Source of the DNA: a virus
Direction: 5' to 3' (one strand)
Length of the DNA: 54,206 nucleotides
Virus record (IMG/VR): IMGVR_UViG_3300030104_006890
Span: 1-54,206 of that record
The notes under the pieces: generated by a model
The model's input: the letters and a program-made list of their open reading frames with translations, nothing else
What the model was told of the DNA's origin: nothing
Database searches by the model: none
Translations under genes and position numbers: made by a program
In this document: positions 1 to 54,206 of the stretch, in pieces
How the letters are laid out: each line of letters opens with the position of its first letter
How positions within the stretch are numbered: position 1 is the first letter of the stretch

Positions 1-1972
1 TATTTAGATTATCAGCGTAGACACCATCGTATTGTTTTACAACTTTGGGTATACCTTTTCTAACTCTAATAAATTTCATTATATATAAATCTTTACCTCT
101 ATCTAAATCGATAGCAACATGAGTGATACTTTTTGAGTTTCTACCAATCTTCATCATTAAACCATCTTTACCTATTGACATTTGTTTTGCACCAGTCATC
201 ATGATAAATTTGTTACCACCTAATTGTCTTAATAGTGTTTTTGCCTGTGATTGGTTTAGTCTTTCATTTACAGATTCTTTAATTTTCTTACCACCCATTT
301 GTTTATAAATCTTTATTAGATTTTTAAGATGGTCTTCATCTCTGGCATTAGTAACTCTACCTTGCTTTTTAATTTTCTTTTGGAACATCTTAATAGCATC
401 TTCTAACTTTTTAAGTTCCATACCAGCTTCATTCACACCTTCTTTCTTAGATTTTAATATTTTTTTCTTTTCTTTGTCTTTGGATATTTTTTTGATTTTT
501 TTCATCAAGTTAGGACCTGCTGGTTCTTCACCAATCTTTCCATCTATACCGTAACCACAAGTTCCTTCATTTAAATTCTTTTTCATATACTTTAATTGCA
601 ATTCCATATAATTTGCAACCTCAAGAAAATCTTCTTCATTTTGTTGTCTGTGATATTTCTGTAGATTTTTTACTTCTCTGCCAAGAATTGTAATAAACTT
701 TTTAGACATGTTCCAACCCTTTGGAGATACGGCTTCGTCTACAGATTCTTGTTTTGATTTTGCATAAGCAATTGCATTTCTAAGTCTTTGAATTTCTTCT
801 TCATCTCTATAACTTTTATTAGGTTTTGCAACCAATTTATCTAATTGTCTTTGGTTATATTGAATTATAGAAGCAGTTCTATCTTCATCCACAGATTCTT
901 TAATTTTCTTTCCACCTTTACTCTTAATGATTTTTGCTATCTTTGGATTTTTATTTTTTATTGACCAGGTCATTTTGTTAAAATCAGGCTTTCCTTTAAA
1001 TCCAGCTCTAGCCAATAACGCATCAAGTTCATCCAAGTCTTTGTTGGTGCTACCTCGTTTGAGTTTATATACGGCTTCAGTTACATCTTCTTTCTTAATA
1101 CAATTTCTATATCTCTTACCAAACATAATTTTTGTCTTACGAGTAGGATGAGTCATATATCCTTTTTGACAAGCCTCACATAAACATAAATCTTCTAAAA
1201 TGGTATCGACATATTCATCTATTTCTTTTTTAAGAAACTTATCTTTAATTCTTTGAAAAATACTTTTAGCTTTTTTGTGAGCAGCAGGATCTTTTTCCGC
1301 ATAAGATTTGTTTTTTGCCGTCATGACTGACACTTTTTTTCCATTTTTATTTTGTACAACGATTCTTTGTGCAGCAGCTATGGCAGCTGGGTTTTCATTA
1401 ATTACACTTTCTTTTTTCAAACGACTCTTTTCAGCTCGTCCTCTGTTTGTTGACTCTTTTTCAAATCCCACTATCTTTCCTCCCTTATGAGAAGCGTCTT
1501 TTCCATCTCCATTCCCATAAGTACCTTTTTGTCTGTTGTATTTATTTAACTCAGCTCTGTATTTTTTGGCTTTTGTTGATGATTGAAATTTTTTGTATTC
1601 TGCTTTATAATCTCTATCAGCAGCCTCACCTAACTTACTCATCCATTCTAAACCAGGAATCTCTATGTCTTTTACTTTGAATTTTTTCTCAAATTCTTTT
1701 TTAGCATTTGATATCTTTTTTAAATGAGGTGGAAGTTCACCTGTTTTATCAAACTCATCTCTCATCTTTTTAATTTGTGATTTGGATAAGGATTCTTTTT
1801 TGACAGGTAAATCATCGTGTTTGGTTTTAGCATATTTCTTCACACTACTCTTTTTCATTTTTTTGGCAGCATCTTGAGCAGCTTTGGAAAATTTACCAGC
1901 AGGTTGTTCACCCTTTTGGATTGACCGAACAATTCCCATGAACTTTTGTTGTTTCTTGGAAACCGATGGCAT
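1..1972 (-). CDS. Multidomain phage protein with DUF3008-like N-terminus, partial (3' end off window)
   Basis: From the ATG at 1972 the minus frame stays open for 657 codons and leaves the window at base 1, so the C-terminus is missing. Residues 1-57 (MPSVSKKQQKFMG..., then a PAGKFSKAA segment) resemble the DUF3008 family. A basic module around residue 150 carries YGNGDGKDASHKGG. A cysteine cluster C-x-C-x-x-C with a later Cys lies near residues 262-285. Around residue 594 is a LGGNKF...MTGAKQM module of a kind I recall from marine T4-like phages. Between modules a short motif of the form K-[KQI]-E-[SG]-V-(I)-[ND]-E recurs about five times (near residues 190, 357, 408, 512 and 565). The gene follows the prohead protease by one base, which in T4 is the place of the scaffold gene 22. 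A core or internal polyprotein cut at these linkers is my inference; no enzymatic function is visible. Confidence 0.8.
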   Translation of the reverse strand, partial: MPSVSKKQQKFMGIVRSIQKGEQPAGKFSKAAQDAAKKMKKSSVKKYAKTKHDDLPVKKESLSKSQIKKMRDEFDKTGELPPHLKKISNAKKEFEKKFKVKDIEIPGLEWMSKLGEAADRDYKAEYKKFQSSTKAKKYRAELNKYNRQKGTYGNGDGKDASHKGGKIVGFEKESTNRGRAEKSRLKKESVINENPAAIAAAQRIVVQNKNGKKVSVMTAKNKSYAEKDPAAHKKAKSIFQRIKDKFLKKEIDEYVDTILEDLCLCEACQKGYMTHPTRKTKIMFGKRYRNCIKKEDVTEAVYKLKRGSTNKDLDELDALLARAGFKGKPDFNKMTWSIKNKNPKIAKIIKSKGGKKIKESVDEDRTASIIQYNQRQLDKLVAKPNKSYRDEEEIQRLRNAIAYAKSKQESVDEAVSPKGWNMSKKFITILGREVKNLQKYHRQQNEEDFLEVANYMELQLKYMKKNLNEGTCGYGIDGKIGEEPAGPNLMKKIKKISKDKEKKKILKSKKEGVNEAGMELKKLEDAIKMFQKKIKKQGRVTNARDEDHLKNLIKIYKQMGGKKIKESVNERLNQSQAKTLLRQLGGNKFIMMTGAKQMSIGKDGLMMKIGRNSKSITHVAIDLDRGKDLYIMKFIRVRKGIPKVVKQYDGVYADNLN

Positions 1973-1973
1973 T

Positions 1974-2576
1974 TTATCCCCTCATTATTGAGTTGATAAT
2001 AGATTCGATTTTTGTTTCAGGTTTTTGTTTTTCCACACCTTCGTTAACTGGTCTCATAAAAGCACCATGTGTAGATGGATTAGATACAAAGTCAAAAGCA
2101 ATAAGTTCAAAGTCTGGTTGAACTTCAACAGTTCCATCCTCACCATTCTTTTCATTTACTGGTTCTACACTACCTAATCCTCTTGATGAAATACCAAGTT
2201 TGATACCTGATTTAAACAACTCTTTTAATATATTTCCACTTGGTGTGGACAGAACTTCTACAGTTCCTAAAAGGTCATCACCATCCCAATGCATCTCAAT
2301 AACATTATGTGACGCATTATTTAAATTAACTACAGAAGATTCTGGATGGTCGAGTTCACCGAGTGCTCTTCGTTCAGCTACCTGTTCTTCTAAATACTTA
2401 GAAACTTCTTTTAATAATACTTCTCGTGGGTAAACTCGTCCATTTTGATTTTTTGATTCGGCTCTTTGTAATACACCCTTTACTACTAAACGACCATCAT
2501 TTTCTTTGATACTCTCGTCAATTTTCTGACGAGATATTTCAAATGGTCTTACATCTACTAATAATTTTTTATTCAT
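1974..2576 (-). CDS. 21: Prohead core protease, T4 gp21 family
   Basis: This 200-residue protein is the likely head maturation protease, which degrades the scaffold and trims capsid and internal proteins before DNA packaging. The family signature is visible: GELDHPE (residues 73-79) supplies the catalytic histidine and GISSRG (128-133) the serine, followed by a conserved ELIAFDFVSNPSTHGA-type segment near residue 160. Length fits the T4 family. It begins with ATG at 2576 and sits in the T4 order terminase, portal, core proteins, protease. T4 gp21 cuts after [LI]-x-E, which bears on the N-terminal [LI]-x-E motifs of genes at 48344-51517 and 10334-10774. Its own C-terminal tail contains PVNEGVE, a possible self-cleavage region (inference). 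Confidence 0.85.
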   Translation of the reverse strand: MNKKLLVDVRPFEISRQKIDESIKENDGRLVVKGVLQRAESKNQNGRVYPREVLLKEVSKYLEEQVAERRALGELDHPESSVVNLNNASHNVIEMHWDGDDLLGTVEVLSTPSGNILKELFKSGIKLGISSRGLGSVEPVNEKNGEDGTVEVQPDFELIAFDFVSNPSTHGAFMRPVNEGVEKQKPETKIESIINSIMRG

Positions 2577-2590
2577 TTTAAGTTCCTATG

Positions 2591-2803
2591 TTATGATAAA
2601 GCAGCAGTTTTTACCCAAGCCGTCCCATTGTAAATAAAAATTTTATTACTCTCTTGACTAAATGTCATTGTACCGGCAACAGGATTAGATACTTGTGCCA
2701 GAGCATCTGTTGCAAAAACAGCAATACCTGCAGAATTCTGTGAATTAGTTTGCTTTGGTATTTGTTTTTTAGGGTTATTTGGATCTGCTTGATACCTTGG
2801 CAT
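2591..2803 (-). CDS. Small hypothetical virion-type protein, 70 aa
   Basis: The family is not one I recognise. The N-terminal third is polar and rich in Pro, Gln and Asn (MPRYQADPNNPKKQIPKQ). The C-terminal half, with GTMTFSQESNKIFIYNGTAW, resembles the short beta-strand repeats at the ends of phage fibre or capsid-decoration proteins, where a line of text such as F-x-Y-N-G-T-A-W is common. It lies between two core-region genes: its ATG at 2803 overlaps the stop of the 2803-3114 gene, and the protease gene starts 14 bases after its stop. Co-transcription and a virion role are inferred from position. Confidence 0.6.
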   Translation of the reverse strand: MPRYQADPNNPKKQIPKQTNSQNSAGIAVFATDALAQVSNPVAGTMTFSQESNKIFIYNGTAWVKTAALS

Positions 2804-3114
2804 TATTTACCTCCCCACGAGCTTCGTTTTACCCAAATATCAAATAAGATATCGGATACTTCTTTTCTTATTTCTTTCTTTATCTTTTTGATATCATCAT
2901 TAGATAAAGCTTCATCAACAAACTTATATCCAGTTTGTTTCTCAATACTTTTCTTCCTCTTCTTTTTCATCCCTTTCTTACTAAAAGCATAAGGTGTCAT
3001 TATAGGATCTATACTGGCAGTTGTAGTTATTTCACTTAACTTCTTTTGATATAACTTATTTGCCAGTTCCTTAACTATGGAATCAAACTTTATTGAGTTC
3101 TTTATCGAGTTCAT
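2803..3114 (-). CDS. Conserved hypothetical protein of the prohead-core region, 103 aa
   Basis: Function unknown. The protein is basic and mostly helical. The centre has SEITTTASIDPIMTPYAFSK followed by a lysine-rich stretch (KKGMKKKRKK), then EKQTGYKFVDE and a helical C-terminus ending in WVKRSSWGGK. The ATG at 3114 lies inside the end of the preceding gene (32-base overlap), with GAG about 7 bases upstream as a modest ribosome site. Together with the 290-codon frame before it, it fills the interval between portal and protease where T4 has the small core genes 67 and 68. A core role is possible from position only, since no sequence similarity to those T4 proteins is evident. Confidence 0.6.
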   Translation of the reverse strand: MNSIKNSIKFDSIVKELANKLYQKKLSEITTTASIDPIMTPYAFSKKGMKKKRKKSIEKQTGYKFVDEALSNDDIKKIKKEIRKEVSDILFDIWVKRSSWGGK

Positions 3115-3928
3115 AATATCTCAACAGTTGAACAACAGAATTATCATCTGTTTGTCTTGATTCATTTAAACAAAATTTATCAACACAGTTGATTGCCTCT
3201 TGTAATTTAATTTTCAATACTTTATCTTTTACTTTCTTAACTTTACCATTTAACTTGTTTTTAAGTTTTGGTATTTGTGTTTCTACAAATATAGAAAAGT
3301 TATTGGTATTGGAAATATTACTAATATATTCTTTAAGAACATGTTTTTGTTCATCTGAAAGATTAGTATATTTTTTATTGAACTTTTCTAAAAGTGTTTT
3401 ATAAGAAAGTATTCTTAAATCTTTATCTTTAAATTCTTCAGGTATATAAGATTTATTTTTCTTATGTTTTAAAGTCGTTACATTTTCTATTATTATAAAG
3501 TAACTTTCAGTTTTTTCATCAGCTCCCATTTCATTGATACCTTCAAATAATTTGTATATAGAAGCAAACACTTTGTAATTTGGAACTTTAGAACTGAATA
3601 ATTGATTTACATCATAACATTCTTTTATAGAGGCAATAATGTTATACTTCTCCCTACGAAGAGTCGCATTATTTAATTTGCCTCTTTGTCTAATCACCTC
3701 TGATAAAAAGAAATCAGCTTTTTTATCTGATTTAAATTTTTTAGTCATGACGAGATTATATAGAGCCAACTCTTTACCTATTTCGGTATGTTCATTAAAT
3801 TGTTTTTTAATTATTTTAAGAGCTGAAGATTCCTTTTTTTTGTTCAAAACATCTACGGTTACTTGTCTTAAAAGGAATTCAAAGAGAAGTCCCGTATTTC
3901 TTAACTTACTATGTTTAAATTTACTCAT
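3083..3928 (-). CDS. Conserved helical protein between portal and prohead protease, 281 aa
   Basis: The frame opens at 3955 with TTG, but the ATG at 3928 is a better start: it is followed by MSKFKHSKLRNTGLLFEFLL, a coherent N-terminus, and GGAAT lies about 9 bases upstream. The protein is lysine-rich and predicted almost entirely helical, with no catalytic motif visible. It stands directly after a shared AT-rich motif (3954-3975) that probably marks a promoter, so it would head the transcript that continues into the protease and the open-ended protein at 1-1972. Gene order (portal, this gene, protease) suggests a prohead-core or scaffold-associated protein, as with T4 67/68, but this is inference from synteny. 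Confidence 0.6.
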   Translation of the reverse strand: MSKFKHSKLRNTGLLFEFLLRQVTVDVLNKKKESSALKIIKKQFNEHTEIGKELALYNLVMTKKFKSDKKADFFLSEVIRQRGKLNNATLRREKYNIIASIKECYDVNQLFSSKVPNYKVFASIYKLFEGINEMGADEKTESYFIIIENVTTLKHKKNKSYIPEEFKDKDLRILSYKTLLEKFNKKYTNLSDEQKHVLKEYISNISNTNNFSIFVETQIPKLKNKLNGKVKKVKDKVLKIKLQEAINCVDKFCLNESRQTDDNSVVQLLRYYELDKELNKV

Positions 3929-3953
3929 AGAATATTCCAAAGTGTTATGATAC

Positions 3954-3975
3954 AATTATTCATATATAAATATAA
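3954..3975 (-). promoter_or_regulatory. Shared AT-rich promoter-like motif before the core genes
   Basis: A 22-base segment here is identical to 28626-28647. In the direction of the downstream gene it reads TTATATTTATATATGAATAATT and contains TATATTTATA, the 10-mer present in five promoter-sized gaps. It lies 26-47 bases before the ATG at 3928, in the 43-base gap after the portal gene. A phage late promoter is the likeliest reading. The T4 late consensus TATAAATA occurs here only on the opposite strand, so the orientation is unproven. Confidence 0.5.
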
Positions 3976-3998
3976 CATAATTTAGATTAAATAGAAAA

Positions 3999-5759
3999 TT
4001 ACTCTTTTATTATATTATCTTCACTTAACATAGATGGTTTCTTTTTAGGAAACTTATCCTTAAGTTGATCTAATATACCCTCACGAGCAACTACTGTACT
4101 GGCTTTTGATGTGGCAAGAGGTGATTTACCTTTAAATTCTCTTTTTCCATATGACCTATCAACATCTTTTAGATTTTCGTGACCATATTTATCTTTCATT
4201 GTTTCTTTGTCTTTGAAAAGATCTTTTTCACTACCACCCCATTCACCCTTTCTACTTACTTCAAAATCATCTTCTTCTTCACCTTCTTCTTCAGGTGGTT
4301 CTGTAGCAGGATCTTTACCCTCTGCTTCAATTTGCTCTAGTCTGAACTTTTGTTTTGTGTCTTCTACAATACCTTCATAGATGTTAATCTTTTGTTCATC
4401 ACTCAAATCAAAGATATTGTCATATATCCACTTACGACTAAATAATTTACTGTCAATTGCAGTTTGTGCAATATCTAATTGTTGATTCATTAACTCTAAT
4501 TTTTCTTGTTCGTGAATCATGGACGGATTTTGTAGTTCTAATGTGAAATCAATTAAATCTGAGTCATTAAATCCTTGTGAGTAAAGATGGACAATACCAA
4601 TTTTAGTCAATTCACTAACAATAATCTTTTGTAACCTTTCGATTGTTCTAGCAAAACGAACATCCTCAGCAGCAAGTGTAGCTTTACCACCACTCAGACC
4701 TTCTTCATATCCTAAAAAAGCTTTTGGAATACGAAGACTTGCCATTAACTTATTTCGTAGATATTCAATATCTTCTATTTGGTCATTATTTGAAAGACCT
4801 GGTAAAGTGTCAATCTCAGTTCCACTATCCCCACCACGAACAGGTAAGAAGTAATCTTCTGTAACTGACTCTACATTATATTTCAAATTATACTCGCCTG
4901 TGTTTTGGTCTATGACAGGTGTCTTTTTCATCTTGTTGATAATTCGTTGCATAAATTGCTCAACTTCTCTTGGTGGGATATTCCCAACATCGACCTTAAA
5001 AACTCTTTTTTCGGGCGCCCTCATAATTCGATGTATCAACATGGCATCTTCCATCAAAGTCAATTGTTTGTATATTTTTCTTCCGTTTTCTAACATTGAG
5101 CGCCCGTATGGTAAAAAGTTTGTATCTGATAAAACACGAAAGTGAGCCATCTCATAATTTTCTTTTATTTCTTTTTTCTCCATATTAATTTCAAATTGAA
5201 TCAATTGTGGATTTTGAGGATCATGGTCTTCTAATCGTGTAATATCATAGGCACTAATTGGTTTGACATTTACAACACCATACTTATCAACTATATCTAG
5301 CTGAAGATAAAAATCACCATACTTGGTCATATTACGAATCCAACTCCATAAATTATATTCAATGTTTATTACATCATAATATAAGTTGTGTAAAATCTTT
5401 TGGACTTTTGTGTTTTCACTTTTTACTTTTAAAATTTCTCCCTCAATATTTGTAACCGTACTTTCGTCTGAATATATGTCGAGAGCAGATGCAATAATCG
5501 GGTCTTGGTCCATCAACTCGTAATCTTTGAATAGGTCATGTTTCCTAATCTCGTATGCTGCTCGTCTATTTTGTGCAACCGAATAAGGATTCGAGTATGT
5601 GTTTTGTATTAACCTCTGATATCGGTCAATAAAGTTTGATGTTAAACTTGTCTGTGTAAAGTCTAAATCCTTCACCACCAAACGATTATCATCTGTCTTT
5701 CTAATGATTACATTAGATTGAAATAATCTTCCAAGTCTTGTAAATAAATTATCTGCCAT
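3999..5759 (-). CDS. 20: Portal vertex protein, T4 gp20 family
   Basis: The 586-residue length fits the T4-type portal (about 520-560), which forms the dodecameric ring through which terminase packs DNA. Recognisable stretches include SNFIDRYQRLIQNTYSNPYS near the N-terminus, DQDPIIASALDIYSDEST near residue 85, PYGRSMLENGRKIYKQL near residue 215, and the LRIPKAFLGYEEGLSGGKATL segment near residue 345, all typical of gp20. The tail from about residue 490 is acidic, then basic and probably disordered; near the C-terminus MLSEDNIIKE offers an L-x-E site that a gp21-type protease could trim (inference). ATG at 5759; only three bases separate it from the terminase stop, so the two are co-transcribed. 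Confidence 0.92.
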   Translation of the reverse strand: MADNLFTRLGRLFQSNVIIRKTDDNRLVVKDLDFTQTSLTSNFIDRYQRLIQNTYSNPYSVAQNRRAAYEIRKHDLFKDYELMDQDPIIASALDIYSDESTVTNIEGEILKVKSENTKVQKILHNLYYDVINIEYNLWSWIRNMTKYGDFYLQLDIVDKYGVVNVKPISAYDITRLEDHDPQNPQLIQFEINMEKKEIKENYEMAHFRVLSDTNFLPYGRSMLENGRKIYKQLTLMEDAMLIHRIMRAPEKRVFKVDVGNIPPREVEQFMQRIINKMKKTPVIDQNTGEYNLKYNVESVTEDYFLPVRGGDSGTEIDTLPGLSNNDQIEDIEYLRNKLMASLRIPKAFLGYEEGLSGGKATLAAEDVRFARTIERLQKIIVSELTKIGIVHLYSQGFNDSDLIDFTLELQNPSMIHEQEKLELMNQQLDIAQTAIDSKLFSRKWIYDNIFDLSDEQKINIYEGIVEDTKQKFRLEQIEAEGKDPATEPPEEEGEEEDDFEVSRKGEWGGSEKDLFKDKETMKDKYGHENLKDVDRSYGKREFKGKSPLATSKASTVVAREGILDQLKDKFPKKKPSMLSEDNIIKE

Positions 5760-5762
5760 GTT

Positions 5763-7343
5763 TTACCCCAATAGCCAACTTAAATCTTCTTCTTCACCGT
5801 TCTTAAGTTTTACCTTATACGGATTGTTTTTAGGAACAGATGGTGTCATCACAGTTGTGTTACCATTAAGGTTTCCGATTGCACCAACTAAACTACTCTG
5901 AAACTCATTTCTTTCTGATTGAATACGAATAGCCGTATCCCTTATCCACAGAAGAATAGAATATGACATAACAAGGTCATCGTTATATCCCTCAAGAGCT
6001 TCGGTTTTACTATTCTTATATATAAATACAAAGAGTTCATCAATTAATCGTGTAGATTTTATTTTAACCATTTTTTCACGAGTATATTCTTCCATTTTAG
6101 CGATAATTAATGGTTTTGATTTCATTGTTGTAGTAAAACCTGGTATCTTGTTCCTATCTATACTTCTATATTTGTTTGTGTGTTGAATGTCCTCATCTAC
6201 AATTAGATGATTCTTTTCTTGATAAAAAAGATTTTCATATCCCCTATCAATGATAGTCTGTAAAGTTGCCCACCCTATGTTGTTGTTTTCTACAACAAGT
6301 AGAGCATCGTTATATTTAGTTGCCAGTTCTATTAGAAAATTTCCAAACTCGGTTGTCCCTAACTGACCTTTATATTCAGCAACTTGTTCCATCTCTTCTA
6401 TATCAAAAACTTGTGCAGCTGAGTAATCCGTTCCATCTCCACGAGCTACATCAGCACATATTAAATAATTTTTATCATAATTTGGATAATCCCATATCCA
6501 AAGGTTTCTGTCAAACCCACTCTTTTCATTTGGTTCACAACATAAGTTTTCTTTGTACCATTCTAATATAGCAGGATCGACAACAGAACGACCAGAACTT
6601 AAGAAGTCGGCATCACACTCTTGAGCTGCCTTACTTGGTCCTAATATTCTATCTTGTTCTCTTCTCCACTCCTCATCTCTTTCAGGATGGTCTGTCCAAT
6701 GAAGTTTGACAGTATTAAATTTATTTAAACCATCTGTCGCATCCATCCAAGTTTTATGAAACCAATTACCAACACCATTAGGTGTAGATATAGCAATACA
6801 TTTACCACCAGTAGCAAGTGTCTGTTGAGCAGCAGTCCATATCGTATCAATTCTGTCAATAAAAGCAGCCTCATCTAATATTAGTAATGATAGAGCTTCT
6901 GAACGACCAGCTGATTCGTTAGAAGCAATTGCCTTTATCTGTGAACCATTCTTAAATACTAATGATAACTTATTGTTTTCAACGATAGCAGTTTTTAACC
7001 ATTGTGGTAATCCATCATACATCACACGAACTTTTGTTACTAAATTCTTTGCCGTGTCTTTTGCAGTAGCAATACATAAAATATTTTTATCTGCATTAAA
7101 CAACATCATCCAAAGTGAATACGCAGCAGTAAGTGTGGATATACCCAATTGACGAGATTTCAGAATAACATTATAGTCATTCTCAGCATACTCATCTAAT
7201 ACATCATACTGATAAGGATAAAGTTTAAATTTTATCTTACCCCTCTGAGGATGTTGTATCACACAAAACTCATTGATAAAGTATGAAGGATCTTTAGCAC
7301 ACTTTAGATAGTTTTGTTTTATTGCTTGTTTTAAATTACTCAT
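5763..7343 (-). CDS. 17: Terminase large subunit, T4 gp17 family
   Basis: This is the motor and nuclease that pumps and cuts the DNA concatemer. The ATPase domain has KSRQLGIST (residues 62-70), a deviant Walker A in which Ile replaces the usual Lys of T4's SRQLGKT; Lys62 at the loop start may take over, as in lambda-type terminases. Walker B LLILDEA is at 153-159 with Asp157 and Glu158. The C-terminal RNase H-like nuclease shows ICADVARGDGTD (first acidic residue Asp298), VVENNNIG (Glu352) and a late GYNDDLVMS. At 526 residues it is somewhat shorter than T4 gp17. The ATG at 7343 overlaps the stop of the upstream zinc-ribbon gene. Portal follows directly; tail sheath and tube genes, which lie between 17 and 20 in T4, are absent. 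Confidence 0.95.
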   Translation of the reverse strand: MSNLKQAIKQNYLKCAKDPSYFINEFCVIQHPQRGKIKFKLYPYQYDVLDEYAENDYNVILKSRQLGISTLTAAYSLWMMLFNADKNILCIATAKDTAKNLVTKVRVMYDGLPQWLKTAIVENNKLSLVFKNGSQIKAIASNESAGRSEALSLLILDEAAFIDRIDTIWTAAQQTLATGGKCIAISTPNGVGNWFHKTWMDATDGLNKFNTVKLHWTDHPERDEEWRREQDRILGPSKAAQECDADFLSSGRSVVDPAILEWYKENLCCEPNEKSGFDRNLWIWDYPNYDKNYLICADVARGDGTDYSAAQVFDIEEMEQVAEYKGQLGTTEFGNFLIELATKYNDALLVVENNNIGWATLQTIIDRGYENLFYQEKNHLIVDEDIQHTNKYRSIDRNKIPGFTTTMKSKPLIIAKMEEYTREKMVKIKSTRLIDELFVFIYKNSKTEALEGYNDDLVMSYSILLWIRDTAIRIQSERNEFQSSLVGAIGNLNGNTTVMTPSVPKNNPYKVKLKNGEEEDLSWLLG

Positions 7344-7801
7344 TTTCTATGTTCATGGTTTGCAATAGCATTTGCTACAGTTTTATCAAATGCACCTTTA
7401 CTCTCATTTTGTAAATTCATTTCTTGTTCATATTCAGCAAGCACAGATTCCCATCTTTTAGTTTCCATATCTTTAACCCAATCTTCCCACTTTCCTTCTC
7501 TTTTTAATTTCATCTCAAAGTCAATCTGACAGTATTTACACCTACCCATCCTATCATATGTCTGTTGGTCGATTGTTTTTAGTATAAGCTTTTCACAATC
7601 ATTACATTTATCAAATCCTCTTGGTGGTATTTTTGTAATTTGTTTTCTTTCACCATCTTCTATTTTCCAACTACGACCACGAGCATCTGTCCACTCTTCT
7701 CCTTCTTTTCTCTGTTGAACTGTCTTACCCTCATATCCAGTTTGTATGGGACGATTATAAATCCCCTTTACCATCTTTTGAATTTTTTCTATGTTACTCA
7801 T
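7340..7801 (-). CDS. Zinc-ribbon protein upstream of terminase, possible small terminase or packaging factor
   Basis: The 153-residue protein has a four-cysteine site, CNDC (66-69) and CKYC (88-91), with 18 residues between the pairs, as in a zinc ribbon. The N-terminus includes EGEEWTDARGRSWKIEDG and the C-terminal half is a charged helix (EGKWEDWVKDMETKRWE), so it may oligomerise. It overlaps the terminase start by four bases, a sign of translational coupling. T4 has the small terminase gene 16 in this place, but gp16 has no such zinc site. The small-terminase assignment is therefore positional; a DNA-binding or recombination-type zinc-finger accessory is equally possible. Confidence 0.65.
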   Translation of the reverse strand: MSNIEKIQKMVKGIYNRPIQTGYEGKTVQQRKEGEEWTDARGRSWKIEDGERKQITKIPPRGFDKCNDCEKLILKTIDQQTYDRMGRCKYCQIDFEMKLKREGKWEDWVKDMETKRWESVLAEYEQEMNLQNESKGAFDKTVANAIANHEHRK

Positions 7802-7811
7802 AACCTTATCC

Positions 7812-10337
7812 TTAAAAAAACATTAAACCTGTTATTTGATTTATAGGAGCAAACGCACCCGTAAACTTGTATGTGTTTCCATTATACTTGAATACGATTC
7901 CCTCACTTGGAACGATAGCATCAAACCCACCTATAGCATTTAATCTGTCCAACTGAACTTTTAATCTGTTTAGTTTTTTTAAATTACCACCAGCTCTTAC
8001 ATCCGAGATTGCTTTCTTGAGTTTTTTTCTCATGTTCTGAACTGACTTTGCTGGATTTACAGCCATCCACCCATCCATGTTTTTCATTATTTCAGCACCG
8101 ACCTCAAAGAACAACTCCTCAAATGGTTTCATGTTGTCCTTGACCATCCTGTTTTTATCAACCTTATCGGTGGTTAATGCCCAATCTAAAAACTTTGGAT
8201 TATCTTTCATATCTTTTTTCATCATGGGTATGGTGTATGATTTATCAAAGAATGCCCATCGTTTTGTTAACTTGACCAACATCTCATTTGTGATTTTAAA
8301 TTTAAATTGTTTAGCAGCGTTAAAAATAAACTCTTGCCAATACATCTGATGGTATAAACCGAAAGTATCATTGTCTTTTAACGAATAAGTATTTTGTAAT
8401 TTTTGTAACCTACCGATGTATTTCTTTTTCATCTTACCAAAGTCTTGATGTTTAGGAACTGTTACAAAGTTTGGTTTAGATATCTTGTAGTGTTTTTGAA
8501 CATGTTGATTGACCTGTTTTATCATACCTTGTAGCATTCTAGCACTATCTTTTGCTTGTCCTATTACCCTTCCACTATCATCATATTCCATCGCTCCATG
8601 AAAAACTAATTCTGTAATATCATAGTTTACCACATTCTCACTAGCAGGCCACATTACTTCTAAACTCATGAACTTACTACCATTACCAAATATCTTGTCT
8701 TGTTGTTTTTTAGATAGTGCACCGATAGCTTTTGTTAAATCTCTCATGGCATAAACAAACGCGTCTCTAATAGCACCACGACCTTTAAACTTTCTCTCTA
8801 CAGCTTTTATATCTAAGGCAGTCTCACCTTTGTTTTTTAAATGACCTTTGTTACGAGCAGCAATCAACTTACCATTTTTATAACTAACCATTAGGTTTTG
8901 ACCATCTGTTTTTTCGGTAACATTGTCTTCTCTGTTTAACTGACCACTCAATCCCAATGTTATGATTTTCTTCAAATCACCGAATGTTAAATCCTTGTCA
9001 TCAAAAGGATGACTCATGTGTCCGTATGCTCCTCCCATTAATAATAACTCCTTTCCATTTCTTGGTAAATCACTTGTAAGTGATAACACCTCTTTTACAA
9101 TTTCTAATTTATCATGTTGTTCCTCACCAGTTCTAAGTTCAGTATCTTCTGGTTGTTCATCATCTATTACCTTTAATGTTTCAGGTGAATCATCAATCGT
9201 TATTTTTCTTGCTTTCTTCATAGGATCTATGTAATCATATTCTTGATTAAATAGTATTTTATCAACATGGTCTAACCATTTATTCCACAACTCACTACCA
9301 ACAACATCTATGTCACTACCTGCAGCTGGTTCTCTAACACCAGCAGGTCCGTATGATACTGAGCCAATAGGACCATTTGGATATGCAGTATCCTTATAGA
9401 ATGATGTGTCTTGACTGTTATAAGCATCGGTATCAGTTATGAGATTTGCTAACTCCCAACCCAATCTACCAGCCTCTTTTTCAGCTCTATTCATATATGA
9501 TTTCAAACTTGAAAACATACCAGGACCATCGTCTGTATCTACACTTGCAATCTCACTCCCCTCAAATAGACCACGATAAACCTCGTATAATTTTTTAAAT
9601 TTATTCGTCATCATATTATACACACCTTTATCGAAATATCCAAATGTTTTTTTGAAAAATTTTATTCTTTCTTTATCATCTATGTTTGGATTACCCAACA
9701 TATCCCTTGTCTTTGTTCCACTTATATTTCCAAATTGGGGAGCAGTAACAAAGTATCCGTGTTCTTCAAACCCTCTTATATCACCTTTACTTTTTTTGTA
9801 ATCTTGATAATAAGTCTTACCACCACCCTTTTTAGTTCCAGCTTTCAAACGACCAGCATCTTTTTGACCGAAAGCATAAACTACTGCCGTGGTTTCAGGA
9901 TTAAACTTTTTAAGTAAATTAGTTGCCACATAAGGTGTCTTTTCTTCAATAATACGATTCTTAGGAATACCAACCTTTACCATGTGACGAACTTTTTCCT
10001 TGAAGTTCATTGGATGTCGTGGTGGTTTCTTAATATTACTTGTGGTTATATAGGCTTCATCAACTTGAGATGCCAACCATTTATATGTGGCAAGATGACC
10101 TGAGTGAAATGGTTGAAATCTACCACCAAATACACCGATAGTTTTTTTGATTTTGGTCGGTTGTTCATTTACTTTCTTATAACCACTACCATAAGGAACT
10201 GAGGTGTGTCCTTTCTTTTTCATTTTTTTTATTTTAGAATGTCTTGAACCACCTTTGATAGTTCCATCACTGGCAACAATGCCCATCTCGTCAATAACGG
10301 GTTTGGTTATTTCTTCTACTAGTTTTTTCAAACTCAT
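7812..10337 (-). CDS. Multidomain NMN-adenylyltransferase-like / ligase-like nucleotidyltransferase, 841 aa
   Basis: Two nucleotidyl-transfer modules are visible. Residues 66-215 form a Rossmann-type cytidylyltransferase/NMNAT domain: GGRFQPFHSGHL (71-82) with the HxGH site H78-H81, and ISGTKTR (205-211) matching the family's ISxTxxR. Such domains transfer AMP to nicotinamide mononucleotide or CMP to a phosphate. Residues about 430-841 look like a covalent ligase domain: KTDG (476-479) as the K-x-D-G adenylation motif, EGIVFK (812-817) as motif IV, and Lys823 in a motif V position. Between them, GSVSYG...SDIDVV (325-346) resembles a pol-beta-type G-S...D-x-D site, with a spacing longer than usual. 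The N-terminal 65 residues are basic. The start overlaps the Nudix stop by four bases. Whether it makes NAD, repairs RNA or both cannot be told. Confidence 0.75.
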   Translation of the reverse strand: MSLKKLVEEITKPVIDEMGIVASDGTIKGGSRHSKIKKMKKKGHTSVPYGSGYKKVNEQPTKIKKTIGVFGGRFQPFHSGHLATYKWLASQVDEAYITTSNIKKPPRHPMNFKEKVRHMVKVGIPKNRIIEEKTPYVATNLLKKFNPETTAVVYAFGQKDAGRLKAGTKKGGGKTYYQDYKKSKGDIRGFEEHGYFVTAPQFGNISGTKTRDMLGNPNIDDKERIKFFKKTFGYFDKGVYNMMTNKFKKLYEVYRGLFEGSEIASVDTDDGPGMFSSLKSYMNRAEKEAGRLGWELANLITDTDAYNSQDTSFYKDTAYPNGPIGSVSYGPAGVREPAAGSDIDVVGSELWNKWLDHVDKILFNQEYDYIDPMKKARKITIDDSPETLKVIDDEQPEDTELRTGEEQHDKLEIVKEVLSLTSDLPRNGKELLLMGGAYGHMSHPFDDKDLTFGDLKKIITLGLSGQLNREDNVTEKTDGQNLMVSYKNGKLIAARNKGHLKNKGETALDIKAVERKFKGRGAIRDAFVYAMRDLTKAIGALSKKQQDKIFGNGSKFMSLEVMWPASENVVNYDITELVFHGAMEYDDSGRVIGQAKDSARMLQGMIKQVNQHVQKHYKISKPNFVTVPKHQDFGKMKKKYIGRLQKLQNTYSLKDNDTFGLYHQMYWQEFIFNAAKQFKFKITNEMLVKLTKRWAFFDKSYTIPMMKKDMKDNPKFLDWALTTDKVDKNRMVKDNMKPFEELFFEVGAEIMKNMDGWMAVNPAKSVQNMRKKLKKAISDVRAGGNLKKLNRLKVQLDRLNAIGGFDAIVPSEGIVFKYNGNTYKFTGAFAPINQITGLMFF

Positions 10338-10774
10338 AAGTTTAATTCCAATACTTGTCTCATTCTATCGTCTATTGGCCGTGGCATACTATCTTTATCA
10401 TAATAACCCCAATCAGAATGCTCAAAGTCTAACGTTGGTTCAGGTTTACCATCCATTTCTGCCTTGTATAACTTTATCATTCGATTATGTACGCCGTCTT
10501 TTATTGTACCTAAATATACTAAATTTTTAGGGTTAATGTCAAGCATTGTTTCTTCTTTTAATTCACGAGCAGCACCTTCACGAAAAGTTTCACCTTTCTC
10601 AATACCACCCATTGGAACTGCCCAAAAGTTTGGATATTTACCGGCAATCTCAGAACGTTTTACTAAAAGAACTTGTCCTTCAGAAACGATAGCTACACCA
10701 CCTACCTTTCGTAATGGTTTTGTTAAATGATAGTCTGTTTCGTTAATCAAATCTTTTAATTTTGGTATAGACAT
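10334..10774 (-). CDS. Nudix hydrolase with capsid-targeting-like N-terminus
   Basis: A 146-residue Nudix protein. The box GX5EX7REUXEEXGU lies at residues 56-78 (G56, E62, R70-E71, E74-E75); the usual Gly near its end is Met77. Family members hydrolyse nucleoside diphosphates linked to another group, such as ADP-ribose, NADH, nucleotide sugars or RNA caps. The substrate is not predictable here, but the adjoining NMNAT-like gene (four-base overlap) suggests NAD-linked metabolism, as in known NMNAT-Nudix pairings in phages and cyanobacteria. The N-terminus MSIPKLKDLINE matches the K-L-x-x-L-I-x-E motif shared by five genes at 48344-51517. GGAG stands 8 bases before the ATG, and the TATATTTATA motif is 17 bases before it. 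Confidence 0.85.
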   Translation of the reverse strand: MSIPKLKDLINETDYHLTKPLRKVGGVAIVSEGQVLLVKRSEIAGKYPNFWAVPMGGIEKGETFREGAARELKEETMLDINPKNLVYLGTIKDGVHNRMIKLYKAEMDGKPEPTLDFEHSDWGYYDKDSMPRPIDDRMRQVLELNL

Positions 10775-10791
10775 AGATATTCTCCTACATC

Positions 10792-10801
10792 TATAAATAT
10801 A
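10792..10801 (-). promoter_or_regulatory. TATATTTATA promoter-like motif before the Nudix gene
   Basis: The exact 10-mer TATATTTATA (read in the direction of the gene) lies in the 42-base gap between the endolysin stop and the Nudix start, ending 17 bases before the ATG. It would drive the Nudix, NMNAT/ligase, zinc-ribbon, terminase and portal genes. It is one of five exact copies in gaps of this window. Promoter function is inferred. Confidence 0.45.
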
Positions 10802-10816
10802 TAAGTTTCAAAAGAA

Positions 10817-11293
10817 CTAAACTTCTAATGCTCTTCTAAACCAACCAAAGTAAAACTTCTCCAAGTCTGGTTTACGAGTTACTAAATCAGCATAATACTT
10901 GACACGATAAGCACGAACTCTGTCTAACTCAACACCTTCCATAGCACCTATTGTCTTAGGTCCTAATCCACCATCTACTTTTAGGTTTTTACCTTTAGCA
11001 TTGGCTGCTTTTTGTAGAATTTTTACAGCTCTACCTTTACCTTGATTTACACACATATCAAAATAAATATGTCTGAGTTCTTCAGGTAAACTTTCAACTT
11101 TATTACCATCCCAATAGTGTTCTTTATAGATTTCTTTTGCCCCATCTTTTGTGAGGTTTTTTATATCCACATCAGGATGACTTCTTTTGGCAATACCAAA
11201 ATTAGTTTCTCCACCTGGATCTTTCGGATCGTTTACATATCCACCCTCGTGGTGTAATACTATTTCTATTATTTCATCGAATTTAACTAACAT
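10817..11293 (-). CDS. GH108-type lysozyme-like endolysin
   Basis: The frame opens at a GTG at 11320, but the ATG at 11293 is preferred: AGAAGGA lies about 7 bases upstream and the ATG follows the stop of the preceding gene by two bases. The 158-residue product has the GH108 signature near its N-terminus, HHEGGYVNDP followed by DPGGETNFGI, where the Glu of EGGY is the catalytic residue of the family. Further on are GLGPKT, typical of the peptidoglycan-binding C-terminal part, and a closing YFGWFRRA. It should cut host peptidoglycan at lysis; no signal peptide or holin is seen nearby, so release would need a holin elsewhere. A virion-associated lysozyme is the alternative. Confidence 0.85.
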   Translation of the reverse strand: MLVKFDEIIEIVLHHEGGYVNDPKDPGGETNFGIAKRSHPDVDIKNLTKDGAKEIYKEHYWDGNKVESLPEELRHIYFDMCVNQGKGRAVKILQKAANAKGKNLKVDGGLGPKTIGAMEGVELDRVRAYRVKYYADLVTRKPDLEKFYFGWFRRALEV

Positions 11294-11295
11294 AA

Positions 11296-11544
11296 CTACA
11301 TTCCTTCTGTGTTTGACCACTCACTTCCTGTTAATACATTTGATATTTGTGCGTGAGTGTATTCACTTGATTTTGAAGATAAACCAGCAACACTACTTGG
11401 TTGACTTCCTTCGTATTTTACAAAAGTTTTACTTCCACTAATGTTTAATCTTAATGTATTGACACTTGTTTCCATCACTTGTGAGAAGTCAATGCTTCCT
11501 GTTTCACTAGTGTTAAAAATTACATATTTTCTATTTTCATACAT
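11296..11544 (-). CDS. Small conserved structural-type protein, 82 aa
   Basis: Function unknown. The protein begins MYENRKYVIFNTSETGSIDF and continues with SVNTLRLNISGSKTFVKYEG and a C-terminal HAQISNVLTGSEW. The mix of beta strands with a short C-terminal helix, and the place between lectin-fold proteins and the endolysin, suggest a small virion or fibre-associated protein. I recall similar short proteins in marine T4-like phages but cannot name a family. ATG at 11544, two bases after the stop of the last LamG gene. Confidence 0.6.
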   Translation of the reverse strand: MYENRKYVIFNTSETGSIDFSQVMETSVNTLRLNISGSKTFVKYEGSQPSSVAGLSSKSSEYTHAQISNVLTGSEWSNTEGM

Positions 11545-11546
11545 GA

Positions 11547-12275
11547 TTATACTCCAAACCTTGTTCGTTGAGCGTTAAAATTTTGTTTTATTTCTTCTAT
11601 CGTTAAAGCCCTATCGTATAAATGACAACATGCAAATACACCTTGTAGAAAATGTTGACCATTAGTATCAGAAGGATAATTATTATACATTATGGTTGTA
11701 TTGGATGCTGTGCTTAAATCAATATCACTTTGTGTTTGGTCTGTAGCAGTTCCTTCTAAAACATTATTTATGAATAATTTTACAGTTGCTCCTTGTTTTG
11801 TAGCCACAGTATTATACCAATTTCCTACGGCAAAATTACTACTTGATTGAAGTCTATCATGACCATCATCTTGATTGTAAGAACAATAAAATTTTGTGCC
11901 TGAATTTCCCCATCCTATTCCAAATCTTGAAAAACCATCTGTTTTATGAATGACAACCATTCTTGCTTCACCACTATGACTTCCATCAATATATCCCCAC
12001 CAAGAAATAGTTGCGTCTTGGGTTGATTGACATAAAAATTGTGTGTCTTCACCTGCAAGCATATAATCATTAGTGCCATCAAAACTTAAACCTTTTCTAT
12101 CGTTTTCTCCATAAGCAGTTCCAATAGAACCAACATTACCTATAGTTGCGTCCGCTTTATTAGTAGCTAAATCAGACACAGCTGTTGATAGATGTTGATA
12201 ACTATTTTGGTCAGCCATATCAATAGCATAAACCAATCCATCTTGTATTAAATCTGCTCCTGCTGAAACACCCAT
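11547..12275 (-). CDS. LamG / concanavalin A-like lectin-fold protein 4
   Basis: A 242-residue single-domain protein of the laminin-G/concanavalin A-like fold, which binds sugars or proteins and is common in phage adhesins. The N-terminus is IQDGLVYAIDMADQNSYQ; the middle has SFDGTNDYMLAG, then RFGIGWGN, VATKQGATVKLFINN and CHLYDRALTIEEIKQNFNAQ. The closing motif (RALT-x-E-E-I-x-Q-N-F-N-A-Q-R-T-R-F-G) recurs in all four tandem genes at 11547-14395. There is no signal peptide, so it is likely a virion protein, perhaps a short receptor-binding tip on the neighbouring fibres (inference). Confidence 0.75.
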   Translation of the reverse strand: MGVSAGADLIQDGLVYAIDMADQNSYQHLSTAVSDLATNKADATIGNVGSIGTAYGENDRKGLSFDGTNDYMLAGEDTQFLCQSTQDATISWWGYIDGSHSGEARMVVIHKTDGFSRFGIGWGNSGTKFYCSYNQDDGHDRLQSSSNFAVGNWYNTVATKQGATVKLFINNVLEGTATDQTQSDIDLSTASNTTIMYNNYPSDTNGQHFLQGVFACCHLYDRALTIEEIKQNFNAQRTRFGV

Positions 12276-12277
12276 AT

Positions 12278-12979
12278 CTATATTCCAAACCTTGTTCGTT
12301 GAGCTTCAAAATTTTGTTTTATTTCTTGTGTCGTTAATGCTCTATCCCAAATACAAAAACTATATAAATCACCATCAAATTGTTGACTAGCGTATAGTGT
12401 ACCACTTGAATATAATTGACCAATGTGTACATGGTCAATTGTTTGAGCATTATTAAACCAAAACGCATTATCTGCTGTATAATCCAAATTACCATTTAAA
12501 TATAGTTTTCCATCACTATTACCACAAATATTATAAATTCTACCAGTAGATAATACAGTACCTACATTTACATGTTCCCTTGTAGCGGCACCATATGAAC
12601 CCCAAAACCAATCACCATCTGCCATAAGACTAAGATGATATTTATTAGAATTCCAATCGGATGATTTTTGCCCCATAGTTAATAAATATCTATTTCCTGA
12701 AGCGTTATCATATTGAAACCAAAGACTAAATGTACCTGTACTTTGAGCTTGTAGTGTTGGAGCCAAATTATTCCACTCACAACGAGATGGATTTGTACCA
12801 GTAAAATCAAATGAAGTTAATTTTCCAGCAGAAGTAAAATTTACATTACTCATTGAACTTGTATGATTAGTATTTACTAAACTTTGCCAATTAGCACCAC
12901 TACCAGGATAACTATTTTTATCTAAAGCATCTACTGTAAATATTAAACCATCAGTCGTGAAATTTGTAGAACCTATCAT
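12278..12979 (-). CDS. LamG / concanavalin A-like lectin-fold protein 3
   Basis: A 233-residue paralogue of its two neighbours. It opens with TTDGLIFTVDALDKNSYPG, contains SFDFTGTNPSRCEW, FSLWFQYDN and GDLYSFCIWDRALTTQEIKQ, and ends RFGI. The sugar-contact loops between conserved strands differ strongly from the other copies, as expected if the copies recognise different ligands. ATG at 12979, overlapping the stop of the preceding copy by a few bases; the next copy begins two bases after its stop. Confidence 0.75.
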   Translation of the reverse strand: MIGSTNFTTDGLIFTVDALDKNSYPGSGANWQSLVNTNHTSSMSNVNFTSAGKLTSFDFTGTNPSRCEWNNLAPTLQAQSTGTFSLWFQYDNASGNRYLLTMGQKSSDWNSNKYHLSLMADGDWFWGSYGAATREHVNVGTVLSTGRIYNICGNSDGKLYLNGNLDYTADNAFWFNNAQTIDHVHIGQLYSSGTLYASQQFDGDLYSFCIWDRALTTQEIKQNFEAQRTRFGI

Positions 12980-13665
12980 ATTCCAAACCTTGTTCGTTGA
13001 GCGTTAAAGTTTTGATTGATTTCTGCCACCGATAAAGCCCTATTGTATATACGAAGTGGTCCTAATAGTCCACCATAACGATATGCATTCGTAGCGTAAG
13101 CACCAATCAGCGTATCAGTTACACTACCTACTCCCATAGTATTGCCACTACTTGCTGAGTGTTGGCCATCAGCTGCGCCATTTATAAAAAAAGTAATAGT
13201 TGTTCCACTTCTATGTAGAACAGCACAATTCCAATCTCCTTCTGAACCTAAAGATGTACTGTTTTTAACACCATTTACCACATTATAAGAAGCAGAACCA
13301 TTATTACTTTGATAAACTTCTAATTTACTATCTCTAGCATAAACCTGACAACCATTTCCTAATGAAAAGACACCCTCATAATCAGTACCAGCATTATTTG
13401 TAAACCAAAATTCCAAAGAATATGAGCTAGTTGTTAGTTCTGTTGGTATGTAATTTGCATAAACAAGATAATCATCACTACCATCAAAGTTTATATGTTT
13501 AGATGGAGAAGTTCCTATTGTTGGACCATTGGTCAATGTACCACTTTTACTACGAATCAAATCTGTAACGGTAGTTCCACTACCAGGATAACTATTATTA
13601 TCGGCAACATCAACATAAAAATGTAAACCATCAGTTACTATTGGTCCTCCAAAACTATAACCCAT
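12976..13665 (-). CDS. LamG / concanavalin A-like lectin-fold protein 2
   Basis: The open frame extends to 13764, but that part overlaps the preceding gene by about 100 bases and has no lectin homology. The ATG at 13665, one base after the upstream stop, gives MGYSFGGPIVTDGLHFYVDV, an N-terminus aligned with the other copies, so I place the start there (229 aa). The domain has NFDGSDDYLVY, SLEFWFTNN, VLHRSGTTITFFING and LRIYNRALSVAEINQNF, ending RFGI. Same fold and presumed role as the flanking copies. Confidence 0.75.
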   Translation of the reverse strand: MGYSFGGPIVTDGLHFYVDVADNNSYPGSGTTVTDLIRSKSGTLTNGPTIGTSPSKHINFDGSDDYLVYANYIPTELTTSSYSLEFWFTNNAGTDYEGVFSLGNGCQVYARDSKLEVYQSNNGSASYNVVNGVKNSTSLGSEGDWNCAVLHRSGTTITFFINGAADGQHSASSGNTMGVGSVTDTLIGAYATNAYRYGGLLGPLRIYNRALSVAEINQNFNAQRTRFGI

Positions 13666-13666
13666 A

Positions 13667-14395
13667 TCAAACCCCAAACCTTTGTTTTTGTGCGTTATAG
13701 TTTTGTAATACTTCACCTGCTGATAGTGCTCTATTATATACCAGTGCAGGTCCAAATTGCCCATTCACATATCGTACTTCTGCGCCAGATGCATCTGGAC
13801 CACTTCCTATTATAAAGCTAACATCATTATTATCAATATCACCAGTATGAGCATGTGGTGTGCAATTTAACACGCCATTAAGATAAATCCTATCATAACT
13901 TCCATCATAAGTAGCAGTAAGACAATACCATACACCTGATTGCCATGTCCCATTATCCCAGGCAACATAATTATTAGTACCACCAGTCCAGTTTTGGTAA
14001 TAAATTAAACCATCGCCATTATAACCCATAATTTCATAACTTCTATTACTTGTACCAACAGCATCCCTACCTATAAGTTGACAACTTGGTGTGCCATTTG
14101 TATCAAAATTTACCCAAATAGATAAAGTAATCGTTGAAGTAATATCTAAAGAAGTATCATCCCCATGATTTGAGCGATCATCTGTACCATCAAAGTCAAA
14201 AACCCCACCATTAGAGGTACTAAAAGTTGGGCTACCAGATAATGTTCCATCATTTTCAAAACCACTTAAATCAAACCAAGTCGTTCCAGTTCTCGGATAA
14301 CTTTTTTTATAAGCTGGATCCCAATAACCAACTAAGCCAGTTGTTTGAATATTATTATTTACTTGTCCACCCAATCCAGCTGAGATTCCTGGCAT
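13667..14395 (-). CDS. LamG / concanavalin A-like lectin-fold protein 1
   Basis: A GTG at 14422 could extend the frame, but the ATG at 14395 overlaps the upstream stop as TAATG and has GGGAG about 9 bases before it, so I use it (242 aa). The domain shows TTGLVGYWDPAYKKSYPR, WFDLSGFENDGTLSGSP, FDFDGTDDRSNHG, ITLSIWVNFDTNG, LTATYDGSYDRIYLNG and ALVYNRALSAGEVLQNYNAQ. It is the most diverged copy and the one translationally coupled to the giant 2161-aa fibre gene, which suggests that it acts with that fibre. Confidence 0.78.
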   Translation of the reverse strand: MPGISAGLGGQVNNNIQTTGLVGYWDPAYKKSYPRTGTTWFDLSGFENDGTLSGSPTFSTSNGGVFDFDGTDDRSNHGDDTSLDITSTITLSIWVNFDTNGTPSCQLIGRDAVGTSNRSYEIMGYNGDGLIYYQNWTGGTNNYVAWDNGTWQSGVWYCLTATYDGSYDRIYLNGVLNCTPHAHTGDIDNNDVSFIIGSGPDASGAEVRYVNGQFGPALVYNRALSAGEVLQNYNAQKQRFGV

Positions 14396-17300
14396 TATGT
14401 TAAATCTCCCATGAGGTCCCACTCATTATCATCTACTTTCTTTAAGGTAGCAGATGAAAATTGACCAGCAAGATTCATGTTATTATTTTTAACATTTACG
14501 GTAACTCCACTTGCACTTTCAAATAAAAAGTTTCCTGCAGAAGATGTTTGAAAAAAGTCCCATTCAGTCCCAATTGGAGCATATAAGGAGCCAGTGGAAT
14601 CATTGATTATTCCTGAGCCTGTAAAATTAACATTAGCAGCTATCGAACAAGTTATGTTACCACCAACTCTAAAGTAAAATCCACTATTATTTGTAGTACA
14701 TGTAAAATCAGAATTTTGTTTTACAATAGGTCTGTAACCTCTAAGATTACCATCAACATAACCAAATACATTAATGTCTTGTTGGACATCCATTGAACCA
14801 AATAAATTAACTTGTCCTGACATATCAAGTGTATTTGCAGAAGCAGTAAGTTGTGAATTTCTAAAATTTGCACCTGTTTTACCATTTCCAAAAGTAAATT
14901 CATGTATTTTTTCACCACCTGTACCTACGACATACATTTTACTGTTATCAGGTTTTATAAAAAACCCACGAGGAGCACTTTCAACTGCATTTACCGAGAG
15001 TGTCTGTATCTTTCTAGCAGTGCTAATATCCCAATTTTTTGATAAATCGTATTGGACTATTTCATCATCACCTGAAGCTAGAATAAACATTTGACTTCCA
15101 TCACCTGTAAATTTTAAATCTGTACAAGTATCATGTTCTGGAGGCAATCGTAATTCATTTTCTTGTTTTAAAGAATTAATATTAAAAAGAGAGCCTGTTA
15201 CCGCATATTGTTGAATGGTATCTCTAGAGTATCCCATGAGATAAAATTTTGTTCCATCTGGTTTAACAACAATTCCACTCGGTTGGGATTCATCATCACC
15301 ACCAGCAATTTTATTTGAATCCATTACTCTTTCATGAGTGGCAGTAGTAATATCAAAAGGAGTTGATAATCTGAATGAATTGATTCCATCATCATCAGCA
15401 CCAACGATAAACAAATAAGAACCATCCATAGACAAGTTCATCGCATATGCACCACCCTCAAATGAAGATATGCTAAATTCACCTTTTTTTGTTGTATCTA
15501 AACTGCTAACATCCCAAGGAATCGATAAGTCATATTGATAAATCTTATCAACACTAGTATCATCCATTAATATTACTCTTCTTCCATCAGGCCTGAAGTG
15601 TATGCTGTAAATATCACCAATAGTTTCTGGATCTGCAGAAGATTGTTTAAATTCTGCGGTCGATAAATCAATTGGACTTGATATACTTGAATCAGTAAAT
15701 TTAAAACTACTAGATACAGCAATTAATCCATGTGTAAATTCTGGTTCTGTTTTAAATGTTGGTGTTTGTCTTAAAATTACATTTCCATATACATCTAAAT
15801 CTCCATAAACATCAGTAGAAGAAGCAATAGTAAATTTGTTACGAGCTAAAGAGCTGGTTGTATTAGCGTCAGGTAATTTAAAAACTTGAACTTCATCAGC
15901 AATTGAACCACCAGTATAAAATTTCTTTTGGTCATATGAAAGATATATCATGTATGGAGTTGTTTCACCCGAATCAGTTCCAACATTGAAAGTTGATTTA
16001 ACCCTAGCAGTGCTAATATCCCAATTTTTTGATAAATCGTATTGGACTATTTCATCCTTTTGGTAACCAATAACAAACATTTGACTTCCATCACTTGTAA
16101 ATTGTATACCTGATGGACTAGTTTCTTCTTGTAAAACTGGTAATTCATGTTCTTGTTTTAAAGTATGAATATCAAAAACAGAGCCTGTTACAGCATATTG
16201 CTGAATAGTATCTTCATCATATCCAACAACAAAAACTTTTGTTCCATCTGGTTTCCAAACAATTCCTGAAGGAGTGCTTTCATCTGAACCACCATCAATG
16301 AGATTGGAATCCATTGATTTTACAAAAGTCGGTTCATCTTTAGGTAACCTCCAAGGTATGTCAACACTATATTCTGATATTCCATCCCTGGCACTACCAA
16401 CCAACCAAAATCTTAATCCATCAGGATGCCACCACATTCCTAATGGACTGCTTTCGTTACTTGAAAGATTTGGCGTCTTCGATTCATATTCTTGTGTTCT
16501 CAAATCAAACGGAGTTTTTAAAGAAAATTGATAAATTGTTCTACCACTACTACCATCTAATGTCATTAAAGTTTTACCATCTGGTGAAATAGCCATGTCC
16601 CAAAGATAACTTCCATGTGAGACTCCACCATCAAATCCATAACCAGATGCATAACCACCATCTTTTGAACCATACTCAAATAATAATTTTGTAATATCAA
16701 TTGGATTTGATATACTAGAAGCTTTAATGCTACCAGTTTCACTAATTAATCCATGTTCAAAATTTGGTTCTGTATCAATTATTGGTGATTGTCTTAAAGT
16801 TAATTTTCCATATACATCTACATTACCGTATATGTCAGTATTAGTTGAGATGTTAAGACGGTCTAGTGAAGAACTATGATTATATAGTGACTCATCAAAT
16901 TCAAAAACTTGAACTTCATCAGCAACTGAACCACCAGTATAAAGTCTGTTTTGGTCATACGAAAGATATATCATGTATGGATTTGTTTCTCCTGAATCAG
17001 TTCCAATATTAATACTTTCTTTAAATCTGGCAGTGCTAATATCCCAATTTTTTGATAATTTATATCTTACCAATTCATCCTTTTGGTAACCAATAACAAA
17101 CATTTGACTTCCATCACTTGTAAATTGTATACCTGTTGGAGTAGTCTCTTCTTGTAAAACTGGTATTTCATGTTCTTGTTTTAAAGCGTGGATATTAAAA
17201 TTATTATTAGAGCCTGTTACCGCATATTGTTGAATGGTATCTTTCTCGTATCCAACAACAAAAACTTTTGTTCCATCTGGTTTCCAAACAATTCCTGAAG

Positions 17301-20300
17301 GAGTGGTTTCTTCTCTACCGCCATCAATTAAATTTGAATCCATTGATTTTACAAAAGTCGGTTGATCTGTACCTAAAGTCCAAGGTATGTCAACACTATA
17401 TTCTGATATTCCATCTAATGTACTACCAACCAACCAAAATCTTAATCCATCAGGATGCCACCACATTCCTAATGGACCGGTTTCGTTTGTTGAAAAAGTA
17501 CCAGTCGATTTTACATATTGTTGTGTTCTCAAATCAAACGGAGTTTTTAATTCAAATTGATAAAGTGTTCTACCGCTACCACCATCTAATGTTATTAAAG
17601 TTTTACCATCTGGTGAAATGGCCATGTCCCAAAGATAACTTCCATGTGCGACTCCACCATCAAATCCATAACCAGATGCATAACCACCATCTTTTGAACC
17701 ATATAAAAAACGAAGACTACTAAGTTTTAATTCTTTAGTAACACCATTCAAGTACATACTAGAACTTTGCATTGTAATTGGTGTATTTATATTTACATCG
17801 GCTTTAGGACTTAATTCTAGTGAACTAGAAATTTTTAAATAACTACTCTCTTTAAAATCAAAATCACTAGACTCTACTTTTACATCACCAGTTATCGTTG
17901 TGGTGCTTACTCTACGAGAACCACTTATGGTATAAACATTAATTTCATCTGCACCTGAACCACCAATATAAATTTCACTATTATCAGGTCTTAAAAACAT
18001 ACAAAACGGATTACTTTCTTCAGTAGAAGTATCGTATACTCCGATATGTCTTGCCGTACCAACATCCCATGATTGTGATAAATGATATTGATTTATTTCA
18101 TCGTCTTGAGTACCAACAACAAACATTTGAGTTCCAGTTTTATCAAAATGAACATCCTGAGGAGCATTTTCTTGAGCATCAACATCAAATTCTTTTATAA
18201 AATTTAAAGCACCGATATCAAAAGCAGAGCCTGTTGTGTGATATTGCATTACTGTTTCTCTAGAACCACCAATAATATAAACTCTTGTGCCATCTGGTTT
18301 CCAAAAAACTCCTCTTGGTGTAGTTTCATCTCCAATATTATTTGCAATCAAGTTATTATCCATTGATTTTATAAAAGTTGGTTGATCTTTACCTAAAGTC
18401 CAAGGTATGTCAACGGCATATTCTGATATTCCATCTAATGTACTACCAACCAACCAATATCTTAATCCATCAGGATGCCACCACATTCCTAATGGACCGG
18501 TTTCGTTTGCTGAAAAAGTACCAGTCGATTTTACATATTGTTGTGTTCTAACATCCCAAGGAGTTTTTAATTCAAATTGATAAAGTGTTCTACCGCTACT
18601 ACCGTTCAACACCATTAAAGTTTTACCATCTGGTGAAAAAGTTATGCCATAAAGATAACTACTGATATTAACACTACCATCAAATCCATAACCAGATGCA
18701 TAACCAGCATCTTTTGAACCATACTGATGGGTTATGGAGTTTATGTCAATATTATCACCACTTGGTCCTATAAAGTCTGCTTGTAGAGTGCCAGACACTA
18801 TATGTAAAGAGCCTGACCTTATTGTGATATTGTCTACAAACGAACCCGTTAAGTCACCAGCTGCTTTAACTAAAATTCCACCTTGAGTTGTACCAGCTCC
18901 AAATAAACCAGAACCACCAGTTGCTTGTCCACCAGCTGCAGCAGCTGCAACCCATTTGCTTCCATCCCAAGTTAATACTTCATCACTACTTGGACTATCT
19001 TGACCTATCTTTGTTACATTACCTGAACCATCGAATGTTATTGCAGCAGTTCCACCAGCTTCTTTTAAAGAGCCACCATCGTCAAGTATTATATCACCAT
19101 TGACAGTTAATGTACTACCATCAAATGTTAAGTTAGCTTCACCATCCAACTCTGTTGTGGTTGAACCTATGGTCACAAGTCTGTTTGCAGTTTGATTGTT
19201 TAGTGCTGTAATAGTTCCACCGCCACCACCACCACCAAAACCAGCAGCTGCAGCAGATGAAGAAACTGCCGTATCAAAATTAACTCCACCTTTCATTATA
19301 TGACCAAATGAACCAGTTGATGTTGATGAACCACTTATTTTATTTGTAGTAACTTCTAATTGTAAAGCTCCGCCAGCAGTAAAACCAATCTTATCAGCAG
19401 CACTACGATACATACCTGTATCAGTATCACCTCTAAATGTATAATTTGGTGTTCCTACAGCACCAGCTCCAGTTTTAATATTAAAACCACCAGTTGTATT
19501 ATAGAATAAAGTTGAAACTCCAAAATCTATCTGTGAAGATGTATTTGCTCTAAATACAGTATTACCACCTCTTGTGAAATATACATCATCGTCAGCAGTT
19601 TCATAGAAACCTGTATCGCCATCCCCAAATAAAATACCATTTGCCAAACTGCCTACAGTTGGAATTTGTAAACCACCATGTGCTTCTACTCTACCAAACG
19701 AACCAGTTGAAGTTGATGAGCCACTTATTGTGGTGGTTGTAAATTTAGCAATAGAGCCGGTTATCTCTAAGTAGTTATAATTGTTATAAGCTGTACCAGC
19801 TCCAATTCTCGTTGCGGTGCCAGAACCAAGTGTTCTGATTATGTAAGTACCATCATTACTTAATATATGTTGTCCACCATCGGTATCAGTCGTGCTAAAG
19901 GTATCATTACCGAAAACCATACCATAGACATTAGTATCGTCTACTGTGAGTTTCAACAACATGGAGTTAGATGTTCCGTCATCTTCTATTTCTAAACGAG
20001 CTACTGGTGTGCTTGTTCCAATGCCAAAATCACCACCTTTGATAAATGAATCATCACCTTCAATCAATCTTATTTGACTACCAACTTCTAATTTACCAAA
20101 CGAACCCGTTGAGGTTGCTGAACCGCTTATGTTTCCAACGATATTTATATTACCAGTGCCAGTTACATCATTGGAGTTTAAATCTAAATCTCCACCAAGT
20201 TGTGGAGTTGTATCTTCAACCACATTAGAAATACCACTTCCACCACCACTTCCACCTGCAGCAAGAGAAGCAGATGTAAATGTTCCACCACCAACTTCAA

Positions 20301-20880
20301 GTTGACCAAATGAAGCAGTTGATGTTGATGAACCACTTATGTTTCCACTACTATCTACAATGACTTGACTACTGAATGGTCCTAATGTAACTTTATTATC
20401 ACTAAATGCTTCAATGACAGGTAAACCAGCAACCGTATTTGCACTAAATAAACTACCAGTCATCTGGTCTGTAACACTAAACAATCTACCATTGTTTCCA
20501 TCTACAGCAACAACTAAAGATTGTGATAATATATGAGTATCGGTAAAACTAGTATCTGTAATGTGTAATGAAGCACTCGTAGGTACTGTTGTGCCACTTA
20601 TAATTAATGAACCTGATAAACTAATACCACCATTACCTATAATGTTTTTAGAATTTAAATCTAGATTACCACCAAGTTGTGGAGTTGTGTCTTCAACCAC
20701 ATTTGAGATGCCACTTCCACCGCCGCCACCAGTTCCAAATCCACTAGCAGCAGCAGATGATGACACTGCAGTATCAAAATTATCTCCACTAACTATAAGA
20801 TGACCAAAAGAACCTGTCGTATTAGCAGATCCACTTATTTGACCACTTGCCGTAATATGTGATGATGCAATAATAGGCAT
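14395..20880 (-). CDS. Giant tail-fibre-like protein with four tandem beta-propeller-type modules, 2161 aa
   Basis: Residues 1-700 are low-complexity beta-repeat sequence with several copies of [IV]-S-G-S-[SA]-T-S-T-G-S-F-G, two VVEDTTPQLGG motifs and glycine-rich linkers (GFGTGGGGG). From about residue 718 to 2000 come four tandem modules of roughly 340 residues. The first three open with YGSKD[AG]GYASGYGFDG, and each holds several blades with PDG turns (SPDGKTLM, WHPDGLRFWLVG, WKPDGTKVFVVGY) of the YVTN/WD40-like propeller type. The last 150 residues form a different cap ending SATLKKVDDNEWDLMGDL, a tip motif seen in marine phage fibres. It is probably a long fibre or adhesin of the tail. 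It starts with ATG at 20880, TAATG-overlapping the upstream fibre gene. Confidence 0.8.
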   Translation of the reverse strand: MPIIASSHITASGQISGSANTTGSFGHLIVSGDNFDTAVSSSAAASGFGTGGGGGSGISNVVEDTTPQLGGNLDLNSKNIIGNGGISLSGSLIISGTTVPTSASLHITDTSFTDTHILSQSLVVAVDGNNGRLFSVTDQMTGSLFSANTVAGLPVIEAFSDNKVTLGPFSSQVIVDSSGNISGSSTSTASFGQLEVGGGTFTSASLAAGGSGGGSGISNVVEDTTPQLGGDLDLNSNDVTGTGNINIVGNISGSATSTGSFGKLEVGSQIRLIEGDDSFIKGGDFGIGTSTPVARLEIEDDGTSNSMLLKLTVDDTNVYGMVFGNDTFSTTDTDGGQHILSNDGTYIIRTLGSGTATRIGAGTAYNNYNYLEITGSIAKFTTTTISGSSTSTGSFGRVEAHGGLQIPTVGSLANGILFGDGDTGFYETADDDVYFTRGGNTVFRANTSSQIDFGVSTLFYNTTGGFNIKTGAGAVGTPNYTFRGDTDTGMYRSAADKIGFTAGGALQLEVTTNKISGSSTSTGSFGHIMKGGVNFDTAVSSSAAAAGFGGGGGGGTITALNNQTANRLVTIGSTTTELDGEANLTFDGSTLTVNGDIILDDGGSLKEAGGTAAITFDGSGNVTKIGQDSPSSDEVLTWDGSKWVAAAAAGGQATGGSGLFGAGTTQGGILVKAAGDLTGSFVDNITIRSGSLHIVSGTLQADFIGPSGDNIDINSITHQYGSKDAGYASGYGFDGSVNISSYLYGITFSPDGKTLMVLNGSSGRTLYQFELKTPWDVRTQQYVKSTGTFSANETGPLGMWWHPDGLRYWLVGSTLDGISEYAVDIPWTLGKDQPTFIKSMDNNLIANNIGDETTPRGVFWKPDGTRVYIIGGSRETVMQYHTTGSAFDIGALNFIKEFDVDAQENAPQDVHFDKTGTQMFVVGTQDDEINQYHLSQSWDVGTARHIGVYDTSTEESNPFCMFLRPDNSEIYIGGSGADEINVYTISGSRRVSTTTITGDVKVESSDFDFKESSYLKISSSLELSPKADVNINTPITMQSSSMYLNGVTKELKLSSLRFLYGSKDGGYASGYGFDGGVAHGSYLWDMAISPDGKTLITLDGGSGRTLYQFELKTPFDLRTQQYVKSTGTFSTNETGPLGMWWHPDGLRFWLVGSTLDGISEYSVDIPWTLGTDQPTFVKSMDSNLIDGGREETTPSGIVWKPDGTKVFVVGYEKDTIQQYAVTGSNNNFNIHALKQEHEIPVLQEETTPTGIQFTSDGSQMFVIGYQKDELVRYKLSKNWDISTARFKESINIGTDSGETNPYMIYLSYDQNRLYTGGSVADEVQVFEFDESLYNHSSSLDRLNISTNTDIYGNVDVYGKLTLRQSPIIDTEPNFEHGLISETGSIKASSISNPIDITKLLFEYGSKDGGYASGYGFDGGVSHGSYLWDMAISPDGKTLMTLDGSSGRTIYQFSLKTPFDLRTQEYESKTPNLSSNESSPLGMWWHPDGLRFWLVGSARDGISEYSVDIPWRLPKDEPTFVKSMDSNLIDGGSDESTPSGIVWKPDGTKVFVVGYDEDTIQQYAVTGSVFDIHTLKQEHELPVLQEETSPSGIQFTSDGSQMFVIGYQKDEIVQYDLSKNWDISTARVKSTFNVGTDSGETTPYMIYLSYDQKKFYTGGSIADEVQVFKLPDANTTSSLARNKFTIASSTDVYGDLDVYGNVILRQTPTFKTEPEFTHGLIAVSSSFKFTDSSISSPIDLSTAEFKQSSADPETIGDIYSIHFRPDGRRVILMDDTSVDKIYQYDLSIPWDVSSLDTTKKGEFSISSFEGGAYAMNLSMDGSYLFIVGADDDGINSFRLSTPFDITTATHERVMDSNKIAGGDDESQPSGIVVKPDGTKFYLMGYSRDTIQQYAVTGSLFNINSLKQENELRLPPEHDTCTDLKFTGDGSQMFILASGDDEIVQYDLSKNWDISTARKIQTLSVNAVESAPRGFFIKPDNSKMYVVGTGGEKIHEFTFGNGKTGANFRNSQLTASANTLDMSGQVNLFGSMDVQQDINVFGYVDGNLRGYRPIVKQNSDFTCTTNNSGFYFRVGGNITCSIAANVNFTGSGIINDSTGSLYAPIGTEWDFFQTSSAGNFLFESASGVTVNVKNNNMNLAGQFSSATLKKVDDNEWDLMGDLT
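14880..18725 (-). repeat. Four tandem ~1.02-kb beta-propeller repeats inside the fibre gene
   Basis: The boundary sequence encoding YGSKD-x-GYASGYGFDG ends near 18725, 17703 and 16682, a period of about 1.02 kb. A fourth, more diverged unit runs from about 15660 to 14880. Units two and three are nearly identical at the DNA level over long stretches (compare 17580-17705 with 16560-16685, which differ at only a few positions), so their duplication or gene conversion is recent. Unit four has lost the YGSKD boundary but keeps the PDG blade motifs. Confidence 0.85.
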
Positions 20881-23800
20881 TACTCAATTTCCTCTAGTTT
20901 AAATTTATACTTTTTACCATTCTTTCTATTTAATAAGTATAAGTCATCTTCACCTTCCTGAATTGTCCATGAACCTGTTGTTCCATCTACTTCGTTTCCT
21001 TCTGTGCCTTCATTGGATAGTTCTATATCACCAATGTGAGCATTTGCCCATCTATGAGTTGATGAACCTAAATCATGAGTGTTATCAATACTAGGAATGA
21101 AATTATTACTATATACTCCAAACGAACCTGTTGATTGAGCAGAACCACTTACATTACCAGATGTTAATCTTACATCTCCTGCATTTAGTAAAAGGTTTCC
21201 AGCACCATCTACTCTAGTTAAAAGTGAATCATCTTTATCTCTTATCTGTAAGGCAAAATCAGAGGTATTAGTACCTGCTCTTACATAAAGACCAAAGTTA
21301 CGACCAGCAGTTCCTTCTAAATTACGAAGTAAAGCTACATAATTATTATCTATCTCCTTTGTGACTTCAAATGCTAAACTAGGTGAGTTAAAACTTGCTA
21401 CAGTTCCAATAGCAATTCCATTTGCTCTACCATAAACATCATTATTACTTATTTGTAAATGACCAAACGAACCAGTTGATGTTGCTGAACCACTTATATT
21501 ACCAGTGGCAGTTAAGGAACTCACATTAGTTAAATTATTACCATCTAAGTTAATATCTTGAGTTGCTGTATGATTTCCTAAATTATCACCACCAGCAACA
21601 GCAGCTGCCAAAGAAGAAGATACATTAGGAAAGCCTGGTATGCTTAAAATACCACCAATATTAGAAGCACCAGCAGTTTCTAATATACCAAACGAACCAG
21701 TTGATGTTGCTGAACCACTTACATTACCTACATAATCTGTGAATTGAGCACTTGTTCCAACAAGACTACCAGTCATTTGTATTTCACCACTACCACTAAA
21801 GAATGTTGCTGGTGAATGAAATACTACTTTTTGTCCGTCACCTCTTAGTAAACTTGTACCTGTATTACCGACTGCAAAATGAAATGTATCTAGTGAAGCA
21901 TTACCTGTGTGACCACCTCTGACATAAATTCCTCTATTTCCACCTTGACTACCCTCTGCGTATATCAGATAAGCAGTATTACTAGCTGAAACATGAAGAT
22001 TATATTGAGGTGCACGATTTCCATCAAACGCACCAATTCCAACTGAATATAGATTCTCACCACCAACGGCTAATGTTGTTACATCGCTACTTTGATTTGA
22101 TGCTTGAAATACCCAACTTGCTTGGTCAAATCCACCTCTTTTTATTCGGATTTTGGCACTATTAGCATATCCACTATTCCAACCAGCGTTTATAACATCT
22201 TCAGCCGCATAAGTTCCTAATGAAGCACTATGATACAGTCTGTTACCATCTGATAATACTATATCATTTCCATTGGTATCTAAGTTACCACCAAGTTGTG
22301 GAGAAGTATCATCAACAAGATCATCCATTGAACCACCACCACCACCACCAGTTCCAAATCCACTTGCAGCCGCAGATGAGGAAACCGCAGTTGTGAAATT
22401 ATTTCCACCAACCATAATGTGTCCAAACGAACCAGTTGATGTTGCTGAACCACTTATACTTCCTGTAACTTCTAAATTACCATCTACTAAAACTTTTCCG
22501 TCAACATATAATTTCGCATTATTTCCAGTTGTGTATAAGGTACTAGTTATATTAACATCACCATCATTAGTGATAAGCATCCTTCTTGTGGTGCCAGTAG
22601 AAAATTGTATAAAACCATTTGAAGTAGTATCTCTATTTTGAATTATAGCTCTACCACTAAGAGTATTTCCTATTTCAAAATTACGAGGTGTTCCATCATT
22701 ATCACTTGTCAATACTAAGGAGGCACCATCATCTGGCGTAGATATTTGAAAGGTTTTAGCAAAACCACCAGGACTTGTCGGTGTTGATGTGCCTATACCA
22801 AAATCGTTTCCATCAGATGCGATTTGTCCACCATTAATTTTTAATATACCAAACGAACCTGTTGAGGTTGATGAACCACTTACTCTAGTTACATCATCTA
22901 TCGTACCACCATTAATGTCAGGACTTGTTAAAGTTTTATTTGTTAATGTATCAGTTGTGTTTGTACCAATTAATGTGGTGGTTGTAGCTGGTAAAGTTAC
23001 TGTTACATTTCCCCCAAAATCCGCATGTGCTGGTGCTTGTAGAGCTACATAATGAGCGTTGTTTACCTCACAATATAATCTAATTTGTGATTGAACACCT
23101 TGATTGTGAACACTTACATATCCACCATCTATATTTAAATTACCGGAAGCGTTGAGATATCCGAATGAACCTGTTGACGATGCCGAACCACTAATATTAC
23201 CACCAAAATTTGACAAATCATTTTTTAAAATATTACCTTGGTTACCCATACCACTGTGAACATTACATTTATAGAATAAACGATTTGCTGTAGTTTTATT
23301 TACCTGCAATTCTGTGTAGGCACCAGTTGTTCCAGGCGTTCCGTTTGTGGTAACACCAGTGGTGTAAGTAGAACCATCCTCTGTTAAACTAAATCTAAAT
23401 GGATGACCATCATTTGAACTATCTGATTGGTCGAAACGATAAGTTTTTCCTTCACTAACGACCAAATTTGGAGTGGTTGCATCTTCAAAAGCAAAATGAT
23501 CACCACCATCGTCTACTACAGTCACTTTTATTATTTCAGTAATGTTACCGATTATTCTACCTGGAGTTGTAGTAGTGACTTGTCCAAACGAACCAGTTGA
23601 AGTTGATGAGCCACTTATGTTTCCATTTCCAATGACATTTGCACCAAATGTAGTATTATTTGAACTATCTATGGTAATAGCTCTTCCTATACCAGTTGTA
23701 GCACCTGTCCAAATTTTTAAACTATCATCTGAATGATTGTATTCTACTGCTCCTCTATATACAGCATTACCAGTTCCATCACCAAAGTATAGAGCACCAT

Positions 23801-25133
23801 AACCACCAGTAGATGATATTACTGAAATTCCAGAGTTTGAACGATTTCCACGAGCACCCCCAATGGTCATTGAAGTTACACCATTAGCTGAGTAAGCTGC
23901 AGGATTTGATATTCCCAATCCTATTCTATCATTTACATAAAGACTACCAAACGAACCAGTTGAAGTTGATGAACCGCTTATGTTACCAGCTATTTCTAAA
24001 TTACCATTTTGAACCTCTAATCCACCTGAAATTTGTAATGAACCAGTAAATTTATGAGTGTCATTACTATCATCACCAAATATTGTTGAGCCACTACTGA
24101 ATGATTGTGTCATAAAAGTCACAGATGAAGATACTATATATCTTTCAGCAGTTATATCTCCAGCAACTCTTAAACCAGAAAATACCGGACTTGATGTTGT
24201 ATTTAACTCTTGGTCTAAGTCTGTGATATTATCGGCTACAGTTTTATTTAACTCAGTTCCGCCAATCGCTAAGGTGTCAGCACTAACTTCAATTCTACCA
24301 AATGAACCAGTTGAAGTTATTGAACCACTTATTTTTCCATCAAATTCAAACCCTTTGTTAAACGAACCACTAATGTAAGAAGCAATTTGTGCACTTCCAC
24401 TAATTAATGTATTACTCAACTCTGATTCAGCAGTTGTTAATCTTGAAGCAAGACTTGAACTCGTTGATGTAAACGAACCACTAATTGATGTTGCTAATTG
24501 AGCACTACCACTTACAATATCAGTTGGGACATTTGTTAAGCTTGTATATGAAGTTACACCTGAATTTAAAGCGTGACTTGCTGTTATAGCATTACTTGCA
24601 CTTGCAACTATTGTAGTACCATCTACGATATTTGAAACTCTACTTGCTAAACTACTACTTGTTGGTGTAAAAGAACCACTAATACCAGCAGATGTAAAAG
24701 ATGCTGGTAAATTAGTTAGTTGACTTCCATCACCTAATATTAAACCAAATGAACCAGTTGAGGTTGCAGAGCTACTTATATCTCCACTAGAGGTTATGTG
24801 GGTTATAGCAGTTATGGAGTTTGTTGATTTATCATATGTGAAACCAGCGTCACCACCAGTCACACCACCATCATTGAATTGTACAAAGGTATTTGAACCA
24901 CCAGGTGTGGCAGTTGCAGTCAAATTGGTTAAACCACGACCATCACCCTGCAAAAAACCAAATGAAGCAGTAGATTGTGCAGAACCACTAAAAAGTGTAA
25001 ATTCGTTACCAGTTATACTACCACTAAAAGTAGTAAAAGAAGCAGTTTCAGCTATTACTGAATTCCATCTTTTTTCTTCAGTTCCTAGTTGACCTTCGTT
25101 GTTACCTCTTGGGACTATATTTTTTGTAGGCAT
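20880..25133 (-). CDS. Giant repetitive tail-fibre-like protein, 1417 aa
   Basis: Almost the whole protein is built from beta-repeat sequence in which [IV]-S-G-S-x-[TQ]-S-T-G-S-F-G recurs about eleven times at irregular intervals of 60-180 residues. It also has a VSSSVTFMTQSFSSGSTIFG module near residue 330 shared with three other proteins here, LxGTNTTDTLTNKTLTSPDI (a widespread fibre motif), and DDTSPQLGGNLD. The C-terminus has DLGSSTHRWANAHIGDIELS followed by GSWTIQEGEDDLYLLNRKNG, a terminal module frequent in marine T4-like phage fibres. No enzyme or lectin domain is recognisable. It begins with ATG at 25133, two bases after the preceding stop. A shaft or connector fibre protein is the likely role. 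Confidence 0.75.
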   Translation of the reverse strand: MPTKNIVPRGNNEGQLGTEEKRWNSVIAETASFTTFSGSITGNEFTLFSGSAQSTASFGFLQGDGRGLTNLTATATPGGSNTFVQFNDGGVTGGDAGFTYDKSTNSITAITHITSSGDISSSATSTGSFGLILGDGSQLTNLPASFTSAGISGSFTPTSSSLASRVSNIVDGTTIVASASNAITASHALNSGVTSYTSLTNVPTDIVSGSAQLATSISGSFTSTSSSLASRLTTAESELSNTLISGSAQIASYISGSFNKGFEFDGKISGSITSTGSFGRIEVSADTLAIGGTELNKTVADNITDLDQELNTTSSPVFSGLRVAGDITAERYIVSSSVTFMTQSFSSGSTIFGDDSNDTHKFTGSLQISGGLEVQNGNLEIAGNISGSSTSTGSFGSLYVNDRIGLGISNPAAYSANGVTSMTIGGARGNRSNSGISVISSTGGYGALYFGDGTGNAVYRGAVEYNHSDDSLKIWTGATTGIGRAITIDSSNNTTFGANVIGNGNISGSSTSTGSFGQVTTTTPGRIIGNITEIIKVTVVDDGGDHFAFEDATTPNLVVSEGKTYRFDQSDSSNDGHPFRFSLTEDGSTYTTGVTTNGTPGTTGAYTELQVNKTTANRLFYKCNVHSGMGNQGNILKNDLSNFGGNISGSASSTGSFGYLNASGNLNIDGGYVSVHNQGVQSQIRLYCEVNNAHYVALQAPAHADFGGNVTVTLPATTTTLIGTNTTDTLTNKTLTSPDINGGTIDDVTRVSGSSTSTGSFGILKINGGQIASDGNDFGIGTSTPTSPGGFAKTFQISTPDDGASLVLTSDNDGTPRNFEIGNTLSGRAIIQNRDTTSNGFIQFSTGTTRRMLITNDGDVNITSTLYTTGNNAKLYVDGKVLVDGNLEVTGSISGSATSTGSFGHIMVGGNNFTTAVSSSAAASGFGTGGGGGGSMDDLVDDTSPQLGGNLDTNGNDIVLSDGNRLYHSASLGTYAAEDVINAGWNSGYANSAKIRIKRGGFDQASWVFQASNQSSDVTTLAVGGENLYSVGIGAFDGNRAPQYNLHVSASNTAYLIYAEGSQGGNRGIYVRGGHTGNASLDTFHFAVGNTGTSLLRGDGQKVVFHSPATFFSGSGEIQMTGSLVGTSAQFTDYVGNVSGSATSTGSFGILETAGASNIGGILSIPGFPNVSSSLAAAVAGGDNLGNHTATQDINLDGNNLTNVSSLTATGNISGSATSTGSFGHLQISNNDVYGRANGIAIGTVASFNSPSLAFEVTKEIDNNYVALLRNLEGTAGRNFGLYVRAGTNTSDFALQIRDKDDSLLTRVDGAGNLLLNAGDVRLTSGNVSGSAQSTGSFGVYSNNFIPSIDNTHDLGSSTHRWANAHIGDIELSNEGTEGNEVDGTTGSWTIQEGEDDLYLLNRKNGKKYKFKLEEIE

Positions 25134-25134
25134 A

Positions 25135-25449
25135 CTAATCCTCCAAGAAACTCACAGTTGAACCAGAAGTAAACAACATTACATTTCTAGGCATAACATC
25201 ACCATTTGAATCAACTTCCCATCTTCTATCCACAACAAATTTTGTCGTGGTATCTACTAAAACATAGTCATCACCATCTATCTCAAAAGCTTCTGATAAA
25301 TTTTTATTGAAGGTTAAGGCATCCATACCAACACCAGTCAAACCACTACCATCTCCACTAAAAGAACTAGCAGTGATAGCACCATCTACATTTAAAGAGG
25401 ATAAACTGGCATCTGAGCCAGAAACTATTATTTTTTTCCAACTTGGCAT
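25135..25449 (-). CDS. Short fibre-related protein sharing the MPSWKKIIVSGS N-terminus, 104 aa
   Basis: The first 40 residues (MPSWKKIIVSGSDASLSSLN, then ITASSFSGDGSGLTGV) repeat the N-terminus of the 477-aa protein at 25765-27198. The rest (DDYVLVDTTTKFVVDRRWEVDSNG) is a separate beta-rich piece not found there. It may be a short trimeric connector or a remnant of a fuller fibre gene after recombination at the repeats. A 71-base gap precedes its ATG at 25449, with GGAGTTGAA upstream as ribosome site. In that gap I see only a weak 5-bp stem (CTTCT...AGAAG) and no promoter motif. Confidence 0.65.
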   Translation of the reverse strand: MPSWKKIIVSGSDASLSSLNVDGAITASSFSGDGSGLTGVGMDALTFNKNLSEAFEIDGDDYVLVDTTTKFVVDRRWEVDSNGDVMPRNVMLFTSGSTVSFLED

Positions 25450-25520
25450 TTCAACTCCTATCGCGGTTGGTTACTCATCGTTGAGCCCACTTCTTCTATT
25501 TCAGAAGCCAACAATAAAAA

Positions 25521-25742
25521 TTATTTATTTAAACTTTTATAGTATTCTTGAAGTTTTACAATCAAGTTATAAGTAAACTCAATTTCAACTCCCTTAAACT
25601 CTATTTGAGCTAATTTAGCTAAAATAAATTTAACTTCATCAGAACTCAAATTAAAATTTTTTTCACCAACCACATTAGGTTGATTGTTTTCCTTCGGAAT
25701 ACTTTGTTCCGAAACAGCTTGACTTAAAGACTTAGCTGGCAT
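25521..25742 (-). CDS. Small hypothetical protein, 73 aa
   Basis: The function is unknown. The N-terminal 30 residues are polar and probably disordered (SEQSIPKENNQPN). The C-terminal 43 form two or three helices (FNLSSDEVKFILAKLAQ, then EFTYNLIVKLQEYYKSL), a pattern I recall from small proteins of marine phages without an assigned role. It interrupts a run of fibre genes and lies between the two genes that share the MPSWKKIIVSGS start, so it could be a chaperone or assembly factor for them (position only). ATG at 25742 with GAGGT upstream. Confidence 0.6.
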   Translation of the reverse strand: MPAKSLSQAVSEQSIPKENNQPNVVGEKNFNLSSDEVKFILAKLAQIEFKGVEIEFTYNLIVKLQEYYKSLNK

Positions 25743-25764
25743 TTATAACCTCTCATTTTAATTT

Positions 25765-27198
25765 TTAACTTCCTGTATAGATGTATATTTCACCATCACT
25801 TGTAATATACATTTCTCCCACACCATATTGAACATCACCCTCATCAGGTTCTGATGAGTCCCCACCAACCGTAACAGTTCCCACAAAAGCACCAGGCGTT
25901 ACTGCAGTATCATCTGCTTTCACATTTTTTGCAACAGACCATCTACCACCGTTGGGATTAGTATTTTCAGCAGTAGTTATGTCGTGATATAAAGCACTAC
26001 CCGTATCACCATTACTTCCACTTTGAACAAGAATACCAGCGTCAACATTGGCATTTTTTGAACCAGAAGCAAAGAATCCAAATTGGTCTGCAATAACTAA
26101 TGTTTCAGCGGCACTCTGAGAACCTTGTAAAGTTAGATTTCCACCAATAGTAACATTTCCACCAAATACATCAGGTCCAGATGTCGTTGTTATTCTACCA
26201 AATGTTACATTATCACTCTGACCTACACCTTGTGTTGTTCCAGTTCCTTCAAGAGTCGTAATCCTTGATGTAAGACTAGAAGATAAATTTGTAGATGAAC
26301 CACTTATCTGTGATGCAATTTGAGCAGAGGAACTTATTAGTGTATTACCTAATTCAGATTCAGCAGTTGTTAATCTACCTGCAAGAGATGAACTTAATGA
26401 TGTAAGTGAACCACTTATAGAAGTAGATAATTGTGCAGAACCACTAACTAGACCAGTTGGTAACTGATTAGAACTTGATATTATACCAGATGGAACATTT
26501 GTTAAATCATCGTAACTTGAAACACCACTACCACCAGTTCCAAATCCAGCTGCCGCAGCTGATGAAGAAACTGCCGTTGAAAAAGATTCTCCATTTAATG
26601 CAAAAGCACCAGAAATTGTTAGTGAGCCTGTAAACTGATGTGTATCTTGACTATCATCACCAAAAATAGTTGAACCACTACTGAATGATTGAGTCATGTG
26701 AGTTACAGACGAACTTACAATATAATTTTTTGCTATAACATTACCAGTAGCTTCTATATCGCCTGTTACAGAAACATTACCATTAGATGTTAAACCAGCA
26801 AAAGTAGGACTCGCATCAGTTTTTACTGATTGATTTAAAAGACTCTCGTTAGTAGTTATTCTACTAGCTAAACTTGATGATGTTTCAGTAAAAGCACCAC
26901 TTATTGCTGTTGCAATTTGCCCACTACCACTAATTAGAGTATTACCTAACTCTGATTCAGCAATCGTCAACCTACTAGATAAAGAAGAACTAACAGAGGT
27001 GAAAGAACCACTAATTGATGTTGCTAATTGAGCACTACCACTAATTAATGTTGGTTTTCCACTTACATTTGCAAATGTTACACTAGCAGCAGTTACATTT
27101 GTAATACCACTACCGTCACCTTTAAATCCTCCTGAAGCAGTTATTTCATTCAGTACAGCATTACTTCCGCTTACTATAATCTTTTTCCAACTAGGCAT
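25765..27198 (-). CDS. Repetitive tail-fibre-like protein, 477 aa
   Basis: The N-terminus MPSWKKIIVSGSNAVLNEIT is followed by GDGSGITNV, shared with the gene at 25135. The body repeats SGSAQLATSISGSFTS, SSSLSSRLTTAESELGNTLI and similar segments several times; the heptad-like spacing of Leu and Ser in SSLxSRLTxxES suggests trimeric coiled or beta-helical stalks. Near residue 165 is the VSSSVTHMTQSFSSGSTIFG module also seen in three other fibre proteins. The C-terminal 100 residues (VIADQFGFFASGSKNANVDA, then a GGRWSVAKNV segment) end in MYITSDGEIYIYTGS, a short display motif. Virion fibre component, likely trimeric. Confidence 0.72.
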   Translation of the reverse strand: MPSWKKIIVSGSNAVLNEITASGGFKGDGSGITNVTAASVTFANVSGKPTLISGSAQLATSISGSFTSVSSSLSSRLTIAESELGNTLISGSGQIATAISGAFTETSSSLASRITTNESLLNQSVKTDASPTFAGLTSNGNVSVTGDIEATGNVIAKNYIVSSSVTHMTQSFSSGSTIFGDDSQDTHQFTGSLTISGAFALNGESFSTAVSSSAAAAGFGTGGSGVSSYDDLTNVPSGIISSSNQLPTGLVSGSAQLSTSISGSLTSLSSSLAGRLTTAESELGNTLISSSAQIASQISGSSTNLSSSLTSRITTLEGTGTTQGVGQSDNVTFGRITTTSGPDVFGGNVTIGGNLTLQGSQSAAETLVIADQFGFFASGSKNANVDAGILVQSGSNGDTGSALYHDITTAENTNPNGGRWSVAKNVKADDTAVTPGAFVGTVTVGGDSSEPDEGDVQYGVGEMYITSDGEIYIYTGS

Positions 27199-27199
27199 T

Positions 27200-27790
27200 T
27201 TAGTCTCCTATTCCAAGATAAAATTCGTTTTCATCTGTATTATAATAAAAACCCCCTTCGACAAAATCAGGTTCCTCTGTGAATCCACCAAAGTTAATTA
27301 CACCTTTATTATTTACTTCAAAAGCAGAAAAACTTCCTGATTTAACTAAGAAAAGGTCTTTCTCAACAGATGTAGGTGTTATAGATAAATAAGAATCAAA
27401 AGAGTTATCTCCAACATTAAACTCTTGAAGTGAACCAGTTCCTTGTATTAAAAAGTTTCCTGTACCGTTTATGTCATTAGAATTTAAATCTAAGTCCCCA
27501 CCAAGTTGAGGAGTTGTATCCTCGTGTATGTTGGATAGTCCACCACCACCGTAAGACTCTAAGTTTGTCGCACCCCAATAAAGAGTGCCACCTCGACTGT
27601 GTAATTTATTACCAGTTTGAGATGTTCCATTTTCAATTTCTAAAAATTCACTTGTGGTGAAAGAACCAGAAAGACGAAAGTCATCTAACCTATTACCAAG
27701 AGCATCAAAGATAGTTTTGTCATCTCTACGAACTTGTAGTAAATTCTGAAACCCCTCTGATATCAATATATTGGTTAAATCAAATGACAT
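27200..27790 (-). CDS. Fibre-related protein, 196 aa
   Basis: The N-terminal 35 residues (MSFDLTNILISEGFQNLLQV) differ from other fibre genes and might attach to the tail or be processed, since LISE fits an [LI]-x-E site. The centre has IHEDTTPQLGGDLDLNSNDI, the module also present in the 2161-aa protein. The C-terminus FYYNTDENEFYLGIGD is a short terminal strand motif similar in type to that of the 70-aa protein at 2591-2803. It starts one base after the stop of the upstream gene. Probably a small connector in the fibre assembly. Confidence 0.65.
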   Translation of the reverse strand: MSFDLTNILISEGFQNLLQVRRDDKTIFDALGNRLDDFRLSGSFTTSEFLEIENGTSQTGNKLHSRGGTLYWGATNLESYGGGGLSNIHEDTTPQLGGDLDLNSNDINGTGNFLIQGTGSLQEFNVGDNSFDSYLSITPTSVEKDLFLVKSGSFSAFEVNNKGVINFGGFTEEPDFVEGGFYYNTDENEFYLGIGD

Positions 27791-27791
27791 A

Positions 27792-28307
27792 CTAATCTAA
27801 CCTCTTTAAAACCTTTGATAAAAAGACATTAAAACCTTCTTGAATGTTTGCTTCCTTATAATAATTATGTAAAACAGGAGTGAAACGAGACTTGTTTTTT
27901 ACCAACATTTTTTTGGTAATTCCATTTTCTATTAACATTTTCATCAATTCGGTTTCTGGTGTGATTCTTTCAACAACAATTTGTGGTTTTTGTTCTTCTT
28001 TATTTAATACCTCTACAGTAACTTTTTTACTAACTTTTACTTCAAAATCTTCTTCATATGGTTGAAAGTAAGCATCTTCTGCAATAACTTCCAATTCCAT
28101 TGTTCCCTTTTGCCCTTCTTCAGTCAATCCCTTTAATTTAGGAAAAACAATTTCACCCTTACCACCAGACTTTATCTTACCTTCAATCATAAGATTTTTA
28201 TCATCTAACTTAAGAATAGCTCTAATTTTTGAATCTTTTATATCAACACCTTCAAGTGCTACATTACATTCAAATAATTCTTTTTTATCTGTATAAAGTT
28301 TAAGCAT
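27792..28307 (-). CDS. Hypothetical protein, 171 aa
   Basis: I do not recognise this family. Residues 1-110 look all-beta: alternating hydrophobic strands such as KIRAILKLDDKNLMIEGKIK and GTMELEVIAEDAYFQPYEED would fit an immunoglobulin-like or jelly-roll fold. Residues 115-171 look helical (ETELMKMLIENGITKKMLV, then a FNVFLSKVLKRLD end). It overlaps the preceding gene by eight bases and lies second in the transcript that begins at the shared promoter-like motif at 28626. The place at the head of the fibre cluster suggests a tail or baseplate attachment protein, but no motif proves it. Confidence 0.55.
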   Translation of the reverse strand: MLKLYTDKKELFECNVALEGVDIKDSKIRAILKLDDKNLMIEGKIKSGGKGEIVFPKLKGLTEEGQKGTMELEVIAEDAYFQPYEEDFEVKVSKKVTVEVLNKEEQKPQIVVERITPETELMKMLIENGITKKMLVKNKSRFTPVLHNYYKEANIQEGFNVFLSKVLKRLD

Positions 28308-28614
28308 ATATTCTCGCAGATGGTTTCTTTAGCACCTCTTGTATTACTAAATCTATGTTTGATAATGATATATTCACATTTTGTGGAATTTGAACATTAT
28401 CTTTTATTGTTTTGCCTTTTACCTTTAGTATCAACTCAATTACTTTTCTTTTCTTTTCAGGTTCTTTTTTAAACAGTTGGTCATATAGTTCTTTTCTTTT
28501 ATATCTTCCACCCACATCTTGAATCAAAGATAGTTCATAAGCAATACTAAATTCAGCAAATGTAAATTGAGCAGCCCCAAAGGCTATATTTGCTTGACCA
28601 AATGTAGTCGGCAT
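28300..28614 (-). CDS. Hypothetical protein heading the fibre transcript, 104 aa
   Basis: Unknown function. The N-terminus is rich in Phe, Ala and Gly (MPTTFGQANIAFGAAQFTFA), followed by FSIAYELSLIQDVGGRYKRKE and a basic, mostly helical region, then an LKVKGKTIKDNVQIPQNVNI strand segment. AGGA lies 8 bases before the ATG at 28614, and the shared AT-rich motif ends about 12 bases further upstream, so this is the first gene of the run 28614 to 14395 and beyond. It overlaps the next gene by eight bases. Confidence 0.58.
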   Translation of the reverse strand: MPTTFGQANIAFGAAQFTFAEFSIAYELSLIQDVGGRYKRKELYDQLFKKEPEKKRKVIELILKVKGKTIKDNVQIPQNVNISLSNIDLVIQEVLKKPSARIYA

Positions 28615-28625
28615 AAACTTATCCT

Positions 28626-28647
28626 AATTATTCATATATAAATATAA
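28626..28647 (-). promoter_or_regulatory. Shared AT-rich promoter-like motif before the distal fibre genes
   Basis: Identical over 22 bases to 3954-3975. In the direction of transcription it reads TTATATTTATATATGAATAATT and ends 11 bases before the ATG at 28614. It lies in the 43-base gap after the 2281-aa gene. Exact repetition of this length in two unrelated gaps argues for a functional site, most simply a late promoter. Confidence 0.5.
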
Positions 28648-28657
28648 AGTAAATTTG

Positions 28658-31600
28658 TTATCCACAATGATAAGTACAAGCAATTAATATTGATTTGTAT
28701 CCTAAATCAGCATCATTACTGGCTGATGTGAAATTATAAGGTTGAGTGGCTTTTGCTACTGTATAGTTATGCATTAAATCGTCATCTTGTTTTTCACCAT
28801 GTCCTGTTCTAGTAGATGAACATATGTAATCACCAGTCTCTATGTTTCCATTAGTATCTGTAACTCTAATCATCCCCTCACCAACAGCATTGTAATTTAT
28901 TCTTGGAAGTGTTCGGTCTAAATGTGAATCGTTATGTCCAGCTGAACCTGTTTCAGAAAATACACCCATTACGGCTTTGTCTTTTTGTGTTGTTGTTAAT
29001 TCAACTTCTGGCCAAGCAAGTGATATCGAACTACCAGTTGCTAAGATATTACCAGTGGATTTTACTATCATACCTGGTTTCCAATCATCATAGGATGAAC
29101 CACTTGGTCTTTGTGAAATGTGACCACCAGTAAATGTGCCATACAAAACTTCTGAATGAATACGGCCAACTTCTCCACCACCATCTGAAAATCTTATGAA
29201 ATCATGATTAGAGTTAAGAGTGCTATCGCTTGAAAAATCAAGATGAAGAATACATGCTCCAGCATTGATAGCACTATCAGCAAATTCCATAATATTCGCA
29301 ATTTTATCTGTGCCTGCATCAGAAGTTGGTGTTTTGGTATACAGTGCCGGTTGGGCATAATCAGGTACTTCAACATATAAGGCTGCTGTTGGTGTAGATG
29401 GACTAAAAGCAGCGCCTGTAAATCCCACATGTAAAAGTCCTTCTGGTGTTGATTGTGCTATACCAACTCTATTCGTTCCCCCATCTACTTTCAACATATT
29501 GGTTTCGCCGTCAGATTCTACTCTAAAATTTACATCATTAGAATCATCGTTTATTATAACAGCATCACTTGAGCCCTCTTTGAGTGTCACCATTTTTACA
29601 CCACCGGCAACTAAATCTATGTTATCGGCACCAAATGAAATTTTTGTATCATCGTCAGCTGTACGAAAGACGGCGGTATTAACAGAAAAATTCTCAGCAA
29701 TAACATTTCCACTACCACTTATGTTACCAGTAACAGATAAAGTTTCAGGTGGACTTGCGGTGCCGATGCCGACTCTACCTGAACCTTTCACAAAAAATAG
29801 ACCAGAACCTGCCTGACTATTAATTTCTAAAGCATTATCAGCAGCACTTGTTCCAGCTTGAATTAGAACACCCTCACTATCGCCAGCAGTAGTTTCTAAA
29901 TTTTTAAACGATGCGACATGGGTGTTGACAGATTCACCATCTGCAGCCTCCACATGTAGTCTACTACCTGGACTTGTGGTGCCGATGCCGACTTCTCCAG
30001 TTCTTTTTATAAACATATCGTAAGTAGGAGCTGCAGAATTATCATCTGCTGTACTTCTAGCAAAATACATATCACCTTGATTTGCTAATACGCCTCTTGA
30101 AATACCAGATGATTGACCTTTCCATACGATTCCACCACCACCAGATGCTTTTGAATCTATTTCAATAAAATTACCATGTCCATCGCTTGTATAAAAAGCA
30201 TCACTTTTTGAAACATGAAGTGTTCCAGCTACAGAAAGTTTTCTACTTGGACTTGTTGTGCCGATGCCGACTCTACCTGATTCAACAATTCTTACCTTTT
30301 CAGAACCACCAATATCAAATCTGTGATAACCAGTGCCTACATTGTTTACATCTGCAGAGTATTCTAGTCCAACATCACCACCAGCTAGTATTTTATGTTT
30401 TAAATTACTAACATCTGAGTCCTCTAATGTTATTGTTGGGAAAGCTGCTTTTAGATGCAACTCTGATTCAGGACTCGTGGTGCCGATGCCCACAGTTTGT
30501 GAACTAATAATACGACCAAACGAAGCAGTAAAATCATTTGAACCACTTATACCGTAATAAACAGGAGCAAATCCACCTGGTGCTAAATGATTTACATCTT
30601 TTCTATCTATACAACCTATTACTAATTTTTCTTGAAGACTTCCGCCTATACCAGTATTATATTTTAATTTTAATCCTCTGTCAGTTGAATTAAAACTACC
30701 AGATAAATTTTCAATAGTTATACTTTCAAATAAAGCTTCTAAATCATCATAAGGATCTTTATGTGCCCATTCCCAAGTTTGACCAGGTGGAGAGAATTGT
30801 CCTGCATTTACTGTAGTTTTAAATTCGTGATTTGCAGAAAGAGTATCATCAGGTCTATATTCCCATATTTCTGTGTTTTTTGCACCTGCAGCAGAGAATA
30901 TACTTCTGGTCATTTTTCTGTTTGTAGCGGTATTTTTTGTTATATTTTCATAACCAGCAAGAACACCAGAATGTAAAGAAGAAGTAGTTTGACTAGTACC
31001 ACTTACAGTTTTATTTATTATTTTGTCATTTTCTAATGAAAATCCACCTATGTCACCTGATTCAGCATTTATTTCACCAGTTACAATAACATTACCATCT
31101 GGTTTTAAATGAAATCTAGATGAACTTACTTCTATATTACCATTTGAACCACTTACGAATTGTCCACCACCACCTAAGAAAAATTTAGGTGTTTGTATAT
31201 TAACACCACTTCCACTAATCGTTGTTGTTCCGCTGTTTTGTAATTCAAAAGTCCCACCGCTGTCAAATTTTAAAAAGTTTGTAGCGTCACCCACTCTAAA
31301 TATAGTTCTACCAGTGGTTGTTCCGTGTCCCATCTGAATTGGGATTGAATTGCCTCCCAATCCGAAATCACTTGAGGCATCACCACCCAATGTGATTGCA
31401 AAGACGGGATCATCATCGGGATCAACTATGTTGGCACTACCTAAATCTATTCTGAATTGTTCAGTACCGCCTGTTGAACCAATTAATTCATTTCGAGTAA
31501 ATGAAAATCCTGCTATTTCATTTCTTGTTTCAGATATTTCAAATACCCTATTACCACTATTATCAAATCCTCTCATTCCAAACGCACCGGCATCTACCTG

Positions 31601-34600
31601 TCCAACTGCTAATCTTACATTATTTCTTGTTGCACTACCAGGTGAAAAATTATTTTTACCATTGGCACCATGAAAAGTCAAAACCTTTGCCTCAGAGTCT
31701 ATTATTACACCATCTGTATCAGCTGATGTTGAGCTCGATATCACATTATTACCAATTTTCCAACCACCAGCAGTCAATACATCATTTACATAACTAAAGT
31801 TTTCACCAACAAAAAATATTGGATCTGCTGATGCACTTACAAAAAATAATGATGGTTGTGGTGTTGCACTTGTGTGAGTAGTAGCATTAGTACCAAGAGC
31901 TATTGTAGCATTATTTCCATCTATTTTAGCAACCGTTCCACTACTTAATCTACCAGGTACTAACTCCCATCCAGCAAGTCGAGCTTTGTTTGCCGTAATC
32001 AATACTGAAGCACTATCAGCATTTGCAGTTGAAGTTACAGTACCAGTTCCACTAAATACAGCAAGACCATATGGATTTTGCACAGTACCGTCATTTATGG
32101 GAAGTTTTCCAAGTACAAGTTTTGGTTCTTCATCATTGATACTTCCTGTCCATATTGCCAAAGATTGTGATATCGAACTAAATCTTACACTACCAAAAGT
32201 ATTATCACTCTGTATATTACCAGGTATTAAATCCCATCCAGCAAGTTTTGCCTTATCTCTTGTTATCAAGACATTATATGATAAATCATTTGTTATATCA
32301 GCATCACTGTTTCCAGCAAAAACAGCGAATCCATATCTATCATCAGATGCTGAACCACCAACTCGTGGTAACTTACCCATTACCACTTTAGGTCGAGCAA
32401 CATTTATTGAACCAGTAAATACAGAAACTTGTTGATTTCCAGCATCAAGTGCAATACTACCAGTAGGATGGTCAAATTGAAATCTACCAGGTGTTAGTTC
32501 CCAACCAACTATTTTATTTTCACTTGTACCTAACTCTACTAATATATCAGAATCTTGTGGACTAGTTCCATGATTACCACCAACAGTATCAAATATTTTT
32601 AATCCAAACTCATTAGCACCATCAATTTCACCCAAATAAACTCTATCATTTGTTCCATCATTAACAGTGATTCTTTTTGTGTTCGCATCAATCGTTATAA
32701 TACCATTAGAACTTGTTATAGCATTTCCAGCAATTGCCCATCCACCAATGTTACCAGCAGTAGCATTTACATTACCTTCAAAGTAAGCGGAACCCGAAGC
32801 CCATACTCCAAATCCACTTAATGTACCAAATCTTGGAGATGTGATACCTGTAAGTTTACCCATCCTCATAACAGCAGAACCACTTGAAGCATTTACATCT
32901 ATAAACGGACTATGAGTAGAAGAAGCATCGATAGCAACCGTTCCACCACTTATTCTAGCAGCCGTTCCACCAACATTTAAATCACTTAAATCACCACTTA
33001 CATTATCAACATTGTATTTTGTGAAACCACTCTGAACTGAACCACCTGTTATTGGATCTCCGTTTATTTGAAATCTAACACCAACTACAGCTTGAGCACC
33101 TTGGTCAGGTACATCTTTAAAAAGAAGTATTTGATCATCACTAAATGTAGCAGATTTACTATCTTCAAATGTAACTGTACCACTACTTGTAGTTCCAGTT
33201 GAACCAGATATAACACCACTATCAGAAATAAACAATATACCATTTGTAGCCTTTACAACATCTTTTTGAAAGATGTGAGTTCTTAAAGTGTTACGAACAA
33301 AGATATTATCAATCTCTAAGAATGTTCCATCAGAACCATTATCATCAATTCTAAATCCATCACCAGTTATACCTGATATAAAAGTTGAAGTTCCTATGGT
33401 TTTTGTATCTGCAATAGTTACATCACCAGCAAAAGAATTTGTGCCGGTTCCATCGATTTGCAAGACTCCATCGACTTCAGTATTTCCCCTAATAAAGACA
33501 TTTCCATTAGATGCATTTATTGAAAAATTATTAGTGCCTCCAGAGCTTTTATAAGCTAAGGTGTTTGTTCCTGATTCAAGAAAATGACCACCACCATGTG
33601 TAAATCGTAAAAAACTAAGGACTTCGACTCCATTACCAGAAATAGTTTTGAAACCACTTCCATCACCAGCTTGTATATTACCAAACGAACCAGTTGAGGT
33701 TGCTGAGCCACTTATTTTTGTATCTGTAATTTCCAAAGTGTTTGCACCATCTCCGCCACCTAATACCATTTTGGCGCCAGATTTAGATGTTCTAAACCTG
33801 AGAACATTCGCATCGTGATTCCATTTTGCTTGAGCACCAATATTATCACTCGTGCTACCAAATATCAAAGAAGCATCACCAGCATCGAGAGCTAATATTG
33901 AAATCCCACCATTCTGTCCTTCTGCAATTATTTCATCTGCATCGGCATGAGCAGCAACACCGGCTCCTGAATCTCCTCTAACATGAAGTTTTCCATCAGG
34001 AACTGATTCGCCAATGCCGACTCTTGATGTAGAGGCATCAATTCTCATCACTTCTGTTTGAGTAGAACCACCATCATTGACTTGGAAAATAAAATCAGCA
34101 TCAGTTAAGTTGTTTCTAAAAAACAAATGAGCACCAGTCTGAAAAATCTGTGAATCTATACCACTGCCAAGGTCTATTGCAATACTATCACCAAGTCTTA
34201 TATTGCCATTGAATGTGGTTTGTTGACTAGAGTTTATAGTTACTGCAGTTCCCCCATTTACAAAGAAATCCAGACTATCATCATCATGGTCGTAGTCTAT
34301 TGCACCTATTTCTTCATTATCTGGATCTCCAAACATAATTTGACTATTTTTAGTCGCGAGAGCTTTTAAAAGAATTTGTGTATTTGCATTTGTGCTTTCA
34401 AATAACGCTTTGGGTTCACTTCCTGCTGACTCAACATGGAGTTGTTTTTCAGGACTTGTTGTGCCGATGCCGACATTACCTGCCGTATGAACTGAACCAA
34501 ACGAACCAGTTGAGGTTGCTGAACCGCTTATTTTTGGGGCAATAGGAAATTCAACAGTTGAATCTTGATTAAGCTGCATTACTATGCCGGTGGCATTTAA

Positions 34601-35503
34601 AAATGCCAAAGGATTGGTTATGTATTGAATATTATGAAAAGTATTTTCAGAACTAATATCAAGTCTTTTAGTAACAGCAGAATTTGCAAATCTAGTTCTT
34701 ATGCCTCCACCACTGCTACCATTACCTGCTACATCAATACCAAAACTCGTAGGACCTGCTGGAGTTGTTGTGTTAATACCCATCTTTGTATCAATATATG
34801 CACGACCAAACGATCCAGTTGAGGTTGATGAACCACTTACACTACCAGCAAAAATACCTGTGCCAGCAGATGTTATTTCAAATGTTGGATTGACAGAAGT
34901 ATTTCCGAAATGCATGTTCATACTAGTGTCTACATATATGTAACCCTTATCAGTTCCAGCATGTTCAAAATGTAGAGCCGCATTACCACCACCAGTTTTA
35001 TTTAAATTTAAAAGAGGATCATTACCACTTGCTATTTCCAAAGGAGAATCAGGATTTGTCGCGCCGATACCGACATTACCTGAATTAATTACTGTTAGTG
35101 CTGTTGAACCACCAGGTCTTAAATCAAGTCTACCAGATGAATTTGACAACCCTACAATAAAATTACTTGCAGAAGTTTTTAGGTCTAATGTGGATTGATC
35201 AGAAGTTCCTTCAAGTATAGCAGTTCCACCAGCAGTACCTTTTGTGACTAATCCACCACTAACAAATAGAGAACCAGTGAATTGGTGAGTGTCATCAGTT
35301 GAGTCACCAAAAGCAGTATTACCGCTACTAAACGATGTGGTCATGTAAGTTGTAGATGAACTTACAATCATGTTTTCAGCAATTATATCACCTTGTACCC
35401 TTAAACCACCAGCCTCAACAGTTGCTAACGGAGATGTTTTATGATATAAACTATAATCAGCTGATGAACTTATAATACCATTTTCTATATGAATCTTTGC
35501 CAT
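28658..35503 (-). CDS. Giant tail-fibre-like protein with GW repeats and a shared C-terminal module, 2281 aa
   Basis: The N-terminus is followed by the VSSSTTYMTTSFSSGNTAFG module, then [IV]-S-G-S-x-T-S-T-G-S-F-G repeats alternating with VGIGTTSP-x-x-x-LHV motifs (about eight, for example VGIGTTSPEKQLHVES). The middle, about residues 900-1350, holds some six repeats of the form [AV]-G-W-x-L-x-P-G-x-[LI] (IVGWELTPGRF, LAGWDLIPGNI, LAGWELVPGRL and variants). The C-terminal 130 residues include VTDTNGNIETGDYICSSTRT and GHGEKQDDD, homologous to the end of the 2666-aa neighbour. The gene begins with ATG at 35503, overlapping the upstream stop as TAATG. A long fibre of the virion is the best reading; no enzymatic site is visible. 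Confidence 0.77.
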   Translation of the reverse strand: MAKIHIENGIISSSADYSLYHKTSPLATVEAGGLRVQGDIIAENMIVSSSTTYMTTSFSSGNTAFGDSTDDTHQFTGSLFVSGGLVTKGTAGGTAILEGTSDQSTLDLKTSASNFIVGLSNSSGRLDLRPGGSTALTVINSGNVGIGATNPDSPLEIASGNDPLLNLNKTGGGNAALHFEHAGTDKGYIYVDTSMNMHFGNTSVNPTFEITSAGTGIFAGSVSGSSTSTGSFGRAYIDTKMGINTTTPAGPTSFGIDVAGNGSSGGGIRTRFANSAVTKRLDISSENTFHNIQYITNPLAFLNATGIVMQLNQDSTVEFPIAPKISGSATSTGSFGSVHTAGNVGIGTTSPEKQLHVESAGSEPKALFESTNANTQILLKALATKNSQIMFGDPDNEEIGAIDYDHDDDSLDFFVNGGTAVTINSSQQTTFNGNIRLGDSIAIDLGSGIDSQIFQTGAHLFFRNNLTDADFIFQVNDGGSTQTEVMRIDASTSRVGIGESVPDGKLHVRGDSGAGVAAHADADEIIAEGQNGGISILALDAGDASLIFGSTSDNIGAQAKWNHDANVLRFRTSKSGAKMVLGGGDGANTLEITDTKISGSATSTGSFGNIQAGDGSGFKTISGNGVEVLSFLRFTHGGGHFLESGTNTLAYKSSGGTNNFSINASNGNVFIRGNTEVDGVLQIDGTGTNSFAGDVTIADTKTIGTSTFISGITGDGFRIDDNGSDGTFLEIDNIFVRNTLRTHIFQKDVVKATNGILFISDSGVISGSTGTTSSGTVTFEDSKSATFSDDQILLFKDVPDQGAQAVVGVRFQINGDPITGGSVQSGFTKYNVDNVSGDLSDLNVGGTAARISGGTVAIDASSTHSPFIDVNASSGSAVMRMGKLTGITSPRFGTLSGFGVWASGSAYFEGNVNATAGNIGGWAIAGNAITSSNGIITIDANTKRITVNDGTNDRVYLGEIDGANEFGLKIFDTVGGNHGTSPQDSDILVELGTSENKIVGWELTPGRFQFDHPTGSIALDAGNQQVSVFTGSINVARPKVVMGKLPRVGGSASDDRYGFAVFAGNSDADITNDLSYNVLITRDKAKLAGWDLIPGNIQSDNTFGSVRFSSISQSLAIWTGSINDEEPKLVLGKLPINDGTVQNPYGLAVFSGTGTVTSTANADSASVLITANKARLAGWELVPGRLSSGTVAKIDGNNATIALGTNATTHTSATPQPSLFFVSASADPIFFVGENFSYVNDVLTAGGWKIGNNVISSSTSADTDGVIIDSEAKVLTFHGANGKNNFSPGSATRNNVRLAVGQVDAGAFGMRGFDNSGNRVFEISETRNEIAGFSFTRNELIGSTGGTEQFRIDLGSANIVDPDDDPVFAITLGGDASSDFGLGGNSIPIQMGHGTTTGRTIFRVGDATNFLKFDSGGTFELQNSGTTTISGSGVNIQTPKFFLGGGGQFVSGSNGNIEVSSSRFHLKPDGNVIVTGEINAESGDIGGFSLENDKIINKTVSGTSQTTSSLHSGVLAGYENITKNTATNRKMTRSIFSAAGAKNTEIWEYRPDDTLSANHEFKTTVNAGQFSPPGQTWEWAHKDPYDDLEALFESITIENLSGSFNSTDRGLKLKYNTGIGGSLQEKLVIGCIDRKDVNHLAPGGFAPVYYGISGSNDFTASFGRIISSQTVGIGTTSPESELHLKAAFPTITLEDSDVSNLKHKILAGGDVGLEYSADVNNVGTGYHRFDIGGSEKVRIVESGRVGIGTTSPSRKLSVAGTLHVSKSDAFYTSDGHGNFIEIDSKASGGGGIVWKGQSSGISRGVLANQGDMYFARSTADDNSAAPTYDMFIKRTGEVGIGTTSPGSRLHVEAADGESVNTHVASFKNLETTAGDSEGVLIQAGTSAADNALEINSQAGSGLFFVKGSGRVGIGTASPPETLSVTGNISGSGNVIAENFSVNTAVFRTADDDTKISFGADNIDLVAGGVKMVTLKEGSSDAVIINDDSNDVNFRVESDGETNMLKVDGGTNRVGIAQSTPEGLLHVGFTGAAFSPSTPTAALYVEVPDYAQPALYTKTPTSDAGTDKIANIMEFADSAINAGACILHLDFSSDSTLNSNHDFIRFSDGGGEVGRIHSEVLYGTFTGGHISQRPSGSSYDDWKPGMIVKSTGNILATGSSISLAWPEVELTTTQKDKAVMGVFSETGSAGHNDSHLDRTLPRINYNAVGEGMIRVTDTNGNIETGDYICSSTRTGHGEKQDDDLMHNYTVAKATQPYNFTSASNDADLGYKSILIACTYHCG

Positions 35504-38500
35504 TACATTTTCCTAATCATACACTTAATCAAACATGAATCACTATCATCACTTGGTTCAAGAGCTTGTGCGATAACTTTTCCAAATAAATCTTTCTTTA
35601 ATAAATATCCTCTTTTTACCGATTTTCCATGACCTATTTTATTAGAGGTCACAATGTAGTCTCCAACATTTACTTTACCCGTTACTAACACAGGTTCAGC
35701 ACCCAATACAATTGGTTCGTCTTTACCTTGTTTAATCACACCCATTACGAGTTCGTCTTCATTTTTATCACATGGAACTAAACCATCTTCGTTCCAACTT
35801 ACGATTGTTCCTGTTGGATTATCTCCAATCTTTTCTGTTCTTAATCCTGTCTCAAATACACCACCAGTTGTTGTTTGGACAGCAAAGACATCAGACCATC
35901 TTTTGTTCGAGGCACCTAAGTTAGAAGTATCATCATTACTTGGTGTTAAATGACCTGATGAGTCAATCCTCATCCTTTCTGTAATATCATCATCTGAACC
36001 ACCAGCTGCAGTTGAAAATGTTAATGCACTTGGCATACGATTAGACGCTGGTGTACCATCTACCTCTGCAATTATTCTTGCACCAATCGTATCAAAATTA
36101 GAACCATCACTTCCATTAAACTCGATAGTACCAATTTTATCATTATCAGCAAGAACTGTATGACTTCCTATTGTGCCATTCTTACTGTGAGCTAATCTTA
36201 ATGATGCAAAATGAGCCGCATTATTACCATAATTATAAACACCGATACTTGCATCATTGTCATTGTCACTTACTTGTAATTTAGGTGTGTTTCCACCACT
36301 ATTCATTGATGATGCATTTCCAACTAAAACATTACCTCCATTGAAGTGACTTATTCCATCTGCTCTTAGAACAACCACATTACTTGTTCCCGCAGAACCT
36401 AATTCAAGAAAAGCATCATCTCCACTATCAAGTCCAACTCTAAATGCCTGTCCATTATCACTCTGCCTTCCTAATATAAAGTCACCGCCAGTAGCACCAG
36501 CTTTCATTTCCAATAAATGAGGAGAGTCATCATTGGTCAAACCAATACGAACTTTATCAGCGGCATGAACAACACCAAACGAACCAGTTGAGGTTGCTGA
36601 ACCACTTATTTTATAATTTGGTTGTTTAAATGTTGCTGCTGTATTATTAATATCTAACCTTACAGTATTATTGGTAGCAAATTCTATATTATCAGAACTT
36701 GACTCCCTTATAAAAGTATTACTACCACCATCTAAAAATATTGCCTTAGTTGCTGCAATTGAGAAATGGTCAGTAACACTAACTTGACCAGATTCCATAG
36801 TTAATGTTCTTGTTGAAGTACCAGCTTTCATCGTAAAGAAATCTAATTTACCATCTTCAGTACTATCGGATACATCGGTTGCTATGGCTTGTATATGAGA
36901 ATATAATATATCCTCATCATTGTCATTATTGATTCTAAACTCTATCTGTCCTATATTATCAGCATCAGCAGGACTACTGGTGACTCGTTTGAACCTGAGA
37001 GCTGTTGGATTGCTTCCACCTTGTTCATTCTCAATTGTTAATATTGGTTTACTTGCAGAAGTTGATTTTAGATGTAGTAGAGTATCAGGACTCGCGGTGC
37101 CGATGCCAATATCTCCCGAAGATGAAATAAATAGATGACCAGTATCTCTTGCAGAACTCACACCACTTAATCGTAATCCTTTTGAAGCAGCTGCTGAACT
37201 ATAAATAAATCCTGAATTGTCGGCATTAATTCCTAACATCAAACCTTCACCACTAGAATTTGTCCTAATTGTTATTGCTTCATGTAATGCATTACTATTT
37301 CCTTGTTGGATATGAACCCTCTTAGCAGGAGATGTTGTTCCAATGCCAAGTGAATCATTTGTAAGAATAGCATTAGTACCCATCGTAACTGCTCCAGTAC
37401 CAACAAAAACCGAACCAAACGAACCGGTTGAGGTTGATGAACCACTAACATTACCTTTAAACTCCGATGTACCAGTGCCGTTTACAAAAATCTCCTCAGT
37501 AAATACGGCATTTCGACTAGCATCAATTTTTAATGCTCTTGTTCCACCAGTAGAAAAGCTAAGTTCATTTGTACTCTCCCTAAACATTCCTGTATCAGAA
37601 TCGTTTTCAAAAGTATGTGATGGTAATGCTTCAGTACCGTTACCTTGTAAAATTCTTTCTGTAATAATATCTTCCCTAAATCTTGAAGCTCCAACCTCTA
37701 ATCTACCAAACGAACCAGTTGAGGTTGATGAACCACTTATTTTATTAGGAGCTATTGTTAAAGTTTTTGTTCCTGTAGTGGTATTAAAATTTGCAGCAGT
37801 ATAAAAATCTATTTTAGTTGCTGCGTTCCAATCACCATTACCACCACCAATGAGAATATTGTTAGCATCAGATGTAGAACTATATCCAATTATTCTAATA
37901 CTCTCTTCTGCATTAGTATAATGAACACCAGTAATACCGCCACTCTTTACTGTTGAATTTGTTCGTGTTCTATTGGTATCATTATCAGCACCAATTGTAA
38001 TACCATCTGCTTGAAAACTTTGAATATCTAAATGTGTTTTTGGGCTTGATGTGCCGATGCCGACATTACCTGAAGTATCTATACGCACTCGTTGAGTATT
38101 ATTTGTTATTATGTCAAAGGCATGATTTGATTCAGCACCTATGAATGGAACTGAAGTCGTATCTCTATCAGCACCAAGTTGTAAAATTTTACTCGTTCCA
38201 CTAAGGTGTTTGGAAAGTCTAATTCTACTTGATAGATTACTTGAACCCGAAACATCCAAGGCAACGGTTGGAGCAGATGTGCCTAAACCAAGATAACCAT
38301 CATTATCAAGGTATAAAGCATTTGATGGTGCGTTTTCTTCTATTATAAAAAATGCTCTATCATCAGAATCATTCATGAATTTAAAAGCATTAGCATGTGT
38401 AACTATTTGAAAATTATCTTGTCCACTATCAGATAATACTAAAGAAGGATCAGAACCATGTATGGTCAAATTTGCTGAATTAAATCCTGTTGAACTTAAT

Positions 38501-41500
38501 GGAGTTGTCGTTCCTATGCCGACTCTATCTGCAAAATGACCACGAGCAAACGAACCAGTTGAGGTTGCTGAACCACTTATTTTATTACCTTCTAAACATA
38601 ATCTCTGTGTATAATTGTCTGTGTAAAATTTTAGGGTATCAACACCACCCGAACCAGCACCATGATGGTAATCAATTGCTCCACCAAAAGCTGATAGACT
38701 ATCGAGAAATGAAATCCTACCAATATGAGAAGTTCCAGTACCTATCACAATTCCAACATGACTTGTTCCACTCATAGCAACACCAGTTCCAGGTTTTCCA
38801 ACAACCAAATGGTCTAACGATGTTGCAGCTATATCAGGTGTTTGTATTCCAATCCCAACCCTGCCATCGAAGTGTCCTTGACCAAACGAACCAGTTGAGG
38901 TTGATGAACCACTTATGTTTCCACTTGCTATTACATTTCCAGATTCAACTTCTAAATTACCATTTTCTACAGATACACCAACGGTAGCTTTTATTCTAAA
39001 TACATCTTGACCACCCATTCTAAACTCAATTTCATTTGCACCTTTTCTTTTAATGCTTGAGTCTGTATCAGTACCGAATGCTAAAGCATCAGGTATCAGT
39101 AAACTACCACCAAAATTACCTGAAGAATCTGTAATACCATCTGTATGAACAACACCAAACGAACCAGTTGATGCTGCTGAACCACTTACACTACCATCAG
39201 TTTTTAAAAATAACTTATCACTAACATTTGCGGAAGCAATTCTTATACCAGTAATATTATCACTAGCGTCTATAAACCTATAAACATCAGTTCCACCACC
39301 AGCACTATCTATTCTTTTAACACCACTTTGTAATCCAATAGAGAAAGCATTATTATCTATTATGTTTAAACCACTTACCGCTAATCTACCAAACGAACCA
39401 GTTGAGGTTGATGAACCACTTACGTTACCAGTTCCACTACTTTGTCCTATGTTGAGTGTTCCCTCTTTGGTCATCTCCATCATATCCACACCACCACTAC
39501 CTCTAAAGGTAATAGCAGCACCAGTAACATTTCCACTTTGTAGAACTAATTCACCTGGATCAGAACCATGTTCATTTCCATGCACAGCTACAAAAGCACC
39601 TCTTGTAGATGAACCACCACCCCCACCACCATCTAATCTTATAGATTTATTATCAGAAGCATCTGAAGTGTTATTGTGAATTATATTATTTGTTTGTCCA
39701 GCTATAATAATATTACCACTACTATCTATGGTAAGAGCTTCAGTAGAGTCATTTACGAAAAACTGAATGCCAGAGTTTTCATAATTTTGAATTCTTGCAA
39801 CACCACTATTGTATCCAATTCTCAATCCATCTGTTGCACCACTACCTACATTAGTATCTGAAATTTGTATATATCCAAAACCATCAGCTTTACCATGAAA
39901 TTGAGCTACTTTATTAAAAGTTGGTTTATCTATACCAACAGCAAGTCTACCAAACGAACCAGTTGAGGTTGCTGAACCACTTATTTTGTAATTTGCTGTT
40001 TCAAACTCAGCTACGGTTGCATTAAGGGTTAATCTATTTCCACTCTCAGCACTTAACTTCAATATATCATTATTGTGGTCATAAAGTATGTAAGCCCTTG
40101 CCGTATTATCAGAATCTCCAAAATTTAATCGGCCCACACCGCTGGTTGACGTTAAAATATTTATACCTGCGGTTGATTTATCAGTTCTATTTATTACGAT
40201 GTCATTAGAAAAAGGTGTTGCCGTAGTAGAGCTTTCACCTATGTGTAATTTACCAAACGAACCTGTTGATGTTGATGAACCACTTATTTTATTATCACCT
40301 GTAATACGAAGTCTTTCAACATTAGCACTTGAACCCCCTACTCTAAAAGATAAGAAATCCGTTCCTGTTGTTTCATAAACTATACCACCAAGTAGTGTGT
40401 CATCCTCTTGAAAATATATTCTTCCTTGTTCATTACCAGGTATATCATATATTAACGAAGGAGCACCTCCTGAACCATCAATTTCTATTCCACCATTTCC
40501 TGAACTAAAAACATGAAGTGGTTGAGCAGGACTACTTACTCCAATGCCAACCCTATTGGTCGAGTCATCATAAACAAATCCATCTGAACCTGATATCACA
40601 CCATTTGTATTTATAAGAACATTTTTATCAGCACCACCAACAGAAGCAAGTGTCTCACCATTTTGTAATATTTTTCCAAATGATGCGGTTGATGGTAAAC
40701 TTGCCGATAAATGATTTGTGGTTTTATCAAAAGTAAAAGCAGATGTAGAACCTAATGAACCACCATCATTGAAAACAACTTCTGTATCACTTCCAGGTGT
40801 TGTTGCAACTCCACCACCATTAACTTTAAACGAACCTGTTATATTTACAGAGCCAGTAAATTCATGAGTATCATCTACTACTGTATCACCAAATCTTGTA
40901 CTACCACTAGAAAAAGAAGTAGTTATTTCTGTAACCGTTGATTTTATGGTATATTGTTGAGCAGTAATACTGCCAGTTACCACTAAGTTACCAACTGAAA
41001 TATCTTGTCCACTAACTACAGATTTTATAGTTCCGGCAGTTATACGATGTCTATGATTACCTTTTGCAAATTCTCCAACATTTCCATCAAAAGCCGTTAT
41101 TCCAATGTCCTCTGGATCTGATAAATAAGGTTGTAATGCCGGTGCACCAAGCGTTCCAGCAACTTGACTGTCATTTGTGAAACTCTCCCTATTAATCGAC
41201 TGACCAAATGTTGTTATACCACTTCCACCTCTAAATTCTATACCAGAAGCATCCATCTTTAAAAAACTATCTTCAGAGTTATAAATTAATAATCCTTTTT
41301 CTGTTAGTTCTACTTTTCTAGTATTACTTCTTAATGAAAAATTATCCCAAGTTAATTCTGTTTCTGGAAATTCTGCCGTAGTGCTACCTTTAATTTGTTT
41401 TGAAAATATTTTATTTCCTAAATCTTTATTTCTTTTTCTTTCAGCAAATAATGGTTTTTTAATTGTATAGCCTGTATCATCATTTATACTACCAGTCAAA

Positions 41501-43503
41501 ATTAATTTGACAAAATTTGCGGTTTCTGGCATCTCAGCAGATGCACCAAAACTATTATATTGACCACTACCTAAAAAATATTCACCATACCCATTTGAGG
41601 CAGTAAAATCATTAGCCGGTAAGAATGATCTGAAACCATTTGATGTTGATGAACTATATTCTAGACGAAAATATTGAGGTCCTAAAGCTCTATCCTTACC
41701 TTTTCCACCAAACGAGGAACTAAAACGAGCTACTGAACTAAATGATAATGTATCACCTTGATTAAAAGAGGATGTTATTACTTGAACTATTTCGTAGGTA
41801 TTAGGAGAACTGTAATTATTAGCACCTGCTGGTACAAGCATATCAAGTGTAACATCACCACTAACTGCTTTTTCTTGGTCACTAAAACCACTTCTATCAG
41901 TCAAACTCGCACTAACATTACCACCTAAACTAAAAGACCAACTTGTAATAGATGTCACAATGTTTCTTCCAGCAGATATTGAATCATCCTCAAAGCTTTT
42001 GTTTTCTACATATTGTGTTCCCTCTCCGATTGTTAAAAATGAACCGGATTTAATAGTGACTCTTTCTGTACCGCCTGAATCTTTAATGTTCAAACCAGGA
42101 GTAATACTACTTAATTCAACAGTATTTTCTGTGTTCACTAATTTATTAGATTGTATTTCCCAACCACCAATTGTACCATCGTTAGCCGTTATAGAACCAC
42201 TAAGTGATAAAGTTCCTGCAGAAGGATCTAAATGAAATAATGATGAACTTATTTCAATATTACCACCACTACCACTTATGAATTGACTTGTTTCAGAACC
42301 AACAAAAAATGATTGAGCTCTTACATCGAATATACTTGGATTACTTCTAAATCTTAAAAAACTTTCACTATCAGCAACTAACTCTAAACCTACTCCCTCA
42401 TAGTTATCACCACTTGATGTTAACACAGAACCACTAAAGAACATTACACCTGCACTACCTATACCCAAACTAGCACTTTGAAAACCAGTATAATCTACTG
42501 TTTTTAGAAAGGCACTACTTTTACCAGATTGTTCAAATCCTTTCCCAACAGCATTGCCAGTAAACATAGAACCTTTGAGTAAATTATCCTCTTTTTCTAT
42601 AAAGGTCGGCGAACCTTCAAATGTAACAAAAGATGATGTGACTTCAATTACTTCACCTTGTCTATCTTCATCTAAGTGTTGTGCTAATTGTTTTGCTGGA
42701 TTTAAAAATCTTAATCTAAATTTTACTGGCGTATCTCGTCTAAACTGTTTTGGTGTTATTATCTTTGTGGTATTTGTTATTGGATTTAGACCAGATGTAG
42801 CAGTTTGGTCATCTGTTTCAAAAGAACCACTTGTAAGTGGATAACTTGTTATAACTTCAAAATCATCTGTTTTAGCTTTTTCTTCATTATATGCAAGTTC
42901 AACAGCTTCTATTTTTCCACCATTTGTTTCCAAATTAGATAAAGATACATTTATAAAACTTCTTCTAAATACAGAATCACCAGTGTCAAAATCTATGGTT
43001 TCGGATATACTTAAATTAGTTTGTATATCAATTGGTTTTTCTAATATTATTGGAGATGTATTTGGATAATCTTTTCGTATATCATATAGAAATGTGCTTC
43101 TTAAATTATATATGCCTTTCCAATCGTTTGGTATTTCCTTACCATCTAACTCACCCATCACATAAAAGTAAGCAGGTCCATCAGCAATTTCGTCAGCAGT
43201 TCTACGAGGATCTTTTTTTATCCAAACAAAACCATTTCCAGCACCACTTAATTCAGAAATGTCAATGAGGTTTGAAAAGATGACAACACCACGAGAATCA
43301 ACAAACTCAAAAATAATATTAGATAAATTTTTAAGTATAGGTTCTTTAATAGGATCATTAAAAGTTATAGAAAATGGGTGTTTTCCATAACTCAATATTT
43401 GTGGCAATCCTGTTATATTAAAATATTTATTATTATTAACCTCTGTTTCTAAGAATACATCTTTTTCTTTGAGGTCGAGTATTTGACTAATTAGTTCTGG
43501 CAT
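35503..43503 (-). CDS. Giant tail-fibre-like protein, 2666 aa, first of the fibre cluster
   Basis: The first 300 residues are unlike the repeats and look like an attachment region: MPELISQILDLKEKDVFLE, then ITFNDPIKEPILKNLSNIIF and FVWIKKDPRRTADEIADGPA. Next come ISGSGGNIEISSSLFHLDP and TIGGWEIQSNKLV segments and, at about 520-690, a jelly-roll-like, possibly carbohydrate-binding region (TSITSWSFSLGGNVSASLTD). The second half repeats S-G-S-[SA]-T-S-T-G-S-F-G about ten times, interleaved with VGIGTSSP-type motifs. It ends with NLGASNKRWSDVFAVQTTTG and a last domain with VNVGDYIVTSNKIGHGKSV, shared with the 2281-aa protein. It is the largest gene of the window, at 8 kb. The ATG at 43503 lies 37 bases after a TATAAATA on the same strand, the T4 late consensus. 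Confidence 0.78.
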   Translation of the reverse strand: MPELISQILDLKEKDVFLETEVNNNKYFNITGLPQILSYGKHPFSITFNDPIKEPILKNLSNIIFEFVDSRGVVIFSNLIDISELSGAGNGFVWIKKDPRRTADEIADGPAYFYVMGELDGKEIPNDWKGIYNLRSTFLYDIRKDYPNTSPIILEKPIDIQTNLSISETIDFDTGDSVFRRSFINVSLSNLETNGGKIEAVELAYNEEKAKTDDFEVITSYPLTSGSFETDDQTATSGLNPITNTTKIITPKQFRRDTPVKFRLRFLNPAKQLAQHLDEDRQGEVIEVTSSFVTFEGSPTFIEKEDNLLKGSMFTGNAVGKGFEQSGKSSAFLKTVDYTGFQSASLGIGSAGVMFFSGSVLTSSGDNYEGVGLELVADSESFLRFRSNPSIFDVRAQSFFVGSETSQFISGSGGNIEISSSLFHLDPSAGTLSLSGSITANDGTIGGWEIQSNKLVNTENTVELSSITPGLNIKDSGGTERVTIKSGSFLTIGEGTQYVENKSFEDDSISAGRNIVTSITSWSFSLGGNVSASLTDRSGFSDQEKAVSGDVTLDMLVPAGANNYSSPNTYEIVQVITSSFNQGDTLSFSSVARFSSSFGGKGKDRALGPQYFRLEYSSSTSNGFRSFLPANDFTASNGYGEYFLGSGQYNSFGASAEMPETANFVKLILTGSINDDTGYTIKKPLFAERKRNKDLGNKIFSKQIKGSTTAEFPETELTWDNFSLRSNTRKVELTEKGLLIYNSEDSFLKMDASGIEFRGGSGITTFGQSINRESFTNDSQVAGTLGAPALQPYLSDPEDIGITAFDGNVGEFAKGNHRHRITAGTIKSVVSGQDISVGNLVVTGSITAQQYTIKSTVTEITTSFSSGSTRFGDTVVDDTHEFTGSVNITGSFKVNGGGVATTPGSDTEVVFNDGGSLGSTSAFTFDKTTNHLSASLPSTASFGKILQNGETLASVGGADKNVLINTNGVISGSDGFVYDDSTNRVGIGVSSPAQPLHVFSSGNGGIEIDGSGGAPSLIYDIPGNEQGRIYFQEDDTLLGGIVYETTGTDFLSFRVGGSSANVERLRITGDNKISGSSTSTGSFGKLHIGESSTTATPFSNDIVINRTDKSTAGINILTSTSGVGRLNFGDSDNTARAYILYDHNNDILKLSAESGNRLTLNATVAEFETANYKISGSATSTGSFGRLAVGIDKPTFNKVAQFHGKADGFGYIQISDTNVGSGATDGLRIGYNSGVARIQNYENSGIQFFVNDSTEALTIDSSGNIIIAGQTNNIIHNNTSDASDNKSIRLDGGGGGGSSTRGAFVAVHGNEHGSDPGELVLQSGNVTGAAITFRGSGGVDMMEMTKEGTLNIGQSSGTGNVSGSSTSTGSFGRLAVSGLNIIDNNAFSIGLQSGVKRIDSAGGGTDVYRFIDASDNITGIRIASANVSDKLFLKTDGSVSGSAASTGSFGVVHTDGITDSSGNFGGSLLIPDALAFGTDTDSSIKRKGANEIEFRMGGQDVFRIKATVGVSVENGNLEVESGNVIASGNISGSSTSTGSFGQGHFDGRVGIGIQTPDIAATSLDHLVVGKPGTGVAMSGTSHVGIVIGTGTSHIGRISFLDSLSAFGGAIDYHHGAGSGGVDTLKFYTDNYTQRLCLEGNKISGSATSTGSFARGHFADRVGIGTTTPLSSTGFNSANLTIHGSDPSLVLSDSGQDNFQIVTHANAFKFMNDSDDRAFFIIEENAPSNALYLDNDGYLGLGTSAPTVALDVSGSSNLSSRIRLSKHLSGTSKILQLGADRDTTSVPFIGAESNHAFDIITNNTQRVRIDTSGNVGIGTSSPKTHLDIQSFQADGITIGADNDTNRTRTNSTVKSGGITGVHYTNAEESIRIIGYSSTSDANNILIGGGNGDWNAATKIDFYTAANFNTTTGTKTLTIAPNKISGSSTSTGSFGRLEVGASRFREDIITERILQGNGTEALPSHTFENDSDTGMFRESTNELSFSTGGTRALKIDASRNAVFTEEIFVNGTGTSEFKGNVSGSSTSTGSFGSVFVGTGAVTMGTNAILTNDSLGIGTTSPAKRVHIQQGNSNALHEAITIRTNSSGEGLMLGINADNSGFIYSSAAASKGLRLSGVSSARDTGHLFISSSGDIGIGTASPDTLLHLKSTSASKPILTIENEQGGSNPTALRFKRVTSSPADADNIGQIEFRINNDNDEDILYSHIQAIATDVSDSTEDGKLDFFTMKAGTSTRTLTMESGQVSVTDHFSIAATKAIFLDGGSNTFIRESSSDNIEFATNNTVRLDINNTAATFKQPNYKISGSATSTGSFGVVHAADKVRIGLTNDDSPHLLEMKAGATGGDFILGRQSDNGQAFRVGLDSGDDAFLELGSAGTSNVVVLRADGISHFNGGNVLVGNASSMNSGGNTPKLQVSDNDNDASIGVYNYGNNAAHFASLRLAHSKNGTIGSHTVLADNDKIGTIEFNGSDGSNFDTIGARIIAEVDGTPASNRMPSALTFSTAAGGSDDDITERMRIDSSGHLTPSNDDTSNLGASNKRWSDVFAVQTTTGGVFETGLRTEKIGDNPTGTIVSWNEDGLVPCDKNEDELVMGVIKQGKDEPIVLGAEPVLVTGKVNVGDYIVTSNKIGHGKSVKRGYLLKKDLFGKVIAQALEPSDDSDSCLIKCMIRKM
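37706..37740 (-). repeat. Dispersed 35-bp coding repeat (ISGSSTSTGSFG box), representative copy
   Basis: The same 35 bases occur again exactly at 38882-38916, and over 34 bases at 39389-39422. Copies with one to a few changes lie near 36575, 38551, 39950, 34498, 33683, 21460 and elsewhere, about 30 in total across the four giant fibre genes. On the coding strand each gives I-S-G-S-[SA]-T-S-T-G-S-F-G in frame. The DNA is more conserved than the protein alone requires, which suggests exchange between copies. Confidence 0.8.
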
Positions 43504-43573
43504 ATCATTAATAAATATTTGACAAATAATTTATGAACTATATTTATATGTATAAAGTATGGAGATTATCGGT
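43504..43573. promoter_or_regulatory. Divergent promoter/operator region between the fibre cluster and the RHH gene
   Basis: This is the only divergent gap. On the + strand TATATTTATA (43539-43548) lies 25 bases before the regulator's ATG; its complement gives TATAAATA (43548-43541) on the minus strand, about 37 bases before the giant fibre gene. TTGACA at 43519-43524, with TATTTA 16 bases on, is a possible sigma-70-type promoter for the + strand. The 13-base palindrome TATTTGACAAATA (43516-43528) covers that TTGACA and would be a natural operator for a dimeric ribbon-helix-helix protein. All assignments are inferred from sequence pattern. Confidence 0.45.
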
Positions 43574-43735
43574 ATGAAAAAGAAATATTCTTTTACGATA
43601 GATGAGACACTTATGGAGTGGTTTAGACTGTATGTTAGAGATGAAAGCACGACTATGAGCGCTGTGCTAAATCAACATATACTTAGTTTAAGGCGTGGTG
43701 AATCTAAACCACGAAATGTATTAAGAAGTCGTTAG
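43574..43735 (+). CDS. Ribbon-helix-helix (CopG/Arc-like) regulator, 53 aa
   Basis: This is the only gene seen on the + strand. The 53-residue product has the ribbon-helix-helix layout: a short strand (KKYSFTIDE), helix A (TLMEWFRLYVRDE), a turn with Ser/Thr (STTMS) and helix B (AVLNQHILSLRRG), followed by a basic tail (SKPRNVLRSR). Such proteins dimerise, and the paired strands read the DNA major groove. GGAG lies about 9 bases before the ATG. Its stop overlaps by four bases the stop end of the convergent Mre11-Rad50 gene. The position between the fibre cluster and the recombination block suggests control of the divergent gap 43504-43573. A host-gene target is also possible. Confidence 0.78.
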   Translation: MKKKYSFTIDETLMEWFRLYVRDESTTMSAVLNQHILSLRRGESKPRNVLRSR

Positions 43736-46700
43736 TTATAAACTACTTTAGAAAATCCATCATTACCTACATTAACAGGTAGTAGGTAATCCATAAAGTC
43801 TTTGATTGTATCCAAATGAGATATGATAAAGACCGAATCAAACCTTGTTTTTAGATACTCAAAAGCACCTTTCATGTTTGATAGATTGTCCGTATCGAGT
43901 GTTCCAAATCCCTCGTCTATAACGAGAAAGTTAGGACTTGGAAGATTGGAGACATTGATTAGACCTACTCGAAGTGCGAGTGAGGAAACGAACTTTTCCA
44001 TGCCGGATGAGAGACTTAACGGCCATTCTTGGTCGTCATATCGTATATATAGATTTATATTTTTATCTTCATTTGTAATACCTAACTGAAAACCAGCCAT
44101 CATATGGTCTAATACTGCATTGACTTCGTTTTCAATTATAGGTAAAGCATCATTAATGATTAACTGAGGGATACCATCACGACTTACCAATCGAAGATAG
44201 ACTTCGTAGTCGGCAACCTTTTGTTCTGCTTCCACAAGGTCTTTGATTTCTTCCCCAAGATTTTTTTGATTAGTTTCTTCTATTAGAATAGTTGAATCTA
44301 CTTTCTTTAACTCCTTATCAAGTTCTTCTAATATATCACTACCAATTTTAACTTGAGTTTGATACTTATCTACCTTTTGCATTATGTTACGATTGTAAGC
44401 AATTGCTGAGGCATTGTCTAAAAATAGTTGTTCGTCTTTTTGAATCTTTTCTAAATTAGATTGTGTCTGTTCTACTGAAAGTTCTAGCTCTTTTATTTTA
44501 GCATGTGTTTTGTAGGCATCACCTTCAACTCGTTTTAAATCTTCCATCAACTCTTCATACTTTGCTTTATCTTGTTCTACATCACCAAAACTTTCAATGT
44601 CTTTTTCACGATGAGATTTATCATTTAATATTTTGTCTAAATCTAATTTACAATCTTTTATTTCACTTGTCAATGATTTTATTTTTTCTATATGCCATTG
44701 ACTATTTTTAACACAGTATTCACAATCCTCATCAAACTCATGTTCTTTTACTTCTTCTAAAGATACTTCTAAATGTTTTATTTGGTTTTCTTTTACGGTA
44801 ACATCAGACTTTATTTTACTTAAGTCTTCTTTACACTCTTGAAACTTTTTATAATTATGGTCTAAAGTTTCTTCATCATATTCTTTTAGCTTACTATAGA
44901 TGGTATTATAAAGAGGTCGAATATTATCTTTATATTCTTCTTCAACTTTTAAATTTTCTTTTTGTGACTCCAACTCACTTTCTTTTTCAGTTATTAATTC
45001 ATCAAAGTTAAGTTCCTTAATATCATCCACATCTTTTAGTTTTGTTTTTAGTTCTTCTACCTGTGACTTGAAATCCTCTAAGTCCTTTTCTACTGGCTTT
45101 ATCTTTTCTTCTACCTCTACTTTTGACTCTTTTAAGTCTTTCAGTTTTTGTTCTATTCTACCCATAGACTCAAAAACATTTTTTTCTTTAATTCTTTTGA
45201 GATACGATTTTTCATCTGCGACATCCTCACGAGCAATATCGTATAGTTTATCAAAAAGGTCGATACCCATAAACTGAGATAAGATTTGTTTTCTTTCACT
45301 TTGTTTTTTATCTACAAAGTTTTGTCCATTGTTTTGTAAAGATAGTGATGTCAGAATGAAATCATCAAATGTTCCCAATATTTTTCTTATCTCTTCATTT
45401 GTACCCGTTCCATATTGTGAATTACTACGAGCAGCTCCACTAAGGTCAATCAACTCACCATTCTCTTCCACATAAAACTTTACAGCAACAGGACATAATC
45501 TTTTCACTTCGCCTGTTTTTCTCACTCGTCTTTCTTTTAGTAAACCAGTTCTATGTATAATGTAATCTACACCATTTACCTCTAGAGAAAGTTTTACCTC
45601 AAAGTTTTTCGATTTGTTATTCAGAACTTCTATGGCTTTAAATGTTCTACTACAAGTATCAAATATTGTATAAGCAATAATATCTATGAGTGCTGACTTA
45701 CCACTATGATTGGGTGCAACAACACCTACAACTCCATTTAATTTTGTAAAATCAATCTTGTTTTTTTTACCATAACTAAACATATTATCGAACTCAATAT
45801 ACTTGAGTTTCCAATCTACATTTCTAGGTAAGTCATCTTTCATGCCAATCGAAGAATTAGTAAATTCATTTATATCAAATAATCTTTGCAAAGTCTTGTC
45901 GTCTATTGCTGGGTTTTCTAATCTAGCAACTTTCTCTATCAATTCGTTTTGAACTTTTAAATCGTGTATGTCTTCAATGGATATTTTTGTTTTGGATTCA
46001 TTTAATTTATTTTCAATTGAATCCATCTTTTCAAATGATATAGATTTAATTTCAGTATATTTTTTTCTTAAATCTAACTCAATTAAACGAAGTTTTTCAA
46101 CGGGTGTGTTACGATGTTTTACTTTTAGATTACCAAATCTTGGAACAAAATTCATTTTACTTTTAATGTCACCATCTTCTACACGAATAGTTTTATATCC
46201 GTAATCATTTTCTATTTGAATGAACTCTGACTTTCTATTTTTAACATCCCAAAGTAAAAATCCATGTTCTGGTGCTTCAGCAAAATTCTGTTGAATTAAT
46301 GAACCAGGATAAGCAATTCTTTTATTATCATCTATGAACTGTCGTTTGTGAATGTCACCCAACAACACCATATCGTATCCATTGAAATTATTTACATTTA
46401 CATTATCATCACTCATCCATAAACCAGTGTCTACTTCAAACCTACCAACTCCACCATGAAATACAGCAATCTTATCTTTTCCTTTTATGTCTTCAGCCAA
46501 AGGTAAGTTCTTAACATTAGGTTTACCATCTTTTGTAATATCAAATACAGATAAGAAACCAAACTTACAACCACCTAAATCATATACCCCACTTTTTTTC
46601 CAATAATGTATTCTTGGATTTATCTGTTGGACTAAATCTACGATTGGTGATAATACATCTTCCCTTGACGCATTATTTAAATTACAATCATGATTACCTG

Positions 46701-46944
46701 GTATAATTAATAAATCAGATATATCAGCAAGATTTAAAAAGAAATCAGCAACCAATCTAATCTCTTCCGGCGATGTATCTAGTTTCCCATGAACAATATC
46801 CCCACCTATGTAAATTAAATCAGGTTTTAGTTTCTCTAATTTTTTATATAGTCGATTAAACACATCTCTGTATTCTACGAAACGATGTAGCTTTCTAATG
46901 TGAATATCTGCCAGATGAGCAATTGTTTTTATTTTTTTATCCAT
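43732..46944 (-). CDS. Fused Mre11-Rad50 (SbcD-SbcC; T4 gp47-gp46) recombination nuclease, 1070 aa
   Basis: Both halves of the DNA-end-processing complex are in one chain. Residues 1 to about 300 are an Mre11/SbcD phosphoesterase: HLADIHI, GGDIVHG, GNHD, HGGVG and GDIHKRQ carry the metal ligands in order. The rest is Rad50/SbcC: Walker A APNHSGKSA (about 413), long coiled-coil arms, a zinc hook CEYC near 740, signature LSSGMEKF (about 980), Walker B FLVIDEGFGTLD and an ISHL switch near the end. In T4 these are the separate genes 47 and 46. The frame could start at a GTG at 46968, but the ATG at 46944 overlaps the primase stop and gives MDKKIKTIAHLAD, so it is preferred. It should resect DNA ends for recombination-dependent replication. 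Confidence 0.9.
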   Translation of the reverse strand: MDKKIKTIAHLADIHIRKLHRFVEYRDVFNRLYKKLEKLKPDLIYIGGDIVHGKLDTSPEEIRLVADFFLNLADISDLLIIPGNHDCNLNNASREDVLSPIVDLVQQINPRIHYWKKSGVYDLGGCKFGFLSVFDITKDGKPNVKNLPLAEDIKGKDKIAVFHGGVGRFEVDTGLWMSDDNVNVNNFNGYDMVLLGDIHKRQFIDDNKRIAYPGSLIQQNFAEAPEHGFLLWDVKNRKSEFIQIENDYGYKTIRVEDGDIKSKMNFVPRFGNLKVKHRNTPVEKLRLIELDLRKKYTEIKSISFEKMDSIENKLNESKTKISIEDIHDLKVQNELIEKVARLENPAIDDKTLQRLFDINEFTNSSIGMKDDLPRNVDWKLKYIEFDNMFSYGKKNKIDFTKLNGVVGVVAPNHSGKSALIDIIAYTIFDTCSRTFKAIEVLNNKSKNFEVKLSLEVNGVDYIIHRTGLLKERRVRKTGEVKRLCPVAVKFYVEENGELIDLSGAARSNSQYGTGTNEEIRKILGTFDDFILTSLSLQNNGQNFVDKKQSERKQILSQFMGIDLFDKLYDIAREDVADEKSYLKRIKEKNVFESMGRIEQKLKDLKESKVEVEEKIKPVEKDLEDFKSQVEELKTKLKDVDDIKELNFDELITEKESELESQKENLKVEEEYKDNIRPLYNTIYSKLKEYDEETLDHNYKKFQECKEDLSKIKSDVTVKENQIKHLEVSLEEVKEHEFDEDCEYCVKNSQWHIEKIKSLTSEIKDCKLDLDKILNDKSHREKDIESFGDVEQDKAKYEELMEDLKRVEGDAYKTHAKIKELELSVEQTQSNLEKIQKDEQLFLDNASAIAYNRNIMQKVDKYQTQVKIGSDILEELDKELKKVDSTILIEETNQKNLGEEIKDLVEAEQKVADYEVYLRLVSRDGIPQLIINDALPIIENEVNAVLDHMMAGFQLGITNEDKNINLYIRYDDQEWPLSLSSGMEKFVSSLALRVGLINVSNLPSPNFLVIDEGFGTLDTDNLSNMKGAFEYLKTRFDSVFIISHLDTIKDFMDYLLPVNVGNDGFSKVVYN

Positions 46945-47851
46945 ATAATCTTGCCTGTATTGAGTCACTAAAACTAGCTGACTCGGTTGAATGTATTAAT
47001 GTGGTTATCTTTTCCCAACCCAAATCATTCGGGTCTTTGTCTGTTGGTAACTTAACTACCTTACAATCTATACCAAAGTCTCTGAAAAACTCGGACATAT
47101 CGTAAGCATCTTTTTTAGCGTCATCGTCAAGAGCAATGTAAATGGTCTTGACATTTTTCTCAAATATTTTTCTTAATAAACTTTTTGATGGTTTCTTACT
47201 TAACATCGGTATAGCATTTGACCTAATCGACATAGCATCAAACACACCCTCACATAACACGATTGGTTTTGACCAAGCAACATACCAATCAAATGGGACG
47301 ATATCTCGTGATACATTTGGGTTTTTATATTTCATCTTTTCACCAACGAAAGAACGACCAACAAAGTAATTAAGTAATCCTTTATCATCATAACTTGGTA
47401 TTATTATTCTACCCTCATATAAACCAGAATCACAAAAACCTATCTTATATTTTTTTATATCAACATCGGTGATACCTCTTTTATGTAGAAACGATTTTGC
47501 TTGATTACGATACAAAGATTTGTTCATTACCCAAAGTGGTAAAAACTCTCTTGGTAAAGATACGATGATTTTAGATTCGGTTTTATCTTCTGACTTGGAT
47601 GGTATAAATACCAAATCCTTAAGTTCAGTAAAGTATCGACTATCAGCATTTATCTTTTTAAATAGTGAGTAAATAGAATGTCCACCTTGATTACTAACCC
47701 AACAATGCCACTTCTGTGATACAATGTTGATTTGTAACTTAGGTTTGTAATGACTAACGAAAGGCGAGTAAAACATATACTCATCTTGTTTTGTTAGTTT
47801 CTTACTTCTACTATTTAATGTTCGTTCTAATAAGTAAACTAATTTATTCAT
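46937..47851 (-). CDS. DNA primase, DnaG/T4 gp61-like, with degenerate zinc site
   Basis: The primase makes RNA primers for lagging-strand synthesis together with the helicase. The TOPRIM catalytic core is visible: IVLCEGVFDAMSI (glutamate motif) and IYIALDDDAKKDAYDMSEF (D-x-D motif) about 50 residues later. The N-terminal part follows the pattern of a zinc-binding primase domain, YSPFVSHYKPKLQI...KWHCWVSNQGG, but three of the four expected cysteines are Ser or Val; only the Cys of HCW remains. A GTG at 47860 is possible, but I use the ATG at 47851, which overlaps the RuvC-like gene's stop by eight bases (304 aa). It precedes the Mre11-Rad50 gene in the same operon. Helicase is not in the window. 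Confidence 0.85.
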   Translation of the reverse strand: MNKLVYLLERTLNSRSKKLTKQDEYMFYSPFVSHYKPKLQINIVSQKWHCWVSNQGGHSIYSLFKKINADSRYFTELKDLVFIPSKSEDKTESKIIVSLPREFLPLWVMNKSLYRNQAKSFLHKRGITDVDIKKYKIGFCDSGLYEGRIIIPSYDDKGLLNYFVGRSFVGEKMKYKNPNVSRDIVPFDWYVAWSKPIVLCEGVFDAMSIRSNAIPMLSKKPSKSLLRKIFEKNVKTIYIALDDDAKKDAYDMSEFFRDFGIDCKVVKLPTDKDPNDLGWEKITTLIHSTESASFSDSIQARLYG

Positions 47852-48347
47852 ATAAGGCACACACTAGAGCATCGTAAGCATCCATATTGCGTTTATCCCA
47901 TAATCCTGTCTTAGTTAATTTAACATATTCTTTTAAATTATACAAGCAATTTATTTCTTTTTTTACAAAATCTTTTGCTGATACACCCTTTACTCTGGCT
48001 TTTCCAAAAAGGTGTTTTCTTGCTGTCATGGGATTTACACCATCTATTATTTCACCATAGGCAAATTCTAAACAGTAAGTCAATACAGCATTAAACTTTG
48101 CTAACTTTATTATTGTTTGTTGTGATGTTCTACCACGCATAAAACCAGAAAGACTGTCCTCTATGTTGATTTTATCAATATGTTCAAACGGATCTATATC
48201 TGTAATAATATCCATTGTTAATTGAACTTTATCTCTGATAGACTTTTCTTTTTCAATGGGTATAAAACCCATGTCTATAACCTCTGAGCCGTCAACAAAT
48301 GCATATCCTACTGTAGTTGTTGAGGCATCCAAACCTAATTTTTTCAC
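47844..48347 (-). CDS. RuvC-like Holliday-junction resolvase / RNase H-fold nuclease
   Basis: A 167-residue protein with the RuvC layout: LGLDASTTTVGYAFV at the N-terminus supplies the first Asp, INIEDSLSGF the Glu near residue 65, and a C-terminal NMDAYDALVCAL the last acidic pair. Family members cut four-way junctions; in a T4-like phage it would replace endonuclease VII in resolving branched DNA before packaging. The start is GTG (48347), overlapping the previous gene's stop as GTGA; no ATG fits. Co-expression with primase and Mre11-Rad50 supports a replication and recombination role. Confidence 0.8.
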   Translation of the reverse strand: MKKLGLDASTTTVGYAFVDGSEVIDMGFIPIEKEKSIRDKVQLTMDIITDIDPFEHIDKINIEDSLSGFMRGRTSQQTIIKLAKFNAVLTYCLEFAYGEIIDGVNPMTARKHLFGKARVKGVSAKDFVKKEINCLYNLKEYVKLTKTGLWDKRNMDAYDALVCALYE

Positions 48348-48907
48348 TTATAAATATTTTTCCTATTAATCTTCAAATAGTCTTTTGCCATTTTACGGCC
48401 AAATCTCTCTGCTTTCTTTTCAAAGTAATTATCATCATGAGCATCCCCACCTTTCGCAACTGCCTTATTCATCTCCATCTCATATCTATCTTTATACTTT
48501 TTCTTTCCGAACTTTTGAGCATCTTTAGCATGGTCTATTTCATGAAAAACTGTAACTAAAAAATCTTTGAAATCTGATGTTGGTTCTATGTAGATAGTAT
48601 CTGAATCTACATTATAATCTGCTTTAGTTCCTTTTCTTTTAGCAAACACTACCTTTGATTTTAGTCCAGCTTTCTTGACTATTTGTGTAGCCGTATCATA
48701 AAAATCTACTCTTTCTTTTATTTCGTTTTTTGGTGATATTCTAAAATTCACAACCTTTTTTCCATTTATTGTTGGCATACCATGTTCATCTTTTCCTATG
48801 GATTTAACAACAACTTTTTTGTTTTTGAATCTACCAGCTAATATAACATCGCCAACCTTAACATCCAAGACAATTTTTTCAGTAATTAAATTTAGTAACT
48901 TTATCAT
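48344..48907 (-). CDS. HEXXH metallopeptidase-like protein with capsid-targeting-like N-terminus, 187 aa
   Basis: MIKLLNLITE at residues 1-10 is the shared N-terminal motif. Residues 17-56 are a small beta domain (VGDVILAGRF...GMPTINGKKVVNFRI) that I recall as a free-standing module in marine phages. The C-terminal half is a zinc-peptidase core: FHEIDHAKD gives HEIDH at 122-126, and Glu163 in FEKKAERFG fits the third ligand of gluzincins (E-x-x-A). The remaining sequence is basic. The substrate is unknown; if the N-terminus is removed by the prohead protease, the enzyme would be carried in the capsid and act early in infection (inference). ATG at 48907 overlaps the upstream stop as ATGA. Confidence 0.75.
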   Translation of the reverse strand: MIKLLNLITEKIVLDVKVGDVILAGRFKNKKVVVKSIGKDEHGMPTINGKKVVNFRISPKNEIKERVDFYDTATQIVKKAGLKSKVVFAKRKGTKADYNVDSDTIYIEPTSDFKDFLVTVFHEIDHAKDAQKFGKKKYKDRYEMEMNKAVAKGGDAHDDNYFEKKAERFGRKMAKDYLKINRKNIYK

Positions 48908-49353
48908 TTTCTTGTATTTGCAATTACGAATACACCAGTAAAAGTTGCTATGTAACTTATACTATATACAAAATCTCCTTTGGTCAATTCAAAAATTACT
49001 GGCAATTTTTCTTTTATTTTATACCCTCTAAACTTTTTCAAATCTTTTTTAAAATCATCTAATGAATACTTGTAAGATTTTGAACCTGGATTTACCCCCT
49101 CATCAAATTGATAATCAATTTCCATACCAGTTATCTTTTCTCTTTTAATTGGTTTATCAAATCCGGCTGGCTCAGATACCTGAACATTTAAAGTTTGGGT
49201 TTTTTTCTTCAATTTACCATATCCAAATTCTTTAGACTTCTTTTTGAATACCCTATCAAAGTCCTTTAAAAATGGTTTAGAAGCACCATCTTTAGATAAT
49301 CTCAATACTCGTTCATCTACTGTCTCTGTTATTAAGTCTCTTAACTTAATCAT
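48904..49353 (-). CDS. Unknown protein with capsid-targeting-like N-terminus, 149 aa
   Basis: The open frame reaches 49404, but the ATG at 49353 is chosen because AAGGAA lies 7 bases upstream and because it yields MIKLRDLITE, the N-terminus shared with neighbours. The extra upstream residues overlap the preceding small gene. The body is basic and alpha/beta, with DGASKPFLKDFDRVFKKKSK, EYQ-type strands around residue 80 and a hydrophobic end (SISYIATFTGVFVIANTRK). I cannot assign a family. Size, charge and N-terminus fit an internal head protein in the T4 sense; this is inference. Confidence 0.7.
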   Translation of the reverse strand: MIKLRDLITETVDERVLRLSKDGASKPFLKDFDRVFKKKSKEFGYGKLKKKTQTLNVQVSEPAGFDKPIKREKITGMEIDYQFDEGVNPGSKSYKYSLDDFKKDLKKFRGYKIKEKLPVIFELTKGDFVYSISYIATFTGVFVIANTRK

Positions 49354-49489
49354 TTGATAATTCCTTACTGGCATAATCAGAAAACAAGTCAGGTATAAAT
49401 GCATGTATCAATAAAGCTAATGATAATTTCATAGCTCTACACCAATGTTTTAAATACCCCACTTGTTGTTCTTTCAGATGTTTTATCAT
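49346..49489 (-). CDS. Small DUF6356-like protein, 47 aa
   Basis: A short frame starts with ATG at 49489 (overlapping the preceding stop as ATGA) and ends with TAA at 49346, overlapping the next gene's start. The product contains HLKEQQVGYLKHWCRAMK, then LSLALLIHAFIPDLF and a polar tail. The pattern H-L-x-E...Y-x-x-H...A...hydrophobic-H-A-F-x-P-x-x-F resembles DUF6356 proteins, small membrane-associated proteins of unknown role found in phages and marine bacteria. The hydrophobic stretch could sit in or on the membrane. The family call is from memory of its pattern and is moderate. Confidence 0.55.
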   Translation of the reverse strand: MIKHLKEQQVGYLKHWCRAMKLSLALLIHAFIPDLFSDYASKELSND

Positions 49490-49806
49490 ACTGCTCGATA
49501 TCGTTTACCTTTAATAATTACTTCTTTGACTTTTTTCTTATCAGCATTCTTTTTTCTTTTTGGACTTTCTTCATCATCTTTAGCTGCTGGATGACCATGA
49601 GCTTCCACCTTCAATGGTTTTAAATGAGATACATCCACATTCTCATAAACTTCATTTCCAAATTTTATGTGAACTCGCTCTACTTTACCATCCTCTGTTA
49701 AAGAGTGCCAAATTACTTTACCAACACCTTTACTTTCATACTTTGGGGACCCCCAAGTTGCGTGGTGAAATCATTGATGTTGAACTGATTTATTATATTT
49801 ATCCAT
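49486..49806 (-). pseudogene. Small basic protein gene with an in-frame TGA at codon 12
   Basis: A ribosome site (GAGGT) and ATG at 49806 begin MDKYNKSVQHQ, then TGA (49771-49773) stops the frame. In the same frame the reading resumes without interruption for 95 codons: HHATWGSPKYESKGVGKVIW, then EDGKVERVHIKFGNEVYENV, DVSHLKPL and a lysine-rich tail ending KGKRYRAV. The stop at 49486 overlaps the ATG of the next gene, as in an intact operon. No ATG lies between the TGA and the conserved part. The downstream part looks coding, with a KOW/SH3-like beta pattern. It may be a recent nonsense mutation, a base-call error, an indel near the G5/C4 run at 49744-49754, or read-through of TGA. Confidence 0.6.
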
Positions 49807-49808
49807 AA

Positions 49809-50312
49809 TTACCTCGTTGCTAATATTCTCTTTTTATATTCATCTCTTGATGGTTCTATTTTACCAGACACCACATCAAGAACAAAATTTATTGTGACAT
49901 CATTTGCCACCAAATCACCACACCTAGCCGTAACAGTTCCCTTCAACCCATCTATAATTATAGAACCCGTTACCTTGGCAAAGTCTTCAAATAATTGTGT
50001 ATCTATAGTGTGTTGTCCATCTTTTGGTTTCCACTCAGGTACAGTATATTGTGAATAACAAAAATCTCTGTGGTCTGCTGGAAATGAATGTGGTATTGAC
50101 TCGTCTATTATGTAGACCTTATCTAAATTTTTTACATAGTATGGATCTTTAAGTGTAACATCATACCAACCATACTCTTTATCACTTTTGTATGTTTCTT
50201 CACCCAACATATCCATAAGTGTTTTAAGATACTTGTCAGCATCCTTATTTTTGAAGACACCAGCCTCTTCGTTTATCCGTTGTTCAGATATTAAATTCAT
50301 TAACTTAATCAT
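49809..50312 (-). CDS. Unknown protein with capsid-targeting-like N-terminus, 167 aa
   Basis: MIKLMNLISE opens the protein. The remainder shows KNKDADKYLKTLMDMLGEE, GWYDVTLKDPYYVKNLDKVY, then PADHRDFCYSQYTVPEW and a final beta-rich part (GSIIIDGLKGTVTARCGDLV). I recognise no family and see no catalytic motif with confidence. It follows the 50316-50774 gene by three bases and precedes the broken gene by two, so it is translated within the same operon. A capsid-packed internal protein is inferred from the N-terminus. Confidence 0.68.
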   Translation of the reverse strand: MIKLMNLISEQRINEEAGVFKNKDADKYLKTLMDMLGEETYKSDKEYGWYDVTLKDPYYVKNLDKVYIIDESIPHSFPADHRDFCYSQYTVPEWKPKDGQHTIDTQLFEDFAKVTGSIIIDGLKGTVTARCGDLVANDVTINFVLDVVSGKIEPSRDEYKKRILATR

Positions 50313-50315
50313 CTT

Positions 50316-50774
50316 TTACCCCTTATCCAACGATTTATCTATTTTTATATCATCTTGTCTTTCCACCATTACCATTATATGTTCTGGTATGAATAGTGTT
50401 TCATCCATAAAATCATCATCAATTAATTTTGCTACATACCCTAATTGAAAAGATGCCGTATTAGTTATCTCAATACCATGTTTTATAGGATCGTGATTTA
50501 ATGCTTCTTTATTTACAACAGCTTTTTCCATCTCGAATATATGGTCAATTCCTTTAGCAGCCTCGACAATATACTTTGTTGCTTCTTCGTTATCTACTTT
50601 ATCTAATTTAGTAAATAAACTTACAGCTGAAGCACATATGTCAAAATGTTTGGTTTCATATCCCTTTACAGTTATTTCCTTACCACTTCCAAAATGAGAT
50701 GGAATTTCATGTTCAGGTTTTTTATCAACCTTAAAATCATCTTGTTCTCTTAGTAAATCTTTTAATTTAATCAT
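50316..50774 (-). CDS. Unknown protein with capsid-targeting-like N-terminus, 152 aa
   Basis: MIKLKDLLRE is followed by a charged linker (DDFKVDKKPEHEIPSHFGSG) and a mixed alpha/beta body with ETKHFDICASAVSLFTKLD, EEATKYIVEAAKGIDHIFEM and PEHIMVMVERQDDI. No known family is evident. AAAGGA lies about 5 bases before the ATG at 50774, which overlaps the kinase stop as ATGA. Its acidic character contrasts with the basic neighbours of the same N-terminal group, so a common targeting peptide on unrelated cargo is the simplest reading. Confidence 0.68.
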   Translation of the reverse strand: MIKLKDLLREQDDFKVDKKPEHEIPSHFGSGKEITVKGYETKHFDICASAVSLFTKLDKVDNEEATKYIVEAAKGIDHIFEMEKAVVNKEALNHDPIKHGIEITNTASFQLGYVAKLIDDDFMDETLFIPEHIMVMVERQDDIKIDKSLDKG

Positions 50775-51517
50775 TTTATTCCTTTAAGTATAAGTTGTCT
50801 TTCAACCCATTTTTTACCACGATAGTTTTTAACTGGTTTTTTGATAAAAGAACCAATACCCTTTTTAACCAACATATTAAATTTTTTGGTAGCTTGTTTT
50901 TCACTTAAGGTATTTGAATTATCGACCATCATAAAATTCGCATTTCCAAAAAGACCTTGAAAGTATATTTTATTTTTTTGAACATCATTCCAAGATTCTT
51001 CTACTAATTCAGGATTAAGTTTTCTTGGTCTTTCCATATTTCTTTTTTGTGCTACTTCTAAATCTGTATGGACAAATACCATAAAACAATCATATCCTAT
51101 TTCTTCTAATTCTAATTTTCTCTTTCGTATCTTATCAAACTTATGACCTGTACCGTCTATTATCATACCCAAACGACCTTCCATATAAAGTTTTTGTCTA
51201 TCCCTAGTCAACTCTTTTGCCCTACCTCGTAAGCCACTATAATCTTCGTAATCAGGATCTGTCAATTGTCTAAATAGTTCTTCTGGCATATCGTCTAAGT
51301 CTGTACCAAATCCATACTTGTTTAACATACGAACTAATTCTTTATCTTGATTTACAAGTTTCAATCCATAAGCCGATACATTAACTTTCTTTGGTATTCC
51401 AAATAATCCTTGTCCTACAAAACCTTTACCACTACCAGGTCCTCCAGCAAGAAATACAGCTTTAAGTATGCCAGGATCTAAAACACCTTCTAGTAGTATT
51501 TGTTTTAAATGTACCAT
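50771..51517 (-). CDS. P-loop kinase (zeta-toxin/nucleotide-kinase type) with capsid-targeting-like N-terminus, 248 aa
   Basis: After MVHLKQILLE and a short linker, the protein has a P-loop: VFLAGGPGSGKGFV with Walker A at residues 25-32 (Lys31). Further kinase features are GMIIDGTGHKFDKI (the DGT segment typical of zeta-type and AAA kinases), VFVHTDLEVAQKRNMER and an RxxR-rich lid region. The fold could phosphorylate a nucleotide, a sugar nucleotide or another small substrate; the target cannot be told. It is the first gene of the operon that runs to 43732. The TATATTTATA motif ends only six bases before the ATG and no ribosome site is evident, so a leaderless or nearly leaderless mRNA is possible. 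Confidence 0.8.
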   Translation of the reverse strand: MVHLKQILLEGVLDPGILKAVFLAGGPGSGKGFVGQGLFGIPKKVNVSAYGLKLVNQDKELVRMLNKYGFGTDLDDMPEELFRQLTDPDYEDYSGLRGRAKELTRDRQKLYMEGRLGMIIDGTGHKFDKIRKRKLELEEIGYDCFMVFVHTDLEVAQKRNMERPRKLNPELVEESWNDVQKNKIYFQGLFGNANFMMVDNSNTLSEKQATKKFNMLVKKGIGSFIKKPVKNYRGKKWVERQLILKGIK

Positions 51518-51523
51518 TACATT

Positions 51524-51533
51524 TATAAATATA
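51524..51533 (-). promoter_or_regulatory. TATATTTATA promoter-like motif before the kinase operon
   Basis: An exact copy of the 10-mer in the 38-base gap between the secreted-protein gene and the kinase gene, ending six bases before the kinase ATG. It would serve the operon from 51517 down to the Mre11-Rad50 gene. If it acts as a -10 element, transcription would begin at or next to the start codon. Confidence 0.45.
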
Positions 51534-51555
51534 ATGAAAATGGGAAAGAAATTCT

Positions 51556-52167
51556 TTAAACTTTTTTCAATTTATTTTTTAGTTGAACTATATACTCATC
51601 TATCTTTTTGACATCTTTGTGGTCATCTGATATCTTTTCTCGTTTTAAAATTAACTTACCTAATGCCTTTTGTATGTCTAATTTTGTTAGACCTTTCATG
51701 CTTTTTCTATAATATAAATGTTCTAATGCTTCGTCTTCAGCTTCAGCACCACGAACACCAGCAACTGCAGTTATGTATTCTGTTTCGTAGATTACTTCTT
51801 CTCCAATTTCTTGAATCTCTTCCCATACTGTGTTTTCCCACATAGCTTCCATATCAAAATTTATATCTTCTACCTTAGCCATTTCTATACTGTCTTGTAT
51901 TGCTTGTTGTCTCTGTTGTTTTTTTCTATGTTTAGCAAACTCTGCATCGTAATATGTGGTTGATATCGAATCACACTCACTTAACCATTGACCATAATTT
52001 TTCCAATTTGGTGAACCATTAGAATCTCTATATTCTGTATCATCACAATCAACACCTCTAAAGGTTGATGTTTTAAAATCTGATACGCGAGTTACTTGAC
52101 TATAACTTAGTTGGATGTTCAGACAAATAAAAAGTATTAGAGTCGTATTCAAAATACCAAATCTCAT
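51556..52167 (-). CDS. Secreted protein with signal peptide, partner of the pilin-like genes, 203 aa
   Basis: A clear Sec signal peptide opens the protein: MRFGILNTTLILFICLNIQL then SYS-Q, with likely cleavage near residue 23. The mature part is charged, with one likely disulfide pair (CDD near residue 40, EC near 65) and long helices (FAKHRKKQQRQQAIQDSIEM and a Lys/Glu-rich C-terminus). No family is recognised. The gene overlaps the end of the upstream pilin-like gene by 68 bases in another frame. AGGAG stands 8 bases before the ATG at 52167, which supports this start. As last gene of the pilin-like operon it may be an accessory periplasmic protein of the same apparatus. Confidence 0.72.
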   Translation of the reverse strand: MRFGILNTTLILFICLNIQLSYSQVTRVSDFKTSTFRGVDCDDTEYRDSNGSPNWKNYGQWLSECDSISTTYYDAEFAKHRKKQQRQQAIQDSIEMAKVEDINFDMEAMWENTVWEEIQEIGEEVIYETEYITAVAGVRGAEAEDEALEHLYYRKSMKGLTKLDIQKALGKLILKREKISDDHKDVKKIDEYIVQLKNKLKKV

Positions 52168-52495
52168 TATTCATTCTCCTATGATATAGTTTAGTTCCAT
52201 CAAATTGCCACTCATTATCTTCATCAGGTATTCCTAACTCGTGAGTAACAATAACACCTCTTGTACGACCTAATACAGATAATGGATGGTCAGGCCACAC
52301 ATCGGTGTCTGTTAATTCTTTTTGAATATCAGCATACAGTTCTAACTCTTCCCACAATCGATGAGCAAATTGTTTTTCTGCTTTTAATTCTTCTAATTCA
52401 ATTCTTTTTTCAAATCTTGGAATAGCTATAGCACTTAGTATACCAATCAATAAAATCACTACTACAAGCTCGAATAAAGTGTAGCCTTTATTCAC
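52100..52495 (-). CDS. Type IV pilin-like / pseudopilin protein (GspG-like), 131 aa
   Basis: The class III prepilin signal is complete: a short leader MNKG, then YTLFELVVVILLIGILSAIA with Glu at position 5 of the mature form, cut by prepilin peptidase after Gly. The C-terminal domain has WPDHPLSVL, EWQFDGTKLYHRRMNNEIWY and FEYD, which align with the 52953 protein, so the two are paralogues. Start is GTG at 52495, sharing a base with the previous stop (TAGTG), with GGAGA 7 bases upstream. Such proteins assemble into pili or the pseudopilus of type II secretion; the peptidase and ATPase are not in the window, so host machinery would be needed. Confidence 0.83.
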   Translation of the reverse strand: MNKGYTLFELVVVILLIGILSAIAIPRFEKRIELEELKAEKQFAHRLWEELELYADIQKELTDTDVWPDHPLSVLGRTRGVIVTHELGIPDEDNEWQFDGTKLYHRRMNNEIWYFEYDSNTFYLSEHPTKL

Positions 52496-52941
52496 TAGAT
52501 TTCTCCGATTATATATTCCTCATATGATGGACTATCTTCGTCCACATCACTAATAATAAATAGTTTAGTTATATATCCTTGCTCAGATGTATCTGATTCT
52601 ATTTCATATTTAAATGGATTTTGATTGGAATTAAATGGCAAATCTCCACTAAACAAATGATTAGGAGTTCTACCATCAGATAATACTATTTGACGATATT
52701 CTCCATCTAATAAATTATTTTCTGGCTCTGTAGGAAGTTGAGGATTACCTTTCATATGTGTCTCTTGATAATATCTCAAAAATGTATCTTTTATAATTGA
52801 CATATTGGCAAGATTAATTTGTCGTTGGGTATCCATAGTCACATTACTAAAAGTGGGAATAGCAAATGACATTACTACTCCCACTAATGCAATACTAACA
52901 ACCATCTCTGCCAATGTGAAACCAGCATTTGAGTTTCTCAT
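52495..52941 (-). CDS. Type IV pilin-like / minor pseudopilin protein, 148 aa
   Basis: Leader MRNSNAG, then FTLAEMVVSIALVGVVMSFA with Glu5, a typical prepilin N-terminus. The rest (TQRQINLANMSIIKDTFLRY, then LSDGRTPNHLFSGDLPFNSN and a beta-rich end) does not align with the other three pilin-like proteins, as expected for a minor subunit with its own tip or adaptor function. GAGGGG lies about 7 bases before the ATG at 52941. It stands second after the classic pilin at 52953 in a four-gene run with spacings of at most 30 bases. Confidence 0.82.
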   Translation of the reverse strand: MRNSNAGFTLAEMVVSIALVGVVMSFAIPTFSNVTMDTQRQINLANMSIIKDTFLRYYQETHMKGNPQLPTEPENNLLDGEYRQIVLSDGRTPNHLFSGDLPFNSNQNPFKYEIESDTSEQGYITKLFIISDVDEDSPSYEEYIIGEI

Positions 52942-52952
52942 TGGTATCCCCT

Positions 52953-53384
52953 CTAATCTACAATAGCTTCTCTAGCACCAATTGAACCAACACCAGCATT
53001 GTCGCCTGTTTGAACCCCCTTATCGTAAGTCCAAGCATAACGAGTGTTATCTTTTCGTTGGTGTGTGATTTTGTTGGTTGTGGTATTGAATGTCCACTCA
53101 CCATCGGTATCAGCATTATCAACATCTGTTGAATCGTATCCTACTGGTACTTGGTCTAAAGCATCAAAAGGATGGGTTGGCCAACTCTTTCTACCATTAT
53201 CAAGAAGTTGTTCAACAGCGTAGTTTTCCAAACCAGCCTTAACAGAAGATATTATTGCATCTTCCGCAGCCTGTTCTGCTTTGTCTACTACACCAACATA
53301 TCTTGGTATAGCTACTGCTGCAAGAATTCCTAAAATGATAGTAACCATTATTAGTTCTATTAATGTGAATCCTTTGTTGTTCAT
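52953..53384 (-). CDS. Type IV pilin-like / major pseudopilin protein (GspG-like), 143 aa
   Basis: This copy has the textbook signal: MNNKG, then FTLIELIMVTIILGILAAVA and IPRYVG, with Glu5. Further on, AGLENYAVEQLLDNGR, SWPTHPFDALDQVPVGYD and GEWTFNTTTNKITHQRKDNT followed by AWTYD show the GspG-type C-terminal domain, similar to the 52100 paralogue. GGAGAAT is 5-8 bases before the ATG at 53384. Prepilin peptidase would cut after Gly5. It could be the main subunit of a phage-encoded pseudopilus or a decoy that joins the host's pilus. Confidence 0.85.
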   Translation of the reverse strand: MNNKGFTLIELIMVTIILGILAAVAIPRYVGVVDKAEQAAEDAIISSVKAGLENYAVEQLLDNGRKSWPTHPFDALDQVPVGYDSTDVDNADTDGEWTFNTTTNKITHQRKDNTRYAWTYDKGVQTGDNAGVGSIGAREAIVD

Positions 53385-53414
53385 TGTATTCTCCGCTCGA
53401 TTTCGAGTCTGATT

Positions 53415-54053
53415 TTAAGGTTGTAATTTTTTGTTAAAGTTCTTTGGACTTTCCAAATCTGCAATGTAAAGAATTGGAGCATAGGATTGTTGTCCACTTC
53501 CACCACCAGCAATTACTGTGTAGATATAGTGACCATCCTGGAAAGGTGATTTGATAGCATTACCACCAAACTCATTTAAGAACTCCTCAGCACCAGCCGA
53601 AACATCAAATGAACCATCATTATCATCATCTTCTGATACATTCACAGAAGAACCTTGTGGTGCTGGTGATTCTAAATTTGCTGTTCCAAACACCGAAGCC
53701 CATTTGGATGCCTCTTGACTTTCAAAAGTTTCAAATAAATCGATACTTGTGATAAGTAAATCTTCGTTAGCATATCCACCGTTATTATCAGGTACACTTT
53801 CGTTGTACTTTACCTGACCAGGAAATCTTCCACGACCTTCTGATGTTACTTTAGCGTTATAAAAATTGTTAGCTGATTTCATTATCTTATCGATATCAGC
53901 AAGGGTTTTCTTTTCCTTAGCACCTTCTCCAACACCGGAAAATTTAGGTGCAGCAGTAGTAGCAAGTGTAGCCATCATAGCAGTTGTTACTGCAAATTCA
54001 GCGAGTGACTGGCCACTACGACCTTTAAAGTATTTTTTGATTGATTTGAACAT
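53415..54053 (-). CDS. Pilin-like protein with Flp/TadE-type N-terminus, 212 aa
   Basis: The leader is longer and basic (MFKSIKKYFKGRSG) and is followed by QSLAEFAVTTAMMATLATTA, where the Glu five residues after Gly fits prepilin processing, though the hydrophobic stretch is Ala/Thr-rich as in Flp or TadE-like pilins. The mature domain includes ADIDKIMKSANNFYNAKVTS, an acidic DDDNDGSFD stretch that might bind calcium, and a glycine-rich VIAGGGSGQQSYAP end. It is the first gene of the operon, with TAGGAGAACTGAA before its ATG at 54053. Family assignment is less sure than for the three downstream pilin-like genes. Confidence 0.75.
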   Translation of the reverse strand: MFKSIKKYFKGRSGQSLAEFAVTTAMMATLATTAAPKFSGVGEGAKEKKTLADIDKIMKSANNFYNAKVTSEGRGRFPGQVKYNESVPDNNGGYANEDLLITSIDLFETFESQEASKWASVFGTANLESPAPQGSSVNVSEDDDNDGSFDVSAGAEEFLNEFGGNAIKSPFQDGHYIYTVIAGGGSGQQSYAPILYIADLESPKNFNKKLQP

Positions 54054-54099
54054 TTCAGTTCTCCTATTAAGTTGTTATTGTTACCTATATAATACAATA

Positions 54100-54108
54100 A
54101 TTGTACCA
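54100..54108 (-). promoter_or_regulatory. Possible extended -10 promoter of the pilin-like operon
   Basis: Read on the minus strand, TGGTACAAT gives an extended -10 (TG-n-TACAAT) about 47 bases before the ATG at 54053. A poor -35 (TTGTAA) lies 15 bases further up. The rest of the 54054-54176 gap is A/T-rich without the TATATTTATA motif found before the other operons. This suggests control by host-type sigma-70 polymerase rather than the presumed late system. Confidence 0.35.
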
Positions 54109-54184
54109 CAACCTGTTATTTTACAAATTTTTTTTTATTTTTTTATTTGTGTTGATATTGTTGAACTTAGAGTATAAAATAAAA

Positions 54185-54206
54185 AACCCCACTAAAAAGT
54201 GAGGTT
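54185..54206 (-). terminator. Rho-independent terminator of the gene beyond the right edge
   Basis: On the minus strand AACCTCACT and AGTGGGGTT pair over nine positions (one G-T wobble) around a TTTT loop and are followed by a TTTTTTATTTT run. The + strand version has a C-A mismatch at the same place, so the minus direction fits better. It ends a leftward transcript that enters from outside the window and isolates the pilin-like operon from it. Confidence 0.75.

Follow-up and report, generated by a model that had tools for sequence, protein, structure and literature searches.

Several described systems resemble the locus analysed here, each in part. RNA repair in phage T4 relies on a kinase (Pnkp) and an ATP-dependent RNA ligase (Rnl1; also Rnl2), and motif I of the ligase-type domain described below aligns with Rnl2 Lys35; the T4 enzymes are, however, encoded by separate, untagged genes, whereas here the modules are fused into a late-side polyprotein and a long insert lies between ligase motifs III and IV. 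The fungal and plant tRNA ligase Trl1 (kinase, phosphodiesterase and ligase in one chain) likewise joins healing and sealing modules and provides the best fold match (8rbj), but it shows no detectable sequence relation to the phage protein, whose modules are different (CCA-adding, HD, NMNAT) and vary by phage. The RNA-repair sets of jumbo phages (RlaP, CCA-adding enzyme, PNK, Rnl, KptA) hold the same functional inventory, mostly as separate genes, and the available text of their description (PMC7824862) does not report the present ligase family, its fusion, the tag or the cut sites.

Other parallels concern the way in which proteins are delivered or released. The polyvalent proteins of phages and plasmids are multi-domain and predicted to be packaged and injected, and a weak MPTase-PolyVal match occurs in the window (the whole stretch of viral DNA analysed, 54,206 nucleotides); within the available text of PMC5512222 no RNA-repair modules are reported among them and 2H domains are never seen with RNA ligases, in contrast to the end-healing and ligase modules, the T4-type tag and the predicted cleavage found here. 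The T4 internal proteins, diverse defence proteins with the targeting sequence as their sole common feature (PMC3012670), and Alt carry a propeptide of 10-20 residues ending in [IL]xE before their counter-defence cargo (PMC3012670, PMC5694885), whereas in the present protein several RNA and NAD enzymes follow one another as cargo, and sites are repeated inside the chain. Finally, an internal in-frame start frees Cas11 from within cas8 (PMC11899642), as is proposed below for the ligase; the proteins are unrelated, and here the internal start alternates evolutionarily with an [ILV]xE site. The N-terminal tag, the [ILV]xE borders and the probable internal ligase start are three previously unreported features, and neither the ligase fusion nor packaged RNA repair was found reported in a literature search, though an earlier description may exist.

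A modular gene in a T4-like late region

The source virus has a marine bacterial host and a T4-like late region around the 841-residue gene (Table 1). The earlier note had read this gene as one chain coupled to a Nudix gene, and both points stand: the frame is single and open, and the Nudix gene overlaps its start. The separate P-loop kinase encoded towards the other end of the window is the same module as the kinase domain (KIN) fused in homologues. The weak MPTase-PolyVal match (E=8e-4, under cut-off) falls in a tagged gene other than the 841-residue frame. Neither tRNA genes (in the window and the other loci tested) nor a CCA-adding module (in the window) were found.

Table 1. Coordinates of the features in the window (residues are those of the 841-residue protein; the bar in a motif follows the Glu of a tag or border site).
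Feature	Position	Strand	Basis or remark
Polyprotein gene: tag, linker, NMNAT-type, MID, RNA-ligase-type	7812..10337	-	ORF and homologues
N-terminal tag, residues 1-17, MSLKKLVEEITKPVIDE|M	10287..10337	-	resembles T4 capsid-targeting sequence
KVNE|Q, residues 55-58, [ILV]xE just before NMNAT	10164..10175	-	61/65 junctions
NMNAT-type (HIGH superfamily) domain, residues 59-259	9561..10163	-	PF01467 E=1.3e-9; fold matches
GRFQPFHSGH motif, residues 72-81	10095..10124	-	invariant in NMNAT alignment A3
ISGTKTR motif, residues 205-211	9705..9725	-	S, G, T, T, R invariant in A3
GLFE|G, residues 256-260, [IL]xE at NMNAT/MID border	9558..9572	-	E259 invariant (column E199, A3)
MID region, residues 260-433	9039..9560	-	alignment and model; pol-beta NTase not supported
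Shine-Dalgarno AAGGAG, 9 nt ahead of in-frame ATG	9048..9053	-
Internal ATG (Met434), predicted free ligase product (M)GGAYGHM...	9036..9038	-
RNA-ligase-type domain (LIG), residues 434-841	7815..9038	-	AF2 model and Foldseek
Motif I EKTDG (475-479), predicted nucleotidyl-acceptor Lys476	8901..8915	-	conservation; alignment to T4 Rnl2 Lys35
Motif III-like LEVMW (559-563), Glu invariant	8649..8663	-	E136 of LIG alignment
Motif IV EGIVF (812-816)	7890..7904	-	conservation
Motif V-like YKFTG (823-827)	7857..7871	-	136/137 domains
Candidate processing enzyme: S77 prohead core protease of the T4 gp21 type	1974..2576	-	PF03420 E=5.5e-32
Portal	3999-5759		T4-like late region
Large terminase	5763-7343		T4-like late region
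Small ORF	7340-7801		between terminase and 841-residue gene
Nudix hydrolase, own tag MSIPKLKDLINE|T	10334..10774	-	PF00293 E=2.7e-19; tag among Nudix variants
GH108 endolysin	10817-11320		T4-like late region
Tagged protein MIKLLNLITE|, KOW-like segment	48344..48907	-	weak MPTase-PolyVal match
Tagged ORF, MIKLRDLITE| starting at inner Met of longest frame	48904..49404	-
Tagged ORF MIKLMNLISE|	49809..50312	-
Tagged ORF MIKLKDLLRE|	50316..50774	-
Separate P-loop kinase, tag MVHLKQILLE|G	50771..51517	-	PF13671/PF06414

With the whole protein as query, Pfam returned CTP_transf_like only (residues 69-153, E=1.3e-9, over its cut-off); the HxGH and ISxTxxR motifs noticed earlier are present. The fold of this NMNAT-type domain gave NadM structures as top matches (2qjo, 2r5w); in the model used, pLDDT is between 58 and 85 for much of the domain, and model positions 102-133 form a weak stretch. 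None of the NMNAT equivalog models was passed (TIGR01527, 27 bits vs 181), the scores of the NMN-specific models being far under their cut-offs.

The MID region had been proposed to hold a third nucleotidyl-transfer site because of a GS...SDIDVV segment. SDIDVV is present at residues 341-346, but the corresponding stretch is NLTDYVG, NIQTFVG or NVIELVG in relatives retaining the domain, and GS...DxD is not conserved, so that a pol-beta site was rejected on conservation; the low-confidence model, helical and devoid of beta sheet, gives it no support.

The ligase-type domain and its fused partners

The C-terminal 408 residues (LIG) gave, when searched alone, no usable match in Pfam, PHROG or PDB sequences. 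Their AF2 model (pLDDT 89.1, pTM 0.85) found the fungal tRNA ligase 8rbj as top Foldseek match in the PDB (prob 0.98), followed by an archaeal RNA ligase, T4 Rnl1, a Palaeococcus RNA ligase and T4 Rnl2, and RNA or DNA ligases occupied ranks 1-25 throughout. TM-scores of about 0.2-0.25 (best E-value 1.8e-3) are low because of a long insert between motifs III and IV, already remarked in the earlier note and here measured at ~180-200 mostly helical residues, an arrangement that is not known from other ligases. Among the matches in BFVD, members of the same family (labelled cytidyltransferase-like or unnamed) come first and annotated RNA ligases, of which there are many among the viral matches, come after. 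No OB-fold domain was seen in the model of LIG. As judged from this model, in which a ligase core is present, LIG very likely has an RNA-ligase fold.

Conservation points in the same direction. EKxDG occurs in 137/137 distinct homologous LIG domains and EG[IVL]xF in 134 of them, so the K-T-D-G and C-terminal EGIVF motifs first noticed by eye are not chance letters, and no homologue lacks the Lys of KTDG. An alignment of 44 diverse members, with identity down to 34%, has the invariant columns E51, K52, D54, G55, R71, K73, K77, E136, E388, G389, F392, K400, T402 and G403. The motif V region holds one Lys, in the conserved YKFTG, against the two (KxK) expected of the superfamily. By hhalign, Lys476 aligned with T4 Rnl2 Lys35 (32% over 41 columns) at a weak E of 0.033, whereas the comparison with T4 Rnl1 (E 0.32, motif I unaligned) was uninformative and no sequence relation to Rnl1 was detectable. 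Pfam RNA_ligase was the family matched by most LIG members (10/25), and scores for the Rnl2 family PF09414 stayed under the curated cut-off (best E 0.0064, 16.7-18 bits vs 27). Since LIG is neither Pfam RNA_ligase by score nor detectably Rnl1, it is called here, on sequence grounds, a new family within the RNA-ligase superfamily.

Pattern searches in viral contigs yielded 267 and at least 600 LIG-like stretches, with 204 and 595 confirmed; relatives are few in cellular assemblies and were present in 3 of 50,697 named phage records. Cultured phages carrying the gene include Microcystis phage Mel-JY01 (L081). The homologues range from 421 residues (LIG alone, L082 and L155) to about 2460, and are mutually related, so that counts among them are not independent. 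Besides the modules of the window, Pfam recognized in them a PolyA_pol head with PolyA_pol_RNAbd (E to 5e-31), HD domains and AAA_33/Zeta P-loop kinases, arranged as KIN-NMNAT-MID-LIG, CCA-HD-NMNAT-MID-LIG, KOWX-CCA-NMNAT-LIG or KOWX-KIN-CCA-HD-NMNAT-LIG, and in a freshwater clade in the reversed order LIG-NMNAT. NCBIfam models of CCA tRNA nucleotidyltransferases matched the fused CCA modules with E=1e-50 to 2e-52, under their equivalog cut-offs; Walker A is kept in 34/35 kinase modules and HD[IVL]GK in 7/7 HD modules. A further tagged module of ~300 residues (FHVT/ISTFT), which either stands on its own after LIG or is attached behind CCA, looks ART-like by eye; PDB, Pfam and PHROG searches gave it no match, and hence no identity is claimed for it.

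This set of fused modules points to RNA repair, and the repaired RNA would probably be tRNA, the likeliest substrate given the precedents of T4 Pnkp/Rnl1, of Trl1 and of bacterial CCA enzymes with their HD domain. KptA/Tpt1 was considered as a partner explaining the link to NAD and rejected, being above cut-off in 1/14 records (the jumbo record G010; many of the records are fragments), with a sub-threshold match in LR756508.

Tag, border sites and a probable internal start

Homologues in which the next domain is wholly different start alike (MNKLTEWLVKPFLLDE|G, MSLKKLVEEITKPILQE|G and MDKLTEFLVKPFLTE|G types), and a tag of 10-20 residues ending in [IL]xE is common to the N-termini of proteins with unrelated modules. 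Nudix, HD, kinase and further proteins that have genes of their own start with M(I/V)KLKDLLxE-type sequences. An [IL]xE that ends between positions 9 and 20 is present in 58/68 of the distinct homologues, as against 111/390 (28%) of the remaining ORFs and 9% of internal windows (Fisher p about 6e-19, kinship of the homologues ignored). The packaged T4 proteins IpIII (MKTYQEFIAE|A) and Alt (MELITELFDE|D), used as control, show the same pattern in 10 residues, a length within the 10-20 residues of T4 internal-protein propeptides (PMC5694885). The tag resembles these targeting sequences and probably directs the long chain into the prohead.

Similar sites recur at the module borders. [ILV]xE precedes the NMNAT module at 61/65 distinct junctions (background 9.8% over 11 residues), inner kinase modules at 11/12 and the ART-like module at 3/3, and the NMNAT/MID border reads GLFE|G, HIFE|N or KLYE|A with the Glu invariant. 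Ahead of LIG, 64 representatives divide into 39 with [ILV]xE|GG, 24 with M|GG and one with neither (L145, LLLC). In one freshwater polyprotein the ligase border reads QLISE|GG; the NMNAT module of the freshwater clade comes after a linker rich in Pro and Glu that is devoid of [ILV]xE. Major capsid proteins in relatives carry QLISE|A, QLINE|F or QLLSE|A at the presumptive cut position, comparable to FLTE|AEIGG, where T4 gp23 is cut. An S77 protease is encoded in 12/14 records as well as in the window, and this gp21-type enzyme probably cuts after [ILV]xE at the module borders.

The 841-residue protein itself has no [ILV]xE at the ligase border. The codons preceding LIG are GGA AAG GAG TTA TTA TTA ATG, and AAG GAG is used at 22/22 Lys-Glu sites of the Met-bearing clusters vs 2/161 other Lys-Glu pairs of the same genes, while relatives with KKELLLE or KKELMLE and no Met have AAA GAA or AAA GAG instead. 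The Shine-Dalgarno before LIG is thus selectively conserved, and an internal start is likely; with the border site replaced by an ATG behind such a Shine-Dalgarno, LIG would probably also be translated alone. On the LIG tree the state at this border (M or E) changed at least 7 times (10 by parsimony), and as both states give the same free-ligase N-terminus, this argues that a free ligase matters. A reading of the M state as a mere relic of a once-separate gene is disfavoured, since every M cluster retains the in-frame fusion together with the conserved Shine-Dalgarno. None of these elements (internal Shine-Dalgarno/ATG pair, N-terminal tag, [ILV]xE border sites) had appeared in the earlier note.

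The same RNA-repair multi-enzyme might instead act uncut in the cytoplasm, with the tag and the border motifs serving as amphipathic linkers or assembly handles. The border site is indeed absent at the ligase border of the window, in L145 and at the freshwater NMNAT border, and the internal start would yield a tagless product. Against this, [ILV] and E persist and only x varies amid unrelated upstream sequences, the motif is also the presumptive cleavage site of the capsid proteins of the same phages, numerous unrelated genes on the late side share the tag, and the window encodes a gp21-type protease; an uncut enzyme is therefore regarded as unlikely, if worth keeping in view.

A proposed packaged RNA-repair polyprotein

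The best reading of the locus is a packaged, protease-matured RNA-repair polyprotein, to which, for the full mechanism from ligase to internal start, we assign a probability of about 0.6. The gene would be a member of a modular polyprotein family of T4-like environmental phages. LIG would self-adenylylate at Lys476 and join 5'-phosphate and 3'-OH RNA ends, after a P-loop kinase (fused or separate in relatives) has phosphorylated 5'-OH ends, an HD domain, in relatives, has removed 2',3'-cyclic or 2'-phosphates, and a CCA-adding-type polymerase, also in relatives, has restored the 3' end. The NMNAT-type module and the adjacent Nudix hydrolase would probably maintain a pool of NAD or adenylate that serves this counter-defence; the NAD link is the least clear element of the mechanism. 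The tag probably leads to prohead entry, where the gp21-type protease would make its cuts, and ready-made enzymes may then be injected alongside the genome and mend RNA that host defences have broken. In the lineage of the window, an internal RBS and ATG would stand in place of the cut site, and the ligase would be made alone as well. The ligase fold with its conserved motifs, the module fusions, the tag, the border motifs and the selected Shine-Dalgarno are computational results, whereas enzymatic activity, the tRNA substrate, packaging, cleavage and injection are inferred. We consider it an evenly balanced proposition that the head takes up such a polyprotein, that the prohead protease divides it into RNA-repair (and NAD) enzymes, and that these are injected for the immediate repair of defence-cleaved tRNA, with an internal RBS replacing the ligase-freeing cut in some lineages.

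Structure prediction and homologues bear out the NMNAT-type and covalent-ligase-type domains proposed in the earlier note, while its view of a single enzyme gives way to a modular polyprotein from which the ligase probably is also produced alone. Among the roles that it offered, the sealing of RNA is preferred to the rebuilding of NAD because of the kinase, CCA-adding and HD modules in homologues and because a NadV-type phosphoribosyltransferase was present in 1/13 long records, only the jumbo record G010 (most records are fragments). A counter-defence in which NMNAT and Nudix rebuild NAD and the ligase-like domain performs an accessory adenylylation would agree with the NMNAT-type domain, its NadM-like fold and the adjoining Nudix gene, and phage NAD synthesis is already known (PMC7824862, PMC9503650). 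It is nevertheless improbable, as LIG has RNA enzymes for partners and is found in the 421-residue proteins with no NMNAT at all, and the NMNAT-type domain scores poorly with NMN-specific models.

Capping enzymes have the same KxDG fold, and LIG could be imagined as a guanylyltransferase-like or adenylyltransferase-like domain capping RNA, or acting on NAD caps, whose chemistry NMNAT and Nudix would fit; with RNA ligases ranking first in the fold matches, no OB-fold in the model, and CCA-adding and HD fusions that suit end repair, this is very improbable. Still less credence is given to a structural or assembly role with catalysis secondary, like that of T4 Rnl1 in tail-fibre attachment, in spite of the late structural neighbourhood adjoining terminase and portal and of the T4 database record that lists Rnl1 as tail fibre attachment catalyst, since the catalytic residues and the RNA-enzyme partners are strictly conserved.

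LIG represents an overlooked family of putative RNA ligases whose helical domain is unusually placed; it is spread over hundreds of environmental viral contigs and so far filed as 'cytidylyltransferase-like' or hypothetical. That a protease-like site and an internal RBS alternate at a single module border is unusual as gene architecture, and the [ILV]xE/tag signature offers a means of cataloguing further counter-defence proteins injected by marine phages. Altogether, the packaged-polyprotein reading suggests that phages could deliver a multi-enzyme RNA-repair kit together with their genome.

Tagged genes in the window

Five neighbouring small genes share the start M[IV][KH]Lxx[IL][IL]xE, which resembles the capsid-targeting sequence of T4, and a known domain is absent from three of them. 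This set is likely a cassette of packaged proteins. In addition, a lysozyme, a Nudix and a tagged protein are grouped in the window, as are e, nudE and ipIII in T4; the gene order, however, differs from that of T4, and the resemblance may be a coincidence.

Other ORFs of the window

A series of similar ORFs ending in QNFNAQRTRFG[VI] or alike, of which the one tested matched Laminin_G_3, likely encodes tail or adhesin proteins. Past the kinase gene lie five bacterial-looking ORFs, three with PF07963 (type IV pilin N-methylation motif). They represent a pilin set carried by the phage, flanking host DNA or the end of a chimeric contig.

LIG homologues in other records

In the jumbo phages G010 and LR756508 LIG (the RNA-ligase-type domain) occurs together with canonical RNA ligases, and the match to the S77 prohead protease lies inside far longer ORFs (576-635 aa); G010, the record of L155, additionally encodes KptA and NadV. 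The HD module, fused in relatives, is missing from the polyprotein of L023, beside which a tagged HD-domain protein is encoded separately. Several LIG-bearing records contain a family of ~300 aa with the motifs FHVT...ISTFT...WNEI, either free-standing or fused. This family had no match in PDB, Pfam or PHROG, and by eye it appears ART-like.

Coordinates of the features discussed
Feature	Record	Position	Arrangement
Lysozyme, Nudix, tagged protein	window	10334-11320	grouped
e, nudE, ipIII	T4	65834-67490	grouped
Tail/adhesin-like ORFs	window	11547-14422	in series
Small tagged genes	window	48344-51517	neighbouring
Bacterial-looking ORFs	window	51556-54053	past kinase gene
HD-domain protein	L023	8523-9305	tagged, free-standing, adjoins polyprotein
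FHVT/ISTFT family	L017	4325-5242	tagged, free-standing after LIG
FHVT/ISTFT family	L005	4499-5407	tagged, free-standing after LIG
FHVT/ISTFT family	L015	4905-5762	tagged, free-standing after LIG
FHVT/ISTFT family	L061, L138, L057		fused behind CCA module
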